Origin: a virus | Strand: one strand, 5' to 3' | Virus record (IMG/VR): IMGVR_UViG_3300033388_005071 | Span: 1-49,015 of that record | Length of the DNA: 49,015 bases | In this document: positions 1 through 49,015 of the stretch, piece after piece | Numbering within the stretch: position 1 is the stretch's first letter | How the letters are laid out: each line of letters opens with the position of its first letter | Notes under the pieces: generated by a model | The model's input: the letters and a program-made list of their open reading frames with translations, nothing else | Databases searched by the model: none | Told to the model about the DNA's origin: nothing | Program-made: the position numbers and the translations under genes

Positions 1-57
1 GATTGCGTGATTGCAGCGATGGATAGTTCGGCTGTTTTGAAAAATCGGGGAAAATAA
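1..57 (+). CDS. 3' end of zinc-ribbon protein gene (rest at 48755-48958)
   Basis: This is the last 18 codons plus stop of the gene that is complete at 48755-48958. It is cut here only because the circle was opened inside it. Its TAA overlaps the next ATG as TAATG. Confidence 0.85.
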   Translation, partial: DCVIAAMDSSAVLKNRGK

Positions 58-114
58 TGAAACAAAGAATAGTGACTAAAGATGAGTTGTGGTTGGAATA
101 TAAGAAAGCTATAG
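1..114. repeat. Terminal direct repeat, left copy (circular overlap)
   Basis: Bases 1-114 are identical to 48902-49015. The repeat covers the end of one zinc-ribbon gene and the start of the next gene, so it cuts through an operon and does not sit at an operon boundary. This is what an assembler leaves at the join of a circular or circularly permuted genome. A true short terminal repeat of a linear virion genome is possible but less likely. Confidence 0.9.
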
Positions 115-287
115 ACGCTGGTAATTTTAAGACATTTAAAACCAGAGAGGGTTTCGATGGTTACCTTAGCAGGGAGATTAAAAAGAAGCCAGGGAAAGAG
201 ATTTCTTTTGGGTTTTATGACGGTTACCATATAACTAAATGTATCCTAAAGTTAAGTAAGGAGGATATTTTAAATGCCGATAAATGA
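57..287 (+). CDS. Small hypothetical protein, 76 aa
   Basis: I do not recognise a family. The protein is short, lysine-rich and soluble, with a Trp/Tyr-rich N-terminal helix and no membrane segment. The start overlaps the previous stop as TAATG, and the stop runs 14 nt past the start of the FmdB-like gene, so it is translated as part of the rightward operon that starts at 45487. The first 58 nt are repeated at the end of the window. Confidence 0.75.
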   Translation: MKQRIVTKDELWLEYKKAIDAGNFKTFKTREGFDGYLSREIKKKPGKEISFGFYDGYHITKCILKLSKEDILNADK

Positions 288-489
288 TTATTATTGTAAA
301 CAGTGCGATAAAAAAATAACCGACATATTGAGTACAGAGGAGAAGATACTGTGTCCATATTGTGGTGGTAGGGTTGTAAAATTACCTGGCATTCCTGCTA
401 TTAGATTCAAAGGGTCGGGGTTTTACGCTAATGATTACAGTGGGAAATGTTCTACTGGAAGTTGTATTCCTGCTACTAAGCGGAAATAG
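274..489 (+). CDS. FmdB-type zinc-ribbon protein, 71 aa
   Basis: The N-terminus reads MPINDYYCKQCDKK and a second CPYCGG pair follows about 20 residues later, giving a four-cysteine zinc ribbon. The downstream stretch ending in RFKGSGFYANDY is the usual FmdB-family signature (R-F-x-G-S-G-F/W-Y-x-x-D-Y). FmdB-family proteins are small putative regulators; the role in phage is unknown. A ribosome site AAGGAGG lies before the ATG. It is the last gene of the rightward early operon, followed by a bidirectional terminator. Confidence 0.85.
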   Translation: MPINDYYCKQCDKKITDILSTEEKILCPYCGGRVVKLPGIPAIRFKGSGFYANDYSGKCSTGSCIPATKRK

Positions 490-525
490 AGTCACTCCTA
501 AATTGTTTATTTATATGGGTATAAA

Positions 526-556
526 AAAAAGCAGGAGTTTTTAGCCCCTGCTTTTT
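526..556. terminator. Bidirectional rho-independent terminator
   Basis: AAAAAGCAGG (526-535) pairs with CCTGCTTTTT (547-556) around an 11-nt loop. It lies between two convergent genes and has a T run on the plus strand and an A run (T on the minus transcript) on the other side. It should end both the rightward operon and the leftward amidoligase operon. Confidence 0.9.
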
Positions 557-575
557 CTCTAAAAAGGAAAATTAA

Positions 576-1337
576 TTACAGTTCATAATATCTTGTTATG
601 TATGTTTTTAATAATTTTATTTTCCTATCAATCAATCCTGGCGCCGAATTGATTTCAAAAACCCAACTAAGGTTAGTATCTTTTTCTATGCAACAATCTA
701 CTGCGCCAAAATCCAATCCGGAATTGGTGAGCGCTGCCCTCGCTAATAGCTTAAGTTCTCTATCCGTTTCTGATATTGGAAATCTTTTCATTATCCAGCC
801 GAATTTGAAACTTCTAACCATCTTTGGATAATCTACAAATTTATCCTTGTCCTGGTCTTCTTGTGTTTTTATATTAATCTCCATTATCTTATCTTTGAAA
901 ACGAATATCCTGAACTCATTTTCTTTCTCTATTATTTCTTGTAGATAGTATCCTTTCTTTGCGAATTCGATTACCTTATCTATATCTTCCAGAATATAAA
1001 ATCTCCTTCCTTTAAAATGATTTCTGGGACGAGCAATCACAGGCAGGTTTTCTGGTGTTATATTGAAAGAATTAAATAGTCTTGGTGCCCTAATCCCATC
1101 TGATATTAGTTTTTCCCTGGCGTATATTTTATCTGCGTTTTGATTTATCGCCCATGCTTGATTAATTATATGGTTTACTCTACCATATATTGGGGTAAAG
1201 GAATTTCCATACCTAAAGATTAAATCGAATTCACTATTTACACCCTCTGGTTTATTTGTGTAGGAACAATCCAGGGATTCTGCTATTTTCTGTGCAGTAG
1301 GATGTGTTTTTTTGCTTCCAATCACTAGGGTTCTCAT
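576..1337 (-). CDS. ATP-grasp ligase (RimK-like), 253 aa
   Basis: Predicted to use ATP to activate a carboxylate and join it to an amine. Visible ATP-grasp features: an N-terminal segment to about residue 65, nucleotide-binding basic residues in the PVIARPRNHFKGRR stretch (about 99-112), the adenine-loop stretch YYLQEII (131-136), the ENEFRIFVF strand (140-147), and the metal-binding end with DFGAVD (209-214) and FEINSAPGL (227-235; Glu228 and Asn230). Length is normal for a compact ATP-grasp. Its start overlaps the coiled-coil gene stop as ATGA, and it is the last gene of the leftward operon that also encodes a GS-fold amidoligase and a glutaminase. The substrate is unknown. Confidence 0.88.
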   Translation of the reverse strand: MRTLVIGSKKTHPTAQKIAESLDCSYTNKPEGVNSEFDLIFRYGNSFTPIYGRVNHIINQAWAINQNADKIYAREKLISDGIRAPRLFNSFNITPENLPVIARPRNHFKGRRFYILEDIDKVIEFAKKGYYLQEIIEKENEFRIFVFKDKIMEINIKTQEDQDKDKFVDYPKMVRSFKFGWIMKRFPISETDRELKLLARAALTNSGLDFGAVDCCIEKDTNLSWVFEINSAPGLIDRKIKLLKTYITRYYEL

Positions 1338-1690
1338 ATTCTTTCCGTGAGCTCTATGGATTTTATTTTTCCTTTTATTTCTCCCAGTTTGGAGAAATTT
1401 ATAACCATAATATAATCTATAATTGGTGCTGGTAGATACTGTTGTTTTTTTCCTTGATTCATTCTTCCATACGGAAAATGATTTTGGTACGGTTGTTTTT
1501 CTATTGAGGAGACGCCATCAAAATAATCCATACCAGATGAAATGGTTGTGATATCCGTTTCTACTAGCTCCATACTTCTCGTCAGAACTTCGTCAGTTGT
1601 TTCCAGTTCTTTTATTTTGTCCTTAATTTCTCTTAATTGTGGAAAAAGGGATTTCATTTGTTGTTCTAGTTTCTTTATCCTATCGTCCAT
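1334..1690 (-). CDS. Coiled-coil protein between glutaminase and ATP-grasp genes, 118 aa
   Basis: Residues 1-50 form a strong heptad pattern (LEQQMKSL...REIKDKIKEL), followed by a polar segment and a C-terminal IDYIMVINFSKL stretch that could be a beta strand. No known family is evident. It overlaps both neighbours (TAATG with the glutaminase stop, ATGA with the ATP-grasp start), so its product is probably made in step with the two enzymes. It may be a scaffold or the modified substrate; that is inference. Confidence 0.8.
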   Translation of the reverse strand: MDDRIKKLEQQMKSLFPQLREIKDKIKELETTDEVLTRSMELVETDITTISSGMDYFDGVSSIEKQPYQNHFPYGRMNQGKKQQYLPAPIIDYIMVINFSKLGEIKGKIKSIELTERI

Positions 1691-2424
1691 TATTTTTTCC
1701 CCGCTTTAAAGTTTATTTTCTCTAGCAATTTAATCTCCTTTTTCATTGTTGAGATACAATGAATTTCATGTTTTGGGAGACATAGCAAGTTTGGCTGAGA
1801 AGAAAAGATGTCCTTTGGGTTTATCATGAGCGATGTTCCTGTGAATTCTATTTTTGAAATTCCTATAAGTAACTGTTGTTTATGTATATAGGCTACATCT
1901 AGCGGATTTGTGTCTCGATAAATATAGATATTATCGCTAGCGAATGGTTTTAGTATAAGTGCCTTACTTCCATCTGTATCTTTTATTCCCTTATATATAC
2001 CGTTTTTTTCTACATTTGCAAGGATAAATTCCGAGTCCACTTCTCCCTTAAATTTGTATTTTGGTTTCTTTGTTAAAGCGGATACAACCCCATTGTGGGC
2101 GAGGATATAATTACTAGAATAGATTGGCATATTATTGTTATTATCATGCTGGCTTCCTTCTGTTTTATTCCTAGTATGCAGTATTATTAAATTTTCTGTC
2201 CCATTCAATTTTTTAGATTTCAGGCTTTTCTCAGTCACAATCATATCCCATAAATCACTGCTTTTTACCGGAGCTTTTAGGAGTGTCCTTGTGCCATCTT
2301 TTCTTTCATAATATATGCCTGAAGCATCAGTTCCTCTATCCTCCATTTCCTCCCATGTTTTCTTAATAAGGTCAAGGTCAATCTTTTTTTCTCCGTAATT
2401 AATAAAAAATCCTATTCCACACAT
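1690..2424 (-). CDS. Class II glutamine amidotransferase (NTN hydrolase), 244 aa
   Basis: Releases ammonia from glutamine for a partner ligase. The chosen start gives MCGIGFF, placing the catalytic Cys at position 2, to be exposed after Met removal; a reading five codons longer would bury it. The ribosome site GAAGGAG sits 6 nt before this ATG. Other class II landmarks are EDRGTDASG, LHTRNKTEG, ILAHNGVVS and VDSEFI in the usual order. It starts 1 nt after the amidoligase stop. The ammonia is probably used by the neighbouring amidoligase or ATP-grasp enzyme. Confidence 0.92.
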   Translation of the reverse strand: MCGIGFFINYGEKKIDLDLIKKTWEEMEDRGTDASGIYYERKDGTRTLLKAPVKSSDLWDMIVTEKSLKSKKLNGTENLIILHTRNKTEGSQHDNNNNMPIYSSNYILAHNGVVSALTKKPKYKFKGEVDSEFILANVEKNGIYKGIKDTDGSKALILKPFASDNIYIYRDTNPLDVAYIHKQQLLIGISKIEFTGTSLMINPKDIFSSQPNLLCLPKHEIHCISTMKKEIKLLEKINFKAGKK

Positions 2425-2425
2425 A

Positions 2426-4918
2426 TTATTCTCCTTCATTTGTATTGCTTGATATAAAATTATGTACTATTCTACCGGCTGCTGGTGGTCGTATACGGGA
2501 AGAATTGTACTGAGCGAATGCGCTTCCTGATTCAATCGAAATATTTGCGGTTTCTACTGGAGCTTCCCAACGAACTCCCACTTCCTCAGCATTAACTTCA
2601 CGATTAATTGGAAGTATTTGATAATCTTTAAACTGCATATAATTATGTTCGGTTATAAAATTATTAATTTCTTTTTTAACTTTGATAAGTAGCCTCCTCA
2701 CCATGTATTTTGAATATTTTTTATCAAACAACGCATACTTGCTATGTTTTATTTCTATTAGATTTGAATATAGCCCGTAAAGAAAAATGCTTTCTAAATC
2801 AATATTATTAAAATGTACCTCTGCTTCGTTATTTTTTTTCTTGGTATTCGGAATGATGAGTTTTCCTAACAAATATTCAGCATCATAATGGGTTAATAAT
2901 TCTTTAACAGCCAACACATCATTTCCCTTCTTTGCAGATACACAGAATTTAGACAAAAAATATGGATTCTCTGGTCTAACAACTTGACCTCCTACTGGGG
3001 ATTCATATAAATAAAGACACAGCGGAAAGTTTTTCCCGAATTTGGTTTTTTTAGCGTAAAGGGTTGTGCAGTATTCTGAGATTAAATCGGAATATTTCTC
3101 ATTAATCATTTCCTCAAGAGAACCGATATTTTCTATATCAATTATATTTCTATTTCCCGAAATATCTTCTTGAATAAAGAATTTATGTTCTACGCCTTTT
3201 CTGATGTTCCAATTATTAAGCATGTCTTGTAAGAAAATATTTTGTTTAGTACCGTAGAAATAATTTAATAATCTTGCTGTGTCTTTTTTTGATAGAAATT
3301 TATTATAATCTCTTTCACCTGGGGGGTCTTGATATATGAAGGAACCGCCATTCCTATAAAGTTCTATTATTTTTTCAGAAAGAGCAAGACACATTTTAAA
3401 TACCAACTCTGTCAATCCTTTGTCCGCTATAAATGATGGTAAACTCCTGTATTCAACTCCATGGTTTTTAAATCTAAATGAAGATGGGCGTTCATAATTT
3501 GAATAAGATATTTTTTCTTTGAATGATTTCGTCAGCCCACGAAGGAGAGTTATGGCTTCTCTTTGGATATTTCTTGAATGAATATTTATTTTTTCTACTA
3601 AGGTATTGCGATTCATTGTTCTTTCTACGTGTAAAGTTGAGAAATCTCTCCAACATCTAATTGCGCCTGTCATATTTATCTTCATTGGGTAATACAGGAA
3701 ATCATCCAGGAGTTTTCCTAGATATTTCATTGCATTTGTGTTTTGCATTTTCCGCCAGAATTCTCCACCAAAATGGACATGCCCACCGATTGAAACGCTG
3801 AAGCCACCACCTGTCTCAAAGAATACTGCTTCATTTGTTCGTGTTTCGCCAAGTGCTGTCTCTGTATCATTTTTTACTCTTTTTAGTAAGTACTCTATGT
3901 GATTTGTTATTACCATAGGATTTGTTGATGGAGTTGGTCTCAATTCCCCCGTTTCACTGTGTCCATCTAATCCAAGTTTTTTATCAACCAGGGAGGTAAA
4001 GATAGAATTAGCTGAAATTAATGGATAGGAAAGCATCGGAAGTTTCCTGTCTCTTCCGTTTTGTTTTTCACTATTTGCTGGGTATATATTAAATTCTGGG
4101 TCAGCTCCGATAATTGTAGAGAAATCTGAGATATCTTTTAGGAGTGATTTAGTTTTGACTGGTATCCATGTTGAAAATATTGCGTTAATCTCATCAACAA
4201 TTCTTTCTGCCGCTAACCTATCTATTCCTGATAAGACTATTTTTCTGTCAACATCTAAGAAGGCTTCCCTAATTACTGTTCCAGAGCTTCCTTCAACATG
4301 TATTTTTTGCATATTATATAGAAAGAAAAACATATTATTAGTTTGAATACCAATAAGGACTCTCTTTCCTGTATCCTCTCGTGCATTATCCATTAATGGT
4401 ATGTATGGCCCCTCTAATTTAACGTAAATTTTCTTGGTTACGTAACTTTTTATTTCAGTAGCTAAAACCTCAAGTAATGAATGAGCTGTTCTCTGTGTAC
4501 TTCTCTTCGCAAAATAAGTAGTGCACGTTGATTTATCTATTTCCTCTGATAATGTATAGAAATCATAAGATGTGTCCGACAGTGTGGTTCCATATATATA
4601 TCTGGCTAATTCCAGAAAGGTTATTGTTCTTATTATTGTTTTTTTATTTCCTCTTTTCTCAGAATTATTTTCTACAAAAGCCCCAATTCTCTTTACAGAT
4701 GAATCAAAATTTCTGAATCCGGCATTCCTATAGAAATCACCAAATTGCCCAGTAAATATTATTTTATTTTCCTTATCTTCATTAAAGAATTTTATTATGT
4801 CTGGGTTTGGCGATAGGTTTCCATATTCCCCGAATGAATTCACCCTACTTGTTCTCATAACTATCATCGGTGAAACCATTATGCCCTTTTCCCTGTCTAA
4901 AGCTGTCACTTTTTTCAT
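2426..4918 (-). CDS. Glutamine-synthetase-fold amidoligase (phiEco32-like COOH-NH2 ligase), 830 aa
   Basis: Predicted ATP-dependent enzyme that forms amide bonds. The catalytic module lies at about residues 265-500: GADPEF (271-276), LDGHSETGELRP (317-328), the hallmark GGHVHFG (378-384), and GVEYRSLPSF (487-496), which matches the metal- and ATP-binding Glu/His/Arg pattern of GS-like amidoligases. About 260 residues precede it and 330 follow it with no recognised domain. Start overlaps the zinc-ribbon gene by ATGA. Families of this kind are known from phiEco32-like phages next to class II glutaminase and ATP-grasp genes, as here. The target (cell wall peptide, small molecule or protein) cannot be read from the sequence. 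Confidence 0.88.
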   Translation of the reverse strand: MKKVTALDREKGIMVSPMIVMRTSRVNSFGEYGNLSPNPDIIKFFNEDKENKIIFTGQFGDFYRNAGFRNFDSSVKRIGAFVENNSEKRGNKKTIIRTITFLELARYIYGTTLSDTSYDFYTLSEEIDKSTCTTYFAKRSTQRTAHSLLEVLATEIKSYVTKKIYVKLEGPYIPLMDNAREDTGKRVLIGIQTNNMFFFLYNMQKIHVEGSSGTVIREAFLDVDRKIVLSGIDRLAAERIVDEINAIFSTWIPVKTKSLLKDISDFSTIIGADPEFNIYPANSEKQNGRDRKLPMLSYPLISANSIFTSLVDKKLGLDGHSETGELRPTPSTNPMVITNHIEYLLKRVKNDTETALGETRTNEAVFFETGGGFSVSIGGHVHFGGEFWRKMQNTNAMKYLGKLLDDFLYYPMKINMTGAIRCWRDFSTLHVERTMNRNTLVEKINIHSRNIQREAITLLRGLTKSFKEKISYSNYERPSSFRFKNHGVEYRSLPSFIADKGLTELVFKMCLALSEKIIELYRNGGSFIYQDPPGERDYNKFLSKKDTARLLNYFYGTKQNIFLQDMLNNWNIRKGVEHKFFIQEDISGNRNIIDIENIGSLEEMINEKYSDLISEYCTTLYAKKTKFGKNFPLCLYLYESPVGGQVVRPENPYFLSKFCVSAKKGNDVLAVKELLTHYDAEYLLGKLIIPNTKKKNNEAEVHFNNIDLESIFLYGLYSNLIEIKHSKYALFDKKYSKYMVRRLLIKVKKEINNFITEHNYMQFKDYQILPINREVNAEEVGVRWEAPVETANISIESGSAFAQYNSSRIRPPAAGRIVHNFISSNTNEGE

Positions 4919-5478
4919 ACTGTTCTCCTTTGATAAAATTTATCAATTATTATTCTTCCTTCTGTTCTTATAAAAGAATGTTTTGCATAACCTTTTACTA
5001 ACGTATGGAATCTCTCTGGTATTGTATCAATAATTCTTTTTCCTGTTGCCACCTTGTTTCCATCCAACCTTATTGTTGGCGGGCACATAAGAACAAATTT
5101 ACCGAATATTAAATAATATTTTATAAACATGTATCTATTTTTTCTCATTGATACTAACGAAACATTGCAAAATTCCTTTTCTTCTTTATTGAATTTTATG
5201 ATATCCTTTTTTTGAGATAGAACTGTCACACTCTTAGATTTGTCAAACACCGTATACCATTCCATCATATTTACAAAATAATTATTCAAAAAATCCTGGT
5301 TATCATATATGTTACTATATTCTCCACCGTAATTCCACCTGTCTTCGCTATATTCCCTCTGATGTTTTTCTGCGACTGTTTCAACATAAGAACATCTTGA
5401 GCACCAATAACCCCCCAACGCCTCATCGAATACTAAGGAATATTCGCTGCAATTTGGGCACTTTGAATTAAATCCCAT
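4915..5478 (-). CDS. Zinc-ribbon protein of amidoligase operon, 187 aa
   Basis: Two CxxC pairs near the N-terminus (KCPNCSEY and YWCSRCSY) make a zinc ribbon, followed by about 150 residues of mixed, aromatic-rich sequence with no family I recognise. A GGAGG site lies before the ATG, the start overlaps the upstream stop as TAATG, and the stop overlaps the amidoligase start as ATGA. The placement makes it a candidate partner of the amidoligase. Confidence 0.8.
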   Translation of the reverse strand: MGFNSKCPNCSEYSLVFDEALGGYWCSRCSYVETVAEKHQREYSEDRWNYGGEYSNIYDNQDFLNNYFVNMMEWYTVFDKSKSVTVLSQKKDIIKFNKEEKEFCNVSLVSMRKNRYMFIKYYLIFGKFVLMCPPTIRLDGNKVATGKRIIDTIPERFHTLVKGYAKHSFIRTEGRIIIDKFYQRRTV

Positions 5479-5675
5479 TATCTCCCTCCAATAGTATAGA
5501 TTTTTGTTTCCTTGTCAGCGAGGACGAATTCATTCTCAATTTCCTCAAGGTTGTAGATAAAGATTCCGCCAGAGAGTTGTACGATAAAATGTCGCTTGGT
5601 TTTTTTACATTTCTCAATGAGACATGAAGCAATATGTGGGAACCAAAGATATTCTCTCTTAAATTCCCCCGACAT
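5478..5675 (-). CDS. Hypothetical protein, 65 aa
   Basis: The C-terminal half reads like a small beta-rich domain (HFIVQLSGGIFIYNL, then EFVLADKETKIYTIGG). The ATG has AAGGAG at an 8-nt spacing, and the stop overlaps the next gene as TAATG. A second frame starting at 5707 also has a good ribosome site (GGGAGG) but gives a composition unlike a normal protein and breaks the stop-start coupling, so I chose this frame. The two may reflect an old or assembly frameshift. Confidence 0.6.
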   Translation of the reverse strand: MSGEFKREYLWFPHIASCLIEKCKKTKRHFIVQLSGGIFIYNLEEIENEFVLADKETKIYTIGGR

Positions 5676-5703
5676 GCCGGTGGCTCCTTATGCTTAAATT
5701 TTC

Positions 5704-5907
5704 TCATTCTTTTTCCTCCCTTTCTAATTCAATTAATAAATTAGTAATCTCTGTTGATATAAAAAGTTTAACATCCACTCCTGCTTCTGCAATAAGATAT
5801 TTATGTCCAAACTCAACGTAATATCTTCCGCTTATGATTTTTATTACCAACCTCACTTCTCCTGTTGGTGGTAACTCGGTTGCCATGTTTAATTCTTGTT
5901 TACTCAT
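5704..5907 (-). CDS. Hypothetical protein, 67 aa
   Basis: Unrecognised small protein with a central beta-rich stretch (EVRLVIKIISGRYYVEFG) and an acidic C-terminal helix. I chose the start MSKQEL because GGAGAG lies just before it; a start seven codons upstream lacks a site. It overlaps the previous gene end by a few bases. Confidence 0.65.
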   Translation of the reverse strand: MSKQELNMATELPPTGEVRLVIKIISGRYYVEFGHKYLIAEAGVDVKLFISTEITNLLIELEREEKE

Positions 5908-6109
5908 TTTTCTCTCCAAAATCAACATTTACTACAAACTTTCCTCTCTCTGGCTTCTTGTTTAGAGAATCCTTCTTTTGTTCTGTCCATACTTCGTTTG
6001 CTACAATGTTTTGGTCAATTTTATCTAACTCCGCTGCTATTATTTTTTCCGCATCTTTTTCGGGAACCACGAGAGTCAGTAAAATATCATATGTTTTTGT
6101 CTTCATCAT
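5900..6109 (-). CDS. Hypothetical protein, 69 aa
   Basis: Unrecognised; a ferredoxin-like strand-helix start (TYDILLTLVVPEKDAEKIIAAEL) and a charged tail. Two ATGs stand side by side; the second (at 6106) has the better spacing to GGGGG, so the protein may begin MKTKTYD. Overlaps the end of the gene before it. Confidence 0.6.
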   Translation of the reverse strand: MMKTKTYDILLTLVVPEKDAEKIIAAELDKIDQNIVANEVWTEQKKDSLNKKPERGKFVVNVDFGEKNE

Positions 6110-6311
6110 AGCCCCCTAATTCCTCAATTATTTCCTTTAATAGTTTTATTTCTGTTTCATAATCCCACACCGCCTCTGCTTTTGTTATATCCATAGCCGG
6201 ATATATCTTGTATATTTCCTTCTTTGCTTCCAGTGGAGTTTCAGCGTAAACAATCATATTTTTAGAGGCGGTATAAGTTACCCTAAATCTTTTTTCATTC
6301 TTTTTACTCAT
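6087..6311 (-). CDS. Hypothetical protein, 74 aa
   Basis: Starts MSKKNEKRFRVTYTASK. The start was set by AGGAG eight bases upstream; the reading frame is open further upstream but without a site. The sequence has a strand-helix pattern (FRVTYTASKNMIVYAETPLEAKKEIYKIYP) like small alpha/beta domains that occur singly in many phages. Function unknown. Confidence 0.65.
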   Translation of the reverse strand: MSKKNEKRFRVTYTASKNMIVYAETPLEAKKEIYKIYPAMDITKAEAVWDYETEIKLLKEIIEELGGYDEDKNI

Positions 6312-6322
6312 TGTTCTCACTC

Positions 6323-6475
6323 CTAAATTATTGCTACAGCGATAGTCAATAGAATCCAAAGAGCCAAAGCAATAAGTGCCTTCATTCTACCAACGCCACG
6401 CTCAACGTTTACTATCATAATAAACGCACAGAAACCAGTGATTAAAACACAGATAGTAACTGCTAAACTTTTCAT
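6323..6475 (-). CDS. Small membrane protein, 50 aa, two transmembrane segments
   Basis: Residues about 3-21 and 31-50 are strongly hydrophobic, separated by a short charged loop (VERGVGRMK). The start MKSLAVTIC has GGAGG at an 8-nt spacing. No family recognised. It is one of four two-helix or hydrophobic miniproteins in this operon. Confidence 0.65.
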   Translation of the reverse strand: MKSLAVTICVLITGFCAFIMIVNVERGVGRMKALIALALWILLTIAVAII

Positions 6476-6476
6476 T

Positions 6477-6932
6477 TTATGAACCTCCACCAATAGCTTT
6501 TGCAACTGGATAGCCAAGTGTCCATTTTTCAAGTTTACCCCAATTGGATGGGCTATATCCATATTCTTTTATTATTAATTCACGTGCCTGATTTTCATTT
6601 TCCGCAACGGCAAATGCTAATCCTCCAAAATAATCAGGGCAAAATTCTGTCCAAATAAATAACGTTGCGTGTTCCATTTTTGCTTCGCTTTTTGGCTCAT
6701 CTCTTTCTTCAAGTTGTTTCTCTAATTCCTCTACTCTTTTTCCGAGATATTCTACTGTGTTTTCTTTCATTGCTTTACTTTCTTTATTAATACGTACTAA
6801 TATTTGTTGACGGATAATTTGGATGGGATATGTGGCGTCCCTGTTATTTTTATGAAGAGTCTGTTCAAGGTTACGTGTGAGCTCATTTATTCTCTTTAAT
6901 AAGTCCAATTCATTCTGTGATAAACAATTCAT
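6477..6932 (-). CDS. Coiled-coil protein with C-terminal alpha/beta segment, 151 aa
   Basis: Residues 1-80 are helical and include a clear coiled coil (YLGKRVEELEKQLEERDE). From about residue 88 the sequence changes to ATLFIWTEFCPDYFGG...ENENQARELI, a strand-helix pattern that looks like a separate small domain. Preceded by GGAGG; start overlaps the previous gene's stop. Function unknown. Confidence 0.7.
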   Translation of the reverse strand: MNCLSQNELDLLKRINELTRNLEQTLHKNNRDATYPIQIIRQQILVRINKESKAMKENTVEYLGKRVEELEKQLEERDEPKSEAKMEHATLFIWTEFCPDYFGGLAFAVAENENQARELIIKEYGYSPSNWGKLEKWTLGYPVAKAIGGGS

Positions 6933-7108
6933 TTTAATTCCTCCTTGTTTTCAGAAAAACTTAATGGTATTTTTCCTAGTATACCATAAATTTTATTTAT
7001 CATCTCTTCTACTCTACCACAGCAGGCAGGCGGGGTTTCATACTCTGCTATTGTTTGATAAATTTTGCTAAGTAATTCACAAATTTCTACTCTTTGTTCT
7101 GGTGTCAT
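6929..7108 (-). CDS. Small helical protein, 59 aa
   Basis: Begins MTPEQRVEICELLSKIYQ; helical throughout with a Cys-Cys pair (PPACCGRVEE) in the turn. The start has AGGAGG at a 9-nt spacing and lies 1 nt after the upstream stop. Function unknown. Confidence 0.65.
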   Translation of the reverse strand: MTPEQRVEICELLSKIYQTIAEYETPPACCGRVEEMINKIYGILGKIPLSFSENKEELK

Positions 7109-7109
7109 T

Positions 7110-7481
7110 TTAATATTCCTCCTCTTTTTCTTCATCAACGAGAGTTACATTTTCTGGAATACGGAATTCTTTTCCCAGTTCCTTTGCCAGTAATCGCAAT
7201 TGGCACTCTATATCATCTATTTGTATAAGTAGCCTATCTGTTAACGATTTTTCCTCATAAGTGCGATAATGTTTTTTCTTTTTAGTATCCCATGGTTTTT
7301 CCCATTTCAAACCAATGTATTTTTCTAAACTTACGAGTCTTTCTCTTAATGTTTCTACTCTTCTTAATGTTCCTCCACTTTCAGAAAGACAATGGTGACT
7401 CGAATAGTTTTCTGTTTTCCTTAACCATTCTAAGCCGACAGATTCTTCTAAACTTTTCAATCTTTTCTTTAATTTACTCAT
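7110..7481 (-). CDS. Coiled-coil protein with duplicated LKxRLxSLE motif, 123 aa
   Basis: The motif LKKRLKSLEESVGLEW near the N-terminus is repeated as LRERLVSLEKYIGLKW about 40 residues later, and a third copy of the same motif occurs in the separate gene at 10564-10782. A C-terminal acidic helix ends in EEKEEEY. Ribosome site AAGGAGG. Probably an oligomerising helical protein; function unknown. Confidence 0.7.
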   Translation of the reverse strand: MSKLKKRLKSLEESVGLEWLRKTENYSSHHCLSESGGTLRRVETLRERLVSLEKYIGLKWEKPWDTKKKKHYRTYEEKSLTDRLLIQIDDIECQLRLLAKELGKEFRIPENVTLVDEEKEEEY

Positions 7482-7482
7482 T

Positions 7483-7629
7483 TTAATTCCTCCTTCTTTC
7501 CCTATAATCTATAATTAGAAATCCCCAACCAACCCCGCCGATAAGACCAGCGAAAAATGCCGGCATTATCTTAAAGTGAATCATTATACTCTGAGTGAAT
7601 AGAATAATAATAAATAATGCTGTTCTCAT
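7483..7629 (-). CDS. Small membrane protein, 48 aa
   Basis: Starts MRTALFIIILFTQSIM and has a second hydrophobic Gly-rich stretch (FFAGLIGGVGWGFLII), ending in a basic tail (DYRERRRN). AGGAG lies before the ATG; the start overlaps the previous gene's stop as ATGA. Two-helix membrane miniprotein of unknown role. Confidence 0.6.
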   Translation of the reverse strand: MRTALFIIILFTQSIMIHFKIMPAFFAGLIGGVGWGFLIIDYRERRRN

Positions 7630-7802
7630 TTTAATTCTCCTGTTTTGAAATTCTCTAACAAGGTATTAAATTTTTTGCTACAATATTTACATAAATCTAG
7701 GGAAATCGCAACACCATGTTCATCATGTATCTTTATCGTGCTTGCGTAATACTCTTTTTTTGTCATTTTTACCCCGCACCTATCACAAAAATATTTAACC
7801 AT
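7626..7802 (-). CDS. Zinc-ribbon miniprotein, 58 aa
   Basis: CDRCG near the N-terminus and CKYC about 30 residues later form a four-cysteine zinc site. The ribosome site AAAGGAGG precedes the ATG and the stop overlaps the next gene as ATGA. One of many small zinc proteins in this genome; function unknown. Confidence 0.65.
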   Translation of the reverse strand: MVKYFCDRCGVKMTKKEYYASTIKIHDEHGVAISLDLCKYCSKKFNTLLENFKTGELK

Positions 7803-7814
7803 TTAATTCCTCCT

Positions 7815-7952
7815 TTAATTTAAAATTAATGTTGCTAATATAAAAGCCCAAATAAAAGCCCCCAAGAGCCTGTCCCATTCTTTTTCAGCCCCAAATAAAA
7901 TCAAGGATAACATAAGCATTAAAGTTGACAGTATCATTGCAACTAATCTCAT
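7815..7952 (-). CDS. Small membrane protein, 45 aa
   Basis: Two hydrophobic helices (RLVAMILSTLMLMLSLILF and AFIWAFILATLIL) flank a short charged loop EKEWDR. The initiation region GGGGAATTAAAATG resembles those of the neighbouring genes. Function unknown. Confidence 0.6.
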   Translation of the reverse strand: MRLVAMILSTLMLMLSLILFGAEKEWDRLLGAFIWAFILATLILN

Positions 7953-7963
7953 TTTAATTCCCC

Positions 7964-8098
7964 TTAATCCTTGTCTAATAACATGCTAATTGCAAAGAGC
8001 ATCACGGCGTGTGGGTTTTCTCCTTTGATAATACAAAGAATACCCATTATTATACATAAGATAGACATTACCTTAAAAAAAGTTCTTTCAAGATTCAT
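7964..8098 (-). CDS. Small membrane protein, 44 aa
   Basis: Hydrophobic segment VMSILCIIMGILCII followed by a short polar loop and a second apolar stretch. First gene of the leftward operon read from the promoter at 8253-8281. The site before the ATG is weaker (AGAGAG). Function unknown. Confidence 0.55.
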   Translation of the reverse strand: MNLERTFFKVMSILCIIMGILCIIKGENPHAVMLFAISMLLDKD

Positions 8099-8119
8099 TT
8101 TTTTCTCTCTTTAAATACG

Positions 8120-8170
8120 AAAAGGAAACCAACTTAATATCTTAATAATAATGAGTTGACTTCCTTTTTT
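8120..8170. terminator. Leader hairpin, terminator- or attenuator-like
   Basis: AAAAGGAA and CAACT on one side pair with AGTTG and TTCCTTTT on the other, with a small symmetric internal loop and a run of T on the plus strand. It lies in the leader of the leftward operon, between promoter 8253-8281 and the first gene at 8098. On the minus transcript it is followed by only four U, so it could act as a weak attenuator; on the plus strand it would be a good terminator. Confidence 0.55.
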
Positions 8171-8207
8171 AAAAAATTGTTTTTGTTTTAGGAATAGATT
8201 TTTTTGT

Positions 8208-8243
8208 TTATTCGCTATCGCATTGTGAAGCCTCCTTTATCAT
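8208..8243 (-). CDS. Possible leaderless leader peptide, 11 aa
   Basis: ATG lies exactly 9 nt after the -10 box of the promoter at 8253-8281, so it should be at or near the first transcribed bases. It reads MIKEASQCDSE and stops. It contains AAAGGAGG, which precedes a second, two-codon frame (ATG CGA TAG at 8223). It may be a leader peptide or the remnant of a gene start. Confidence 0.3.
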   Translation of the reverse strand: MIKEASQCDSE

Positions 8244-8252
8244 GTTATATAT

Positions 8253-8281
8253 AGTATAGCATGGCAAGCTCACGTTGTCAA
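8253..8281 (-). promoter_or_regulatory. Sigma70-type promoter for leftward amidoligase operon
   Basis: On the minus strand TTGACA (8276-8281), 17-nt spacer, TATACT (8253-8258), with an A/T-rich TTAAAATAA stretch just upstream of the -35. A near-consensus promoter shared in form with six others in the genome. Confidence 0.88.
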
Positions 8282-8351
8282 GTGTTATTTTAAATAACTC
8301 TATTACTATCAGTAGTTTACATGTCATTCCTGTTAATGTTTCTGCTGATGT

Positions 8352-8366
8352 TTCCAACAGTTGGAA
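8352..8366. repeat. TTCCAAC/GTTGGAA palindrome, copy 1
   Basis: TTCCAAC-A-GTTGGAA, a perfect 7-bp inverted repeat with a 1-nt centre, about 70 bp upstream of the leftward promoter's -35. Four related copies occur at 41374, 45328, 46482 and 46549. Confidence 0.7.
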
Positions 8367-8507
8367 TCCCAGGGGTTTTGCTCACCATTTATTCTCACGT
8401 TTTTTTCTCACATAAAATTCCTCAGTATTTATTGTCAGAATTTCCGCTGTGTATTTCTGCTACACAAAAACCAGTGGTCAAAGTGAAGTAGAATTTAGGA
8501 GTGATTA

Positions 8508-8571
8508 ATGGGCTTCATCCTTTAGTGGTTTAATAGTTTATGGGCTTCGACCTTAGAGGTTTGGTAATCCC
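8508..8571. repeat. Tandem repeat, two copies, 32-nt period
   Basis: Two diverged units begin ATGGGCTTC at 8508 and 8540 and share CCTT-AG-GGTTT cores, so each can form a small CCTT/GAGG-type stem. No coding function is apparent. Confidence 0.5.
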
Positions 8572-8605
8572 TATCGGAATAGTAGGGATTGAGCTTTAGA
8601 CAAAA

Positions 8606-8639
8606 AAAATCCCCTGAGATTTTAACCTCAGAGGATTTT
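8606..8639 (-). terminator. Rho-independent terminator of leftward operon 8644-9721
   Basis: AAAATCC and CTGAG pair with CTCAG and GGATTTT with one C/A mismatch; on the minus strand the stem is followed by eight T. It lies 5 bp after the stop of the last gene. The symmetric A/T flanks may let it work in both directions. Confidence 0.88.
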
Positions 8640-8643
8640 AAAA

Positions 8644-9009
8644 TTACTTTTCAAATCTCAATTTTCTTTTTTCTTCTCTGTTTTGCTCAGGTTTTAAACT
8701 GTACCGTTGCCAAGTGTCCATTAATCCCATTGCATAATTTGATACATAGTGTTGCTTCAGTATTAAATATTTAAACCTTTTCAATTTTGTTAACTCCCAG
8801 TTTTTGAGGTAGACTCCATCTTCAAAGTGAGTAATTAATTCTTTACATAGTTTATAATATTTAGTGACAACTTCTTTACGACAATTGTGGGCGATGGGAT
8901 TATCAAACGGTTGACCTGAAAAATAATTTGTCGGGGTGATGTATTGCTTAGGGTGATGTTTCACTTTACGACTCAAGTCGTTGTCTTGCTTTTTCCTTCT
9001 CTTCCTCAT
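8644..9009 (-). CDS. Basic hypothetical protein, about 121 aa
   Basis: Lys/Arg-rich N-terminus (MRKRRKKQDNDLSRKVKHH) followed by a helical body with many Tyr and Trp. No family recognised; it could bind nucleic acid. Start uncertain: this ATG has a weak AAGG site, and a TTG at 9030 would add seven residues. Overlaps the end of the gene upstream by about 44 nt. Last gene before the terminator. Confidence 0.6.
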   Translation of the reverse strand: MRKRRKKQDNDLSRKVKHHPKQYITPTNYFSGQPFDNPIAHNCRKEVVTKYYKLCKELITHFEDGVYLKNWELTKLKRFKYLILKQHYVSNYAMGLMDTWQRYSLKPEQNREEKRKLRFEK

Positions 9010-9307
9010 CACGCCTTGCTTTTTCAGCAATACGAATTGTACGCCTCACATCCTTGCTTGCATTATAAAGTAACTCTAATTCACTGGGTGATGTGGTATC
9101 CAAGACCTCAAATTCTATTTTGTGATTTTCTGAATCAACTACCTTGTCTTTAGTAGTATATTTCCAGTTTCCCTTCTCTAATTCAGACTGAATACCATCT
9201 TGCAATTTTTTTCCGGTCAAGGTGTCATCTTTAATAACTACCATGGCTTGAAATTCTCTTGACAATGTTTCGATAACTTTACAAGTAACAATTCTAAAAT
9301 TAATCAT
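8966..9307 (-). CDS. Hypothetical protein, 113 aa
   Basis: Alpha/beta N-terminal part (NFRIVTCKVIETL, then FQAMVVIKDDTLTG) and a highly charged C-terminal helix rich in Lys/Arg/Glu. The stretch LEKGNWKY resembles LEKENWRY in the gene at 38402-38674, suggesting a shared element. AAGGAAAATT precedes the ATG. Function unknown. Confidence 0.7.
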   Translation of the reverse strand: MINFRIVTCKVIETLSREFQAMVVIKDDTLTGKKLQDGIQSELEKGNWKYTTKDKVVDSENHKIEFEVLDTTSPSELELLYNASKDVRRTIRIAEKARRDEEEKEKARQRLES

Positions 9308-9368
9308 TTTTAATTTTCCTTTTAAATAAATCAGGTTAACGGCTGTAATTTAGGAGTGTTTTTATTTG

Positions 9369-9503
9369 TTATCTGTGGGATTTTTTACCTCGCATTTCAA
9401 AAAGATATCGTGTTATGATATAGAATGGAATAGACTTTTTGCTGTGTATCCAACCTTGTTTATAATCATGCAATACGTGTTTAATAATTCGGATTAATAA
9501 CAT
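9369..9503 (-). CDS. Possible small basic protein, 44 aa
   Basis: Start overlaps the stop of the coiled-coil gene as TGATG, a typical coupling signal. The product is basic and aromatic (HDYKQGWIHSKKSIPFYIITRY). No separate ribosome site. Real gene status is uncertain. Confidence 0.4.
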   Translation of the reverse strand: MLLIRIIKHVLHDYKQGWIHSKKSIPFYIITRYLFEMRGKKSHR

Positions 9504-9721
9504 CACATTGCCTTGATTGCTTTAGCAAATTTATCTAATTTCTTTTTTAGTTTTTTATTTTCAACTATCAGCTTGTGATTATATTCTAATAACTCACCTG
9601 TACGCTCAATCAATCCATTGTTCTGTTTTAGCAATTCCAACATTGTTAGATTTTCAGATATGTTTATTGTTTCCAGTTTATCGAACACATCGTCCATTGA
9701 CAAATACTTTGCCTTGTTCAT
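9503..9721 (-). CDS. Coiled-coil protein, 72 aa
   Basis: Residues 20-70 form a regular heptad helix (LEYNHKLIVENKKLKKKLDKFAKAI). AAGGAAAATT before the ATG. First gene of the leftward operon from the promoter at 9858-9886. Function unknown. Confidence 0.65.
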   Translation of the reverse strand: MNKAKYLSMDDVFDKLETINISENLTMLELLKQNNGLIERTGELLEYNHKLIVENKKLKKKLDKFAKAIKAM

Positions 9722-9803
9722 TTAAATTTTCCTTGCCTTATGTTATGATGATTTACTCTAATAAGCTAAAGAGTACATAACATAAAACGGGGTGATTCAA
9801 TTT

Positions 9804-9851
9804 TCAAATAACGGCGACATAATCTAACTGACTATATCTACTAACTAACAT
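9804..9851 (-). CDS. Possible leaderless leader peptide, 15 aa
   Basis: ATG lies 6 nt after the -10 box of the promoter at 9858-9886. Reads MLVSRYSQLDYVAVI then stops. No ribosome site is possible this close to the transcript start. Listed because all seven promoters of this family show an ATG at 6-9 nt. Confidence 0.25.
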   Translation of the reverse strand: MLVSRYSQLDYVAVI

Positions 9852-9857
9852 ACTATA

Positions 9858-9886
9858 AGTATATAATAGATAGATATCAATGTCAA
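9858..9886 (-). promoter_or_regulatory. Sigma70-type promoter for operon 8644-9721
   Basis: Minus strand TTGACA (9881-9886), 17-nt spacer, TATACT (9858-9863), preceded by an A-rich stretch. Confidence 0.85.
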
Positions 9887-10220
9887 GTATTATCTTTTAT
9901 TTATTTGTTGAGGATTGTGGGGTCGAGATTGCAAGGTTACTTCTCCATTGATTCCAGGTGTGTGCTCTATAGAGTCATTGTTTAGAATTCACATTGACCA
10001 GGTGACCCAGACCCTAAAGAACCCAGCCGAACCCCATGCCCCCCGTTCACACCCCAGGGAGGTAGAGAGCCCTCTACGTCAGTCCGCTATACCCTTCTTA
10101 AAGAAAATATGGGGAAAAAATTCTCTATAGCCTTCTGTAGGACTTCTGTAGGGAAGTAAGGTTCTTATAGGGGAAACTCCCGCTTTTCGGGTAGTAGGGA
10201 TACTCGCTTTAGGACTAGGG
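9887..10220. other. Divergent control region, no credible gene
   Basis: About 330 bp between a leftward and a rightward promoter, clearly richer in G and C than its surroundings. It has five ACCC boxes spaced roughly 7-24 nt between 10008 and 10053, a hairpin GTAGAG/CTCTAC near 10063-10078, a direct repeat CTTCTGTAGG near 10131 and 10141, and a CCCG/CGGG hairpin near 10189. One open frame spans most of it but has unnatural composition and no ribosome site. Confidence 0.55.
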
Positions 10221-10250
10221 TTGACAAATAGGGTGTCTTTATGGTATAGT
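10221..10250 (+). promoter_or_regulatory. Sigma70-type promoter for tRNA and rightward late operon
   Basis: TTGACA (10221-10226), 18-nt spacer ending in ATGG, TATAGT (10245-10250). The predicted transcript start is near 10257, just before the tRNA and the genes from 10362 on. No other strong promoter is seen before the terminase and head genes. Confidence 0.85.
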
Positions 10251-10259
10251 AAGTATATT

Positions 10260-10273
10260 ATGAAAGCTCAAAT
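10260..10273 (+). repeat. 14-bp direct repeat, copy 1 (before tRNA)
   Basis: ATGAAAGCTCAAAT, repeated exactly at 10362-10375 where it begins the next gene. The two copies are 102 nt apart (34 codons, same frame) and flank the tRNA. The ATG is 9 nt after the -10 box. Confidence 0.85.
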
Positions 10274-10275
10274 AT

Positions 10276-10348
10276 GCCACTGTAGCTTAATTGGCAGAAG
10301 CCCTGTTTTGTACTCAGGAGATTGCGGGTTCGAGTCCTGCCAGTGGCT
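10276..10348 (+). tRNA. tRNA-Thr (probable anticodon UGU)
   Basis: Cloverleaf: acceptor GCCACTG/CAGTGGC, T8-A9, D stem GCTT/AAGC with GG in the loop, anticodon stem CCTG/CAGG, T stem GCGGG/CCTGC with loop TTCGAGT, discriminator T, no encoded CCA. The anticodon loop TTTGTAC gives UGU (Thr). Base 26 is missing and the 31-39 pair is T-T, so the anticodon call is less sure than the tRNA itself. It is the first element transcribed from the promoter at 10221-10250. Confidence 0.85.
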
Positions 10349-10361
10349 TCGGAGAAAATAA

Positions 10362-10375
10362 ATGAAAGCTCAAAT
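10362..10375 (+). repeat. 14-bp direct repeat, copy 2 (gene start)
   Basis: Exact copy of 10260-10273, forming the first codons of the DnaJ-type zinc protein gene. Confidence 0.85.
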
Positions 10376-10571
10376 TTGTCCTGTTTGTAACGGTAGCGGT
10401 AAATATGAAGGTAAGGAATGCCATGGTTGTGATGGTAAGGGATGGGTTAGTGTAAGTGGAGATTACCCGCCTTATTACCCTCGTCCTTATATTTATCCTC
10501 CTTGTGACCCATACCTAGATAGATGGATTACAACAACTGATACGATTATGGAGGAATATACAAGTGTTTAA
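10362..10571 (+). CDS. DnaJ-type zinc-finger miniprotein, 69 aa
   Basis: Begins MKAQICPVCNGSG and has CHGCDGKGW, i.e. two CxxCxGxG-type motifs as in the cysteine-rich domain of DnaJ, followed by a Tyr/Pro-rich tail. A GGAG lies before the ATG, inside the 14 nt between tRNA and gene. The first 14 nt duplicate 10260-10273, where the same codons lie 9 nt from the -10 box; the original gene was probably leaderless before the tRNA came in. Confidence 0.8.
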   Translation: MKAQICPVCNGSGKYEGKECHGCDGKGWVSVSGDYPPYYPRPYIYPPCDPYLDRWITTTDTIMEEYTSV

Positions 10572-10782
10572 TAAGAAACTAAAGTTACGCATTAAGTCTT
10601 TAGAGGAAGAGCTTGGGTATGCCTGGACTGGTGATGATTTCCATAACAACTTATCGCAAGGTGATATTTACGAGTTAAAAACCAAGATTGATGCATTGAT
10701 AAATTATCTGGATTTAAAGAATGATTCTGCTAGTTATCAGAATTATAATTTTAAGAAGAAAGGAGAGACTGATGCCAAATAG
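10564..10782 (+). CDS. Helical protein with LKxRIKSLEE motif, 72 aa
   Basis: GTG start with GGAGG 9 nt upstream, overlapping the previous gene end by 8 nt. The N-terminal LRIKSLEEELGYAW matches the two motif copies in the protein at 7110-7481, so the two proteins share an origin or a partner. Function unknown. Confidence 0.7.
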   Translation: MFNKKLKLRIKSLEEELGYAWTGDDFHNNLSQGDIYELKTKIDALINYLDLKNDSASYQNYNFKKKGETDAK

Positions 10783-10882
10783 AGATGGAAAGGGCCCGAG
10801 ACGGAGAAGCCCTAGACCTAGCGTACCTATGGGTGGGCAAAGGTTAGGTGTTACCCCGAAGAAACCCAGGCGGAAGAAATAA
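10772..10882 (+). CDS. Arg/Pro-rich miniprotein, 36 aa
   Basis: Reads MPNRDGKGPRRRSPRPS and ends in PKKPRRKK. The start resembles small MPxxDGTGP-type phage and archaeal/bacterial proteins of unknown function. AGGAG lies just before the ATG; it overlaps the preceding gene by 11 nt. Very basic, so nucleic-acid contact is possible. Confidence 0.6.
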   Translation: MPNRDGKGPRRRSPRPSVPMGGQRLGVTPKKPRRKK

Positions 10883-11013
10883 TGGAGAAGGATAAGGTAA
10901 AGGAGATGTGGGATAGGGTATGGGCTGAGATGTCTGTGTTTAAGAAACCACTTTATTTAACTATAGGGGAGAGAGAGAAGATAGGTAGTTATATGCGGGA
11001 TTTAACAATATGA
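10882..11013 (+). CDS. Small hypothetical protein, 43 aa
   Basis: Coupled to the previous stop as TAATG and to the next start as ATGA. Helical, charged, Met- and Trp-rich N-terminal half (EMWDRVWAEMSVF). Function unknown. Confidence 0.55.
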   Translation: MEKDKVKEMWDRVWAEMSVFKKPLYLTIGEREKIGSYMRDLTI

Positions 11014-11189
11014 AAAAAAACAAGTTTGATGGTAAAAATGGTGACTTTACTATTAATGTTACACTGAAGGGTAAGTATGTTAAGGAGATGCCATTCAGCC
11101 ATATAAAAGCTTCATTGGAATCAGAATGGAGAGAATTGAAATCAGAGGCTTTAAGATATATAAATAGGGAGATAAAAGGGAATGTTTAA
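11010..11189 (+). CDS. Small hypothetical protein, 59 aa
   Basis: Short beta-like segment (DFTINVTLKGKYV) then a helical tail (ESEWRELKSEALRYINREIKG). Coupled to both neighbours by overlaps. Function unknown. Confidence 0.6.
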   Translation: MKKNKFDGKNGDFTINVTLKGKYVKEMPFSHIKASLESEWRELKSEALRYINREIKGNV

Positions 11190-11379
11190 TATTGAAGACT
11201 ATGTTGAAGATTTTAGTATCGGGACAGATGAGGAGAGCGGCAATGTGGTTATTACCATAACATTGTCAAATGAGTGTGTTTATAATGCCCCGTTGAGGGA
11301 CGCTGAGCTGGGGTATTTGAAGGCTATTGATAACCATATGGGTGATTTTAGGAGAGCTATTACCAATGAAAGAGGATAA
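11182..11379 (+). CDS. Small acidic hypothetical protein, 65 aa
   Basis: Acidic N-terminus, beta stretch (NVVITITLSNECVYNAPL), then a helix. Overlaps the upstream gene by 8 nt. Its stop codon lies in the first helix of the structured RNA that follows. Function unknown. Confidence 0.65.
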   Translation: MFNIEDYVEDFSIGTDEESGNVVITITLSNECVYNAPLRDAELGYLKAIDNHMGDFRRAITNERG

Positions 11380-11464
11380 TAGAACTAGTTGGGTGCAACA
11401 TTCCCCTTATCAGGCAGGGGAATAAGGGAAGCCATACATTGTATAAAGCTAGGGGTTCTATTAT
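11376..11464 (+). ncRNA. Multi-helix RNA element upstream of terminase genes
   Basis: A perfect 10-bp closing stem ATAATAGAAC (11376-11385) / GTTCTATTAT (11455-11464) encloses hairpins GTTG/CAAC (11388-11399), ATTCCCC/GGGGAAT (11400-11406 with 11417-11423) and ATAC/GTAT (11434-11444). A competing 9-bp stem, TTCCC-C-TTAT (11401-11410) with ATAAGGGAA (11422-11430), excludes the middle hairpin. It fills the only sizeable gap between genes here and ends 17 nt before the small terminase start. It may be a cis-regulator, a packaging RNA or a degenerate tRNA-like fold; the class is not recognised. Confidence 0.5.
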
Positions 11465-11481
11465 GTACCGCCGAGGGATGA

Positions 11482-11991
11482 ATGATTAATAAAGCACGGG
11501 AAGGTGTAGAGGTTGAGAAGCCTAAGAAAGCTAAGAAACCCAAGAGAATCAACACCCAGCAACGAAGGTTTGTTAAGGAACTCGTAAGGAGACCCGTTAA
11601 GAGGGATGCAGCTTTAGCAGCCGGATACTCTAGTGGGAAGTATGCCTATGAGTTGCTTCAGCAGGAGAACATCCAGAGTGCATTGGTTCATGAGTTGAAG
11701 AGGGCAGGGTTGGATGACGAATTAGCTGCCTCGAAGATGATGGACGGGTTAAACGCCATGACGCCTCCAAAGAAGGAAGGCGGGGAGCGTTATGACGACC
11801 AGTTTGTCAGGAAGCAGTATTTGGATATGTATTTCAGGTTAAAGGGTAATTATGCCCCTACAGAACATAATATAAACCAAAAAACGATTAACATAAACAT
11901 TACCCCCGAGATGGCTGCCGGTTTAGCTGATGCTGGGGCGTTTGAGGAAACATTCGGGGAAGTAAAAGAGGAGATAATAGATGGGGGATAA
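11482..11991 (+). CDS. terS: Terminase small subunit, 169 aa
   Basis: Recognises the genome for packaging and feeds it to the large subunit. After a basic N-terminus, residues about 25-65 (INTQQRRFVKELV...RDAALAAGYSSGKYAYELLQQ) match the helix-turn-helix start of the Terminase_2 family, with the characteristic A-A-L-A-A-G-Y-S. A hydrophobic-polar C-terminal region follows. GAGG lies before the ATG. It overlaps the next gene by 11 nt and is followed by the large subunit. Confidence 0.88.
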   Translation: MINKAREGVEVEKPKKAKKPKRINTQQRRFVKELVRRPVKRDAALAAGYSSGKYAYELLQQENIQSALVHELKRAGLDDELAASKMMDGLNAMTPPKKEGGERYDDQFVRKQYLDMYFRLKGNYAPTEHNINQKTININITPEMAAGLADAGAFEETFGEVKEEIIDGG

Positions 11992-12352
11992 AGTAGTTAA
12001 GTCATGGGAAAGTTATCGGAAATATAAAGGAGAGTCGATAGGTAGTGAGGGTGAGGATGAGCTTTATAATAAATGGGCTAAGGGAAAGTTTGGGAACAGA
12101 CTCGGTGAGAAGTTAAGTAAGACATCTAAAAAATTAAGAGCAGGAAAGAAAGGAAGGGTATCTAGCATTACGAAGAAAACCAAGAAAAAATCGAAGAAAG
12201 GCAGGTTATCTGGAAAAATAGCTGGCTCTGGCGCAGCGCTGAGGAAATTAGAGACTGAATATGCAGCAGCAGTGGACTCAAAGAGAAAGGCAAGGATAAG
12301 AGCCCAAATAGCTCTAATAGAGAAAAGAAACAAAGAGAAAAAGGCTAAGTAA
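11981..12352 (+). CDS. Lysine-rich protein between terminase genes, 123 aa
   Basis: Roughly residues 30-85 are a run of Lys, Arg, Ser and Gly (for example TKKTKKKSKKGR), followed by an Ala/Lys/Arg helix. Likely binds DNA or RNA by charge. Its place between the terminase subunits suggests a packaging or virion role; no family recognised. Confidence 0.7.
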   Translation: MGDKVVKSWESYRKYKGESIGSEGEDELYNKWAKGKFGNRLGEKLSKTSKKLRAGKKGRVSSITKKTKKKSKKGRLSGKIAGSGAALRKLETEYAAAVDSKRKARIRAQIALIEKRNKEKKAK

Positions 12353-12359
12353 GAGAAAC

Positions 12360-14015
12360 ATGTCGAATGGGATACCTAAACTCACCAAAGACCAAGTCGG
12401 AAGGCTTAATGAACCGGATTGGTGGATTAAAAAATGCACCACCGACCTATACTTCCTTAACAGATGCATCATGCAGACTCTTGAAGACCCCACACCTGGG
12501 TATAAAGACTTATATAGACCTACCCACAAAAGAATTTGCGATTTCGTGCAGAATTATGCCTATGACGGTCAGAAGTTGCTTATACTTACCCCGAGGAGTT
12601 GGATTAAGAGCTACCTTGTCACAGTAGGATGGTCAGTACAGAGATTGCTGAAAAACTTCCTTGCTGGAACAAGGGAACATAGCCTTATTAGCAATGCTAC
12701 AATAAGTAACGCAGAGATTTTCTTAGAGAAGATAAAGAATAATTTACAATATAACGATATATTAACTGGGCTTTTTAGGGAATTTTTACCATTAGAGCCG
12801 GAGAAGACAGCCCCCAAGTGGACGCTGAGCGAGGTACAACTTGAGGGGAATAGGATTGAGACTGGCTCCGTTGAAGGGAACCTGGTAAGTAGACATTATA
12901 AAATAATGATACATGATGATTTGGTCAACAAAGATAATTCGATGACTTCTGGACAGTTATTGAAAACAATCGATTGGTGGAGGTTGGCTCAATCACTACT
13001 TTTGCCTTCTGGTATAGAGATAATCATAGGGACTAGATGGGACTATGACGACCTGTATGGGGCTCTTATAGAGAAATATATAAAGCCGGAGAAGAATTAT
13101 GCGCTAGGGAAACCCATTGTGGAATTACATAGCGGGCACTATCACCTATTACAGATGGATTGCTGGTCTAACCCAGAAGAGGAAACAGGCTCTACATTTC
13201 CAGTATTATTTCCAGAGGAGAAACTAAAGGAGCTTCAAATTGCCCTTGGAGATAGATTCCCAGGTCAGTACAGAAATGACCCATCTGCAAAGGGAAAGAA
13301 TATATTCCAGAGGGAATGGATAAGTAGATGGAAACTATATGACCTTCCAGAAGTCAGGGTGACTAGAATGCTGTTTGACCCCAGTGGAAAAGCTGACGCT
13401 GACTCAGATTATACTGGGTTTGTTGTTATACATTTTGGAAGTGATAAGATTGGATATATAGAAAGAGGGGAGCGATATATGATAACGGATAAGGCACTAG
13501 CTGAATTCATTATCTCCGAGGCTCCCAAATATAACCCAGACACTATAGAGATAGAGGAAAATAAGTTTGCTGTAATACGAGACTTACTGGAAATTTTAGT
13601 TCCTCAGAAATTAAGAATGGGGAAGGTTCCAGAAGAGTATATCGAGATAGTAAAGAATCTACCATACATTCTTATAGAGTTAAAGCCCAGGCAGAGGAAT
13701 AAGATATATAGAATAAAGCATTTATCTGGGTGGATAGAGAGTGGGAGATTTAAGTTCCCATATAATAATGCTGAAGATTTAATAAAGGAAATTGTACGCT
13801 TCCCGTCTACTAAATATGATGACATAGTGGACGCATTAGCGTATTGTTTGGATAATATATATTTTCCCGCAAAAACAGATACTCCGAAAGCTTTGGTTCT
13901 TTCTAAGAGTGAGAAGATGACGGATGTGGAGAGAGAAAAGGAAGAGTGGGATAATATTGAAGAACTCGTTTCTCGAGATGCCTATAGGGGTTTTGAGGAA
14001 GAAGATTTATTTTAG
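12360..14015 (+). CDS. terL: Terminase large subunit, 551 aa
   Basis: ATPase and nuclease that drives DNA into the prohead. ATPase: Walker A region LTPRSWIKSYL with PRSWIKS at 78-84, Walker B YKIMIHDD (Asp186-187), and coupling motif GTRWDYDDLYG (about 224-234). Nuclease: LFDPSGKADADSDYT (Asp340), IEIEENKF (about 397-403) and YDDIVDALAYCLD (Asp487-488, Asp491). All nuclease acids are present. Odd point: the usual Gly before Lys-Ser in Walker A is Ile. T7 terminase has Ala there, so the change may be tolerated. The ribosome site is weak. Confidence 0.95.
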   Translation: MSNGIPKLTKDQVGRLNEPDWWIKKCTTDLYFLNRCIMQTLEDPTPGYKDLYRPTHKRICDFVQNYAYDGQKLLILTPRSWIKSYLVTVGWSVQRLLKNFLAGTREHSLISNATISNAEIFLEKIKNNLQYNDILTGLFREFLPLEPEKTAPKWTLSEVQLEGNRIETGSVEGNLVSRHYKIMIHDDLVNKDNSMTSGQLLKTIDWWRLAQSLLLPSGIEIIIGTRWDYDDLYGALIEKYIKPEKNYALGKPIVELHSGHYHLLQMDCWSNPEEETGSTFPVLFPEEKLKELQIALGDRFPGQYRNDPSAKGKNIFQREWISRWKLYDLPEVRVTRMLFDPSGKADADSDYTGFVVIHFGSDKIGYIERGERYMITDKALAEFIISEAPKYNPDTIEIEENKFAVIRDLLEILVPQKLRMGKVPEEYIEIVKNLPYILIELKPRQRNKIYRIKHLSGWIESGRFKFPYNNAEDLIKEIVRFPSTKYDDIVDALAYCLDNIYFPAKTDTPKALVLSKSEKMTDVEREKEEWDNIEELVSRDAYRGFEEEDLF

Positions 14016-14035
14016 TGGATTTTAGAGGAGAGTAG

Positions 14036-14410
14036 ATGAGCGCACAAATGAAAAGGTTCACATTAAGAGCCTCAGCAGCAACTACATCAGCCGAAACCAC
14101 AGTTGGTTCGTGGCTTGATGTTAGTGGATTTAATGAATTGTATTTAGCTTTAAATGTTACGGCTTTTGCAGCCAGGGCGAATGAAACCCTGGATGTAACC
14201 GTAGAGAGGAAGAATTTAACAACGACTGGTTATGCAACCATAGCAACCTTTACTCAGATTGCCACTACAGGGGCACACGATGAAGAAAAGACTGTTAATT
14301 TTACTACTGGGCTGATTGGCGGAAAGATAAGGGTACGCTGTATAACTGGCGGAACTTGGTCTACAAAGACGATGACCTTCGAGGTTGTTGGAGAAGCCAA
14401 GAGGGTTTAA
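14036..14410 (+). CDS. Probable virion protein, beta-rich, 124 aa
   Basis: Thr/Ala-rich beta-sandwich-like sequence (ELYLALNVTAFAARANETLDVTVERK, ending TMTFEVVGEAKRV), the style of phage decoration proteins. It lies directly after the large terminase and before a repeat-rich structural protein. Good GGAG site. Exact role unknown. Confidence 0.65.
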   Translation: MSAQMKRFTLRASAATTSAETTVGSWLDVSGFNELYLALNVTAFAARANETLDVTVERKNLTTTGYATIATFTQIATTGAHDEEKTVNFTTGLIGGKIRVRCITGGTWSTKTMTFEVVGEAKRV

Positions 14411-14503
14411 ATGCCTAAGCTCGCTAAACGTTCTCGCCACAGTGACGTTAGCGGGGGGCATTATATTGGGGTTATTGATGGCTATACCCCAAGGAGGATT
14501 TAA
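14411..14503 (+). CDS. Possible miniprotein, 30 aa
   Basis: ATG directly abuts the upstream TAA and the frame ends directly before the ATG at 14504. Reads MPKLAKRSRHSDVSGGHYIG and continues to a TPRRI end. Its last codons hold the AAGGAGG site of the next gene. It could equally be a spacer. Confidence 0.4.
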   Translation: MPKLAKRSRHSDVSGGHYIGVIDGYTPRRI

Positions 14504-16321
14504 ATGTTATTGAAGGGAAATTATTTAGCTACGGGAGTGCTAGAGATTGTTGATAGTATACAATGGGTAAAACTCTCAGCTAAAAATGCGACTGCGGAAA
14601 GTCCCTCGGGGATTGTCTTTCAGTCTAGCGGCGCCTCTGGTGTCGTGACGGATTATTATGTCTGGATTGATAGGGATGCAAACTTACGAATGCACACCTC
14701 TAAACCCACAGACGAGGATTCAAATGGTTCAGTTATAGCTGGCGCAGCTAACGCAGGGGCCTCCAAGGCTCTTGATAATCTAGCTTCTGTCGCTGTTGCT
14801 ACAGATATTGTGATGACCGATGGGGTTAATGTAGCGTTTGGTACTGGAAGTGACTATCTCTTTAACTATGACGGTTCAGACTTATTGATTGACCCCGCTG
14901 CTGCTAACGATAGAATTTTAATTGGCGGAACTACCGTATCTGATATCGAGATTACTGGTGCTGCATCTGAATTAACTTGGGATGGTAGTGCTGATACGCT
15001 GACGTTGATGGATGATGCTGTTCTTGCTTTTGGAGACGCTGATGACTTCACCTTAACGTTTGACGCTACTTACTTAGACCTCGATGCTGCTGCTGCTCAG
15101 GGTGTGTTTAATATTGGTAAAACGGTTGATACTGATGTTATCTTCCACGGGGGAACTGCCGGAAGCGATATCACATGGGATGCTTCGGCTGATGACCTTA
15201 TTGTATGCGATGACACGCATATTGCCTTTGGAGATGGAAGTGATATCTACCTGAACTTTAATGCCACAGACTTAGAGATGAGACAGGTTTCTGCCGGAAC
15301 CGGTGGATTCAAGATTGGTGTTGATGACCACGGTATTGATGTTACTTTCTTTGGTGATACAGCTGGAGATTTTATTAAGTGGGACGCCTCCGTTGATATG
15401 CTGATTGTTGAAGATGCTTCTATCCGATGGGATGGAGCAAACTCCACATACGACTTCCAGATTTCCACTGATTCTATGCTGATTACCGCTACAGACCATG
15501 CGAACTCAAAGTTTATCTTTGGTACTACTGGTACTAATGGGATGGATGTACAGTTCCAGGGTCAGGCTTCTGGTGACACCGTGACTTTTGACGCTGGTGC
15601 TGGGACATGGACTTATGCTGATATTAACACTGTTTATACCGGCGCTGATTCTAGCGGGACTTTACTTGCACTCACTGGTATTGATACCACTGGCAATACA
15701 GATACTATGACTATTGCCCATAAGGGAACCGGAAGCGGGCTTAAAATTACTGCTTCTGAAGCCGATAGTGTTGCATTAGAACTCGTTGCTGCCACCAGTC
15801 AGACTACCGCACTTGCTCAATTTGATGGGGCTACTGGGTCATGGCTTGGTGCTGATGGCGTTGGAATGATTAATGTCACAAACGATGGTGCATTTGCTCA
15901 TGTCAACTCAAGTCTACTGTTGATTACTAATAGTGGTGTTCCCGCTGATGACTCACGTGGGCATTGTTTAAGAATCGTTGATACAGGTAATGCTGCTGCT
16001 GGCACCGCTGGTTATGCAGCTTATATTAGCGCAAGTGACGCTACTGTTGAAGCTCTTTATGTTGATGCCGGAGAAGTTCTTGTGGATGAATATCTTAAAG
16101 CTGGGCCCACTTCTACTACTGGTGGATTAGTAACTGCTTATCACACCGCAGATTTAACCGGAACTCCGACTGACGCTGAATTTGATACTGGGTTTGGTGC
16201 AACCGCGCTTGGTAAGGCTGGGTTTATGGGAGTTGCTGAAGATAGTAGCGATGGCAAGACATACCTCGTTGTATCTGATGGTACGACCTGGCATTATATT
16301 GCCTTAACTGCTGCGAGTTAA
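14504..16321 (+). CDS. Repeat-rich structural protein (head or fibre), 605 aa
   Basis: Residues about 130-310 hold three diverged repeats of about 65-70 aa, each with a pattern like ITWDGSAD-L-DD-FGDGSD-L-FNATDLE. The rest is Gly/Thr/Asp-rich beta sequence, ending in KTYLVVSDGTTWHYIAL, a typical end of phage fibre or decoration proteins. Lies between the terminase and portal, followed by a terminator, so it could be a head fibre or surface protein. No catalytic motif seen. Confidence 0.7.
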   Translation: MLLKGNYLATGVLEIVDSIQWVKLSAKNATAESPSGIVFQSSGASGVVTDYYVWIDRDANLRMHTSKPTDEDSNGSVIAGAANAGASKALDNLASVAVATDIVMTDGVNVAFGTGSDYLFNYDGSDLLIDPAAANDRILIGGTTVSDIEITGAASELTWDGSADTLTLMDDAVLAFGDADDFTLTFDATYLDLDAAAAQGVFNIGKTVDTDVIFHGGTAGSDITWDASADDLIVCDDTHIAFGDGSDIYLNFNATDLEMRQVSAGTGGFKIGVDDHGIDVTFFGDTAGDFIKWDASVDMLIVEDASIRWDGANSTYDFQISTDSMLITATDHANSKFIFGTTGTNGMDVQFQGQASGDTVTFDAGAGTWTYADINTVYTGADSSGTLLALTGIDTTGNTDTMTIAHKGTGSGLKITASEADSVALELVAATSQTTALAQFDGATGSWLGADGVGMINVTNDGAFAHVNSSLLLITNSGVPADDSRGHCLRIVDTGNAAAGTAGYAAYISASDATVEALYVDAGEVLVDEYLKAGPTSTTGGLVTAYHTADLTGTPTDAEFDTGFGATALGKAGFMGVAEDSSDGKTYLVVSDGTTWHYIALTAAS

Positions 16322-16334
16322 AGATTATTATAGG

Positions 16335-16362
16335 GTGGGTTCTTCGGAGCCCACTCTTTTCT
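16335..16362 (+). terminator. Rho-independent terminator with UUCG loop
   Basis: GTGGGTTC (16335-16342), loop TTCG, GAGCCCAC (16347-16354), then TCTTTTCTT. An 8-bp stem with a very stable tetraloop, inside the rightward operon after the repeat-rich gene. It probably ends part of the transcripts and so raises terminase and decoration gene RNA relative to the genes after it, unless a promoter I did not find follows. Confidence 0.88.
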
Positions 16363-16376
16363 TAAAGGAGGAAGGA

Positions 16377-16481
16377 ATGAAAATATGTTGTGTATGTGGA
16401 AAACCAATACCCGCTGGGCATAGTTATGGCAGGTTAGGCAAGCACCGTTTTTTTCATCTTCCATTGTGTTGTTTTTATTAA
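16377..16481 (+). CDS. Zinc-ribbon miniprotein, 34 aa
   Basis: MKICCVCGKPIPAGHSYG and a C-terminal LCCF give CxxC pairs at both ends. AAAGGAGG before the ATG. Sits between the terminator and the membrane protein gene. Function unknown. Confidence 0.6.
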   Translation: MKICCVCGKPIPAGHSYGRLGKHRFFHLPLCCFY

Positions 16482-16492
16482 AGGAGGAAAGA

Positions 16493-16822
16493 ATGGAATT
16501 TTTATCCTATGGAATGCCTATTGTGGCTTTGGTTGTTGGGTACCTTGTTTCTGAGTTGTCTCATAGACGCACAGAAGCTACGTTGCTCAATCGTATTATG
16601 GCGAAGAATTATCAGGAGTTTGAGTATTACGAAAAAAAGTATGATAAAGATTTAAAGGAATTAGACCATTTAAGAGATGAGAGCAGGGATGAGAGAAAGA
16701 ATGAAGCAATGGAGGAGCCTGTATTTTCAGAAATGGGCAACACAAATCTCTCTGGGTTTGAAGAGGACTGGGAGGAAGAGGAAGTGGATAAGGTAGCCCT
16801 AAAGAAACAAGAAGGTAAATAA
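16493..16822 (+). CDS. Membrane-anchored coiled-coil protein, 109 aa
   Basis: One transmembrane helix (about residues 5-22, GMPIVALVVGYLVSEL) followed by a charged coiled coil and an acidic tail (EEDWEEEEVD). Start MEFLSYG chosen because AAAGGAGG lies 5 nt before it. Coupled to the portal gene by TAATG. Not recognised. Confidence 0.7.
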   Translation: MEFLSYGMPIVALVVGYLVSELSHRRTEATLLNRIMAKNYQEFEYYEKKYDKDLKELDHLRDESRDERKNEAMEEPVFSEMGNTNLSGFEEDWEEEEVDKVALKKQEGK

Positions 16823-18882
16823 TGAACTTACGAAATATAGAGACGCAAATATTAAGCGGTAAGGAGTTGACTTCAGATGAGAAGGCTTATGCGTCTAGAA
16901 AGATACTTCAATATTGGGATGAGCATCCCGATGTTATAAACCGCTTCCCGAGGTGGAAGAAATATCTGGCTTGGGTAGCTGGGTATCAGAATTTTGATTA
17001 TAATAAAATAACTAAAAAGCTCGTTGAAGTTCCGCTTAAGAGACGCAGGGCTCTATCGTTCAATAAACTGAAACCATTCGTGAGGACACTCTTGGCTAAG
17101 TTAAGTCAGGATGCCCCACAGATGAGTGTTGCACCCAACACTTCTGAGTCAGAGGATTTAGAGGCTGCAAGGGCAGCCGATAGTCTTGTATCTGGACTTG
17201 TAACGAGGATGGGATTCATAAATGAATTAAATCAGGTTAAGCTATGGCTTATAACCTGTAATAGGGCATTTATGAGGGTATTCTGGAATACGGAGAAGAA
17301 GGGGGTTCTTGGTTACTTAGCACCAGACGAGGAAGATGATGATATAGCAAAGATGCTTGAGGAGGGTAATACGAGTTCTAGTGAACTAGAGGAATCATTT
17401 GAGGATGGCGATGTAGACATAGAGGCAATAAGCCCATTCGAGATTCGTGTAGACCCCCTATATGCTGACAGGGAAAAGTGGCGTTGGTTGGTTCATGGCC
17501 AAGAAGTTGATGCTGACGAATTGGAGAGGGAGTACGACCTCAAGCCAGGGTCACTGAAGGAACCTTCCGACAAGTTGGAAAATGCATATAATATACAGCT
17601 ACACGATGAGGCTGACCTTGTTGTTGGTAGTTCAGCTAATTCAACAGATGTAACTGGAAGAGTTGTTGTGAAGAAGACTCTATGGACTCCTAAGATGTAT
17701 ATCACTGTTGGCGGAGACCAGGTTCTTGCTTATGGTAAGAATGATATGGATGAGATACCGTTCTATTGCTTTGAGGAGAAGTTAATCCCCATAGATAACT
17801 ATGAAAAAGGGTTCCCTTATAACGAGAGTCTCCTAAAGGACGCTATTCCTATACAGAGAGAGTTTAATAGAACTATTAGTAATATGAGCCTTGCTTTAGA
17901 GAGGGCTTCTAAGTTAAAGATAATGGCCCCACTTGGCTCTATATTAAATAAGAGACAGTGGACTAATGATTTTGGGGTATTCGTAGACTATAACAATAGT
18001 GCAGGCGAACCCCATCAGATGAAATTAGACCCCTTTCCGATGGACGTACCACAGTATAAATCTGATTTAGAGAGGGAAATAGAATCCTCAATGAATATAC
18101 ATGAGGCTAGTTTTGGAAGATTACCGGAGAGGGCTAGTCATGCTTCAGGAACACTGGTGAATATACTTCTTGAACAGGATGATGTAGTATTAAATCCATT
18201 ACTCAACCAGATAAATGATGTACTGTCACATGTATGGACGTTAGTTTTGAAGTTGGTACAAGATAACTACACCACTAGTCGTATGATAAAGTATATTGGT
18301 GAGGATATGTTACCCTCCGTGATGAAGTTCAAGGGAAGTGATTTACGTGGTAACACCGATGTCAAGGTTGTATCCCAGGTTGGCTTACCGAGAAGTAGGG
18401 CACTTAGGATAGAATATATAATGCAATTAAGAGAAGCTGGGTTACTTACAGATGATAAAGCTACCCTCGAAATGCTTGAATTTGGAAGTGCTGATAAGAT
18501 TTTCAAAACAAGCATGTTGCATGAAAGGAAAGCACAGCGTGAGAATATGCAAATTGAATCAAATAAAAACATAGACCCACGTGAAGTTAAAGGATGGATT
18601 TATGAATTAGAGGAGCATGCGATACACTTACAAAAACATCTAGAAGTTAGGCTAGGTGCACGTTATGAAGCACTTACCCCTAATCAAAAAGAGGCTCTAG
18701 AGGTACATATTCAGGGTACCAAAGATGCCTTAATAGAACAGATGGCTCCTGCGGAGGCTCAGCCACCGTTGGCAGCGCATGGTGTACCAGACGAGACAAT
18801 GCCCGAGGAACCAATTGCTGGAAGTTCGCCAGAACCGCAACCAATCCAAGCAGCTGGTGAAGGAGCACCTCAGAGTGCCTAG
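16822..18882 (+). CDS. Portal protein (podovirus type), 686 aa
   Basis: Forms the dodecameric ring at the capsid vertex through which DNA passes. Evidence is the length, the order (terminase, portal, scaffold, capsid), and portal-like stretches such as LSFNKLKPFVRTLLAKL (about 75-91), ISPFEIRVDP (about 201-210), YNESLLKDAIPIQREFNRTISN (about 333-354) and the C-terminal helical clip-to-barrel region. The last 50 residues are Pro/Glu/Ala-rich. P22-like portals are the closest type by length and layout. Confidence 0.88.
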   Translation: MNLRNIETQILSGKELTSDEKAYASRKILQYWDEHPDVINRFPRWKKYLAWVAGYQNFDYNKITKKLVEVPLKRRRALSFNKLKPFVRTLLAKLSQDAPQMSVAPNTSESEDLEAARAADSLVSGLVTRMGFINELNQVKLWLITCNRAFMRVFWNTEKKGVLGYLAPDEEDDDIAKMLEEGNTSSSELEESFEDGDVDIEAISPFEIRVDPLYADREKWRWLVHGQEVDADELEREYDLKPGSLKEPSDKLENAYNIQLHDEADLVVGSSANSTDVTGRVVVKKTLWTPKMYITVGGDQVLAYGKNDMDEIPFYCFEEKLIPIDNYEKGFPYNESLLKDAIPIQREFNRTISNMSLALERASKLKIMAPLGSILNKRQWTNDFGVFVDYNNSAGEPHQMKLDPFPMDVPQYKSDLEREIESSMNIHEASFGRLPERASHASGTLVNILLEQDDVVLNPLLNQINDVLSHVWTLVLKLVQDNYTTSRMIKYIGEDMLPSVMKFKGSDLRGNTDVKVVSQVGLPRSRALRIEYIMQLREAGLLTDDKATLEMLEFGSADKIFKTSMLHERKAQRENMQIESNKNIDPREVKGWIYELEEHAIHLQKHLEVRLGARYEALTPNQKEALEVHIQGTKDALIEQMAPAEAQPPLAAHGVPDETMPEEPIAGSSPEPQPIQAAGEGAPQSA

Positions 18883-18890
18883 GAGATAAA

Positions 18891-19916
18891 ATGCCAGACA
18901 ATGATTTTGATTTTGAAGAGAACGAAAAAACTATCAAAAACTTCCAACCGAAGGATGATGGCGACCCAATTGAGGGCGTCAACTCTAACGGAGAAGTTGA
19001 TGAGCCGGATGAAGATTATGACCCAGAAGATGCCTACATGGATGACGATGTTAGGGACGATGATGATGAAGAAGAGTTAGAAGAGGAGGAAGAGGAAGAA
19101 GAAGAGGAGGAAGAAGGGGAAATAAACGAAGAAGATGAAAAGATTCGGGAAGATGTTCTCAGAGTAGTGGGAGAAGATACGCTTCTTAAGATTAAAGGGA
19201 AGGAGTACAGGGCTGGGGACTTGTCAGCGGAAGAGCTGATAAAAAACCTACAGCAAGGTATTCGTTCCGACCAACTATTTCAAGAAGCGGCTCGAGAGAG
19301 GGAGGAATTGGCTAGAGAGAGGGAACGGATAGACCGTGATAGCAGGACGCTCCAGTCAATGAGACCATCAACTACCCAGACAGATAAGAAAAGTTTATTA
19401 CCAAAAGAACTGCAACCATCTGAATATGATAGCGATGAAGTAAAGGTTTTGAAGGAGACAATCGGAGGATTGTCCCAGCAAGTATCCGACCTAAGAATTT
19501 CTAGCGAGACTACTGCGTCCAAACAGTTTGAGAACCAGATTTTAAGTCAACTGGACGGACTTCAGAAGGAATACCCTATGGCAAGTATAGATGAAGCTGT
19601 AGCAGTGAAACTAATGAGACCCGAGAGGGACTTATCCGAGTTAATGGAAATCAGCCATAGAGCCAATTCAAAGGGAGATTTCATAGAAAGAGCATTGGAA
19701 TCAAACCCTCAGTTTAGGCGAGAGTATGACGAGAGGGTTATAGCGCAGTACAACCTAAAGCGAAATAAAGCTAACCGCATAGAAGGGACTAGAAGGAGAC
19801 CTGTGGCGTCTGGAAAACGAATGTCGACCAAGCAACGGGCAATACCAAGGACTTGGGAGGACGCAAACGCAATGGCAGAAGCCTACATGGATGAAGTTGA
19901 GAGGATGGAGAAATAA
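18891..19916 (+). CDS. Scaffolding protein, 341 aa
   Basis: Highly acidic N-terminal third, with an uninterrupted run of Glu near residues 62-78, then long charged helices (EREELARERERIDRD) and a basic C-terminus (ARG/LYS-rich RRRPVASGKRM). This acidic, helical profile directly between portal and capsid genes is typical of scaffolds that guide prohead assembly. AGGAG site before the ATG. Confidence 0.85.
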   Translation: MPDNDFDFEENEKTIKNFQPKDDGDPIEGVNSNGEVDEPDEDYDPEDAYMDDDVRDDDDEEELEEEEEEEEEEEEGEINEEDEKIREDVLRVVGEDTLLKIKGKEYRAGDLSAEELIKNLQQGIRSDQLFQEAAREREELARERERIDRDSRTLQSMRPSTTQTDKKSLLPKELQPSEYDSDEVKVLKETIGGLSQQVSDLRISSETTASKQFENQILSQLDGLQKEYPMASIDEAVAVKLMRPERDLSELMEISHRANSKGDFIERALESNPQFRREYDERVIAQYNLKRNKANRIEGTRRRPVASGKRMSTKQRAIPRTWEDANAMAEAYMDEVERMEK

Positions 19917-19933
19917 AAATTTAGGAGGATTAA

Positions 19934-21166
19934 TTGGCTTCACAAGAATTTCAATATATATCTGACATAATGAAGGATTTTTATGCTCCTGTCATTGTGA
20001 ATCAGACTTACAAGAAAGCACCTTTTTGGGCTCAGGTTAAAAAGCTGACCAAGGGTGTTTACGGGAAAAGGATAGTTATCCCAGTGCAGACTGCTTTTAC
20101 GGAAGCTGTTGGTGCCAGGGTAGCTAATAATTACAATCTGCCTTCCGCCCAGAAGAATAGCTACGACCAGGCTTATATTACTATAAAACGTAATTATGGT
20201 CGTGTTAAAGTTGACGGCTTTTCTATTGAGTCTACTAAGGGCAAAGGTGGATGGATTGATGTTATGGCTGCTGAGACCAAGGGCGTTGCTAATGCTTTTG
20301 CTCTTGACCTCGATAGACAGTCTTTGGGGCGTGGTGATGGTGTCTTAGGACATGTTGCTTCTGTTAGCGGCTCGGATATTACAGTGGATAATCCCTTTGG
20401 TATTACAGAGGCTTCAACTGCCAGATTATTTAGAAATGGGATGGTACTTGATGGATACGATTACGATAATGATACTCAACATGTAGATAGTCTTACTATT
20501 AGCTCAATAGCTAGTAATGTCCTTACCATGAGCGCTTCAACTGGAATCTCAAGTTTAGCTGACGGTGATTACTTGGTTCGTGAAGATTCGTACAGTGCTA
20601 CAGCTGCTAATCAGGGTGAGATAATGGGTCTTGACGGAATCGTTGATACCGCAAATGCCCCTGGTGATAGTTTGTTCGAGGGAATTGATGCTGATTCTGA
20701 AAGTACATGGCAGTCTACTGTAGATACTACTAGTCAGGTTATATCCGAAAGTGTGTTACAGTCCATGTTGGATTCGATTGAGAAGATAACTGATGGAGAC
20801 ACTGTTAATCTTGCTCTTACCACATACGATTTGAGAAACAAGTTGATTGAGATAATGCAGGCAGACCGAATGATTCAGACAATGGACTTAGTTGCTGGAT
20901 GGAAAGCTATTAAGTATGTTGGCGGAAACATCTCACTTCCGATAACAGTACATAAGAACTGCCCCACAAGCTACTTTTACATGGTAGCCTTACCTCACAT
21001 TAAGTTTTATACTTTAAAGAAACTGGTGTGGGACAATAAGGGTGGCGGAGTTGTGAAACCTGTTGCTGGAGAAGATGCTTATGAGTCTTGGTTTAAATTG
21101 TATGGAAATATGGGATGCGATTGTCGTAATTCCATGGGTAAATTTACTGCCCTTTCTACGAGCTAA
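19934..21166 (+). CDS. Major capsid protein, 410 aa
   Basis: Expected HK97-fold shell protein. Features: N-terminal helix, then TKGVYGKRIVIPVQTAFTEAVGARVANNYNLP, and RNYGRVKVDGFSIESTKGKGGWIDVMAAETKGV, similar to the E-loop and spine region of many podovirus capsids, and the order after scaffold. TTG is the start codon, with AGGAGG 5 nt before it. Two hairpins follow the gene. No protease gene is evident nearby. Confidence 0.88.
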   Translation: MASQEFQYISDIMKDFYAPVIVNQTYKKAPFWAQVKKLTKGVYGKRIVIPVQTAFTEAVGARVANNYNLPSAQKNSYDQAYITIKRNYGRVKVDGFSIESTKGKGGWIDVMAAETKGVANAFALDLDRQSLGRGDGVLGHVASVSGSDITVDNPFGITEASTARLFRNGMVLDGYDYDNDTQHVDSLTISSIASNVLTMSASTGISSLADGDYLVREDSYSATAANQGEIMGLDGIVDTANAPGDSLFEGIDADSESTWQSTVDTTSQVISESVLQSMLDSIEKITDGDTVNLALTTYDLRNKLIEIMQADRMIQTMDLVAGWKAIKYVGGNISLPITVHKNCPTSYFYMVALPHIKFYTLKKLVWDNKGGGVVKPVAGEDAYESWFKLYGNMGCDCRNSMGKFTALSTS

Positions 21167-21223
21167 GGCGGAGCACAACCTCATAAGTAGGTTTTCATAG
21201 CCTATTTTATGGGTTATTCCATA

Positions 21224-21262
21224 GGAGATGGGGGAAGTCGGTTCTCGGTTTTCCCCTCCTCC
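21224..21262 (+). terminator. GC-rich hairpin after capsid gene
   Basis: GGAG and GGGGAA (21224-21227, 21231-21236) pair with TTCCCC and CTCC (21251-21256, 21259-21262) around a 14-nt loop. There is no U tract, so it is more likely an mRNA-stabilising or weak pausing structure than a full terminator. A smaller AACCT/AGGTT hairpin lies upstream at about 21177-21193. Confidence 0.5.
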
Positions 21263-21279
21263 GTATAAAAGGAGATAAA

Positions 21280-21699
21280 ATGGAAGTACCGAGCTATATC
21301 GATAAGGAATTATCATTGATTAATCCGAAGTATTTTGCTGTCTTTGATAGACAAAAGAAGAGATGGCGGGTACGGAAATGGGACTCCATGACAAGACGTA
21401 GAAATTGGAGAGAAAACAGTGAGGCAATTTTTACGGTAAAAAAAGAAAACGCTAAGGGGGATGATATTGGATATTCTCCGATAGATATGCGTACCGTGGC
21501 AACAATGAGGTTAGGGTTTTATAATGCCAGGAACGCCGTTAGGCTTCTTCAGGAGATTGATGCTGCAAATGATTCTATAGTTAGGAAGGGGGATGCAGAA
21601 ACAGATTACTTAATGAGGAACGGTGCTAAGAGAATCTGGCACAACTATCAAGAGCCTAGTGTGTATATGAATCAGAAGTATAGTAGGCATCTTAGGTAA
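21280..21699 (+). CDS. Hypothetical protein after capsid gene, 139 aa
   Basis: Basic N-terminal half (QKKRWRVRKWDSMTRRRNWREN) and a helical C-terminal half. Not recognised; position suggests a head-completion or minor virion role. AAGGAG site. Confidence 0.7.
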   Translation: MEVPSYIDKELSLINPKYFAVFDRQKKRWRVRKWDSMTRRRNWRENSEAIFTVKKENAKGDDIGYSPIDMRTVATMRLGFYNARNAVRLLQEIDAANDSIVRKGDAETDYLMRNGAKRIWHNYQEPSVYMNQKYSRHLR

Positions 21700-21709
21700 T
21701 GGGGGTAAA

Positions 21710-22333
21710 ATGGCGCTAACAGATGACAATGTTACAGATATGATTAGAAGTCTTATCTCTGAAGGTTCGGCTAAATACTGGACTGATGCAGAGATAACTT
21801 TATATAAAACACAAGCCATGGATAAAGTTTTAGCTAGATGGTATCCATGGATGTATGAAACAAATAAAAAGCATGAGGATTTTGGTATAGAGAACAACAC
21901 AGCTAAATATGATTTACCCGATGATTGCTACAAGGTTAGTATCTTAGAAGTAAAATCTAGTGGTGAAAGGGTTAGGTATATAAACGCTACTGAGTATTGG
22001 AAATATGCTTCCTTCGATGATTGTGACGCTGCGTGGATGTATACAGGTGGGCAGATAGAGATAGTTCCACAGCCCAGTGAAACAGACACAGACTATTACC
22101 AATTATGGTATATGCCTATATGTGATGCGGTTACTGAGTTCCCAGAGTGCCTTAGACCGCTTATTATTATAGAGGCGGTCAAGCTCGCCAAATTCAAAGA
22201 TAATGCACTTGACCCTTCTGCGTTAGAATTAGAAAAGGACTACATAGAAGCAGCAAAGCACTTTTTTGCTATGTCTCAGATGGGTAGCCCAGAGGTCATG
22301 GGAGATTTCCATGACGAGGAGTCGTATGTATAA
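21710..22333 (+). CDS. Head-tail adaptor-like protein, 207 aa
   Basis: Helical N-terminus (DDNVTDMIRSLISEG...DAEITLYKTQAMDKVLARWYPW), then a beta-rich part with YDLPDDCYKVSILEV, and a C-terminal helix ending in a YIEAAKHFF segment. This profile and position (after capsid, before the large tail protein) match podovirus adaptor or gatekeeper proteins (gp4/gp11-like). The assignment rests on layout as much as sequence. Confidence 0.7.
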   Translation: MALTDDNVTDMIRSLISEGSAKYWTDAEITLYKTQAMDKVLARWYPWMYETNKKHEDFGIENNTAKYDLPDDCYKVSILEVKSSGERVRYINATEYWKYASFDDCDAAWMYTGGQIEIVPQPSETDTDYYQLWYMPICDAVTEFPECLRPLIIIEAVKLAKFKDNALDPSALELEKDYIEAAKHFFAMSQMGSPEVMGDFHDEESYV

Positions 22334-24831
22334 TGGGACTAAATGTTTCTCAATATTTTAATTTTCACGGCTTCCCGTTTGGACTAGACTGGACTAGCGC
22401 AGTAGACGCAATAAAATTAGGGTTTTTAAAGACAGCTACAAATGTAGACCTTACTGGGACTGGCGAGGTAGCCAAGAGGCTTGGGTGCTCTAAACTCTAC
22501 CCTACTGCATATACCGCAAATAAAGAGATAACGGCGGTACACTCATATCAATCCCCATATGGTACGGATTATCTTCTTGCAGCATGTGATACCAAAATAG
22601 GGTATTATGATAGCGGATGGAAGGATGTAGTAACTGGTCAGACTGCTGATAAACAATATAGCTTTGTTAATCATCGTGGGAACTGTATTGGCGTTAATGG
22701 AAAAGATGCTAATTTTATAATAAGGGATGATGATGGTACTATAACATCATATACAATGGGCATAGCGCAGCCAACTGTAGCCCCAACAATGGCAGACAAT
22801 AACCCAGTTACACCGGCTTGTTTATCCGAAGATTTTGATTATGCTGATACCGCTGCTCTTACAGCTGGGGGATGGACGGATGCAGATAGTGGTGGGGTAT
22901 CGGAATTATCAGGAACAGACCCTAATTCTAAACAGGGTTCAGATGGGGATAGTAAATATCTACGTCTCTATGGTTCAGCGGATGGCTCTGTTGATATAGC
23001 CAAAAGGACGAGGATAATAACTGTACCATTAGAATATTCTATGAAAATAGAGTTACACTTTGATAAGGCAGGGTATATTCCGCCTGCGTGGGGTGGTGGT
23101 TTTTATGTTGATGTGTATAATAGCGTATACCGGCTGCAAGTGGTTTTCTGTGGTTCTTACGTATGGATGCACAATGGTTTAAAGTGGGTAGAGATATGGA
23201 AACCAGCCGGAAATAATATCGAGGATACATGGTACATATTTGATTTTAAAGTTACTGGCACCGGTGTAGACCTTATAGTAAATGGACAACTTATAGGGAA
23301 CACCCCAATTGATAATCCGAATACCAGCGTAGATGGACGCATAGACTTAGCATGTTATACAAAGGATGCTACTTATGGTCAGGGTGATGTATATGTTGAT
23401 AACGTTACAATAACTGCCACTGGTGATGAAAATGATACTAGTGGGCTAACCGGTTTGTTTGCTTATGCTTACGCCTTTAAAAGAAGTGACGAGGAATTGA
23501 TAGGAAATTATAAATCCTCCATGGACGCTACTGATACCGAAGACCAGAAGATATTGATATCTAATAGCTCTGTTAATATATCTTATACAAAATCAGCTGA
23601 TACTAAGGTTGATAAAATTGTTATTTACAGAACCCTAAATCTTATAAATGAAGATAATGAGACTACTCAATATTATAAAGTTACCGAAGTCAGCAACGCA
23701 ACATCTACCTATGAGGATGACACACCAGACAATGACCTAACTACCTTAGCCAGTTCTTCTAATACGCTTCCACCAAAGGCTACATATGTAGCGATACATA
23801 AAGATAGGATTTTCTACCTTAATTGTCCAGATGAGGACGATGGTGGTAGTCTATTTATGTTCAGTAAATCAGGTAAATCCGAGGCTTGTCCTTCCTCGAA
23901 TTATCAATATTTCGATAAGCAAGACGGTGAGGATATTACTGGCGGGGCGTCTATAGGTGATTATTTTGTTATATTTAAAAGAAATAAGATGGCTGTTATG
24001 GAGGGTAGTTTTGAGGAATGGTACACAGTATCATATACTATAGGGTGCATAGCACCAAAGTCCATTATAGTCGTGGGAAATGTAGTGTACTTCCTTTCTG
24101 AGGAGGGGTGGAAATCTTTTGATGGTGTTAATCTTATGGATATAAGCACCAAAATGCAGTATGCTGTAGACCAGGGTTATTTAGATACAACTACCGGAAC
24201 AGAAATACATGGCGCTTATAGTACACCGAAGAAGAAATTTGTCTGGATAAGCGACAAGAGTGGGTCACGGTATGGGTATGTTGCTCATTCCCTCGAGAGA
24301 CTAAGGCAGGACGTTTCGCAGGGGGAAGCTCCTGGATTGTTGTTTGGGTGGACAGTGTACGAATATGACTTTGATGATACCGACTATTTTACCACTATAG
24401 CGAGTTATAAAGATGGAAGCGGCGTTACGCAATTGGCTGCCGGAACGAGCAAGGGGTTCATATATAAGTTAGACAATACAGAGCAGGATAACGCAAGAAA
24501 CTATACATTTACGATAGAAACCGGATGGTCATCGCTGAATACACCAGCAGCTATAACTAAAATACAGAGAAAGATAACTCTTCAGTATGCCCTTGGCTCT
24601 ACTGGAGATAATAGTATTACGCTGAAGGCATATGTAAATAATAGTGATACAGAAGTAGACTCCATAGCCATATCCACTGAAACTGGGGCAAGCGATAGGA
24701 ATAGGTATTCACTCAACTTACATACTACTGGGACTGGTGAGTTATTCAAATACCATATCTCCGGTACATCAGAGGATAACTTCAGTATAACAGATTTGGG
24801 GATTGCATATAGGATGCTGGGTATAAGATAA
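22333..24831 (+). CDS. Tail nozzle/stopper-like protein with internal LamG-like domain, 832 aa
   Basis: Begins GLNVSQYFNFHGFPFGLDWTSAVDAIK, like phage proteins that open with a 'short tail' beta domain. Residues about 165-360 form a jelly-roll/LamG-like insert (SEDFDYAD... ending VDNVTITATGDEND). The rest is beta-propeller-like (DRIFYLNCPDEDDGGSLFMFSKSGK, SEEGWKSFDGVNLMDIS). Coupled to the adaptor gene and the fibre gene by TAATG overlaps. Probably the tail tube or nozzle. Confidence 0.6.
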   Translation: MGLNVSQYFNFHGFPFGLDWTSAVDAIKLGFLKTATNVDLTGTGEVAKRLGCSKLYPTAYTANKEITAVHSYQSPYGTDYLLAACDTKIGYYDSGWKDVVTGQTADKQYSFVNHRGNCIGVNGKDANFIIRDDDGTITSYTMGIAQPTVAPTMADNNPVTPACLSEDFDYADTAALTAGGWTDADSGGVSELSGTDPNSKQGSDGDSKYLRLYGSADGSVDIAKRTRIITVPLEYSMKIELHFDKAGYIPPAWGGGFYVDVYNSVYRLQVVFCGSYVWMHNGLKWVEIWKPAGNNIEDTWYIFDFKVTGTGVDLIVNGQLIGNTPIDNPNTSVDGRIDLACYTKDATYGQGDVYVDNVTITATGDENDTSGLTGLFAYAYAFKRSDEELIGNYKSSMDATDTEDQKILISNSSVNISYTKSADTKVDKIVIYRTLNLINEDNETTQYYKVTEVSNATSTYEDDTPDNDLTTLASSSNTLPPKATYVAIHKDRIFYLNCPDEDDGGSLFMFSKSGKSEACPSSNYQYFDKQDGEDITGGASIGDYFVIFKRNKMAVMEGSFEEWYTVSYTIGCIAPKSIIVVGNVVYFLSEEGWKSFDGVNLMDISTKMQYAVDQGYLDTTTGTEIHGAYSTPKKKFVWISDKSGSRYGYVAHSLERLRQDVSQGEAPGLLFGWTVYEYDFDDTDYFTTIASYKDGSGVTQLAAGTSKGFIYKLDNTEQDNARNYTFTIETGWSSLNTPAAITKIQRKITLQYALGSTGDNSITLKAYVNNSDTEVDSIAISTETGASDRNRYSLNLHTTGTGELFKYHISGTSEDNFSITDLGIAYRMLGIR

Positions 24832-27800
24832 TGTCTTTAGATATTAAGAACGCCATGATAAAGTATCGGATACCCGATATGCCTATCTATCATAATTTTG
24901 AGGGGCTAAAGAATACCCTGAATAATGTAATAGATATATTAAATGGTTCTAATACCGATAGTGGAACCTTTAGTAATTCAGATGAGTTGGTTAAAGTTGG
25001 CTCTGGCGGTACTGCTGATTATCTAAGTGAGCTTGATTTTAGGAGAACAAAAGCTGGTCATATAAGAATCTCAGCTGATGTGAGCTCCCCATGGAAGAGG
25101 TATGGTAGTTCCATATATTACAAAAAAGGTAACGTTGGTGTAGGACTTTCCGACCCTCAGTATGATTTTGATATTGCTGGCGATATAAACCTCACCGGTT
25201 ATCTTTATATGGATAGTGAGGCGTGGATACAAAATCCCGCCGATAGGAACACCTTTATTGGTGAGGGGGTGCGGGAAACCCCTGGCGCTGCGGGCACTAA
25301 TGATTATATTTATTTAGCATATTCAGCCAGTAGCGAAGTAAGGAAATATTGGGCCGATAGCTTAGTTTATGAAGATGTGGTTGGTTCAAGCGGTTCCGGT
25401 GATGGTGAATTTAGTAATGTTTATGGAGTCTGTTCAGATGGAACTCATTTTTATACCATTGAAAATGTAAATGATAGAATACAGAAATTCTTGTGTTCCG
25501 ATTTATCTTTTGTAGCAAAAGCAGGTTCCGGTGGTAGCGGAGATGGTCAATTTGACAATGCACAGGGTATTTGTACTGATGGTACATATTTGTATATAGC
25601 TGATACAAACAATAGTCGTATCCAGAAATTTAATTGTTCTGACTTGGCTTACGTTGCCCAAGTCGGCTCAGCAGGTTCAGGAGACAACCAGTTTAGTGTA
25701 CCAGAAGAAGTTTGCACAGATGGTACTTATTTTTATATAGCGGATTCAGGTAATCATCGTATTAAAAAGCATCTTTGTTCTGACTTGGCATATGTTGCTA
25801 AGATTGGTTCTTCTGGCTCGGGTGATGACCAATTTTTAAGCCCACATGGTGTTGGCACAGATGGTACATATGTTTATGTGGTTGATAATAACAATAGGGT
25901 TAATCAACGGAATTGCTCAGACTTGACTTATGTATCTAAAATTGGAACCACTGGCTCAGGGGATGACCAATTTGAAAATCCAAAGCGAGTAACCGTAGAT
26001 AATACTGGAACATATTTCTTTGTTTCGGATGATAGTAATAAGAGAATAGTAAAGCGTAAATGCTCTGATTTGGGTTATATTAATGAAGTAAGTGTTCCCG
26101 CCATTGGGTCTTATGGGTTAGGATTTTCAGGTGAAATAGATACTGACTTTTTAGACAACACGATAACTGGTTACAATGCTGGTAATGTTCTCTCCACTGG
26201 TGATAGAAATAGTCTTTATGGTGCTTATGCTGGCGACCATTTACTCGGCGGTAAGGATAATGTTTTTGTCGGCTACCAAGCTGGTGACACAGCCACCTCT
26301 GCAAAACAATGTATAGTTATAGGCTCTACGGCTGATATAAGCGCAACGCTTGTTAATTCTATGGCAATAGGTTATGGTGCTTCTGCTTCTACAAGTAATA
26401 AAATATCTATCGGAAACTCAAGTATTGAAGCTTTGGAGTTCCCATGGATGACCACGGCAGGGATGCTTATAAATAGTGGTGCTGGCGCAATTACAAGCCT
26501 TACTGACCCAGGGGCGGATAGGATTGCCTTCTGGGATGATTCGGAGACTTCAGTTGCATGGCTTACAACGGGTAACAGTATAGCCATAACCACTACCACT
26601 TTAGATACTATCCAGGATATAAGGACTACTGCAAGCCCAACATTTAATGCACTCACCTTAACGAACACATCAGAACCAGCGTTGTCTATATCCATGACTT
26701 CTATTACCGGTACAGATAATCAAGCCATAGACATAACCTCTGTTGAGGCTTTAGACGCTAATGAGCATTGGACTGGCATAAGGGTTAAGCCAGATGGTTT
26801 AGACCCAGGTGGGGCTGACACACGTATCCGTGGCCTTGCTCTCAATATGAGTGGGATAGACCCTGGTGCTTATGATATGGACTTGGAAGCACTGCGCATT
26901 GTTATGCCAAATAACGGTTATGATGCTATAAGAATAAAAGAGGGTAAGGTTAGACATCTCCAGACTATAACCAGTACAGCCTTTCAGGCGACTACAGCAC
27001 ACGATATTACAATAGATGCTTCGGCGCAAGTTTCGACATCTGAATCACATGCTCTTGACGTTGCTCTCGCGAGTACGCTTGGCGGCGGGCATGTTGCAGC
27101 GGTAGGGACACACGATGGGATTGACCCAATACACCAACACATAGGAACATTTACTTCGTTTGGTGCGACCTATGCTGGGAGGCTGACAAGTGGCCCCACC
27201 TACACAGATGATATAGATGATAAGGATATTTGGGTGGCTGCGAGTGATTCAATTTTAGTCGGGCACACTGCTAAATTTGATGAGATAGAATTAGTCTTTG
27301 GTATTCCAGCGACAAAGGATTGCTTCTTAAAGTTTTACTTCTACCAGACTACTACTGGGTGGGTGCAGTTTTATCCTGAAGATGACACAGATGGTGGGCG
27401 ACAGGATGGTATTATAAGGTATTCAGGCGATGACTTAACCGACTGGCAGAGTGATTATGACCCAGGAACAGGTGCGGATGCTGGCTACTGGATAAAAATA
27501 CTAAGGAATAGAACCAATGACCCAGGGACGGTACACTTGACTACTGGGAAATATCTGATAGCGACCCAATACTTCTGGGATAAGAGTGGGAACGTTTCTA
27601 TAAATGCCTTGACTTTAGGTACGGTTGCTGCTGCTGGTGAAGACACAGATAAATTCTTGGTTCTTGATGGCTCTGGGAATGTGGATTATAGGACTGGGGC
27701 TAATGTGTTAGCGGATATAGGTGGGGCGGCGGCTTCACATGCAATGTCTACCCATAGCGATGAGGATACTTATAATATTTCGACATCTGGAACCTTGGGT

Positions 27801-28277
27801 GCCGGTGTCGGCACTTTAACAAGTCTGACCTTAACCAATGGTCAAATAGCCTTCCCTGCAACAGCCGTGCCGAGTGCAGACCCGAATACCTTTGATGATT
27901 ATGAGGAAGGGACATGGACGCCAGAATATACGGGGTCTACAGGCGCAATAGGTGCGACTGCATATTCTTCACGTGCTGGAATATATACTAAAATAGGGAA
28001 TACCGTAACGATAAATATGTCTATGGCATTGACAAATAATGGTGATTGGACTGGTTATGTAAAAATATTAGGCGTTCCGTTTTCAATAGCGAATAACTAT
28101 GTGGGCGTAGTAAACCCTAAAAATATAACTTACGATGGTGAAGTGGTTTTAGTTACAAGTGGAGCCATTTTTTATCCGACTGTTGTTAAAACAGCGGCAG
28201 CAAGAGTTAATTTACTAACATCTGGTGTACCCGATAATGGAGCTTTGATAGCTTCAGTTGCGGCTACATTAAATTAA
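24831..28277 (+). CDS. Tail fibre/tailspike with inserted NHL beta-propeller, 1148 aa
   Basis: Residues about 1-140: N-terminal attachment part. Residues about 150-425: six NHL-type blades, five complete (each ends CSDLxYVxK and contains TDGTYxYIADxxNxRIxK) plus one formed with the start. Residues about 430-530: trimeric-fibre head repeats (TITGYNAGN, SLYGAYAGD, VFVGYQAGD, MAIGYGASA). The C-terminal half is beta-rich, with the EEGTWTPEYTGSTGAI stretch typical of fibre tips. The NHL blades replace the interval between DRNTFIGEG and the first repeat. Likely host-receptor binding. Confidence 0.78.
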   Translation: MSLDIKNAMIKYRIPDMPIYHNFEGLKNTLNNVIDILNGSNTDSGTFSNSDELVKVGSGGTADYLSELDFRRTKAGHIRISADVSSPWKRYGSSIYYKKGNVGVGLSDPQYDFDIAGDINLTGYLYMDSEAWIQNPADRNTFIGEGVRETPGAAGTNDYIYLAYSASSEVRKYWADSLVYEDVVGSSGSGDGEFSNVYGVCSDGTHFYTIENVNDRIQKFLCSDLSFVAKAGSGGSGDGQFDNAQGICTDGTYLYIADTNNSRIQKFNCSDLAYVAQVGSAGSGDNQFSVPEEVCTDGTYFYIADSGNHRIKKHLCSDLAYVAKIGSSGSGDDQFLSPHGVGTDGTYVYVVDNNNRVNQRNCSDLTYVSKIGTTGSGDDQFENPKRVTVDNTGTYFFVSDDSNKRIVKRKCSDLGYINEVSVPAIGSYGLGFSGEIDTDFLDNTITGYNAGNVLSTGDRNSLYGAYAGDHLLGGKDNVFVGYQAGDTATSAKQCIVIGSTADISATLVNSMAIGYGASASTSNKISIGNSSIEALEFPWMTTAGMLINSGAGAITSLTDPGADRIAFWDDSETSVAWLTTGNSIAITTTTLDTIQDIRTTASPTFNALTLTNTSEPALSISMTSITGTDNQAIDITSVEALDANEHWTGIRVKPDGLDPGGADTRIRGLALNMSGIDPGAYDMDLEALRIVMPNNGYDAIRIKEGKVRHLQTITSTAFQATTAHDITIDASAQVSTSESHALDVALASTLGGGHVAAVGTHDGIDPIHQHIGTFTSFGATYAGRLTSGPTYTDDIDDKDIWVAASDSILVGHTAKFDEIELVFGIPATKDCFLKFYFYQTTTGWVQFYPEDDTDGGRQDGIIRYSGDDLTDWQSDYDPGTGADAGYWIKILRNRTNDPGTVHLTTGKYLIATQYFWDKSGNVSINALTLGTVAAAGEDTDKFLVLDGSGNVDYRTGANVLADIGGAAASHAMSTHSDEDTYNISTSGTLGAGVGTLTSLTLTNGQIAFPATAVPSADPNTFDDYEEGTWTPEYTGSTGAIGATAYSSRAGIYTKIGNTVTINMSMALTNNGDWTGYVKILGVPFSIANNYVGVVNPKNITYDGEVVLVTSGAIFYPTVVKTAAARVNLLTSGVPDNGALIASVAATLN

Positions 28278-28292
28278 AATGGGGAGCCCAAA

Positions 28293-28781
28293 ATGGAAAA
28301 AACAATAGCATACAAACACGGAGTATCAGAACTTGGCAATCTTCAGACATATAAAATTGTCAAAATAGTCAAGGACGGAAAGGCAATCAGTGAGAATATG
28401 AGTAAACCATATACACCAGTCGATATAAAGAAAATGGATGGATTTGATGAGAAGAGCAAGGAAATAGTTGCGGCTATTACCACTAAAGAAGCAAAAGCTG
28501 ATTTTAATGCAGAGAAGCAAGCCATAACTGGTACAGGATTAGAAGAGACATATTCCTGGGATAGGATGATAGACAAGGAGGGACGAATAGCAGTCAGGAG
28601 AATACATAGAGTCTTCGAGGATGGGAAAGAGATATCGAAGAAATATCACAGAAGTTGGATAATGCCAGGAGACAATTTTAGCAAATCGGATGCGATGTCT
28701 AAGACTCTTGCGAAGAAGTTTCATACAGCTAAAGTGATTAAAGATTATAAAGATAAGATTAAAAAACAAAAGGAGAACTAA
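28293..28781 (+). CDS. Hypothetical protein with internal duplication, 162 aa
   Basis: VKDGKAISENMSKPYTPVD (about residues 26-44) and FEDGKEISKKYHRSWIMPGD (about 107-126) are two copies of one element: xDGKxIS, a basic/aromatic stretch, then a PxD. Directly follows the fibre gene, so fibre assembly or attachment is possible. Not recognised. Confidence 0.65.
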   Translation: MEKTIAYKHGVSELGNLQTYKIVKIVKDGKAISENMSKPYTPVDIKKMDGFDEKSKEIVAAITTKEAKADFNAEKQAITGTGLEETYSWDRMIDKEGRIAVRRIHRVFEDGKEISKKYHRSWIMPGDNFSKSDAMSKTLAKKFHTAKVIKDYKDKIKKQKEN

Positions 28782-28784
28782 AAA

Positions 28785-29021
28785 ATGAATATAACTTGGG
28801 TAATGTGGATGGTGATTTTAACTTTAGCGGAGGGAATTCTTATAGCGTTTAAGATAATTGATAAAAGAAACGGTAAGAAATTCCGTTATAATCCTCATCC
28901 GCCTGGAGAAGCTGACACTTGTCGTAACCATGGTGAGGCTATTGCATCTATCAAAACTGACATAACTAATATAAAGGACGATATCAAAAGAATAGAACGA
29001 AAATTAGATAGGGGGAAATAA
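28785..29021 (+). CDS. Membrane-anchored coiled-coil protein, 78 aa
   Basis: One N-terminal transmembrane helix (about residues 4-22) and a C-terminal coiled coil (IASIKTDITNIKDDIKRIERKLD). Size and layout resemble XhlA-type or small lysis-accessory proteins. AAGGAG site. Coupled to the next gene by TAATG. Role uncertain. Confidence 0.6.
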   Translation: MNITWVMWMVILTLAEGILIAFKIIDKRNGKKFRYNPHPPGEADTCRNHGEAIASIKTDITNIKDDIKRIERKLDRGK

Positions 29022-29656
29022 TGTTTTTAATTGAAACAATATTTAGTAAGATGTTATTGAAGGCTATCCTTCCTTTTGGGTTTATTGGTACTATCCTACC
29101 AATTTTATCTGGGATGGCTAGCCTGTTTGGTGGCAAAAAGGAAGAGAAGTCCGGTGGAGGTTTACTCGGAGACCTATTGCCATCGCTTATACAAACTGGC
29201 GGGGGTCTCCTTGGTGGACTCCTGGGTGGCAAAGAAAAAGAAGACATGTATGGTAAGGAATTAGCTGGCAAGAAGGAGCTAATGGATAAAGAGCAGGAGC
29301 TCGCTAAGGACATGTTTGGTTTCAGAAAGGAACAGGCTTCTGAATTCAGACCGCAAACTGAGAGATATGAATCCTACGGTAACCTTGCCCCAATGGATGA
29401 GATGATAAAGAAACTCGCCATGGGAATGATGGGCAGGGATACCGAGGCGACTGGTGGGGCTATGGATAAGTATGGGATAGACATGAAGTCCATGATGGAG
29501 AGAATGTTTAAACAACAGCCCAGGGAAGAGGCGCCGACTGAGAATACAGACGTAGTTGCTGGCGGAAGACCAGAGCCAAGAAGACCAAGGGAAGACTTCT
29601 TTAGAAATCGGAGACGGAGAAATCCAGAAAGCGGTAGTGGACGCTTTAAGGTATAA
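29021..29656 (+). CDS. Gly-rich internal virion protein candidate, 211 aa
   Basis: Hydrophobic, Gly-rich N-terminus (ILPFGFIGTILPILSGMASLFGG; GGGLLGGLLGG), then a helical Met-rich middle and an Arg-rich tail (RRPREDFFRNRRRR). Small membrane-active plus basic parts are common in podovirus ejection proteins. Lies at the head of a block of such genes. Function not certain. Confidence 0.55.
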   Translation: MFLIETIFSKMLLKAILPFGFIGTILPILSGMASLFGGKKEEKSGGGLLGDLLPSLIQTGGGLLGGLLGGKEKEDMYGKELAGKKELMDKEQELAKDMFGFRKEQASEFRPQTERYESYGNLAPMDEMIKKLAMGMMGRDTEATGGAMDKYGIDMKSMMERMFKQQPREEAPTENTDVVAGGRPEPRRPREDFFRNRRRRNPESGSGRFKV

Positions 29657-29665
29657 GGAGGAATT

Positions 29666-30268
29666 ATGAGATATGCGAGGGATACGGAACAAAAAAATCA
29701 GAGTGGGGCTGTGGCTAGACAACAGTCTTATGATGGGGAAAAAAAGAAAGCGGACAACGCTAGATTAAAAAGAGCAGCACTGAAAAAGACTGCGAGACAG
29801 TCCGCAAGGAATAGGGTCAACAAATCCTCCCCGACAACAGGTGGATATGATACAAGAAATCCATTTAAGGGAAGTGAACGGGCTCAGAAGAAGGGGATGG
29901 GACATGGAAAGCCTGGGCAAACAATGCCCACTAAATCTAATCCGAACCCATTACTTAGGAAAAGAATGCAGGCTTCCGCTGCAAAAAGAAAAGCAGCTGG
30001 TAAGGCTCCGGCATCTCAAAAATCTATAAATGCGTTAAGGAAGAGAGCAAGCGCTAGAATGGCAGCCAGGAGACCTTCAGCTCCAGCACCTAATCGTCCA
30101 ATAGTGGGCGGCAGTCCAACAACATACGCCCCGAAAGCAAAAACACAGCCGTTAATCAAGAAAAAATCTTTATTAAATCCAAAGAAGGGCAATGGTGGTG
30201 GCGGTGGATATAATCGTTTTTCTAACAGGAGTAAACCTAAAAGACCATTCGATAAATATCAGAGGTAA
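29666..30268 (+). CDS. Highly basic protein, histone-H1-like composition, 200 aa
   Basis: Almost entirely Lys, Arg, Ala, Ser, Pro and Gly with few acidic residues after position 20 (for example LKRAALKKTARQSARN, RKRASARMAARRPS). Low complexity, no folded domain apparent. Likely binds DNA, perhaps as an internal head or ejected protein. Good AAGGAGG site; sits between other internal virion candidates. Confidence 0.65.
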   Translation: MRYARDTEQKNQSGAVARQQSYDGEKKKADNARLKRAALKKTARQSARNRVNKSSPTTGGYDTRNPFKGSERAQKKGMGHGKPGQTMPTKSNPNPLLRKRMQASAAKRKAAGKAPASQKSINALRKRASARMAARRPSAPAPNRPIVGGSPTTYAPKAKTQPLIKKKSLLNPKKGNGGGGGYNRFSNRSKPKRPFDKYQR

Positions 30269-30271
30269 GCT

Positions 30272-30850
30272 ATGGGAAATTATTGGACAGAACAATTAAA
30301 ACAAAAACAGGGAGCCCCACAGATTGGGACTACCGAGGGTGAGAGACAGAATATATATAACCTCGCCAGAAGACAGACCCAGGGAGCTACCAAGACCGCT
30401 GGTGAGCAGCTCCAGGGAGCTATGGGCGGAAAGGGATTTCGTGCTGGGGAATCTGGTATAGCCGACACCGCATTGGCTAATATATATAATCAAGGCGCTG
30501 AAAGGTTGGGGCAACAGGCTACACAGCAGTCTATAGCTGAAGTAAACAATAGGTTTAATCAGAGCTTGGCTACTAATAGATTAGACTTAGACAGATTACT
30601 TGGTGGTGGTGGTATCTCTGCTCAGTTAGCTCAGGTAGCTGCATCAAGAGCTGCTTCATCTGCTGCGAGTAAATTAGGGCAAGACCAACTTTCCTGGAGT
30701 AAAGAGAGATTTGGTAAGGAGTTTGGAGCTAGTGAGGAACAGCGGGGTTGGGGAAATCAGCAGACTTCATTCGGTAACATGATGGATATATGGAGAACCC
30801 AGATAGGTCAGCAAGGTCAGGACTGGGATAGGTATGGTAGCCGGTTTTAG
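30272..30850 (+). CDS. Internal virion (ejection) protein candidate, 192 aa
   Basis: Gln/Ala/Gly-rich helical protein (NIYNLARRQTQGATKTAGEQLQG, then LAQVAASRAASSAASKLG, ending with a Gln/Trp-rich tail). This composition is typical of small podovirus internal core or pilot proteins. Follows the basic protein and precedes two larger core candidates. Confidence 0.6.
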   Translation: MGNYWTEQLKQKQGAPQIGTTEGERQNIYNLARRQTQGATKTAGEQLQGAMGGKGFRAGESGIADTALANIYNQGAERLGQQATQQSIAEVNNRFNQSLATNRLDLDRLLGGGGISAQLAQVAASRAASSAASKLGQDQLSWSKERFGKEFGASEEQRGWGNQQTSFGNMMDIWRTQIGQQGQDWDRYGSRF

Positions 30851-30875
30851 GTGGTGTTTTTTTTAGGAGGTAACA

Positions 30876-32234
30876 ATGGCTTTTGATGAAGAAATATTTG
30901 GACGGGCATTAATGGGTGCAACTGAAAGTTTAGCCGGTACATTGCGTGACCGCACAAGAAGAAATGAGGAAGAAGCCATGCGTGCCAGGGAGCAAGAAAA
31001 GGCTAACCAGGTGTGGATGCAGAGGCAAAACTATGAAAGTAAAGAGTGGGGTAGAAGATTTAAAACAGAACAAGATGCCCTAACAAGTAGAACCCAAAGA
31101 GAGAGGGGGTTCATAAAGGCTCAGGATATAACAAAACATAGACAAGATATAGAGTTACAGGATAGGAAAGATAAGGAATGGTATAGACGTACACAATTAA
31201 CAGAAAGGAATAGAAGAGCCTTTGCACAGTATAGTACGAATTTAGATGAAAAATCCGCTGAAAGGAAAATGGAAACCGAGGCAACCTTTAATTCATTCTT
31301 TCAGGATAAAGAATTACAGGATAGCATACAGAGTGGATTACAATCACAAGACCCACTGATAGCAGCCGTAGCACAAAAGAAAATGGATATTATAAATAAG
31401 GTACGAAGCGGGGAGCCGTTAGGAGAAGAGGATGGGGAATTTGTTAATAGCCAGTTTTCTCCCATAGCCCAAATGGGGATAGCTAATGCTGGGCGTGCTA
31501 ACGAAAAGAGGGCGCAGGAATTAGAATCTGATAAGGTAAGGATGACATATTATCAGAGCTTAATAAGTGAAAGTGATAAGAGATTGGAACTAGCTAATGC
31601 TCCAGGCGCTCAGGGTTTAGAAGCCTTAACACCAGACCAATTATCTAAGATACACCAAAAATCTGTAGCTGAATATCAGGACTATTTAGGCTCACCACAA
31701 TATACAACTACTATAAGAAATTATTTAAAACTTGGTGGAAACCCCGATATAATAGACAACTATTTAATAGATACACAGATACCACAAGAGGAGCAAGGAG
31801 AGTTGAAGGTGGCCCTTACTACAAAGGCAAGATTAGAGCAAACCATAGAAACCTATGGAGACCTCTTGGGCTTAACTAAGCCAGAACATATTACCCAGAC
31901 AATTAATGAAAACTGGGGAGAATTACAACAGCAATCTAAACATTGGGAGATAAAACCAAGAGAGGATTTCGAACCAGGGGAAATATATCCCGTGCATAAC
32001 AAGAGTACAGGGAAGTGGATAATTGCCATTAAAACTGGAACCGGAGATAGTAGGGCAGATTGGACAATGACAGATATTCCATGGGCTGGAAAACTTCCTG
32101 GTAAATTAGACCTAGGGGATTTTTTAAGTATAGGAATAACCGGCTATCCAAAGCAGGGAACTATTGCCGATATGCTTACGGGGTATGGAACCGGTGGGAC
32201 AGGAGTTTCACCCAGGTTAAAGGAAAAGAAATAA
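30876..32234 (+). CDS. Internal virion protein candidate, helical, 452 aa
   Basis: N-terminal 120 residues are highly charged and helical (DRTRRNEEEAMRAREQEKANQVW). The middle is helical with Gln/Glu; the C-terminus has a beta part (YPVHNKSTGKWIIAIKTGTGD) and ends Gly-rich. AGGAGG site. By position and profile it is a second ejection protein. Confidence 0.65.
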   Translation: MAFDEEIFGRALMGATESLAGTLRDRTRRNEEEAMRAREQEKANQVWMQRQNYESKEWGRRFKTEQDALTSRTQRERGFIKAQDITKHRQDIELQDRKDKEWYRRTQLTERNRRAFAQYSTNLDEKSAERKMETEATFNSFFQDKELQDSIQSGLQSQDPLIAAVAQKKMDIINKVRSGEPLGEEDGEFVNSQFSPIAQMGIANAGRANEKRAQELESDKVRMTYYQSLISESDKRLELANAPGAQGLEALTPDQLSKIHQKSVAEYQDYLGSPQYTTTIRNYLKLGGNPDIIDNYLIDTQIPQEEQGELKVALTTKARLEQTIETYGDLLGLTKPEHITQTINENWGELQQQSKHWEIKPREDFEPGEIYPVHNKSTGKWIIAIKTGTGDSRADWTMTDIPWAGKLPGKLDLGDFLSIGITGYPKQGTIADMLTGYGTGGTGVSPRLKEKK

Positions 32235-35200
32235 ATGGCAAAAGACAGATTTAAGTTCCCATCTTCTGGTGATTATTCATTTGCTACATTTCCAAGTAAT
32301 GCATATCTACCATACTATGAGAGGAGAAAGAAAGAAAAGGAGGAGAGGGATAGGGATAGGTTTCTTGGGAAGATTAAAGCCGGAATGGATGTTGATTTGC
32401 CTTCGGGTATGCAAATTGGTGGCATACATATTCCAGAAGAAGAGCAACTGGGGTTCTTAAAAGCTAAGAAAGACTTCTCTGTTCCCGACAACTTTAAATT
32501 CCTTGATGAGCTTCCTATTGCACAGCGACAACTGGGTGTGAAGACTGGCGAGGCTATTACGCAAGCCATGTATGGTTATGGTAACACGGCTGCCTTGGGA
32601 TTACCAGCTGCCCTTGGTGTCACAATGCCGGAACCTGAGTCAAGTACAGGTCAAGTGGCTCGTGCCATTGGGAGTTTTGCGGGTTTTCTAAAAACTCCAG
32701 TGAAGATAGGGCGTGTTGCAGCTGGGTACGCAACTAAAAAATTTACAGGTGCACTAGCTCAGAAAGTCAATGCCATAAGGAACTTAAAAACAGCAGAGAG
32801 TGTTGCTAACGCCAGCTCCCTTATAAGAAAAGCACAGATGGTAAAGAGGGGGTTTAAATATGGTGCCGGAGGGGCTCTTATGCTAGGTACCGCTGAGGTT
32901 GCTGCTGATATAGCGCATCCAAAACAGTATCTAAATAACTTTGCCCATGGTGCTAAGATAGGAACTATTTTTGGGGCTATGGGAATGGCTCATATAGTCA
33001 AGTATCCTGCCTTATCGATGGTTGCCAGACAAGCTGGTGGTAGGGCATTGATGGCAGTAGCAAACGAATACCCAGAGGGCTTTGCTTCTAAAGAGAATCT
33101 TGGTCAATTGGTGTACTCTGAAGCATTGAATACATTTTTCTTATGGAAGGGTGTTACCCCAGATATGATATTGAAGGGGAAGATACCCAAGAAACACAAG
33201 AAGATATATGACAAGATAACTGAACAAACCGAAGCGCATAATAGGGAAATAATAAATAAATTCAAGATGTCTGAACCCACTATCAAGTTAGGAAAAGATG
33301 TTACATGGGATAAAGTGACAGCCAAAATGCATCTTAGGGATATATGGTATGAACCCGATACTCTCAGGGAGAACGAGGTTAAGGGGTTTGAGGATACCCT
33401 AAAGGCTGTAGATATAAGCAAGAAGGGACTTAGTGTATCTGTTGAGTGGGATAGTAAACGCCAGAGGTATATAACTAAAACAAGTGGGCAGTTATTAGAA
33501 GCCTTGAAAAGAAAGAATGCTATCGAAATAAAAGAAGGAAGGAAACCTACCCTGGAACTGAATGTTACTATAGATAAGCTCAAACCAGAGCAGGCAAATA
33601 TACTTCCAACACCGTTGGAGGTTGCATCTTTATTTGGAGACAACTCTATAACATGGGAGACTATTGATAAGATAAGCTCCACCCAGTATTTCCTGTACGA
33701 TGTAAAGAAGAAAACAATGCGCCCAGTCTTTCCAGAAGAGGCAGACTTCTCACCCAAGAAGGGAAAGGAGAGGTTCAATCCAGACGAAATCCAGTTCGAA
33801 ATTGAGAAAAGGGGTGGGGCGAAGGAGATAATAGCAACTGGAGCTGGGAAAAATGTAAGAAACCTGGTTAAGCAGTCACCGGATACGCTTATAAGAAGAG
33901 AGACGCAGCTACATGAACGGATAAAGGAACTCGATACAGAAATTAATAGAGAATCAACAAGAAGTTACGAAAGGGATGAGTATATAAAGGAACGTGATAA
34001 AATCAATGCTGAATTGAAGCGGATGAAAAGACCCGCAGATAAAAAAGTAACACCAGCAAAGCAAATTAAGAACTTACTAAAGAAAAAGGCTACCTTCCTA
34101 TCACAGAAAAGAGCATATATGGATGGGATAAAGGATGTAAAGAACTTTATAAGGCTAATCACGGCAGAGCAGAAGTTAGAGAAACAGAAGGTTACAGACA
34201 GGAATAGTAAGCAGGGAATTAGATATCTAAAGGGACAAAAAGTTCTGTTGGAGAATCAGGTAACCCTAAGCAGGGCTGAGTATCAGTTAGATAAGTTAAA
34301 GGTCGAACTCAAGAAGGTAACAACGAGGCTAAGGAATCTGAAGAAAGTTGAGAAGGGTAAAAAACCAGAGTCAACTGTCTTTGCAGATGCCAAGAGAATG
34401 ATTAATGATATTTACAAAACACCCAAGAGAACGCTGCCTATAGAGACATCGGAACTACTAAGGGCACGCTATGGAAAGCTGGGGATGGCGGTGGATTATG
34501 ATACATTCTTAAAGATGGTGATTGAGCACCCTGGAGATACAACATTAGCAGATTTGTATACTATTGAGCACAATTTTAATGCGCTTGAGCATATGGGTAG
34601 GGGTGAAAGGCTTCGTCACCTCATGGGTAAAACTATTATACGCTGGGGCTTACATGAGAAAGACCCAAGCGGCGACTTTGCTGAGAAACAGAGAAAAGAA
34701 GATGCTTACTACGCCAGGAAACGAGAGAAGACCTGGGATAATGCACGTGATTATGTAAGAAAGCAAAAGGGGAGATATTACTCGCCACTGGCTTATATAT
34801 TACGCCCAAAGGCTCCGATTATATTAGAGAACATAAGACAATGGGCTGGTAGGGTAGAGCGTAAGACTGGAATCCCATTTCATCCAGTAGTAAGGAGAAT
34901 CCTCGCTGGTTCCGCCAAGAGAGGGCATCACTTAACAAGGTTGACGGGAGCGTTAGGGGAATTTGCGGAGGCAAATAATGAGCTCCAGAACGCCGTGAGG
35001 GTGCACTATAGTAATTTATACCTTGGAAAAAATGTATATCCAGAGAGATATTCCCCAGAATTAACGAAATATATAGAAACTATTGACACTATAATGAAGG
35101 AGATGGCTCCAGTGGTAAGACGATATCGGCATCTAATGTGGATACAAGATGTTGAATTTGGTCACAAGAATGTTAAGGTGTATAGAAATCAGGATAACCC

Positions 35201-37175
35201 AGAGGTTCGTAATCTATTATTAAGGGGTATGGAGGCTAAGGCACAAGCTGATATAGAAGGCAAGCCTGAAGTATACGAAGCGTGGTTAGAAGGCGAGGGG
35301 AAGAGCGTTGGTATAATCAGAGAAGGAGCATACTTGCCAGAGTTTATGATAAGGGGAAAAGATGTTCCCCTAAGCAAGCAAGAGATGATGCGCCATATTA
35401 ATGTGATGGGGACAACCCATCTTCAATCCCGCAAGGTGTTTGATGGAAAGGATATAGCCGAGATAGGCTTAGCCGAGAGCGACATAATGAGCCCCAATTT
35501 AAACAAGCAAATATATGGATATGTCAATCAGGTGCTCAATGTTCAGTACCTAAAGGATGCTTTCGATGCTTTTGATGCTATTACTAGCAAGATTAGTAAA
35601 CACCTCGATGCAGCTAAACCAAAGGCAGGAGGCAAGGGCTCGCCTGAATCGAAAGCACTATCTACTGGGATGTACCTCAAAATATTTGCTGATAGGGCTA
35701 AGGGATACCCGATACAGGGTGGTCTTATATCACAGTACCTAAAGAAAACACAGTCAATGTTCTTCAGGGCACTTACAGTTAGACCATACCTTTGGTTAAG
35801 GAACCTATTTCAACCAATTGTTACTGTTCCGCACAAGGAAATAATGTTTGACCCTCGGTTCACTACTCTAAATGAGAACTTTAAGTGGGAAAAGATACCT
35901 GAAGCGATACGTGAAAAGTATGTTGAAGAGGGAGTAGACCAGAGGGATTCCTTTAATCATAGCTTCTTGGCACTAGAGGCAACAGCCGGAGTAAAGAAGG
36001 TTCCGGTACTGGGATGGATATTCAAAGCTGCTGAGAAGGTAGGGGGAATATATTCATTTACAGATAGTATCAATAGAAGAAGAGTCTTTAGGAGAACCTT
36101 TCATAGAAGTAAATATTATATGCAGGAATATAACAAGGGCAATATAAATGCGAAGACAATGGAGCAGAGGCTTGGGATAGACAAGGTAGACCCTAACGAA
36201 AGAAAGATTATAAGGAATTTAATTACGGATAAGAACCTTGATGATGCCTCCTTCGAGATGGGTCGGTGGATGACCGACAATTCTCAGTGGAAATATTCTC
36301 GTGTAGAGAAGGGGCTATGGGAACAGACCGCAGAGGGAGAGACATGGAGCAACCTACTGACCTGGACAAAAGGGATAGTGCACTCTATGGTAACGGCAAC
36401 AGAGAGAATAACTGAGGGAATAGGCACAAAGAATCCCGCAATGGTACGTGGGGGAGCTGCTACTATAGGGGGATACTTTTTAGCTGGTACAGTAGCTAAC
36501 GAAATACTTCAGGCTATATCAGTATCTCATGGTAGTAAGTACAAGAACTATGGGGCAGACGCATTCATGTGGTCTTTCGGTGGCGTGACGGCTGAGATAG
36601 TACGAGACTTCACTGATAATATAGCTGGTTTAGTCACTGCGTTTGATGGCACAAAAGAGGAACAGAAAACTGCCTTAAATAATGCGCTGAGTATGGTAGA
36701 TAATATCGGGATAAGACAACTTACTCCATTTGCTAAACAAGCTCTGTCATTAGTTGAGGCGATGACGAACCGCAGTTATATATCTCCGGTAAGAGATGCC
36801 CTCACTCATGCAACATCAGGGTATGGAAAAGATGCTAAGTACGTAGAAAGAACTAACTTAGAGGCTGTAGCCCATGCCATTCTCTCTAGAGACCCTAACA
36901 AAACTGCTACGGTTAGGAGAGAAACATATAGGAAGTTGCAGGAGATGAGACGGAAGCTAGCAACGTCTAACAACCCGATATTCAGGACATACCTTAAGGC
37001 TAGGATAGAAAAGTACACATATATGAATGATTTATTTCAGAGGTACACCCCCTACCGCATATGGGAAACAGAACAGCGGAAGGAACGTGAGGAAAGAAAT
37101 AAAAGAATAAGCATGGAGAGCACTAGCTATGGATATAAACAAGAGCTAGAGGCGTATAGAAGGAGAAGACAGTGA
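32235..37175 (+). CDS. Large internal virion/ejection protein, 1646 aa
   Basis: Longest gene of the genome, starting right after the previous stop. Residues about 150-300 are Ala/Gly-rich with possible membrane-active helices (GALMLGTAEVAADIA, IGTIFGAMGMAHIVK). About 530-660 form long charged coiled coils. The C-terminal 450 residues include hydrophobic segments (GGAATIGGYFLAGTVANEILQAISV). I see no clear lysozyme or transglycosylase motif. It fits the large core protein that forms the ejection conduit; a polymerase or toxin-like function is not indicated. Confidence 0.65.
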   Translation: MAKDRFKFPSSGDYSFATFPSNAYLPYYERRKKEKEERDRDRFLGKIKAGMDVDLPSGMQIGGIHIPEEEQLGFLKAKKDFSVPDNFKFLDELPIAQRQLGVKTGEAITQAMYGYGNTAALGLPAALGVTMPEPESSTGQVARAIGSFAGFLKTPVKIGRVAAGYATKKFTGALAQKVNAIRNLKTAESVANASSLIRKAQMVKRGFKYGAGGALMLGTAEVAADIAHPKQYLNNFAHGAKIGTIFGAMGMAHIVKYPALSMVARQAGGRALMAVANEYPEGFASKENLGQLVYSEALNTFFLWKGVTPDMILKGKIPKKHKKIYDKITEQTEAHNREIINKFKMSEPTIKLGKDVTWDKVTAKMHLRDIWYEPDTLRENEVKGFEDTLKAVDISKKGLSVSVEWDSKRQRYITKTSGQLLEALKRKNAIEIKEGRKPTLELNVTIDKLKPEQANILPTPLEVASLFGDNSITWETIDKISSTQYFLYDVKKKTMRPVFPEEADFSPKKGKERFNPDEIQFEIEKRGGAKEIIATGAGKNVRNLVKQSPDTLIRRETQLHERIKELDTEINRESTRSYERDEYIKERDKINAELKRMKRPADKKVTPAKQIKNLLKKKATFLSQKRAYMDGIKDVKNFIRLITAEQKLEKQKVTDRNSKQGIRYLKGQKVLLENQVTLSRAEYQLDKLKVELKKVTTRLRNLKKVEKGKKPESTVFADAKRMINDIYKTPKRTLPIETSELLRARYGKLGMAVDYDTFLKMVIEHPGDTTLADLYTIEHNFNALEHMGRGERLRHLMGKTIIRWGLHEKDPSGDFAEKQRKEDAYYARKREKTWDNARDYVRKQKGRYYSPLAYILRPKAPIILENIRQWAGRVERKTGIPFHPVVRRILAGSAKRGHHLTRLTGALGEFAEANNELQNAVRVHYSNLYLGKNVYPERYSPELTKYIETIDTIMKEMAPVVRRYRHLMWIQDVEFGHKNVKVYRNQDNPEVRNLLLRGMEAKAQADIEGKPEVYEAWLEGEGKSVGIIREGAYLPEFMIRGKDVPLSKQEMMRHINVMGTTHLQSRKVFDGKDIAEIGLAESDIMSPNLNKQIYGYVNQVLNVQYLKDAFDAFDAITSKISKHLDAAKPKAGGKGSPESKALSTGMYLKIFADRAKGYPIQGGLISQYLKKTQSMFFRALTVRPYLWLRNLFQPIVTVPHKEIMFDPRFTTLNENFKWEKIPEAIREKYVEEGVDQRDSFNHSFLALEATAGVKKVPVLGWIFKAAEKVGGIYSFTDSINRRRVFRRTFHRSKYYMQEYNKGNINAKTMEQRLGIDKVDPNERKIIRNLITDKNLDDASFEMGRWMTDNSQWKYSRVEKGLWEQTAEGETWSNLLTWTKGIVHSMVTATERITEGIGTKNPAMVRGGAATIGGYFLAGTVANEILQAISVSHGSKYKNYGADAFMWSFGGVTAEIVRDFTDNIAGLVTAFDGTKEEQKTALNNALSMVDNIGIRQLTPFAKQALSLVEAMTNRSYISPVRDALTHATSGYGKDAKYVERTNLEAVAHAILSRDPNKTATVRRETYRKLQEMRRKLATSNNPIFRTYLKARIEKYTYMNDLFQRYTPYRIWETEQRKEREERNKRISMESTSYGYKQELEAYRRRRQ

Positions 37176-37522
37176 CTAATACAACGAAGCGTATTTTGTT
37201 CTTTCAGAAGTTCTCTGCTTTTACGGCAATAGCCAAAGCCCTTGGTATTAATTTCATTGTAACAACCTTTCATAGGACAGCAGAGGCTCAGGAGGAACGC
37301 TTCAATAGGGGCAAGAGCCAGTGTGATGGCTACGATAAGAAATCTAAACACCAGAGTTGGCTTGCTATAGATATAGCTATTGTAGAGAATGGTAACTGTA
37401 TATGGGACAGAACTAAGGATTATGAACAACTCGGTAAAATCTGGGTGGATATATTCAATGGTATATGGGGTGGTAACTGGGAATCATTAAACGATATTTA
37501 CCACTTCCAATACGGAGGCTAG
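37172..37522 (+). CDS. M15-type peptidase endolysin, 116 aa
   Basis: Cleaves peptide bonds in peptidoglycan for lysis. RTAEAQEERFNRGKSQCDGY, then KKSKHQSWLAIDIAIV supplies the zinc-binding His and Asp, and DIYHFQYGG the C-terminal catalytic Asp and His, as in VanY/L-Ala-D-Glu peptidases. Short, single-domain, no signal peptide. GTG start overlaps the previous stop (GTGA). Confidence 0.88.
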   Translation: MTNTTKRILFFQKFSAFTAIAKALGINFIVTTFHRTAEAQEERFNRGKSQCDGYDKKSKHQSWLAIDIAIVENGNCIWDRTKDYEQLGKIWVDIFNGIWGGNWESLNDIYHFQYGG

Positions 37523-37523
37523 A

Positions 37524-37691
37524 ATGCGAATAACATCTTCTATAGCTTTTATTATTTACCTATCAGTAATGATATCTATGTATCTAATGAGCATTTCTTT
37601 TGAGCAATTACCATTCCTTGCGTTTGCGACACAGATTACACTAGGTTTTATAGCATATGTTACCAAGAGGTTGATAGGGAGAAAGAAATAA
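37524..37691 (+). CDS. Holin candidate, 55 aa, two transmembrane helices
   Basis: Helices at about residues 5-23 (SSIAFIIYLSVMISMYLM) and 29-48 (LPFLAFATQITLGFIAYV), then a basic tail TKRLIGRKK. Size, two-helix layout, basic C-terminus and the place right after the endolysin gene fit a class II holin. GGAGG site before the ATG. Confidence 0.7.
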   Translation: MRITSSIAFIIYLSVMISMYLMSISFEQLPFLAFATQITLGFIAYVTKRLIGRKK

Positions 37692-37692
37692 G

Positions 37693-38310
37693 ATGAAAAA
37701 ATATATTCCCTATGCTATAGTAGGGGCAGTCTGCCTCACGTGGATTATTGTCTTAGGTGGCATTAAAAGAGCACATAGATTGGATTTTGCTAGAGCTCAA
37801 TTCAAATATGAGCAGGTGATAAAGGAAAAAGACATGCTATTTAAGGAAAAGAAGGAAAACATACAGAGACTAGAGCACGAGATATCAATCCGGACTAATG
37901 AGGTAGCATCAGGTAAAGAAACTATACTTACCCTAGAGGAAGTTATACGTAAAAATAATATTGCCTTAGACGAGCTTAGAGAGGCTGAGCCGGAGGGTGA
38001 GGAAACACTGTTGGTTATAAATCTAAGAGGACAAATCGGTGAATTGGTAAAACAGTTTTCTATTTGCCGTAAACAGGGCGCAGAATATCACTCTATAGTC
38101 TTTTCTCTTACCGAGAAGTATGAAGCTCAGCTGAAGATAACAGAAGACTATAAAGCAATGCTATTTAAAGAGACCGAGGCACATTCAATATCAAAAATGG
38201 TAAGTAAAGAGTACGCAAGACGCCTCAAGACTCTCCAGTTGGAGAGCGTAATCTTGAAAAGCGCCTTGCTTGCTAGCATCATTGGGGTAGTGTACCTACT
38301 TCTGAATTAG
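37693..38310 (+). CDS. Spanin-like protein with two end transmembrane segments, 205 aa
   Basis: An N-terminal helix (YAIVGAVCLTWIIVLGG, about 6-22), long coiled coil to about residue 180, and a C-terminal helix (LKSALLASIIGVVYLLL). No lipobox is visible. A protein anchored at both ends after the holin suggests an Rz-like disruptor of the outer or second membrane layer, but this double-anchored layout is unusual. Last gene of the rightward late operon; ends 15 bp inside the convergent gene. Confidence 0.55.
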   Translation: MKKYIPYAIVGAVCLTWIIVLGGIKRAHRLDFARAQFKYEQVIKEKDMLFKEKKENIQRLEHEISIRTNEVASGKETILTLEEVIRKNNIALDELREAEPEGEETLLVINLRGQIGELVKQFSICRKQGAEYHSIVFSLTEKYEAQLKITEDYKAMLFKETEAHSISKMVSKEYARRLKTLQLESVILKSALLASIIGVVYLLLN

Positions 38311-38394
38311 TTCCCCGCCACAAGTACAAATCATACCCTTATACCATGTAGTAGTAAACTCCTTCTTACATTTCTTACACTTCACAATCACCAT
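38296..38394 (-). CDS. Zinc-ribbon miniprotein, 32 aa
   Basis: Contains CKKC near the N-terminus and CTCGG near the C-terminus (four-cysteine knuckles). End overlaps the convergent late gene by 15 bp. GAGGG is close to the ATG; the true start may be the next codon, GTG. Function unknown. Confidence 0.55.
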   Translation of the reverse strand: MVIVKCKKCKKEFTTTWYKGMICTCGGELIQK

Positions 38395-38401
38395 AGCCCT
38401 C

Positions 38402-38674
38402 TTATTTTTTTTCTTTTTTGCTTTTTTTACCATTGGGTATTGTCTTGGTTACCTCTTTCTTCTTATCCTCTACCTTAGTAAACATGTACTCGTTACTATC
38501 ATACCTCCAGTTCTCCTTCTCAAGGTCAATGCCAAGACCAGTAGCCAGCTTATTTAACTCTGTTGTTATTAACGAGTTAGCTAGAGACTGTACCTCAGTA
38601 ATAACGGTGTTCAGTTTTTCTTCAAGAGAACTAAGCATCTTGATTTCCTTAGCTTTTAATCTTTTTGTTTCCAA
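38402..38674 (-). CDS. Hypothetical protein, 90 aa, TTG start
   Basis: AAGGAGG lies 6 nt before a TTG codon that begins LETKRLKAKEIKM; an ATG farther upstream has no site. N-terminal coiled coil, then a basic C-terminus (KKSKKEKK). The stretch LEKENWRY resembles LEKGNWKY in the gene at 8966-9307. Overlaps the upstream gene by 26 nt. Function unknown. Confidence 0.6.
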   Translation of the reverse strand: METKRLKAKEIKMLSSLEEKLNTVITEVQSLANSLITTELNKLATGLGIDLEKENWRYDSNEYMFTKVEDKKKEVTKTIPNGKKSKKEKK

Positions 38675-38885
38675 AATAATCCTCCTTATAATTTGTTGCC
38701 CTATCTTCATTAAGGGCTATGAATATCTTCAGGGCTCTAATAAACCCAGAAGATAAATTCTTACTTGTATACCATTGCATCTTAGTTAATATTTGATGCT
38801 CACCTTTCCCAATATACACCACAACATCATCTTGACTCTTGTGTTCGGGGTGCTTATACTGGATATGATGCTTCTGGATTATCAC
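38649..38885 (-). CDS. Hypothetical protein, about 78 aa
   Basis: GTG start chosen because AGGAGG lies 6 nt before it; an ATG six codons upstream (38903) is possible but weaker. Sequence: VIIQKHHIQYKHPEHKSQ, then VVVYIGKGEHQILTKMQW and a helical end. Not recognised. Overlaps both neighbours. Confidence 0.55.
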   Translation of the reverse strand: MIIQKHHIQYKHPEHKSQDDVVVYIGKGEHQILTKMQWYTSKNLSSGFIRALKIFIALNEDRATNYKEDYFGNKKIKS

Positions 38886-39060
38886 CTTTCTCCTCCTCTT
38901 CATTGTCCTGGTAGGCTGCTATTAGCTCAAGTAGCTCGGCTCTGCCCTCGGTTAGCTTATCAATGGTTTTCTGCATCCTATTAACACAGTCCCCACACAT
39001 AACAAAGTCACCTGTATTAATGTTATAGTCACAAAAATCACATTTAATTTGTACGCTCAT
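38854..39060 (-). CDS. Zinc-ribbon/coiled-coil protein, 68 aa (paralogue set)
   Basis: CDFCD and CGDC pairs about 15 residues apart, then a helical coil (NRMQKTIDKLTEGRAELLELIAAY). Same layout as the proteins at 42591-42785 and 42782-42991, so the three look like paralogues. Function unknown. Confidence 0.7.
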   Translation of the reverse strand: MSVQIKCDFCDYNINTGDFVMCGDCVNRMQKTIDKLTEGRAELLELIAAYQDNEEEEKGDNPEASYPV

Positions 39061-39740
39061 AACGAACTCAGCGTCTTTCTGTAATGCGGTATCAATTTAT
39101 TATAGAGTGCTTCAGTTGAGAGTACGTCTTCTCTATTATGCTCTAGTATGTAGTCCAGCGATTCCTTCTTCCCTGCCATGGCTGTCTGCCAGATGTCCGG
39201 CACTAGTCTATGACCCTTAGATTCTATCCCAAAGAAGTCGCAGGCTGTCTGAAGCCTTCCGTTATGCAGCCTTAGCTTGCCCTTAACTATAGTATAGAGG
39301 TCAGTGGCATACAGTTCTAGGTATAATGGGAAGTCTGCCCCGTGGAACAAAGCTCTTGTACGTGCAAAGGGCAGGTCAAACTTACGGTCAGTACCCCAGT
39401 ACACAACGACACGACTGAACCTACGTAGGTCTCTCACTAGTTGATTAACTATCCTCTTATCAAACGTACCATTCCTCACTTCCTTTGGCTTAACGCATGC
39501 CTCATATATCTTATCCGACTCGCTGTCCTTAATACAATACGATATCATGTACCCAAAGGATGCGTTGAGGTTACTAGCCTCGATATCAAAAAAGCCTACA
39601 TGCTCTATGATATCTGTATCTGGCTTCTCTCTTTCAAAACAGTTCGGGTGTTGAATATAGGGCATACCATGAGCCCTACACTTGTTCTCAAAGAGCCAGA
39701 TTAAATCTTTCTTCCTTAACTTTCTTGGATTAAAATTCAT
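39057..39740 (-). CDS. RNase H-like 3'-5' exonuclease (DEDDh type), 227 aa
   Basis: Exo I motif FFDIEASNL (Asp52, Glu54), exo II RKFDLPF (Asp122), exo III HNREDVLSTE (His201, Asp205): a complete DEDDh set, resembling the YprB/RNase_H_2-type ribonuclease H-like family. Degrades DNA or RNA from 3' ends, perhaps for replication fork or recombination work. AGGAGG site, in the leftward replication operon. Confidence 0.75.
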   Translation of the reverse strand: MNFNPRKLRKKDLIWLFENKCRAHGMPYIQHPNCFEREKPDTDIIEHVGFFDIEASNLNASFGYMISYCIKDSESDKIYEACVKPKEVRNGTFDKRIVNQLVRDLRRFSRVVVYWGTDRKFDLPFARTRALFHGADFPLYLELYATDLYTIVKGKLRLHNGRLQTACDFFGIESKGHRLVPDIWQTAMAGKKESLDYILEHNREDVLSTEALYNKLIPHYRKTLSSL

Positions 39741-39944
39741 TCATTCCTCCTTTATTCCAAGTATATGTCGCAATTCTTTTCTTACTTCCATCTTGATTAT
39801 TTTAATAATTTGACCCTTTAACTCAACTATCTCCCCTATTTTCTTTGTAACAGCATTACTTATAGCGGGCTTAATAAAATCGCTCATAACCTTATCAAAT
39901 ACTTCTTTACCTATTACCTCCTCCTTCAGTTTCTTTTTTTTCAT
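39741..39944 (-). CDS. Lysine-rich helical protein, 67 aa
   Basis: Basic N-terminus MKKKKLKEEV, helical, no known domain. AAGGAG site before the ATG. Adjoins the exonuclease start. Function unknown. Confidence 0.65.
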   Translation of the reverse strand: MKKKKLKEEVIGKEVFDKVMSDFIKPAISNAVTKKIGEIVELKGQIIKIIKMEVRKELRHILGIKEE

Positions 39945-39958
39945 TTTTTTTTCTCCTT

Positions 39959-41305
39959 TTATTTTTCATTTTTTGCTTTCCCATAACGCTTAATTTTGTG
40001 TGTTATTTCATAGAACTCCTTCTTATTTATATATCTTTGTATCTCATGTACTCTAAGGGTTCTCTTATCAAACCTTAGAAATATATCATTCATATACGGT
40101 AGTCTCCTGGCTCCAAGGGTCTGGAGACACACTATACCCTCCACTATAAATCTCTCATCGGGAGTAAGAAAGCTATTAAGTTCAGGTCTGTACGCTCCCA
40201 GTACAAAATCAGCATCTTCCTCTATAGTACCACTACCACGCCCAGACCTGAGAGAGAGTGGGACATCACCATTCCTCCCTGTCTCTCTCCCAACCTGAGC
40301 CAACACAAGAAGCGAGACCCCCAATTCCTTTGCCATGTCCTTAAGGAACTTAGTTGCCTCTCTGAGGAACTCATATTCTCCGGCTATATGGGTACGGATT
40401 CTAGTAAGAAAGTCTATAATAACTAACCTTATATTACTCTTGGATTGTAGTTGTATTATCTCACTATAGATGTCCCTCAAGGACAAAGCAGCTTTTGTTA
40501 TGTAGAAGATGTTTTTATGTCTATCAATTATCTCCTTATTTTCCTCCTCTGTTATGCTCTCGACATGTTTTCCGCTTTCTATCCTCAATAGCCTCTCCCC
40601 TAGTTGAGGTGAATTCATTTCTAACGAAAAGAAAATAGCCCCATCGCTAGGGTAGTGGGAAGAGAAATGCCTGAGAACATTTTGAGTCATTATAGATTTT
40701 ATTACCTTGGCACGTGCTAATAGATAGCATATCTCACCAGGAGCTATACCATTAGAGGCGTCATCCAGGGAGGGTATCCCTAGCTTTACACCGCCTCCGC
40801 TATGTCTGTAGTCATTGAAATCATTAACCAGGGTATCCGCAGTAAGGGCATGTCCACCTATACCTCCACCAACACTACGCTCCTTTATCTTGTTGGCTAT
40901 ATCGAGTATCCCCTGAGAATCCTTTTTCTGTATAGCTGATTGCATTCCGAGGGAAAGAACATCTAAATCTCTCACTCTCTTGTACTCCGATAGTGTATCA
41001 ATTAGCCCCTGGAAAGATTCCTTCTTTACCTTTGGCACCCCATCTAATAATGATGTTACATATAGTGGGTCAACTAACTCTTTTGTCCCCAACTTGTCAG
41101 TCAGGATAACTAAATCAATTTCCTTTCCGTCTTTAAATAGTTCTTCCATTGCAGTGAGGATTACCCTGGACGTCTCCCAATAAAAATCTCCCTTTTCTAC
41201 AAATGGGATAAAAGAGTTATCCATAATGCACATGCCAAGGACGGTCTTCTCTATTGATGTACTATAGAAAATCCCCTCGCCCTTGTCTTCCAACTTTTCT
41301 ATCAT
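39959..41305 (-). CDS. Replicative DnaB-like helicase, 448 aa
   Basis: Hexameric DNA helicase of the RecA fold. N-terminal DnaB domain about residues 15-115; RecA-like domain from about 165 with ARAKVIKS (197-204) as Walker A, FFSLEM motif (225-230), Walker B LVIIDF, arginine-finger and sensor region VLAQVGRETG, and ADFVLGAYRPE. Walker A has Ile instead of the last Gly (normally GKT/S). A host or other partner must supply primase. Overlaps the next gene start. Confidence 0.88.
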   Translation of the reverse strand: MIEKLEDKGEGIFYSTSIEKTVLGMCIMDNSFIPFVEKGDFYWETSRVILTAMEELFKDGKEIDLVILTDKLGTKELVDPLYVTSLLDGVPKVKKESFQGLIDTLSEYKRVRDLDVLSLGMQSAIQKKDSQGILDIANKIKERSVGGGIGGHALTADTLVNDFNDYRHSGGGVKLGIPSLDDASNGIAPGEICYLLARAKVIKSIMTQNVLRHFSSHYPSDGAIFFSLEMNSPQLGERLLRIESGKHVESITEEENKEIIDRHKNIFYITKAALSLRDIYSEIIQLQSKSNIRLVIIDFLTRIRTHIAGEYEFLREATKFLKDMAKELGVSLLVLAQVGRETGRNGDVPLSLRSGRGSGTIEEDADFVLGAYRPELNSFLTPDERFIVEGIVCLQTLGARRLPYMNDIFLRFDKRTLRVHEIQRYINKKEFYEITHKIKRYGKAKNEK

Positions 41306-42060
41306 TTCGTGAACCTATCAAAAACTATTCTCCAAAAATACTTCATAATGTTATTCTTATTCTCGTGCCAAAATTCCAACGGGTTGGAATGAAACTCGCC
41401 ATGACATTTCAAGCACAAAGGTATGGCATGGTTCTTAACACTCTCCCCACCAGCCCCTCTTGTCCTAGGAAAGTGGTGAGGGTCAGACTTCTTAGCATTA
41501 CACACACAACACCTCTGCTTTCTTACCCACTCCAGGTACTCATCAGGAACAATGGGAGGCGGGGTGGTTTCCCACACCTCAGACCTCCCTGGTATTTCTA
41601 AGGGTTCCTTTCCTTGTTTAAGTCTGACTTCATCCCTCAGGTCTTTCCTGCTGAGGTGTTTTGCCTTATGTAACCAGTCTGTTACGTCTTCTGGGTTGCT
41701 ATTGACTACCGAATGGATAACATTTAGCTCACCTATACCTATGTCGCTGATTATCTCTGGTTTTATCCCCAACTGCATAATATATAACTCATAAATTCCC
41801 ATGTATAAATATACTGTTGCTCTGCTATACCTAAGTTCCGGCATACCATAGAATTCAGCAAAGGTATCGCAATCAAAAAACCCATACAGCTCTTCGTCTT
41901 TTATCTTTTTAAATAGCTCACCAGTTCTTAGCATATTAAATGCAATATCCTTCTTCCTATGGACGAGCTCCTGGAAAATACCAAAGGCTATGTTTCCTTT
42001 CCGTTCCTCATCCGTAGCCTCTCGAGTTTCTAAAGCGGTCATTTTTAATACTTTACTCAC
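41302..42060 (-). CDS. HNH-type protein with helical N-terminal domain, 252 aa
   Basis: Residues about 1-160 are helical, unknown. Residues about 180-235 carry a zinc HNH-like module: CCVC, DPHHFPRTRGAGGES, then NHAIPLCLKCHGEFH, as in the Ref/DUF968 type of phage nucleases. GTG start, overlap with the next gene. Contains one copy of the TTCCAAC palindrome (41374-41389). Probable recombination or DNA-ending nuclease. Confidence 0.75.
   Translation of the reverse strand: MSKVLKMTALETREATDEERKGNIAFGIFQELVHRKKDIAFNMLRTGELFKKIKDEELYGFFDCDTFAEFYGMPELRYSRATVYLYMGIYELYIMQLGIKPEIISDIGIGELNVIHSVVNSNPEDVTDWLHKAKHLSRKDLRDEVRLKQGKEPLEIPGRSEVWETTPPPIVPDEYLEWVRKQRCCVCNAKKSDPHHFPRTRGAGGESVKNHAIPLCLKCHGEFHSNPLEFWHENKNNIMKYFWRIVFDRFTK
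41374..41389. repeat. TTCCAAC/GTTGGAA palindrome, copy 2
   Basis: TTCCAAC-GG-GTTGGAA inside the HNH-type gene. Being coding here, it may be chance, but the arms match the copies in control regions exactly. Confidence 0.55.
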
Positions 42061-42263
42061 AACTTCACCCCATATGTAAACTCTAATGCTTTAATTAAAT
42101 CTTTATCATTAGCCCAATATAAACTATGGGGAAAAGCGTTGCCTATAAGTTGACCAAACGTAAGGTCTGGATTTAGATTCCAAAGTTTTCTTATCTTTTC
42201 TAAGAACTCTTCCTCTGTTATCTTTTTTTCAGCGTGTGTTATCACTTTTCTATGCTTTTTCAT
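42057..42263 (-). CDS. Hypothetical protein, 68 aa
   Basis: Starts MKKHRKVITHAEKKITEEE; AGGAGG at 6 nt decides this start over an ATG five codons upstream. Contains NLNPDLTFGQLIGNAF and KDLIKALE, similar to small phage proteins of unknown function found near replication genes. Overlaps the upstream and downstream genes by a few bases. Confidence 0.65.
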   Translation of the reverse strand: MKKHRKVITHAEKKITEEEFLEKIRKLWNLNPDLTFGQLIGNAFPHSLYWANDKDLIKALEFTYGVKL

Positions 42264-42594
42264 TCCCTTCCTCCTCACTTTCCTTTAATATTGCCTCTAT
42301 TATTTCTTGCCTATCCTTCTCTGGATATATATTGTTACCCTCAACGGCATCTAACAGTATCTGTCTCTTCTCTTCCTCTGTTCCAACATATGACCTTACG
42401 GTGGAGCGATAGGCTTCCTTCATAGTGACCCCCTTGTTATTCATTAGCCATTCAACTTCACGGGCAAGCCATAAGGGGCAGACCAGGTTACAACCAAAGG
42501 CTTTCTTGCAACCAAAGTCTCTGTCCATTCTCTTGCAGAATTTATCCATCTCCCTTGGCTTGAGTAGGATATCTGATTTTCTTTTGTAACTCAT
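42250..42594 (-). CDS. Cysteine-containing hypothetical protein, 114 aa
   Basis: Four cysteines in the middle (FCKRMDRDFGCKKAFGCNLVC) could bind a metal; the C-terminus is acidic and helical (EEEKRQILLDAVEGN). Not recognised. Weak ribosome site; overlaps the upstream stop. Confidence 0.65.
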   Translation of the reverse strand: MSYKRKSDILLKPREMDKFCKRMDRDFGCKKAFGCNLVCPLWLAREVEWLMNNKGVTMKEAYRSTVRSYVGTEEEKRQILLDAVEGNNIYPEKDRQEIIEAILKESEEEGNEKA

Positions 42595-42785
42595 TTCATT
42601 ATTTGCGCTTCTGGTTCTGGTGTATTTTCCTTTAACCCTTCTATTTCCTCTTCTGCGTTTGCTAACATTTCTTCTAGATTACTTATTCTTTCTCGCAAAG
42701 TATCAAAACAATCGAAACAGAAAACTGTACTTCCTTCCGTTATTGTAGCGCCACAGTTGTCACAATTAATATCTAAATCAATCAT
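42591..42785 (-). CDS. Zinc-ribbon/coiled-coil protein, 64 aa (paralogue set)
   Basis: CDNCG and CFDC pairs, then a coil (RERISNLEEMLANAEEEIEGLK). Paralogue of the adjacent gene and of 38854-39060. AAGGAG site; ATGA overlap with the upstream stop. Function unknown. Confidence 0.7.
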   Translation of the reverse strand: MIDLDINCDNCGATITEGSTVFCFDCFDTLRERISNLEEMLANAEEEIEGLKENTPEPEAQIMK

Positions 42786-42991
42786 TTCTTCTCCTTTAAT
42801 ATTTCTATTTCCTCTAGCAAATCTCCCACCTGAATATCTAGGTTGTCAATCTCACCCTCTAACCTAGAAACATTTTTTTTTAACTCCTCTGCATTTTTGA
42901 GTGCTTCATTATAACATACTCTACAATAAATATCTTCCACGCCCTCTATAGTTCTATCACATTTATCACAAAAACTTTCTATTTCAATCAT
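42782..42991 (-). CDS. Zinc-ribbon/coiled-coil protein, 69 aa (paralogue set)
   Basis: CDKCD and CRVC pairs, then an acidic coil (NVSRLEGEIDNLDIQVGDLLEEIEI). Tandem paralogue of the next gene; third member at 38854-39060. Overlaps neighbours by ATGA. Function unknown. Confidence 0.7.
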   Translation of the reverse strand: MIEIESFCDKCDRTIEGVEDIYCRVCYNEALKNAEELKKNVSRLEGEIDNLDIQVGDLLEEIEILKEKK

Positions 42992-43815
42992 TTTATCTCC
43001 TTAAATTGAGGGCAGAGATAATTTACCGGACAATAGTCCCTACACCTCAAGTGAACCTTATAATTCTGGCTCCTTGGGTTCTCATTATACCATGTATCTT
43101 CCGGCACTCTGCAAGGTGTTATTTTTGATGGGTCTTTCTGGTTTTCTCCATGCTCAATAACTAGTCCCTCTGCCATATTCTTGACACTTTCTATGTTCAT
43201 AATTGGCACATCGATAGTCTCAACTGGATTTACCCCATCTCTATGTTGGGTAGCAGTAGACCAATCCTTTATGATGGCTTCTATCTTAAGGCTCGTGGCT
43301 TCTGGGAATTTATATGCCCTATACATATTCAACTGGTCTTTGTATGTTGAGTCGCTGAAGTCCCCTGCCTTTAATTTCTTTACAGGGTAGACCTTCATTG
43401 TTTTGTAATCCCATAGGGTTTTTGTAATTGCATCATAGTAGTCAAGTTTACCAGTAAGGGTGTACTCACCTATCTTAACAGAGAATCCCTCCTCTATCCT
43501 ATTCATTTCACCTAAGCCCATCTTATCTAACACCCACTTAGCATTCTCCGGTATTTTATGCCACGCTGTCCCCATTGTCATCCAGATAAGGCTATCGAAT
43601 GTAGCATAATAGTCATTGTTTCTCTTAAGGTACACCACCTGGGGTGGATTCAGTATTTCTGTGACAGAGTACACCTTATCCACCACTGGTCTGGTACTAT
43701 TGAGCGCAATTAACAACGGTAATGGGTGGCACTTTTCTGAACAGTGATTTATACAGTAGCTAAAATCAACATGCTCTCCGTTATGCGGACAAATTAATCC
43801 CTTCAGCCCAGCCAT
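42988..43815 (-). CDS. Cas4/RecB-type PD-(D/E)XK nuclease, 275 aa
   Basis: Core nuclease motifs: His86 in MGTAWH, Asp125 in GKLDYYDA, Asp136 and Lys138 in LWDYKT, and Gln161-x3-Tyr165 in DQLNMY. Cysteines at the N-terminus (Cys9, Cys21, Cys25, Cys29) and the C-terminus (Cys258, Cys262, Cys268) suggest an iron-sulphur cluster, as in Cas4 and AddB. Likely DNA end processing in replication or recombination. No CRISPR array is present. Confidence 0.8.
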   Translation of the reverse strand: MAGLKGLICPHNGEHVDFSYCINHCSEKCHPLPLLIALNSTRPVVDKVYSVTEILNPPQVVYLKRNNDYYATFDSLIWMTMGTAWHKIPENAKWVLDKMGLGEMNRIEEGFSVKIGEYTLTGKLDYYDAITKTLWDYKTMKVYPVKKLKAGDFSDSTYKDQLNMYRAYKFPEATSLKIEAIIKDWSTATQHRDGVNPVETIDVPIMNIESVKNMAEGLVIEHGENQKDPSKITPCRVPEDTWYNENPRSQNYKVHLRCRDYCPVNYLCPQFKEIK

Positions 43816-43816
43816 T

Positions 43817-44365
43817 TCATACTCCTCTTTCTATGTACGCAGAAAAATCATTAGCTATGTCTTTTACAATATCAATCTGGTCTTGAATACCCTGACTATC
43901 ACCTAAGTGACCGAACACATACCAACTACAAGCAGTCTTTAATGCAGACATCCTCTGTTTCTGTCCTGTATTCCCCCATGAGTCAGGAAAATCCTTTTTC
44001 GTATTCCTTCCTCCAGCCCGAGGAGACCCCTCTATAGCTTTTTTGGGTGGACGTGGTAACTCAGATAAAGTCACTTCTGGGTCACTTCCGGTTAAAGTTG
44101 GTTCCTCACCTTCTGGAAATGGCTCATTTACGTCTATAATCTTTTCTGACGACTCTATGTTCATATAGCCGTTATTCTCTTCTGCGGTGAAAAGAAATGT
44201 TTCTCCGACATTAAGATTTTCCACCTTAGAGGCTCCCCACCCGTATAACGTATATGGGTCTTTTCCCTCTCCACCTTTAGGAGTGACTAATATCTTATAA
44301 TAAGACTTTCCACCCCTAGAGATTGCTTCTGTAATACCTAAGATTTTTGCTTCAAATTTTAACAT
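43817..44365 (-). CDS. OB-fold-like single-strand DNA-binding candidate, 182 aa
   Basis: N-terminal 95 residues have an OB-like strand pattern (FEAKILGITEAISRGGKSYYKILV, LYGWGASKVENLNVGETFLFTAEE); a Pro/Gly-rich linker and a C-terminal helical part follow. Start here has GGAGGTG at 8 nt; an ATG 15 codons upstream (44410), with AAGGA before it, is also possible and keeps genes tightly packed. Next to the nuclease gene. SSB function is an inference. Confidence 0.6.
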   Translation of the reverse strand: MLKFEAKILGITEAISRGGKSYYKILVTPKGGEGKDPYTLYGWGASKVENLNVGETFLFTAEENNGYMNIESSEKIIDVNEPFPEGEEPTLTGSDPEVTLSELPRPPKKAIEGSPRAGGRNTKKDFPDSWGNTGQKQRMSALKTACSWYVFGHLGDSQGIQDQIDIVKDIANDFSAYIERGV

Positions 44366-44412
44366 ACCAAACACCTCCGATGTTTTATAGATTGCTTCTC
44401 CAAGCTCCATAA

Positions 44413-44550
44413 CTATTCCTTAAATGAGCGAATAGCCTCTTTTATTCCTATAATTATAAGCCACAATAGAGCCCCGCACATCCCTATCGCAACAATGGTT
44501 AAAGCGAGGGTTGCGAAAAATAAAGCAATACTTGATAAGAAATCTATCAT
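44413..44550 (-). CDS. Small membrane protein, 45 aa
   Basis: Hydrophobic from about residue 4 to 36 (ALFFATLALTIVAIGMCGALLWLIIIG), ending in a basic tail. Start overlaps the HNH gene stop as ATGA; TTTAGGAGAG before it. One or two membrane helices; function unknown. Confidence 0.6.
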   Translation of the reverse strand: MIDFLSSIALFFATLALTIVAIGMCGALLWLIIIGIKEAIRSFKE

Positions 44551-44846
44551 TTCTCTCTCCTAAACCGTTTCTGGACTCCATCTTCTGAGCCCTTATTGGG
44601 TTTATTTTTTACACCCTTAACCTGTTCGGCATGGGTCTTCCCCTTCTTAGTGAGGGAATTGTGAGCCTCCCTGGTCATTAACCTCAGATTACCTATAGAG
44701 TTATCTGTGGGGTTATCGTTCTTGTGAGCTATTACATACCCATCTGGAATTTTCTTACCCCAATGTTCCTCCCAAGCCTTCCGAGCCTGGTAGGCATCTG
44801 TACTTTTACTTCCGCCCTCTCTGGGGCGACCAACTTTTTTACTCAT
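44547..44846 (-). CDS. HNH endonuclease, 99 aa
   Basis: HNH_3-type core: WEEHWGKKIPDGYVIAHKNDNPTDNSIGNLRLMTREAH, with the His-Asn pattern of the family, about residues 25-62. Basic C-terminus. May be a free-standing homing-type nuclease. AAGGAGG site; follows a 150-nt structured leader from the promoter at 45003. Confidence 0.85.
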   Translation of the reverse strand: MSKKVGRPREGGSKSTDAYQARKAWEEHWGKKIPDGYVIAHKNDNPTDNSIGNLRLMTREAHNSLTKKGKTHAEQVKGVKNKPNKGSEDGVQKRFRREK

Positions 44847-44874
44847 CTAAGCCTCCTTATTCTTTATTGCTTAT

Positions 44875-44939
44875 GGCTAGGGTGGGCGGGTTTCGCCTCC
44901 TGATTAAAGAGGGTCACGCCCACCCGTTATATCCTAGCC
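44875..44939 (-). promoter_or_regulatory. Large GC-rich hairpin in leader of the HNH gene
   Basis: GGGTGGGCG (44880-44888) pairs with CGCCCACCC (44917-44925), with an outer GGCTAGG/CCTAGCC pairing and an inner CCTC/GAGG hairpin. It lies in the leader about 30 nt upstream of the HNH start, in an otherwise AT-rich region. It may control translation or be an unknown regulatory RNA. No terminator-like U run follows. Confidence 0.6.
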
Positions 44940-44969
44940 TTATGTTAAGACGCAAAGAGAAATCCACTC

Positions 44970-44993
44970 TCACGCCTCACACTCATTATTCAT
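44970..44993 (-). CDS. Possible leaderless leader peptide, 7 aa
   Basis: ATG 9 nt after the -10 box of the promoter at 45003-45031; reads MNNECEA and stops. Listed only because the same ATG spacing recurs at every promoter of the family. Confidence 0.25.
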   Translation of the reverse strand: MNNECEA

Positions 44994-45002
44994 TCTTTAC
45001 CC

Positions 45003-45031
45003 ATCATACCACACCTGCCTCTAAATGTCAA
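45003..45031 (-). promoter_or_regulatory. Sigma70-type promoter for leftward replication operon
   Basis: Minus strand TTGACA (45026-45031), 17-nt spacer ending GTGG, TATGAT (45003-45008), with TTTAAAATAATCC just upstream. Almost the same upstream sequence as the promoter at 45254-45282. It lies within about 9 bp of the end of the small gene 45040-45234. Confidence 0.88.
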
Positions 45032-45039
45032 GGATTATT

Positions 45040-45234
45040 TTAAAATAGTTTAACAAAATCGTTTTCTAGCATATCGGATTCCGTTACTTCTTTTTCTACT
45101 CCAGCCCTTGCTTCCTTGTCACTTAGGGATAAGTAAGTTAGGAAAGCATAGAGAGAGTCGTCACCATCGTGGATGAACATATACTCATCTCTTAGTTTCC
45201 AAAGGTCATCTAAAACGTCTTTAGTTACTTTCAT
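45040..45234 (-). CDS. Small acidic protein, 64 aa
   Basis: Starts MKVTKDVLDDLWKLRDEYMF; mostly helical, acidic. GGAGGTAACA before the ATG decides the start; an in-frame ATG at 45246 (MEVTMKV) sits 7 nt after the -10 box and could start a leaderless form. A longer frame begins inside the promoter itself. Function unknown; first product of the leftward replication side. Confidence 0.6.
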   Translation of the reverse strand: MKVTKDVLDDLWKLRDEYMFIHDGDDSLYAFLTYLSLSDKEARAGVEKEVTESDMLENDFVKLF

Positions 45235-45253
45235 TGTTACCTCCATGATAAGC

Positions 45254-45282
45254 ATCATACCATACATAGTTCTGCTTGTCAA
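45254..45282 (-). promoter_or_regulatory. Sigma70-type promoter for gene 45040-45234
   Basis: Minus strand TTGACA (45277-45282), 17-nt spacer ending ATGG, TATGAT (45254-45259). Upstream sequence TTTAAAATAATCC matches the promoter at 45003. Confidence 0.88.
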
Positions 45283-45486
45283 GGATTATTTTAAATAAAT
45301 CATTTTCCAACAACTTCCAACAAGTCTTTCCAACAGTGTTGGAATGTTTTCTCCTGGGGTGACCCCACACGCACATGCGCTACACACGCTAAAGGTTTAA
45401 AGTTCTTAGTATATTAAACCAAAGAAACTAAGAAAGAGACTTATATAATATATATATATTAATTATAAAGAACTTAAAGAAAAGAC
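45283..45486. other. Divergent control region / candidate replication origin
   Basis: About 200 bp between divergent promoters, no gene. It holds three TTCCAAC repeats (45305, 45315, 45328), the palindrome TTCCAACAGTGTTGGAA (45328-45344), GGGGT-G-ACCCC (45356-45366), an inverted repeat GGTTTAA/TTAAACC (45394-45400 with 45414-45420), and a very AT-rich run (about 45441-45470). Iteron-like repeats plus an AT-rich stretch next to a helicase operon suggest an origin; this is inference. Confidence 0.5.
45305..45344. repeat. TTCCAAC direct repeats and palindrome, copy 3
   Basis: TTCCAAC at 45305-45311, 45315-45321 and 45328-45334; the third pairs with GTTGGAA (45338-45344). Starts are 10 and 13 bp apart, about one helical turn. 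Likely a protein-binding array. Confidence 0.65.
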
Positions 45487-45515
45487 TTGACAGTAAGAGC
45501 TACTTGTGGTATAGT
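45487..45515 (+). promoter_or_regulatory. Sigma70-type promoter for rightward early operon
   Basis: TTGACA (45487-45492), 17-nt spacer ending TGTGG, TATAGT (45510-45515). The gene starts only 9 nt later. Confidence 0.88.
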
Positions 45516-45524
45516 GTATATACT

Positions 45525-46064
45525 ATGAAATACTTTATTGCTGATACTCACTTCAACCACGAGGGTCTTATGAAAGATACACGTTCTTTTAAGAACGTAT
45601 GGGAAATGAACACTTATATGATTGATATGTGGAACAAAACCGTTAAGAGAGGAGACCAGGTTTTTCACCTAGGGGACTTCGGATATAAAGTTAGGGGTGG
45701 CGGGACGCCCCTTGATAAAATCATTAAGTCTCTTAACGGGTGTATCACCCTCATTAGGGGCAACCATGATAAGTACGTGAAGAAGCATGAGCATCTCTTT
45801 CACTGTGTCAAAGACCTACATACTGTCAAGCTCCATAATGGGGTCAAGTGTATGCTATGTCACTACCCTATGCGTACCTGGAACGCCTCTCACTGGGGCT
45901 CATACCACCTACATGGACATGCTCATGGAGGGGTTATACCAGGTGGTAAGATGTGGGACGTAGGTGTTGATGTCAATGGCTTCAGACCTATTAGTGAGTT
46001 TGAGGTTATGGCTATTATGAGGGACTTACCAGATAACGAAAATTTAATTAAAAATAAAACTTGA
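45525..46064 (+). CDS. Metallophosphoesterase, leaderless, 179 aa
   Basis: Calcineurin-like phosphoesterase with MKYFIADTHFNH (Asp7, His9), HLGDFGY, IRGNHDKY, CHYPMRTW and HLHGHAHGG: all five metal motifs in order. Substrate (nucleotide or RNA) unknown. The start ATG is 9 nt after the -10 box, so the mRNA has at most a few nt of leader and no ribosome site; a start seven codons upstream would lie in the promoter. First gene of the rightward early operon. Confidence 0.88.
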   Translation: MKYFIADTHFNHEGLMKDTRSFKNVWEMNTYMIDMWNKTVKRGDQVFHLGDFGYKVRGGGTPLDKIIKSLNGCITLIRGNHDKYVKKHEHLFHCVKDLHTVKLHNGVKCMLCHYPMRTWNASHWGSYHLHGHAHGGVIPGGKMWDVGVDVNGFRPISEFEVMAIMRDLPDNENLIKNKT

Positions 46065-46089
46065 CAAAGAGAGCCGTTTGTGGTATGAT
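46061..46089 (+). promoter_or_regulatory. Sigma70-type promoter for gene 46116 onward
   Basis: TTGACA (46061-46066), 17-nt spacer ending TGTGG, TATGAT (46084-46089). The stop codon of the metallophosphoesterase gene (46062-46064) lies inside the -35 box. Confidence 0.85.
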
Positions 46090-46096
46090 AGGTAAA

Positions 46097-46123
46097 ATGA
46101 AACAAGGAGGCATCAATGGCTAA
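46097..46123 (+). CDS. Possible leaderless leader peptide, 8 aa
   Basis: ATG 7 nt after the -10 box; reads MKQGGING then TAA, overlapping the start of the gene at 46116. It contains that gene's AGGAGG site, so its translation could affect initiation of the gene. Confidence 0.3.
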   Translation: MKQGGING

Positions 46124-46547
46124 AATGAAAAACAAGGACATTGAGGAACATAATCTAGTGATGTTAGCAGAGGAGTATCCCTCGCTAGACGCTAAGATTG
46201 TGAAGGAGATATTAACGGACAAAAAATGGAAGGTTTCTTCCTATGTTATACTTGACTCTTTAATGAGGTCAATAGCTATGGAGATACCTCTACCGAAAGA
46301 GCTTGCTTCACTTTTCTTTACATTATCTGTTGGGGGCTACGTAGCCTATATCCTAATGGATTCAGCAGGGAAAGAAGGTGAAGCCCCTGTAAAGGAACTA
46401 CTCGAGTTTATGACTAAGAGATGGGAAGATATATTCAAGTTGGGTAAACGTATACAGGAAGATAATATGAAGGTTAAGAAATCCAACGTGTTGGACATAG
46501 TTGATGAGCTTGATAGCCCGAGTGGGAAGAAAGAAGTAACCCATTAA
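46116..46547 (+). CDS. Hypothetical protein, 143 aa
   Basis: Helical throughout, with a hydrophobic segment (ASLFFTLSVGGYVAYILM) in the middle and a charged C-terminus. AAGGAGG site before the ATG. Not recognised. A TTCCAAC-type palindrome lies near its 3' end and another just after it. Confidence 0.65.
   Translation: MAKMKNKDIEEHNLVMLAEEYPSLDAKIVKEILTDKKWKVSSYVILDSLMRSIAMEIPLPKELASLFFTLSVGGYVAYILMDSAGKEGEAPVKELLEFMTKRWEDIFKLGKRIQEDNMKVKKSNVLDIVDELDSPSGKKEVTH
46482..46495. repeat. TTCCAAC-type palindrome, copy 4
   Basis: TCCAAC-GT-GTTGGA, 6-bp arms, within the gene at 46116-46547. About 60 bp before copy 5. Confidence 0.5.
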
Positions 46548-46548
46548 A

Positions 46549-46565
46549 TTCCAACATTGTTGGAA
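46549..46565. repeat. TTCCAAC/GTTGGAA palindrome, copy 5, at ribosome site
   Basis: TTCCAAC-ATT-GTTGGAA followed directly by AGGAGG and the ATG at 46577. Can form an RNA hairpin beside the ribosome site or bind a protein. Confidence 0.65.
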
Positions 46566-46576
46566 AGGAGGTAATA

Positions 46577-46897
46577 ATGAAGATAGTTATTAATGGTGGT
46601 TATGGTGGTTTTGGTATCTCATGGGATACATTCTTTTATTTAGCAGAACGCAACCATCCATTTGTTGAGGATATGTTTGAAAAATGGGCTGAACCAGGGG
46701 TTGAAGAGTTTTATATAGACGACCCCGAAAGAGATGACCCGATGCTTATTTTTGCTATAGAGGAGCTTGGAAGTGATATTGCCTCTGACGATTATGCAGA
46801 ATTGAAGGTTGTTTCTATCCCAGATGGAGTTGATTGGGTAATAGAAGAATATGATGGGTGGGAGACTATCGCTGAGAAGCATAGGACATGGGGGTAA
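46577..46897 (+). CDS. Conserved phage protein, 106 aa
   Basis: MKIVINGGYGGFGIS at the start, DDPMLIFAIEELG in the middle and VDWVIEEYDGWETIAEKHRTW at the end: a pattern seen in many phage hypothetical proteins of unknown function. Strong AAAGGAGG site next to the palindrome at 46549. Confidence 0.75.
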   Translation: MKIVINGGYGGFGISWDTFFYLAERNHPFVEDMFEKWAEPGVEEFYIDDPERDDPMLIFAIEELGSDIASDDYAELKVVSIPDGVDWVIEEYDGWETIAEKHRTWG

Positions 46898-46901
46898 TAA
46901 A

Positions 46902-47264
46902 ATGAACCTAAAAGAATTTTTAAAGGATGAGAGACCCCACTACCGTAGGTTATTTATAGAATTATGTAAGCGAGTGGGGGCAAAACTTGAGAATGTGGAG
47001 CTAATAAAAGAAGATGACAAGTGGGCTTTCCCTCATGGGGCATATACCTGGACTATAGAAGAAGAAGATAGTTATAAAGATTGGCTTGTGGAGTATATTT
47101 ACAAGTATCGGAGGAAATTTAAGATAGGGTACGCTTCTAAGAAATGGATACGAGACAGAGAGGCTTCTATGTTTATCCTACAGTATTCCTGGGAATATAA
47201 GGATACCCCTGCTAGTAGAGAGTTTTTTGATGCGATTAAAAAGGATTTTAGGGGGCTCGAGTGA
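46902..47264 (+). CDS. Hypothetical protein, 120 aa
   Basis: Starts MNLKEFLKDERPHYRRLF (GGGGG site); rich in Lys, Tyr and Trp. No family recognised. Its last bases overlap the GTG start of the next gene. Confidence 0.65.
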   Translation: MNLKEFLKDERPHYRRLFIELCKRVGAKLENVELIKEDDKWAFPHGAYTWTIEEEDSYKDWLVEYIYKYRRKFKIGYASKKWIRDREASMFILQYSWEYKDTPASREFFDAIKKDFRGLE

Positions 47265-48523
47265 GTAAAACAGATAGGTTAGCAAACTTACTTAACGAAT
47301 CTGGGTGGCTAACTAAGCGTTGGGCGAGGGGGGAGGATACTAACCATTTACGGAAAGATTGCAACCAGGATATAGCAGAACTTATCTTTCCAATAAAAGA
47401 GGAACCAGGGGATTGGAAACCTTATTTTCCAGGCAGGAAAGAGATACTTGATATGCGTGTTTTCGATGAGTATCGTATTAACTATATGAGTCTTATTGGT
47501 TGGATGTATAGGAATATAGATGAGTACCCCAATATGGTTAGGCAACAAGCGTATGAGTTAGCCAGAAGAACACGTATCTCTGGAGCTAAGTATTTACGTA
47601 CATTTCTTATCAATGGTTCAAGAGCTAAAAGCGAGAAATATATTATGGATGCTTTACCCTGGGAAATTATAAAGGGAAAAATAGATTTTAGTATCCCAAA
47701 TAAGACCTGGTGGAATGTTGCTGAAATACTAGAGAGAGCTTGTAAATACTGGGGAATCCACCATATGCCCACCTATCGCTTGGCAAGATATAACCGAGAT
47801 ATTTTCAGGGCTAAATGGAATAGGTCTGAAATAGAGGGTGAATGGAGCGATGGTTCAATTATAGAAACGATAGATTTAATGCGGGATTTTATGTATATGC
47901 AGAAATATGTGCGTGGAGCCTCATATAAGTCATCATTTGAATTTATCAATGAGCCGGATTGCAGAAATAATAAAGATAAATTGGGGATGATAGCCGATTA
48001 TCATTTAAAGCTATGGGAAGGGGTCGAGGATTTAACTGATATTAGCAAGGCTATGACCTGTTCTGGTTCTTGTGAGGGGGCGCATGCTAATTTGATAGAG
48101 AGAAGCCATAGTTTTGGTAGAGATTTTGGTGACGATAAGTTTAAAACAAGGAGAGTTACTCCAGAGCATCACGGCATAAGCACAAAGAAGAGCCTCGTTG
48201 ACTCTGGGTTTGAGACCCCTAATGGGTTGGGGAATGGATGGAATAAACTGGCGTACAATGAAGATGGTTCAAGAGATGGCGGCTATTCTCCTATACCGTG
48301 GACATCATTCAGGCAAGCTGATAGCGAGGAGCTGTATGAAATGCTAGAGTATGGCTATACAAGGTGTGCGCATAAGAAAAAGAAGTTTATCTTCACAGCA
48401 TTCTGTATGGATGTACTGCGGAAAGATACAGATGGTATCGCTAAAGAGGAATTTGATAAGCAACAGATGGATTCTATGAATTGGGATAGACTCGGGCAGT
48501 ATCGTGAGATGAGAGAGGGGTAA
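47261..48523 (+). CDS. Glycoside-hydrolase-like protein (TIM-barrel type), 420 aa
   Basis: The stretch SSFEFINEPDCRN (Glu231) looks like the NEP motif of clan GH-A enzymes; preceding and following segments alternate helix and strand as in a barrel. A second catalytic Glu is not obvious. It lies in an early operon, not beside the fibre, so it may act inside the cell or on a polysaccharide; the fold call is moderate. GTG start, GGGGG site, GTGA overlap. Confidence 0.45.
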   Translation: MSKTDRLANLLNESGWLTKRWARGEDTNHLRKDCNQDIAELIFPIKEEPGDWKPYFPGRKEILDMRVFDEYRINYMSLIGWMYRNIDEYPNMVRQQAYELARRTRISGAKYLRTFLINGSRAKSEKYIMDALPWEIIKGKIDFSIPNKTWWNVAEILERACKYWGIHHMPTYRLARYNRDIFRAKWNRSEIEGEWSDGSIIETIDLMRDFMYMQKYVRGASYKSSFEFINEPDCRNNKDKLGMIADYHLKLWEGVEDLTDISKAMTCSGSCEGAHANLIERSHSFGRDFGDDKFKTRRVTPEHHGISTKKSLVDSGFETPNGLGNGWNKLAYNEDGSRDGGYSPIPWTSFRQADSEELYEMLEYGYTRCAHKKKKFIFTAFCMDVLRKDTDGIAKEEFDKQQMDSMNWDRLGQYREMREG

Positions 48524-48527
48524 TGAG

Positions 48528-48755
48528 ATGACAATACCATTGTGGTGTAAAATACTTATATTAATTCTTACCTTAGCGGTTGCTTACGCAGGATGGAATT
48601 ATATTAGAATATTCTACGGGAAAAAATATTACAAAAGAATGATGTATCACCTTACGATAGTTAATTTATCTGAAAAAGAAGGACATGCCGGTGTGAAAAA
48701 GTTTATGGATGAAAATCCAGAACTTGTTAAAAGGTATGCCAGTGGGGGAGAATAA
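48528..48755 (+). CDS. Membrane-anchored protein, 75 aa
   Basis: One N-terminal transmembrane helix (about residues 6-24, WCKILILILTLAVAYAGW), then a basic patch and a polar tail. GAGGGG site. Coupled to the next gene by TAATG. Function unknown. Confidence 0.65.
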   Translation: MTIPLWCKILILILTLAVAYAGWNYIRIFYGKKYYKRMMYHLTIVNLSEKEGHAGVKKFMDENPELVKRYASGGE

Positions 48756-48958
48756 TGAATGAAGAAAGATATCAAAAATATCAAACCTGTAGCTATTGCC
48801 ACAGAAGATTAAATACTAATAAATATGGAATGATTAGATTCCAAGGAGGGGGTGACTCGGGCAGGGAAACAGATGATATAAATACAAGGTATATTTGTGT
48901 AGATTGCGTGATTGCAGCGATGGATAGTTCGGCTGTTTTGAAAAATCGGGGAAAATAA
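48755..48958 (+). CDS. Zinc-ribbon protein, 67 aa
   Basis: CSYCHRR and CVDC pairs about 35 residues apart, with a Gly/Asp-rich middle (FQGGGDSGRETDD). Its last 19 codons, counting the stop, are repeated at 1-57. Coupled at both ends. Function unknown. Confidence 0.7.
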   Translation: MNEERYQKYQTCSYCHRRLNTNKYGMIRFQGGGDSGRETDDINTRYICVDCVIAAMDSSAVLKNRGK

Positions 48959-49015
48959 TGAAACAAAGAATAGTGACTAAAGATGAGTTGTGGTTGGAAT
49001 ATAAGAAAGCTATAG
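48902..49015. repeat. Terminal direct repeat, right copy
   Basis: Identical to 1-114. See the left copy. Confidence 0.9.
48958..49015 (+). CDS. 5' end of 76-aa hypothetical protein (complete at 57-287)
   Basis: First 19 codons of the gene, cut by the end of the window; the same bases as 57-114. Confidence 0.85.
   Translation, partial: MKQRIVTKDELWLEYKKAI

Follow-up and report, generated by a model that had tools for sequence, protein, structure and literature searches.

The window (the whole stretch of 49,015 bases of virus DNA that was analysed) derives from a virus of bacteria and has genes for the large terminase, portal protein, major head protein and a DnaB-like helicase. ORF calling on the window confirmed the positions of the five minus-strand ORFs listed in Table 1. 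The first-pass annotation had described these as five overlapping leftward genes. The row and its strand were borne out and adjacent genes share 1-4 bases, with the exception of the GATase gene, which begins 1 nt past the ligase stop once its start is corrected. A Shine-Dalgarno sequence, AAGGAG, sits within the annotated GATase start, and the next ATG is codon 6 at position 2424, in the context TAA-T-ATG-TGT. Initiation there gives a protein that begins MCGIG, with Cys at position 2, and an MCGI start is found in both sister phages as well. As the motif is internal and the next ATG yields Cys2 as in the sisters, the true GATase start is probably 2424 and not 2439.

Table 1. Genes of the leftward row in the window
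Feature	Position	Strand	Basis
Zinc-ribbon protein, 187 aa (first gene of the proposed module)	4915..5478	-	ORF call
PF14395 GS-fold COOH-NH2 ligase, 830 aa	2426..4918	-	ORF call, Pfam, AlphaFold, Foldseek
Class II GATase, annotated as 249 aa (2439-1690); corrected to 244 aa	1690..2424	-	ORF call, Shine-Dalgarno, MCG start
Coiled-coil protein, 118 aa	1334..1690	-	ORF call, heptad contrast
ATP-grasp ligase, 253 aa	576..1337	-	ORF call, phrog_2599, AlphaFold, Foldseek

Promoter and terminator scans returned sites no more numerous than in shuffles. The sole tRNA gene, tRNA-Thr(TGT) at 10276-10348, separates the leftward region from the rightward structural genes. The structural region includes a 1148-aa protein with NHL-type beta-propeller repeats (24831-28277) and a 1646-aa protein without a PHROG match (32235-37175). 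A 420-aa ORF at 47261-48523 matched no Pfam family and contains a FEFINEP stretch, which we take to recall glycoside-hydrolase active sites. DNA hypermodification was considered and set aside, as no base-modification gene was recognised among the scanned window proteins.

The 830-aa protein matched PF14395 in Pfam (E 8.8e-9; 35.4 bits against a cut-off of 25), and its two motifs were found as originally quoted, GADPEF at residues 271-276 and GGHVHFG at 378-384. All eight residues that are invariant in an alignment of 46 sequences of relatives are kept (D273, E275, D318, E325, H380, H382, E489 and R491). The PF14395 domain covers approximately residues 268-560, with an N-terminal flank of 1-267 and a C-terminal flank of about 561-830, both without family assignment. 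As the ligase domain reaches residue ~560, the C-terminal flank is ~270 residues long and not 330 as initially estimated. In the AlphaFold (AF2) model the core (~270-560) had pLDDT values mostly of 70-97 and the flanks mostly below 50. Foldseek matched this model to YbdK (1r8g) and PafA (4bjr), each with a probability of 1.00, and also to glutamine synthetases; the search against viral models gave no match. TM-scores were low (0.2-0.4) because the poorly modelled flanks and long segments are counted in, and the fold call was therefore based jointly on the match probabilities, Pfam and the conserved residues, all of which agree on the GS-fold amidoligase first proposed. Whether the flanks are a fused second amidoligase (270 + 190 + 370 = 830) was also considered, but this was unsupported: neither PF12224 nor the profile of the ~186-aa protein of related modules was matched, and no confident fold was obtained.

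The ATP-grasp protein matched phrog_2599 (E 8.3e-22) and no Pfam family, and its AF2 model had a pLDDT of 94.9. The closest structures in Foldseek were ArgX-LysW (3vpb, 1e-14), RimK (5zct, 4e-13) and the graspetide ligase PsnB with its precursor; D-Ala-D-Ala ligases were also among the matches, with RimK and ArgX closer. A profile built from 55 sequences matched RimK (4iwx) at 8e-20 as well as the peptide ligases PsnB, MdnB and CdnC, and the residues K70, R103, E141, R143, K157, D214, E228 and N230 of the window protein are invariant among the 55 relatives. Curated family thresholds were not reached: TIGR00768 (RimK, NCBIfam) scored 22.4 bits against a cut-off of 143.4, and RimK, D-Ala ligase and MptN family scores in hmmscan were far under their cut-offs. 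The protein would work like a RimK alpha-L-glutamate ligase but is not filed as a member of that family. Both structural predictions were checked for absence of the anticipated folds, and the GS fold and the ATP-grasp fold were each found.

The GATase matched GATase_6 in Pfam (E 1.2e-7). When it was aligned to the glutaminase domain of GFAT1, the Cys, HTR..T.G, HNG and downstream Asp were all conserved, which together with the corrected start upholds the assignment as a class II (Ntn) glutaminase with Cys2. The pocket predicted from these residues is compatible with two roles, supplying ammonia or cleaving off a gamma-glutamyl group. The window GATase is 45% and 37% identical to those of the sister phages and, like them, does not have the C-terminal zinc ribbon that most phage relatives carry.

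The remaining two proteins of the row were characterised as accessory candidates. In the coiled-coil protein, the N-terminal heptad contrast was 0.82, a value reached in 0 of 300 shuffles, so that the coiled coil recognised at first reading lies beyond chance. The 187-aa protein has an N-terminal TFIIB-type zinc ribbon (CPNC-x15-CSRC) that matched Zn_Ribbon_TF at E 4.6e-6, under the curated cut-off, followed by ~150 residues without assignment. A tblastn search with this protein against a set of fetched loci found no relative, and no zinc ribbon is present in the 126-aa and 149-aa ORFs that lie upstream of the ligase in the sisters. A CxxC...CxxC motif occurs in 8 of the 67 non-overlapping ORFs of the window. 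As the gene does not recur in the sisters and such motifs are frequent in the genome, its membership is unproven, and the gene may lie next to the module without being part of it. Two identities proposed for this protein were rejected. It is not the ~186-aa partner of the classic modules (hhalign probability 0.4%), nor a LysW-type carrier, which needs a C-terminal Glu; the window protein ends in RRTV, and only 1 of 42 zinc-ribbon GATases of relatives ends in Glu. Small ORFs with zinc-ribbon motifs were observed at 274-489, 7626-7802, 10362-10571, 38854-39060, 42591-42785 and 42782-42991, many for a 49-kb phage.

The sister phages are L016 (IMGVR_UViG_3300033149_003144, 47 kb) and L013/L009 (IMGVR_UViG_3300012009_000018, 46 kb), with TerL proteins 56% and 54% identical to that of the window. 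They came from alignment-based scans; searching viral contigs with one protein at a time (ligase, ATP-grasp or GATase) found nothing. Both encode, in the same order, a big ligase (672 or 770 aa), a GATase (270 or 271 aa), a coiled-coil-type protein and an ATP-grasp (258 or 286 aa). Of the five-gene order sought in other phages, the four genes from ligase to ATP-grasp were thus recovered and the zinc-ribbon gene was not. The proteins encoded between GATase and ATP-grasp are 137-162 aa (L016) and 177 aa (L013) long; the heptad pattern is strong in L016 as well and weaker in L013, where 26 of 300 shuffles reached it. No sequence homology was detectable among the three coiled-coil proteins, and the ligase flanks were likewise not alignable. 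The coiled-coil partner is therefore conserved in position and N-terminal type only, and comparison of the sequences indicates that accessory parts change quickly around enzyme cores that are kept.

Gene trees grouped the window, L016 and L009 together for the GATase (support 0.99) and the ligase (0.81), and placed them in one ATP-grasp clade (0.95) with L011, L012 and L017. Grouping in all three trees is consistent with a unit inherited together. Among 14 contigs found via the terminase, the module was present only in the two sisters. Four others, of 34-42 kb, do not have it, and the module is therefore accessory; the shorter contigs of this clade are uninformative on its absence.

We compared the row with the phiEco32-type COOH-NH2 ligase clusters to which it had been linked from the outset, and the link held: the same three enzyme families are adjacent and co-directional. 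In phiEco32 the gene order is PF14395 (gp86), a 205-aa protein, PF12224 (gp84), GATase (gp83), two small proteins and ATP-grasp (gp80). This classic gene set has also been described in LUZ24-like phages (PMC3890496) and reported from mycobacteriophage Marvin (PMC10580990), and we found it likewise in PSP30 (LUZ24-like), Zobellviridae and phage ctOsX528. One pattern scan of IMG/VR gave 459 confirmed stretches encoding a relative of the window ATP-grasp. Across 81 IMG/VR ATP-grasp loci, a GATase was present in 65, PF14395 in 51, PF12224 in 46, a cyclotransferase in 29 and a class I GATase-type protein in 24, and most of the GATases end in a zinc ribbon. The cyclotransferase of classic modules is GGACT (PF06094), and the class I GATase-type protein is Peptidase C26 (PF07722) by Pfam in the four named phages checked. 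Where a viral ATP-grasp locus had at least 5 kb on each side, GATase and PF14395 were both present in 39 of 52 cases. PF12224 is not strictly defining, as 11 of these 52 loci have ligase and GATase and do without it. In the window and contigs G001 and G002, no ORF matched PF12224 at E 0.01, and the gamma-glutamyl cyclotransferase and C26 hydrolase, frequent but not universal in classic loci, were absent. A control for gamma-glutamyl gene density gave 0 in 134 kb, too small a sample to be informative. The window also had no match to the ~186-aa protein that lies between the two ligases of classic modules, and neither sister genome has a recognisable gene for any of these four proteins.

Several of the surveyed loci were unusual in content. 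L012 (IMGVR_UViG_3300009503_000105) has a reverse-transcriptase-like ORF with a YADD motif directly upstream of the related ATP-grasp (L012:7069-8810); neither a GATase nor a ligase was detected in the vicinity. In each of the large phage contigs L020 and L041, a single ATP-grasp has a pair of GATases and a pair of PF14395 ligases nearby, and L034 encodes three PF14395 proteins.

A genome scan recovered PF14395 proteins of Heliobacteria and Brevibacillus. The heliobacterial proteins (L120, L121, L123, L128 and L129) have a fused N-terminal domain that matches the phage ATP-grasp profile (hhalign 96.9%, E 1.7e-10); Pfam did not annotate this domain as ATP-grasp in the two proteins scanned. This domain is missing its middle part, and other residues stand in the alignment in place of the catalytic Asp, Glu and Asn, so that it looks like a non-catalytic remnant. 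As the two proteins are encoded side by side elsewhere, their fusion suggests joint action of ATP-grasp and PF14395. The Heliobacterium chlorum gene (L121) adjoins SpoVG and GlmU, and the Brevibacillus gene (L126:6724-8765) lies directly downstream of cotE (spore coat) and upstream of mutS; no GATase was found within 8 kb of the heliobacterial or Brevibacillus genes. Only by association, these neighbours hint at proteins of the spore or envelope. Separately, contig L119 (4 kb), assigned to a Micrarchaeota MAG but probably a phage fragment, has at its end a PF14395 domain with 33% identity to that of the window; a zinc-ribbon ORF lies ~2.4 kb upstream.

Going by sequence and structure models, the locus encodes three predicted enzymes whose active-site signatures are intact; their genes are closely packed in a single leftward row and recur together. 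We consider it probable that the module as a whole combines a glutaminase with a RimK/ArgX-like and a YbdK/PafA-like ligase, as a reduced variant that makes amides on a host target. The ATP-grasp enzyme would phosphorylate a peptide or protein carboxylate and attach an amino acid there, probably a glutamate-like one, and the GS-fold ligase would form a second amide with ATP, probably a gamma-glutamyl or isopeptide bond. The GATase would supply ammonia from glutamine or remove a gamma-glutamyl group, and the coiled-coil protein and large ligase flanks may scaffold the enzymes or recognise the substrate. The most likely product is one or two glutamine-fuelled, ATP-driven amide bonds on a host target (a protein, a peptide or an envelope precursor); changing this target during infection would benefit the phage, for example against superinfection or host defence. 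A gamma-glutamyl linkage is suggested because classic modules carry C26 and cyclotransferase genes, both linked to gamma-glutamyl bonds; for the window this chemistry would be transferred from relatives, as the window and its sisters have neither gene. The tight stop-start coupling may reflect a single complex, and the three enzymes could also catalyse separate reactions.

More specific readings differ in what is modified. A genuine possibility, if short of an even chance, is that the two ligases place a peptide tag on a host or phage protein, as RimK does on S6 or PafA on Pup substrates. The nearest structures do modify proteins or peptides (ArgX-LysW, RimK-RpsF, PsnB-precursor and PafA-Pup), and CotE, which the Brevibacillus PF14395 gene adjoins, is a spore-coat protein; however, no acceptor protein is recognisable, and the LysW-type C-terminal Glu is missing in the window zinc-ribbon protein and in 41 of the 42 zinc-ribbon GATases. 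Modification of the host envelope, in which the ligases would add amino acids or amides to surface structures or to precursors of peptidoglycan and so keep other phages from adsorbing, appears somewhat doubtful to us. Two later papers (PMC10580990, PMC11318856) credit Iyer et al. 2009 with this hypothesis, stated for phiEco32 as cell-wall modification and exclusion of superinfecting phages. D-Ala-D-Ala ligases among the ATP-grasp matches and GlmU and SpoVG beside a heliobacterial relative agree with it, but RimK and ArgX are structurally nearer than D-Ala ligases, and classic modules occur in phages of several Gram-negative genera and are reported from Marvin, hosts whose envelopes are very unlike. 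The open literature searched held no experiment on the function of phage amidoligase modules, including any in support of the envelope proposal, and the function of the classic module is predicted only.

We judge it unlikely that the module yields a free compound, either a small molecule or a short peptide, with an inhibitory effect on host metabolism or defence. Sets of GS-fold, ATP-grasp and GATase enzymes produce small molecules elsewhere, C26 and GGACT enzymes act on small gamma-glutamyl compounds and both families are present in classic modules, and the ATP-grasp profile also matches PsnB, MdnB and CdnC. Against this, no transporter or precursor-peptide gene was recognised and none of the five proteins matched a defence-system family in PADLOC-DB. 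It appears improbable that the module works as a self-contained machine for amide tagging, with the coiled coil and fast-evolving flanks forming a scaffold that recognises a specific host protein and each phage of the clade tagging a different target through the conserved three-enzyme core. That the genes are unrelated neighbours without a common pathway is very improbable. In its favour, the sisters do not keep the zinc-ribbon gene and the region is rich in short accessory ORFs, but co-occurrence in dozens of phage loci, the order kept in the sisters and the bacterial ATP-grasp-like/PF14395 fusion disfavour it for the three enzymes; the zinc-ribbon protein alone may be such a neighbour.

Phages commonly carry amidoligase modules, and the reduced version in the window (one GS-fold ligase, one GATase and one ATP-grasp) is a simpler system for learning what such enzymes make. 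The bacterial fusions beside spore and envelope genes offer a second place to seek the substrate.

Among known systems, the carboxylate-amine ligases YbdK and PafA have the GS-type core fold of the window ligase in common with it but are only 10-15% identical, with no match at the sequence level. RimK, LysX and ArgX share the fold and the ATP-grasp residues of the window protein, at 14-18% identity in structural matches. The heliobacterial and Brevibacillus proteins have the same ligase domain in a chromosomal setting, and the heliobacterial ATP-grasp domain is degenerate and shortened. L016 and L013/L009 resemble the window in enlarged ligase and gene order, whereas the upstream zinc-ribbon gene of the window is absent from them. 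For the phiEco32/LUZ24/Zobellviridae module, the best phage ATP-grasps are 22-29% and the best GATases 24-32% identical to those of the window. Membership in that module is partial: PF14395, the class II GATase and the ATP-grasp are present, whereas the second amidoligase (PF12224), the ~186-aa protein, the GGACT cyclotransferase, C26 and the zinc ribbon of the GATase are missing. The first-pass annotation had not noted the absence of PF12224, the cyclotransferase, C26 or the GATase zinc ribbon. Compared with the phiEco32 type, the ligase has 830 aa instead of ~268 and the GATase 244 instead of 390-676, and a coiled-coil gene lies between GATase and ATP-grasp. The window module is a divergent, reduced variant of the known phage amidoligase module.

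Follow-up and report, generated by a model that had tools for sequence, protein, structure and literature searches.

The window analysed here is the whole of a 49,015-base virus record with 40% G+C. It belongs to a tailed phage, with genes for a terminase, portal, capsid and DnaB-type helicase, and it carries one tRNA-Thr gene. Isolated phages are only distantly related to it (the capsid is ~24% identical to that of Arthrobacter phage Jasmine). A megablast search of positions 40,000-49,015 against the phage collection returned no match, single-protein scans with the terminase and the helicase recovered no relatives, and a single-protein scan with the phosphoesterase led to one distant locus only. 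No relative of the phage was found among the bacterial and archaeal genomes searched (genome_contigs). A family of uncultured relatives was gathered by alignment-based scans with the capsid and the terminase. The nearest of these, G001 (L185-L187, 47,122 bases), has a capsid that is 77% identical and genes in common with the window across much of the genome. At one end of the window (576-4918, minus strand) lie neighbouring genes for a glutamine amidotransferase-like protein and a COOH-NH2 ligase-like protein (Pfam PF13522 and PF14395); the product of 576-1337 is without a Pfam match and by eye resembles an ATP-grasp protein.

Both strands were scanned for promoters, defined as TTGACA with at most one mismatch together with TATAAT-like hexamers, and ATG codons were ignored. 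A perfect TTGACA followed by a spacer of 16-18 nt and TATNNT occurs at exactly seven sites in the window (Table 1), and six of the seven have an extended -10 (TGn). An earlier sequence-only reading had listed promoters with -10 positions 8253, 9858, 10245, 45003, 45254, 45510 and 46084, each with an ATG close behind. The ATG-blind scan returned the same seven promoters and the same gaps between the -10 box and the ATG (9, 6, 9, 9, 7, 9 and 7 nt, respectively). The minus-strand -10 boxes span 8258-8253, 9863-9858, 45008-45003 and 45259-45254, the positions in the list being the low end of each hexamer. Transcription usually starts (+1) ~7 nt downstream of the -10 box, and from this spacing we infer that the seven RNAs would begin 0-3 nt ahead of an AUG. 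An A/T element (about TTATTTAAAATAA) lies immediately 5' of TTGACA at the promoters 8258, 9863, 45008, 45259 and 46084, and at 8258 it forms the near-palindrome GTTATTTAAAATAAC. This element is either an UP element or an operator.

Table 1. Promoters of the window and the reading frames whose ATG follows the -10 box.
Feature	Position	Strand	Remarks
Promoter TTGACA-N17-TATACT	8253..8281	-	from scan
Promoter TTGACA-N17-TATACT	9858..9886	-	sole one of the seven without TGn
Promoter TTGACA-N18-TATAGT	10221..10250	+	reads into tRNA-Thr, then towards terminase/structural genes
Promoter TTGACA-N17-TATGAT	45003..45031	-	from scan
Promoter TTGACA-N17-TATGAT	45254..45282	-	from scan
Promoter TTGACA-N17-TATAGT, extended -10 (TGG)	45487..45515	+	ahead of metallophosphoesterase gene
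Promoter TTGACA-N17-TATGAT	46061..46089	+	from scan; a diverged version of promoters 45510 and 45008
Putative leaderless phosphoesterase gene, 179 aa, phrog_547	45525..46064	+	ATG 9 nt past -10, without Shine-Dalgarno
Predicted 5'-terminal ATG (gap 9), 11-codon frame	8208..8243	-	holds Shine-Dalgarno of the next start, overlaps 2-codon frame (ATGCGATAG)
Predicted 5'-terminal ATG (gap 6), 15-codon frame	9804..9851	-	
Predicted 5'-terminal ATG (gap 9), 33-codon frame	10260..10361	+	runs through tRNA-Thr gene; stop abuts ATG 10362
Predicted 5'-terminal ATG (gap 9), 7-codon frame	44970..44993	-	
ATG 45246, 7 nt past -10	45040..45246	-	in frame with SD-led start 45234 four codons on (ATGGAGGTAACAATG)
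Predicted 5'-terminal uORF, 8 codons	46097..46123	+	holds SD of gene 46116 and overlaps its start (ATGGCTAA)

The phosphoesterase gene is the only annotated gene in the window whose start lies behind a full promoter at such a distance. The sequence upstream of its ATG is the promoter itself and the Shine-Dalgarno (SD) energy is only -2.9 kcal/mol, in line with the earlier description of 45525 as the start of a real gene without a ribosome site. The alignment of its product to PDB 1xm7 begins at query residue 1, the alignment to a relative's protein (41% identity) begins at residue 3, and the phosphoesterase family motifs begin at residue 6. Because the homologues and PDB 1xm7 align from the N-terminus, the start appears to be the correct one, and it is nearly certain that this phrog_547 gene truly begins at ATG 45525. 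With the usual spacing, +1 is predicted at 45522-45525, so that the predicted leader is 0-3 nt long and the mRNA would begin with ACTATG or ATG. Initiation of the phosphoesterase is very probably leaderless, a reading that the sequence supports well. Most gene starts in the window (51/63) have a Shine-Dalgarno of -5 kcal/mol or better, which indicates that the phage is not a leaderless-type genome. The homologue in G001 (L185 17625) occupies the second place of an operon and is SD-led, preceded by TTAGGAGATAGGC. The leaderless start is thus not kept in this relative, and it is not an old family feature. At the promoter of the G001 operon an ATG lies at gap 6 and opens a frame of 13 codons, whose stop and the next start share the sequence ATGA (L185 17335, plus strand).

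The six other ATGs open frames of different kinds. The ATG at 45246 was said to be in frame with its gene, and this was borne out (gene start 45234); it is also one of the three ATGs that stand ahead of Shine-Dalgarno sites, as had been noticed, together with 8243 and 46097. The frames from 9851 and 44993 stop far from any annotated gene start. The first 17 nt of the 10260 frame recur at 10362-10378 (ATGAAAGCTCAAATNTG, 16/17 identical), so that the two copies flank the tRNA-Thr gene, each beginning at an ATG. It looks as if insertion of the tRNA split a leaderless gene from its promoter and duplicated its first codons. A search of the window against Rfam found the tRNA only. Most of the folded 5' leaders are weakly structured, and the idea that translational coupling is required by structures occluding the Shine-Dalgarno was rejected on this ground. 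The minus-strand leader of gene 44846 (44836-44985) has a folding energy of -48.6 kcal/mol versus -36.9 kcal/mol in shuffles (z -3.0); between the promoter and the HNH gene lies a long hairpin rich in G+C (GGGTGGGCG/CGCCCACCC).

We estimated how often an ATG would fall at gap 6-9 by chance. Per site, the chance is 0.063 in the non-coding part of the window, 0.072 in the whole window and 0.078 after TATNNT. Among the matches listed for extended -10 promoters of unrelated viral contigs, 49/419 (0.117, or 12%) have an ATG at this distance. Dinucleotide shuffles of the seven leaders gave an expectation of 1.16 out of seven (up to 0.17 per promoter), and none of 5000 shuffles reached seven. The highest count in the 16 unrelated contigs with at least four such promoters was two out of six, among the matches listed. 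The promoters 45008, 45259, 45510 and 46084 are copies of one promoter that have since diverged (43 nt at 81% identity, 39 nt at 77%, 52 nt at 77% and 46 nt at 76%), meaning that the seven sites are not fully independent. Seven independent sites at 0.117 would give p ~3e-7; counting the copies once leaves about four units, for which 0.117^4 is ~2e-4. A chance ATG at all seven promoters therefore remains very unlikely, as had been claimed. The sequence repeated at promoters 45008 and 45259 stops at the -10 box, so the ATG of that pair was not simply copied along. The seven out of seven is a real excess for this phage, although caution is required as the pattern was picked after looking.

The proposal that the spacing reflects a general rule was held to fail if relatives did not conserve it, and they do not: two of the six promoters in G001 have it. 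Across the relatives, an ATG falls at gap 6-9 in 12 of 45 distinct promoters with an extended -10. When these promoters are treated as 26 independent groups, the count is 6/26 with 3.2 expected from shuffles (p = 0.09). Counting GTG as well as ATG gives 10 versus 4.3 expected (p = 0.0025), under a criterion that was chosen afterwards. A family-wide spacing rule was rejected on the ATG counts. In independent promoters of the relatives the ATG positions are bimodal, at gaps of 4-10 or 19-24 with none at 11-18, and an SD-led start ~19-24 nt past the -10 box is the commoner layout. Conserved uORF peptides were also rejected, since at one promoter common to three close relatives (G006, G007 and G008) the ATG persists but its peptide differs (6, 11 and 3 aa). 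Candidate leaderless genes with a gap of 6 are found in two relatives. One (L185 7378, minus strand) encodes a CxxC protein of 81 aa, and its promoter lies upstream of the terminase genes; the other (L188 203, minus strand) is a lipoprotein-like frame that runs off its contig.

A wider comparison drew on the matches listed for unrelated viral contigs, 415 promoters with an extended -10; some of these contigs are related to each other, so the size of any peak is approximate. Among these listed promoters, the ATGs of frames 40 aa or longer are concentrated at gaps 6 and 7 (14 and 11 cases; mean 12.5), versus 1.8-2.7 per position elsewhere. This is five to seven times the level at neighbouring spacings, among the matches listed, and corresponds to +1/+2. 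Long frames at these gaps are found, for example, in contigs L280, L345, L304, L306, L349, L291, L356, L068 and L072, and several leaderless frames with an identical N-terminus occur in two or three contigs; MKYLIVDTANT, for example, is shared by L280 and L345. The peak indicates that phages regularly contain a minority of leaderless genes. ATGs opening short frames show no comparable peak in the same listed set (7.0 versus 4.0-6.0), which indicates that there is no general selection for AUG-headed leaders lacking a gene. Gap 9, found at four of the seven promoters of the window, is not a preferred leaderless spacing elsewhere, among the matches listed. To our knowledge, leaderless phage genes are usually illustrated by lambda cI alone. 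Our literature search found no report directly on leaderless phage promoters by 5'-end sequencing. From the long-frame peak it seems that the strong sigma-70-type promoters of environmental phages include a definite minority at which a gene starts exactly at +1. Programs that look for a Shine-Dalgarno when calling genes could overlook these genes or assign them a wrong start.

The arrangement in the window resembles several known systems. Lambda cI and the transposon gene tetR served as leaderless controls in a study of E. coli (PMC4965119). The phosphoesterase start is like these in lying 0-5 nt from the predicted 5' end, without a Shine-Dalgarno and behind a full promoter, but its leader, with the 5' end placed by prediction, is 0-3 nt long and not certainly 0. 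AUGs at the 5' terminus (5'-uAUG/5'-uORF) were reported for 287 of 3456 E. coli transcripts (8%) (Beck, Fleming and Janssen 2016, PMC4965119), with mRNA protection and/or coupling to the SD-led gene reported for mRNAs such as ptrB and rcnR. The six other leaders of the window are similar by predicted spacing, which would put the AUG at most 3 nt from the 5' end, and would share the order of a short frame followed by an SD-led gene, at times with a stop/start overlap. Whereas such mRNAs are 8% of E. coli transcripts, all seven strong promoters of the window would produce them. In Deinococcus-Thermus, a -10 motif adjoins open reading frames, including nearly a third of the genes of D. radiodurans (PMC12340547). 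The likeness here lies in a start codon ~6-7 nt past the -10 box that would give a leaderless mRNA. The share of genes is unlike that of Deinococcus, however, as only 1/63 starts in the window is so placed, with a full -35 there, and 51/63 are SD-led.

We consider it probable that the locus combines ordinary promoters, one leaderless gene and six AUG-headed leaders, with an excess of ATGs that is specific to this phage and stems partly from promoter duplication. The promoters would be ordinary host-type sigma-70/A promoters, mostly with an extended -10. The AUG at 45525 would be a real start, and the leaderless mRNA would be entered at its 5' end by a 70S ribosome, like that of lambda cI. The other six AUGs would head leaders, one as an in-frame N-terminal extension and five as short frames, and the annotated genes behind these leaders would be served mainly by their own Shine-Dalgarno sequences. 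Most of the 5' AUGs probably arose as a side effect of promoter duplication and of the A/T richness of start regions, where a purine is preferred at +1; some of the six may bind ribosomes. The pattern is an unusual excess of a known arrangement, not a new rule or a family rule. Of the earlier suggestion of leaderless initiation or an initiator-linked start rule, the leaderless phosphoesterase stands as judged from its sequence, and a phage-wide rule does not, given the counts in relatives. A preference for ATG specific to this phage is conceivable, as seven out of seven is improbable even with four units and gap 9, at four of the seven, is not the usual leaderless spacing among the listed viral promoters.

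A selected strategy, in which every strong transcript carries a 5'-terminal AUG that loads 70S ribosomes and thereby protects the mRNA and/or couples translation to the SD-led gene, is possible but rather unlikely. The contrast of seven out of seven with a background of 0.06-0.12 would fit it, but the family lacks conservation at 6/26 independent groups and the 415 listed viral promoters have no general short-frame excess at +1. Frames that stop at or overlap the next start (46097 and 10260 in the window, and the ATGA at L185 17335) would also suit coupling, whereas the frames from 9851 and 44993 end far from annotated starts, and the weak folding of most leaders means that coupling is not needed to open the Shine-Dalgarno. 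The retention of the ATG at the G006/G007/G008 promoter while the peptide changes, and the E. coli precedent of 5'-uAUG mRNAs (PMC4965119), speak for selection. We are more doubtful that selection has placed an AUG atop every strong transcript for 70S capture at 5' ends during infection, as one design for leaderless and SD-led genes alike. If true, such capture would shield the mRNA, allow coupled reinitiation, or let translation start under conditions that impair 30S initiation. With its seven 5' AUGs, the phage offers a small natural panel for studying whether AUG-headed leaders have any function.

Pure coincidence, in which A/T-rich start regions and promoter copies produced one striking pattern that was then picked from many, is improbable. 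It would accord with the upper shuffle background of 0.17 per promoter, with four of the promoters being copies and with relatives near background, but no shuffle matched the window and the 16 unrelated contigs reached two out of six at most, among the matches listed. For 45525 this explanation is excluded, as the gene itself begins with that ATG. It is very improbable that the phosphoesterase is not leaderless and has its start instead at an in-frame TTG (45504) or on a longer transcript begun upstream: that TTG lies within the promoter spacer ahead of the predicted +1, the alignments to homologues and PDB 1xm7 begin at residues 1-3 of the product of 45525, and no other perfect promoter lies directly upstream on the same strand.

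Several promoters of the relatives (L239 15051, L242 15408 and L245 492, minus strand, and L220 1266, plus strand) have a conserved leader with RTGGGAGAAGAG (or GAAGAAGAG), which also contains an AGTGGC...GCCACT stem. The transcript from the 10245 promoter of the window has instead a tRNA with the acceptor stem GCCACTG/CAGTGGC.
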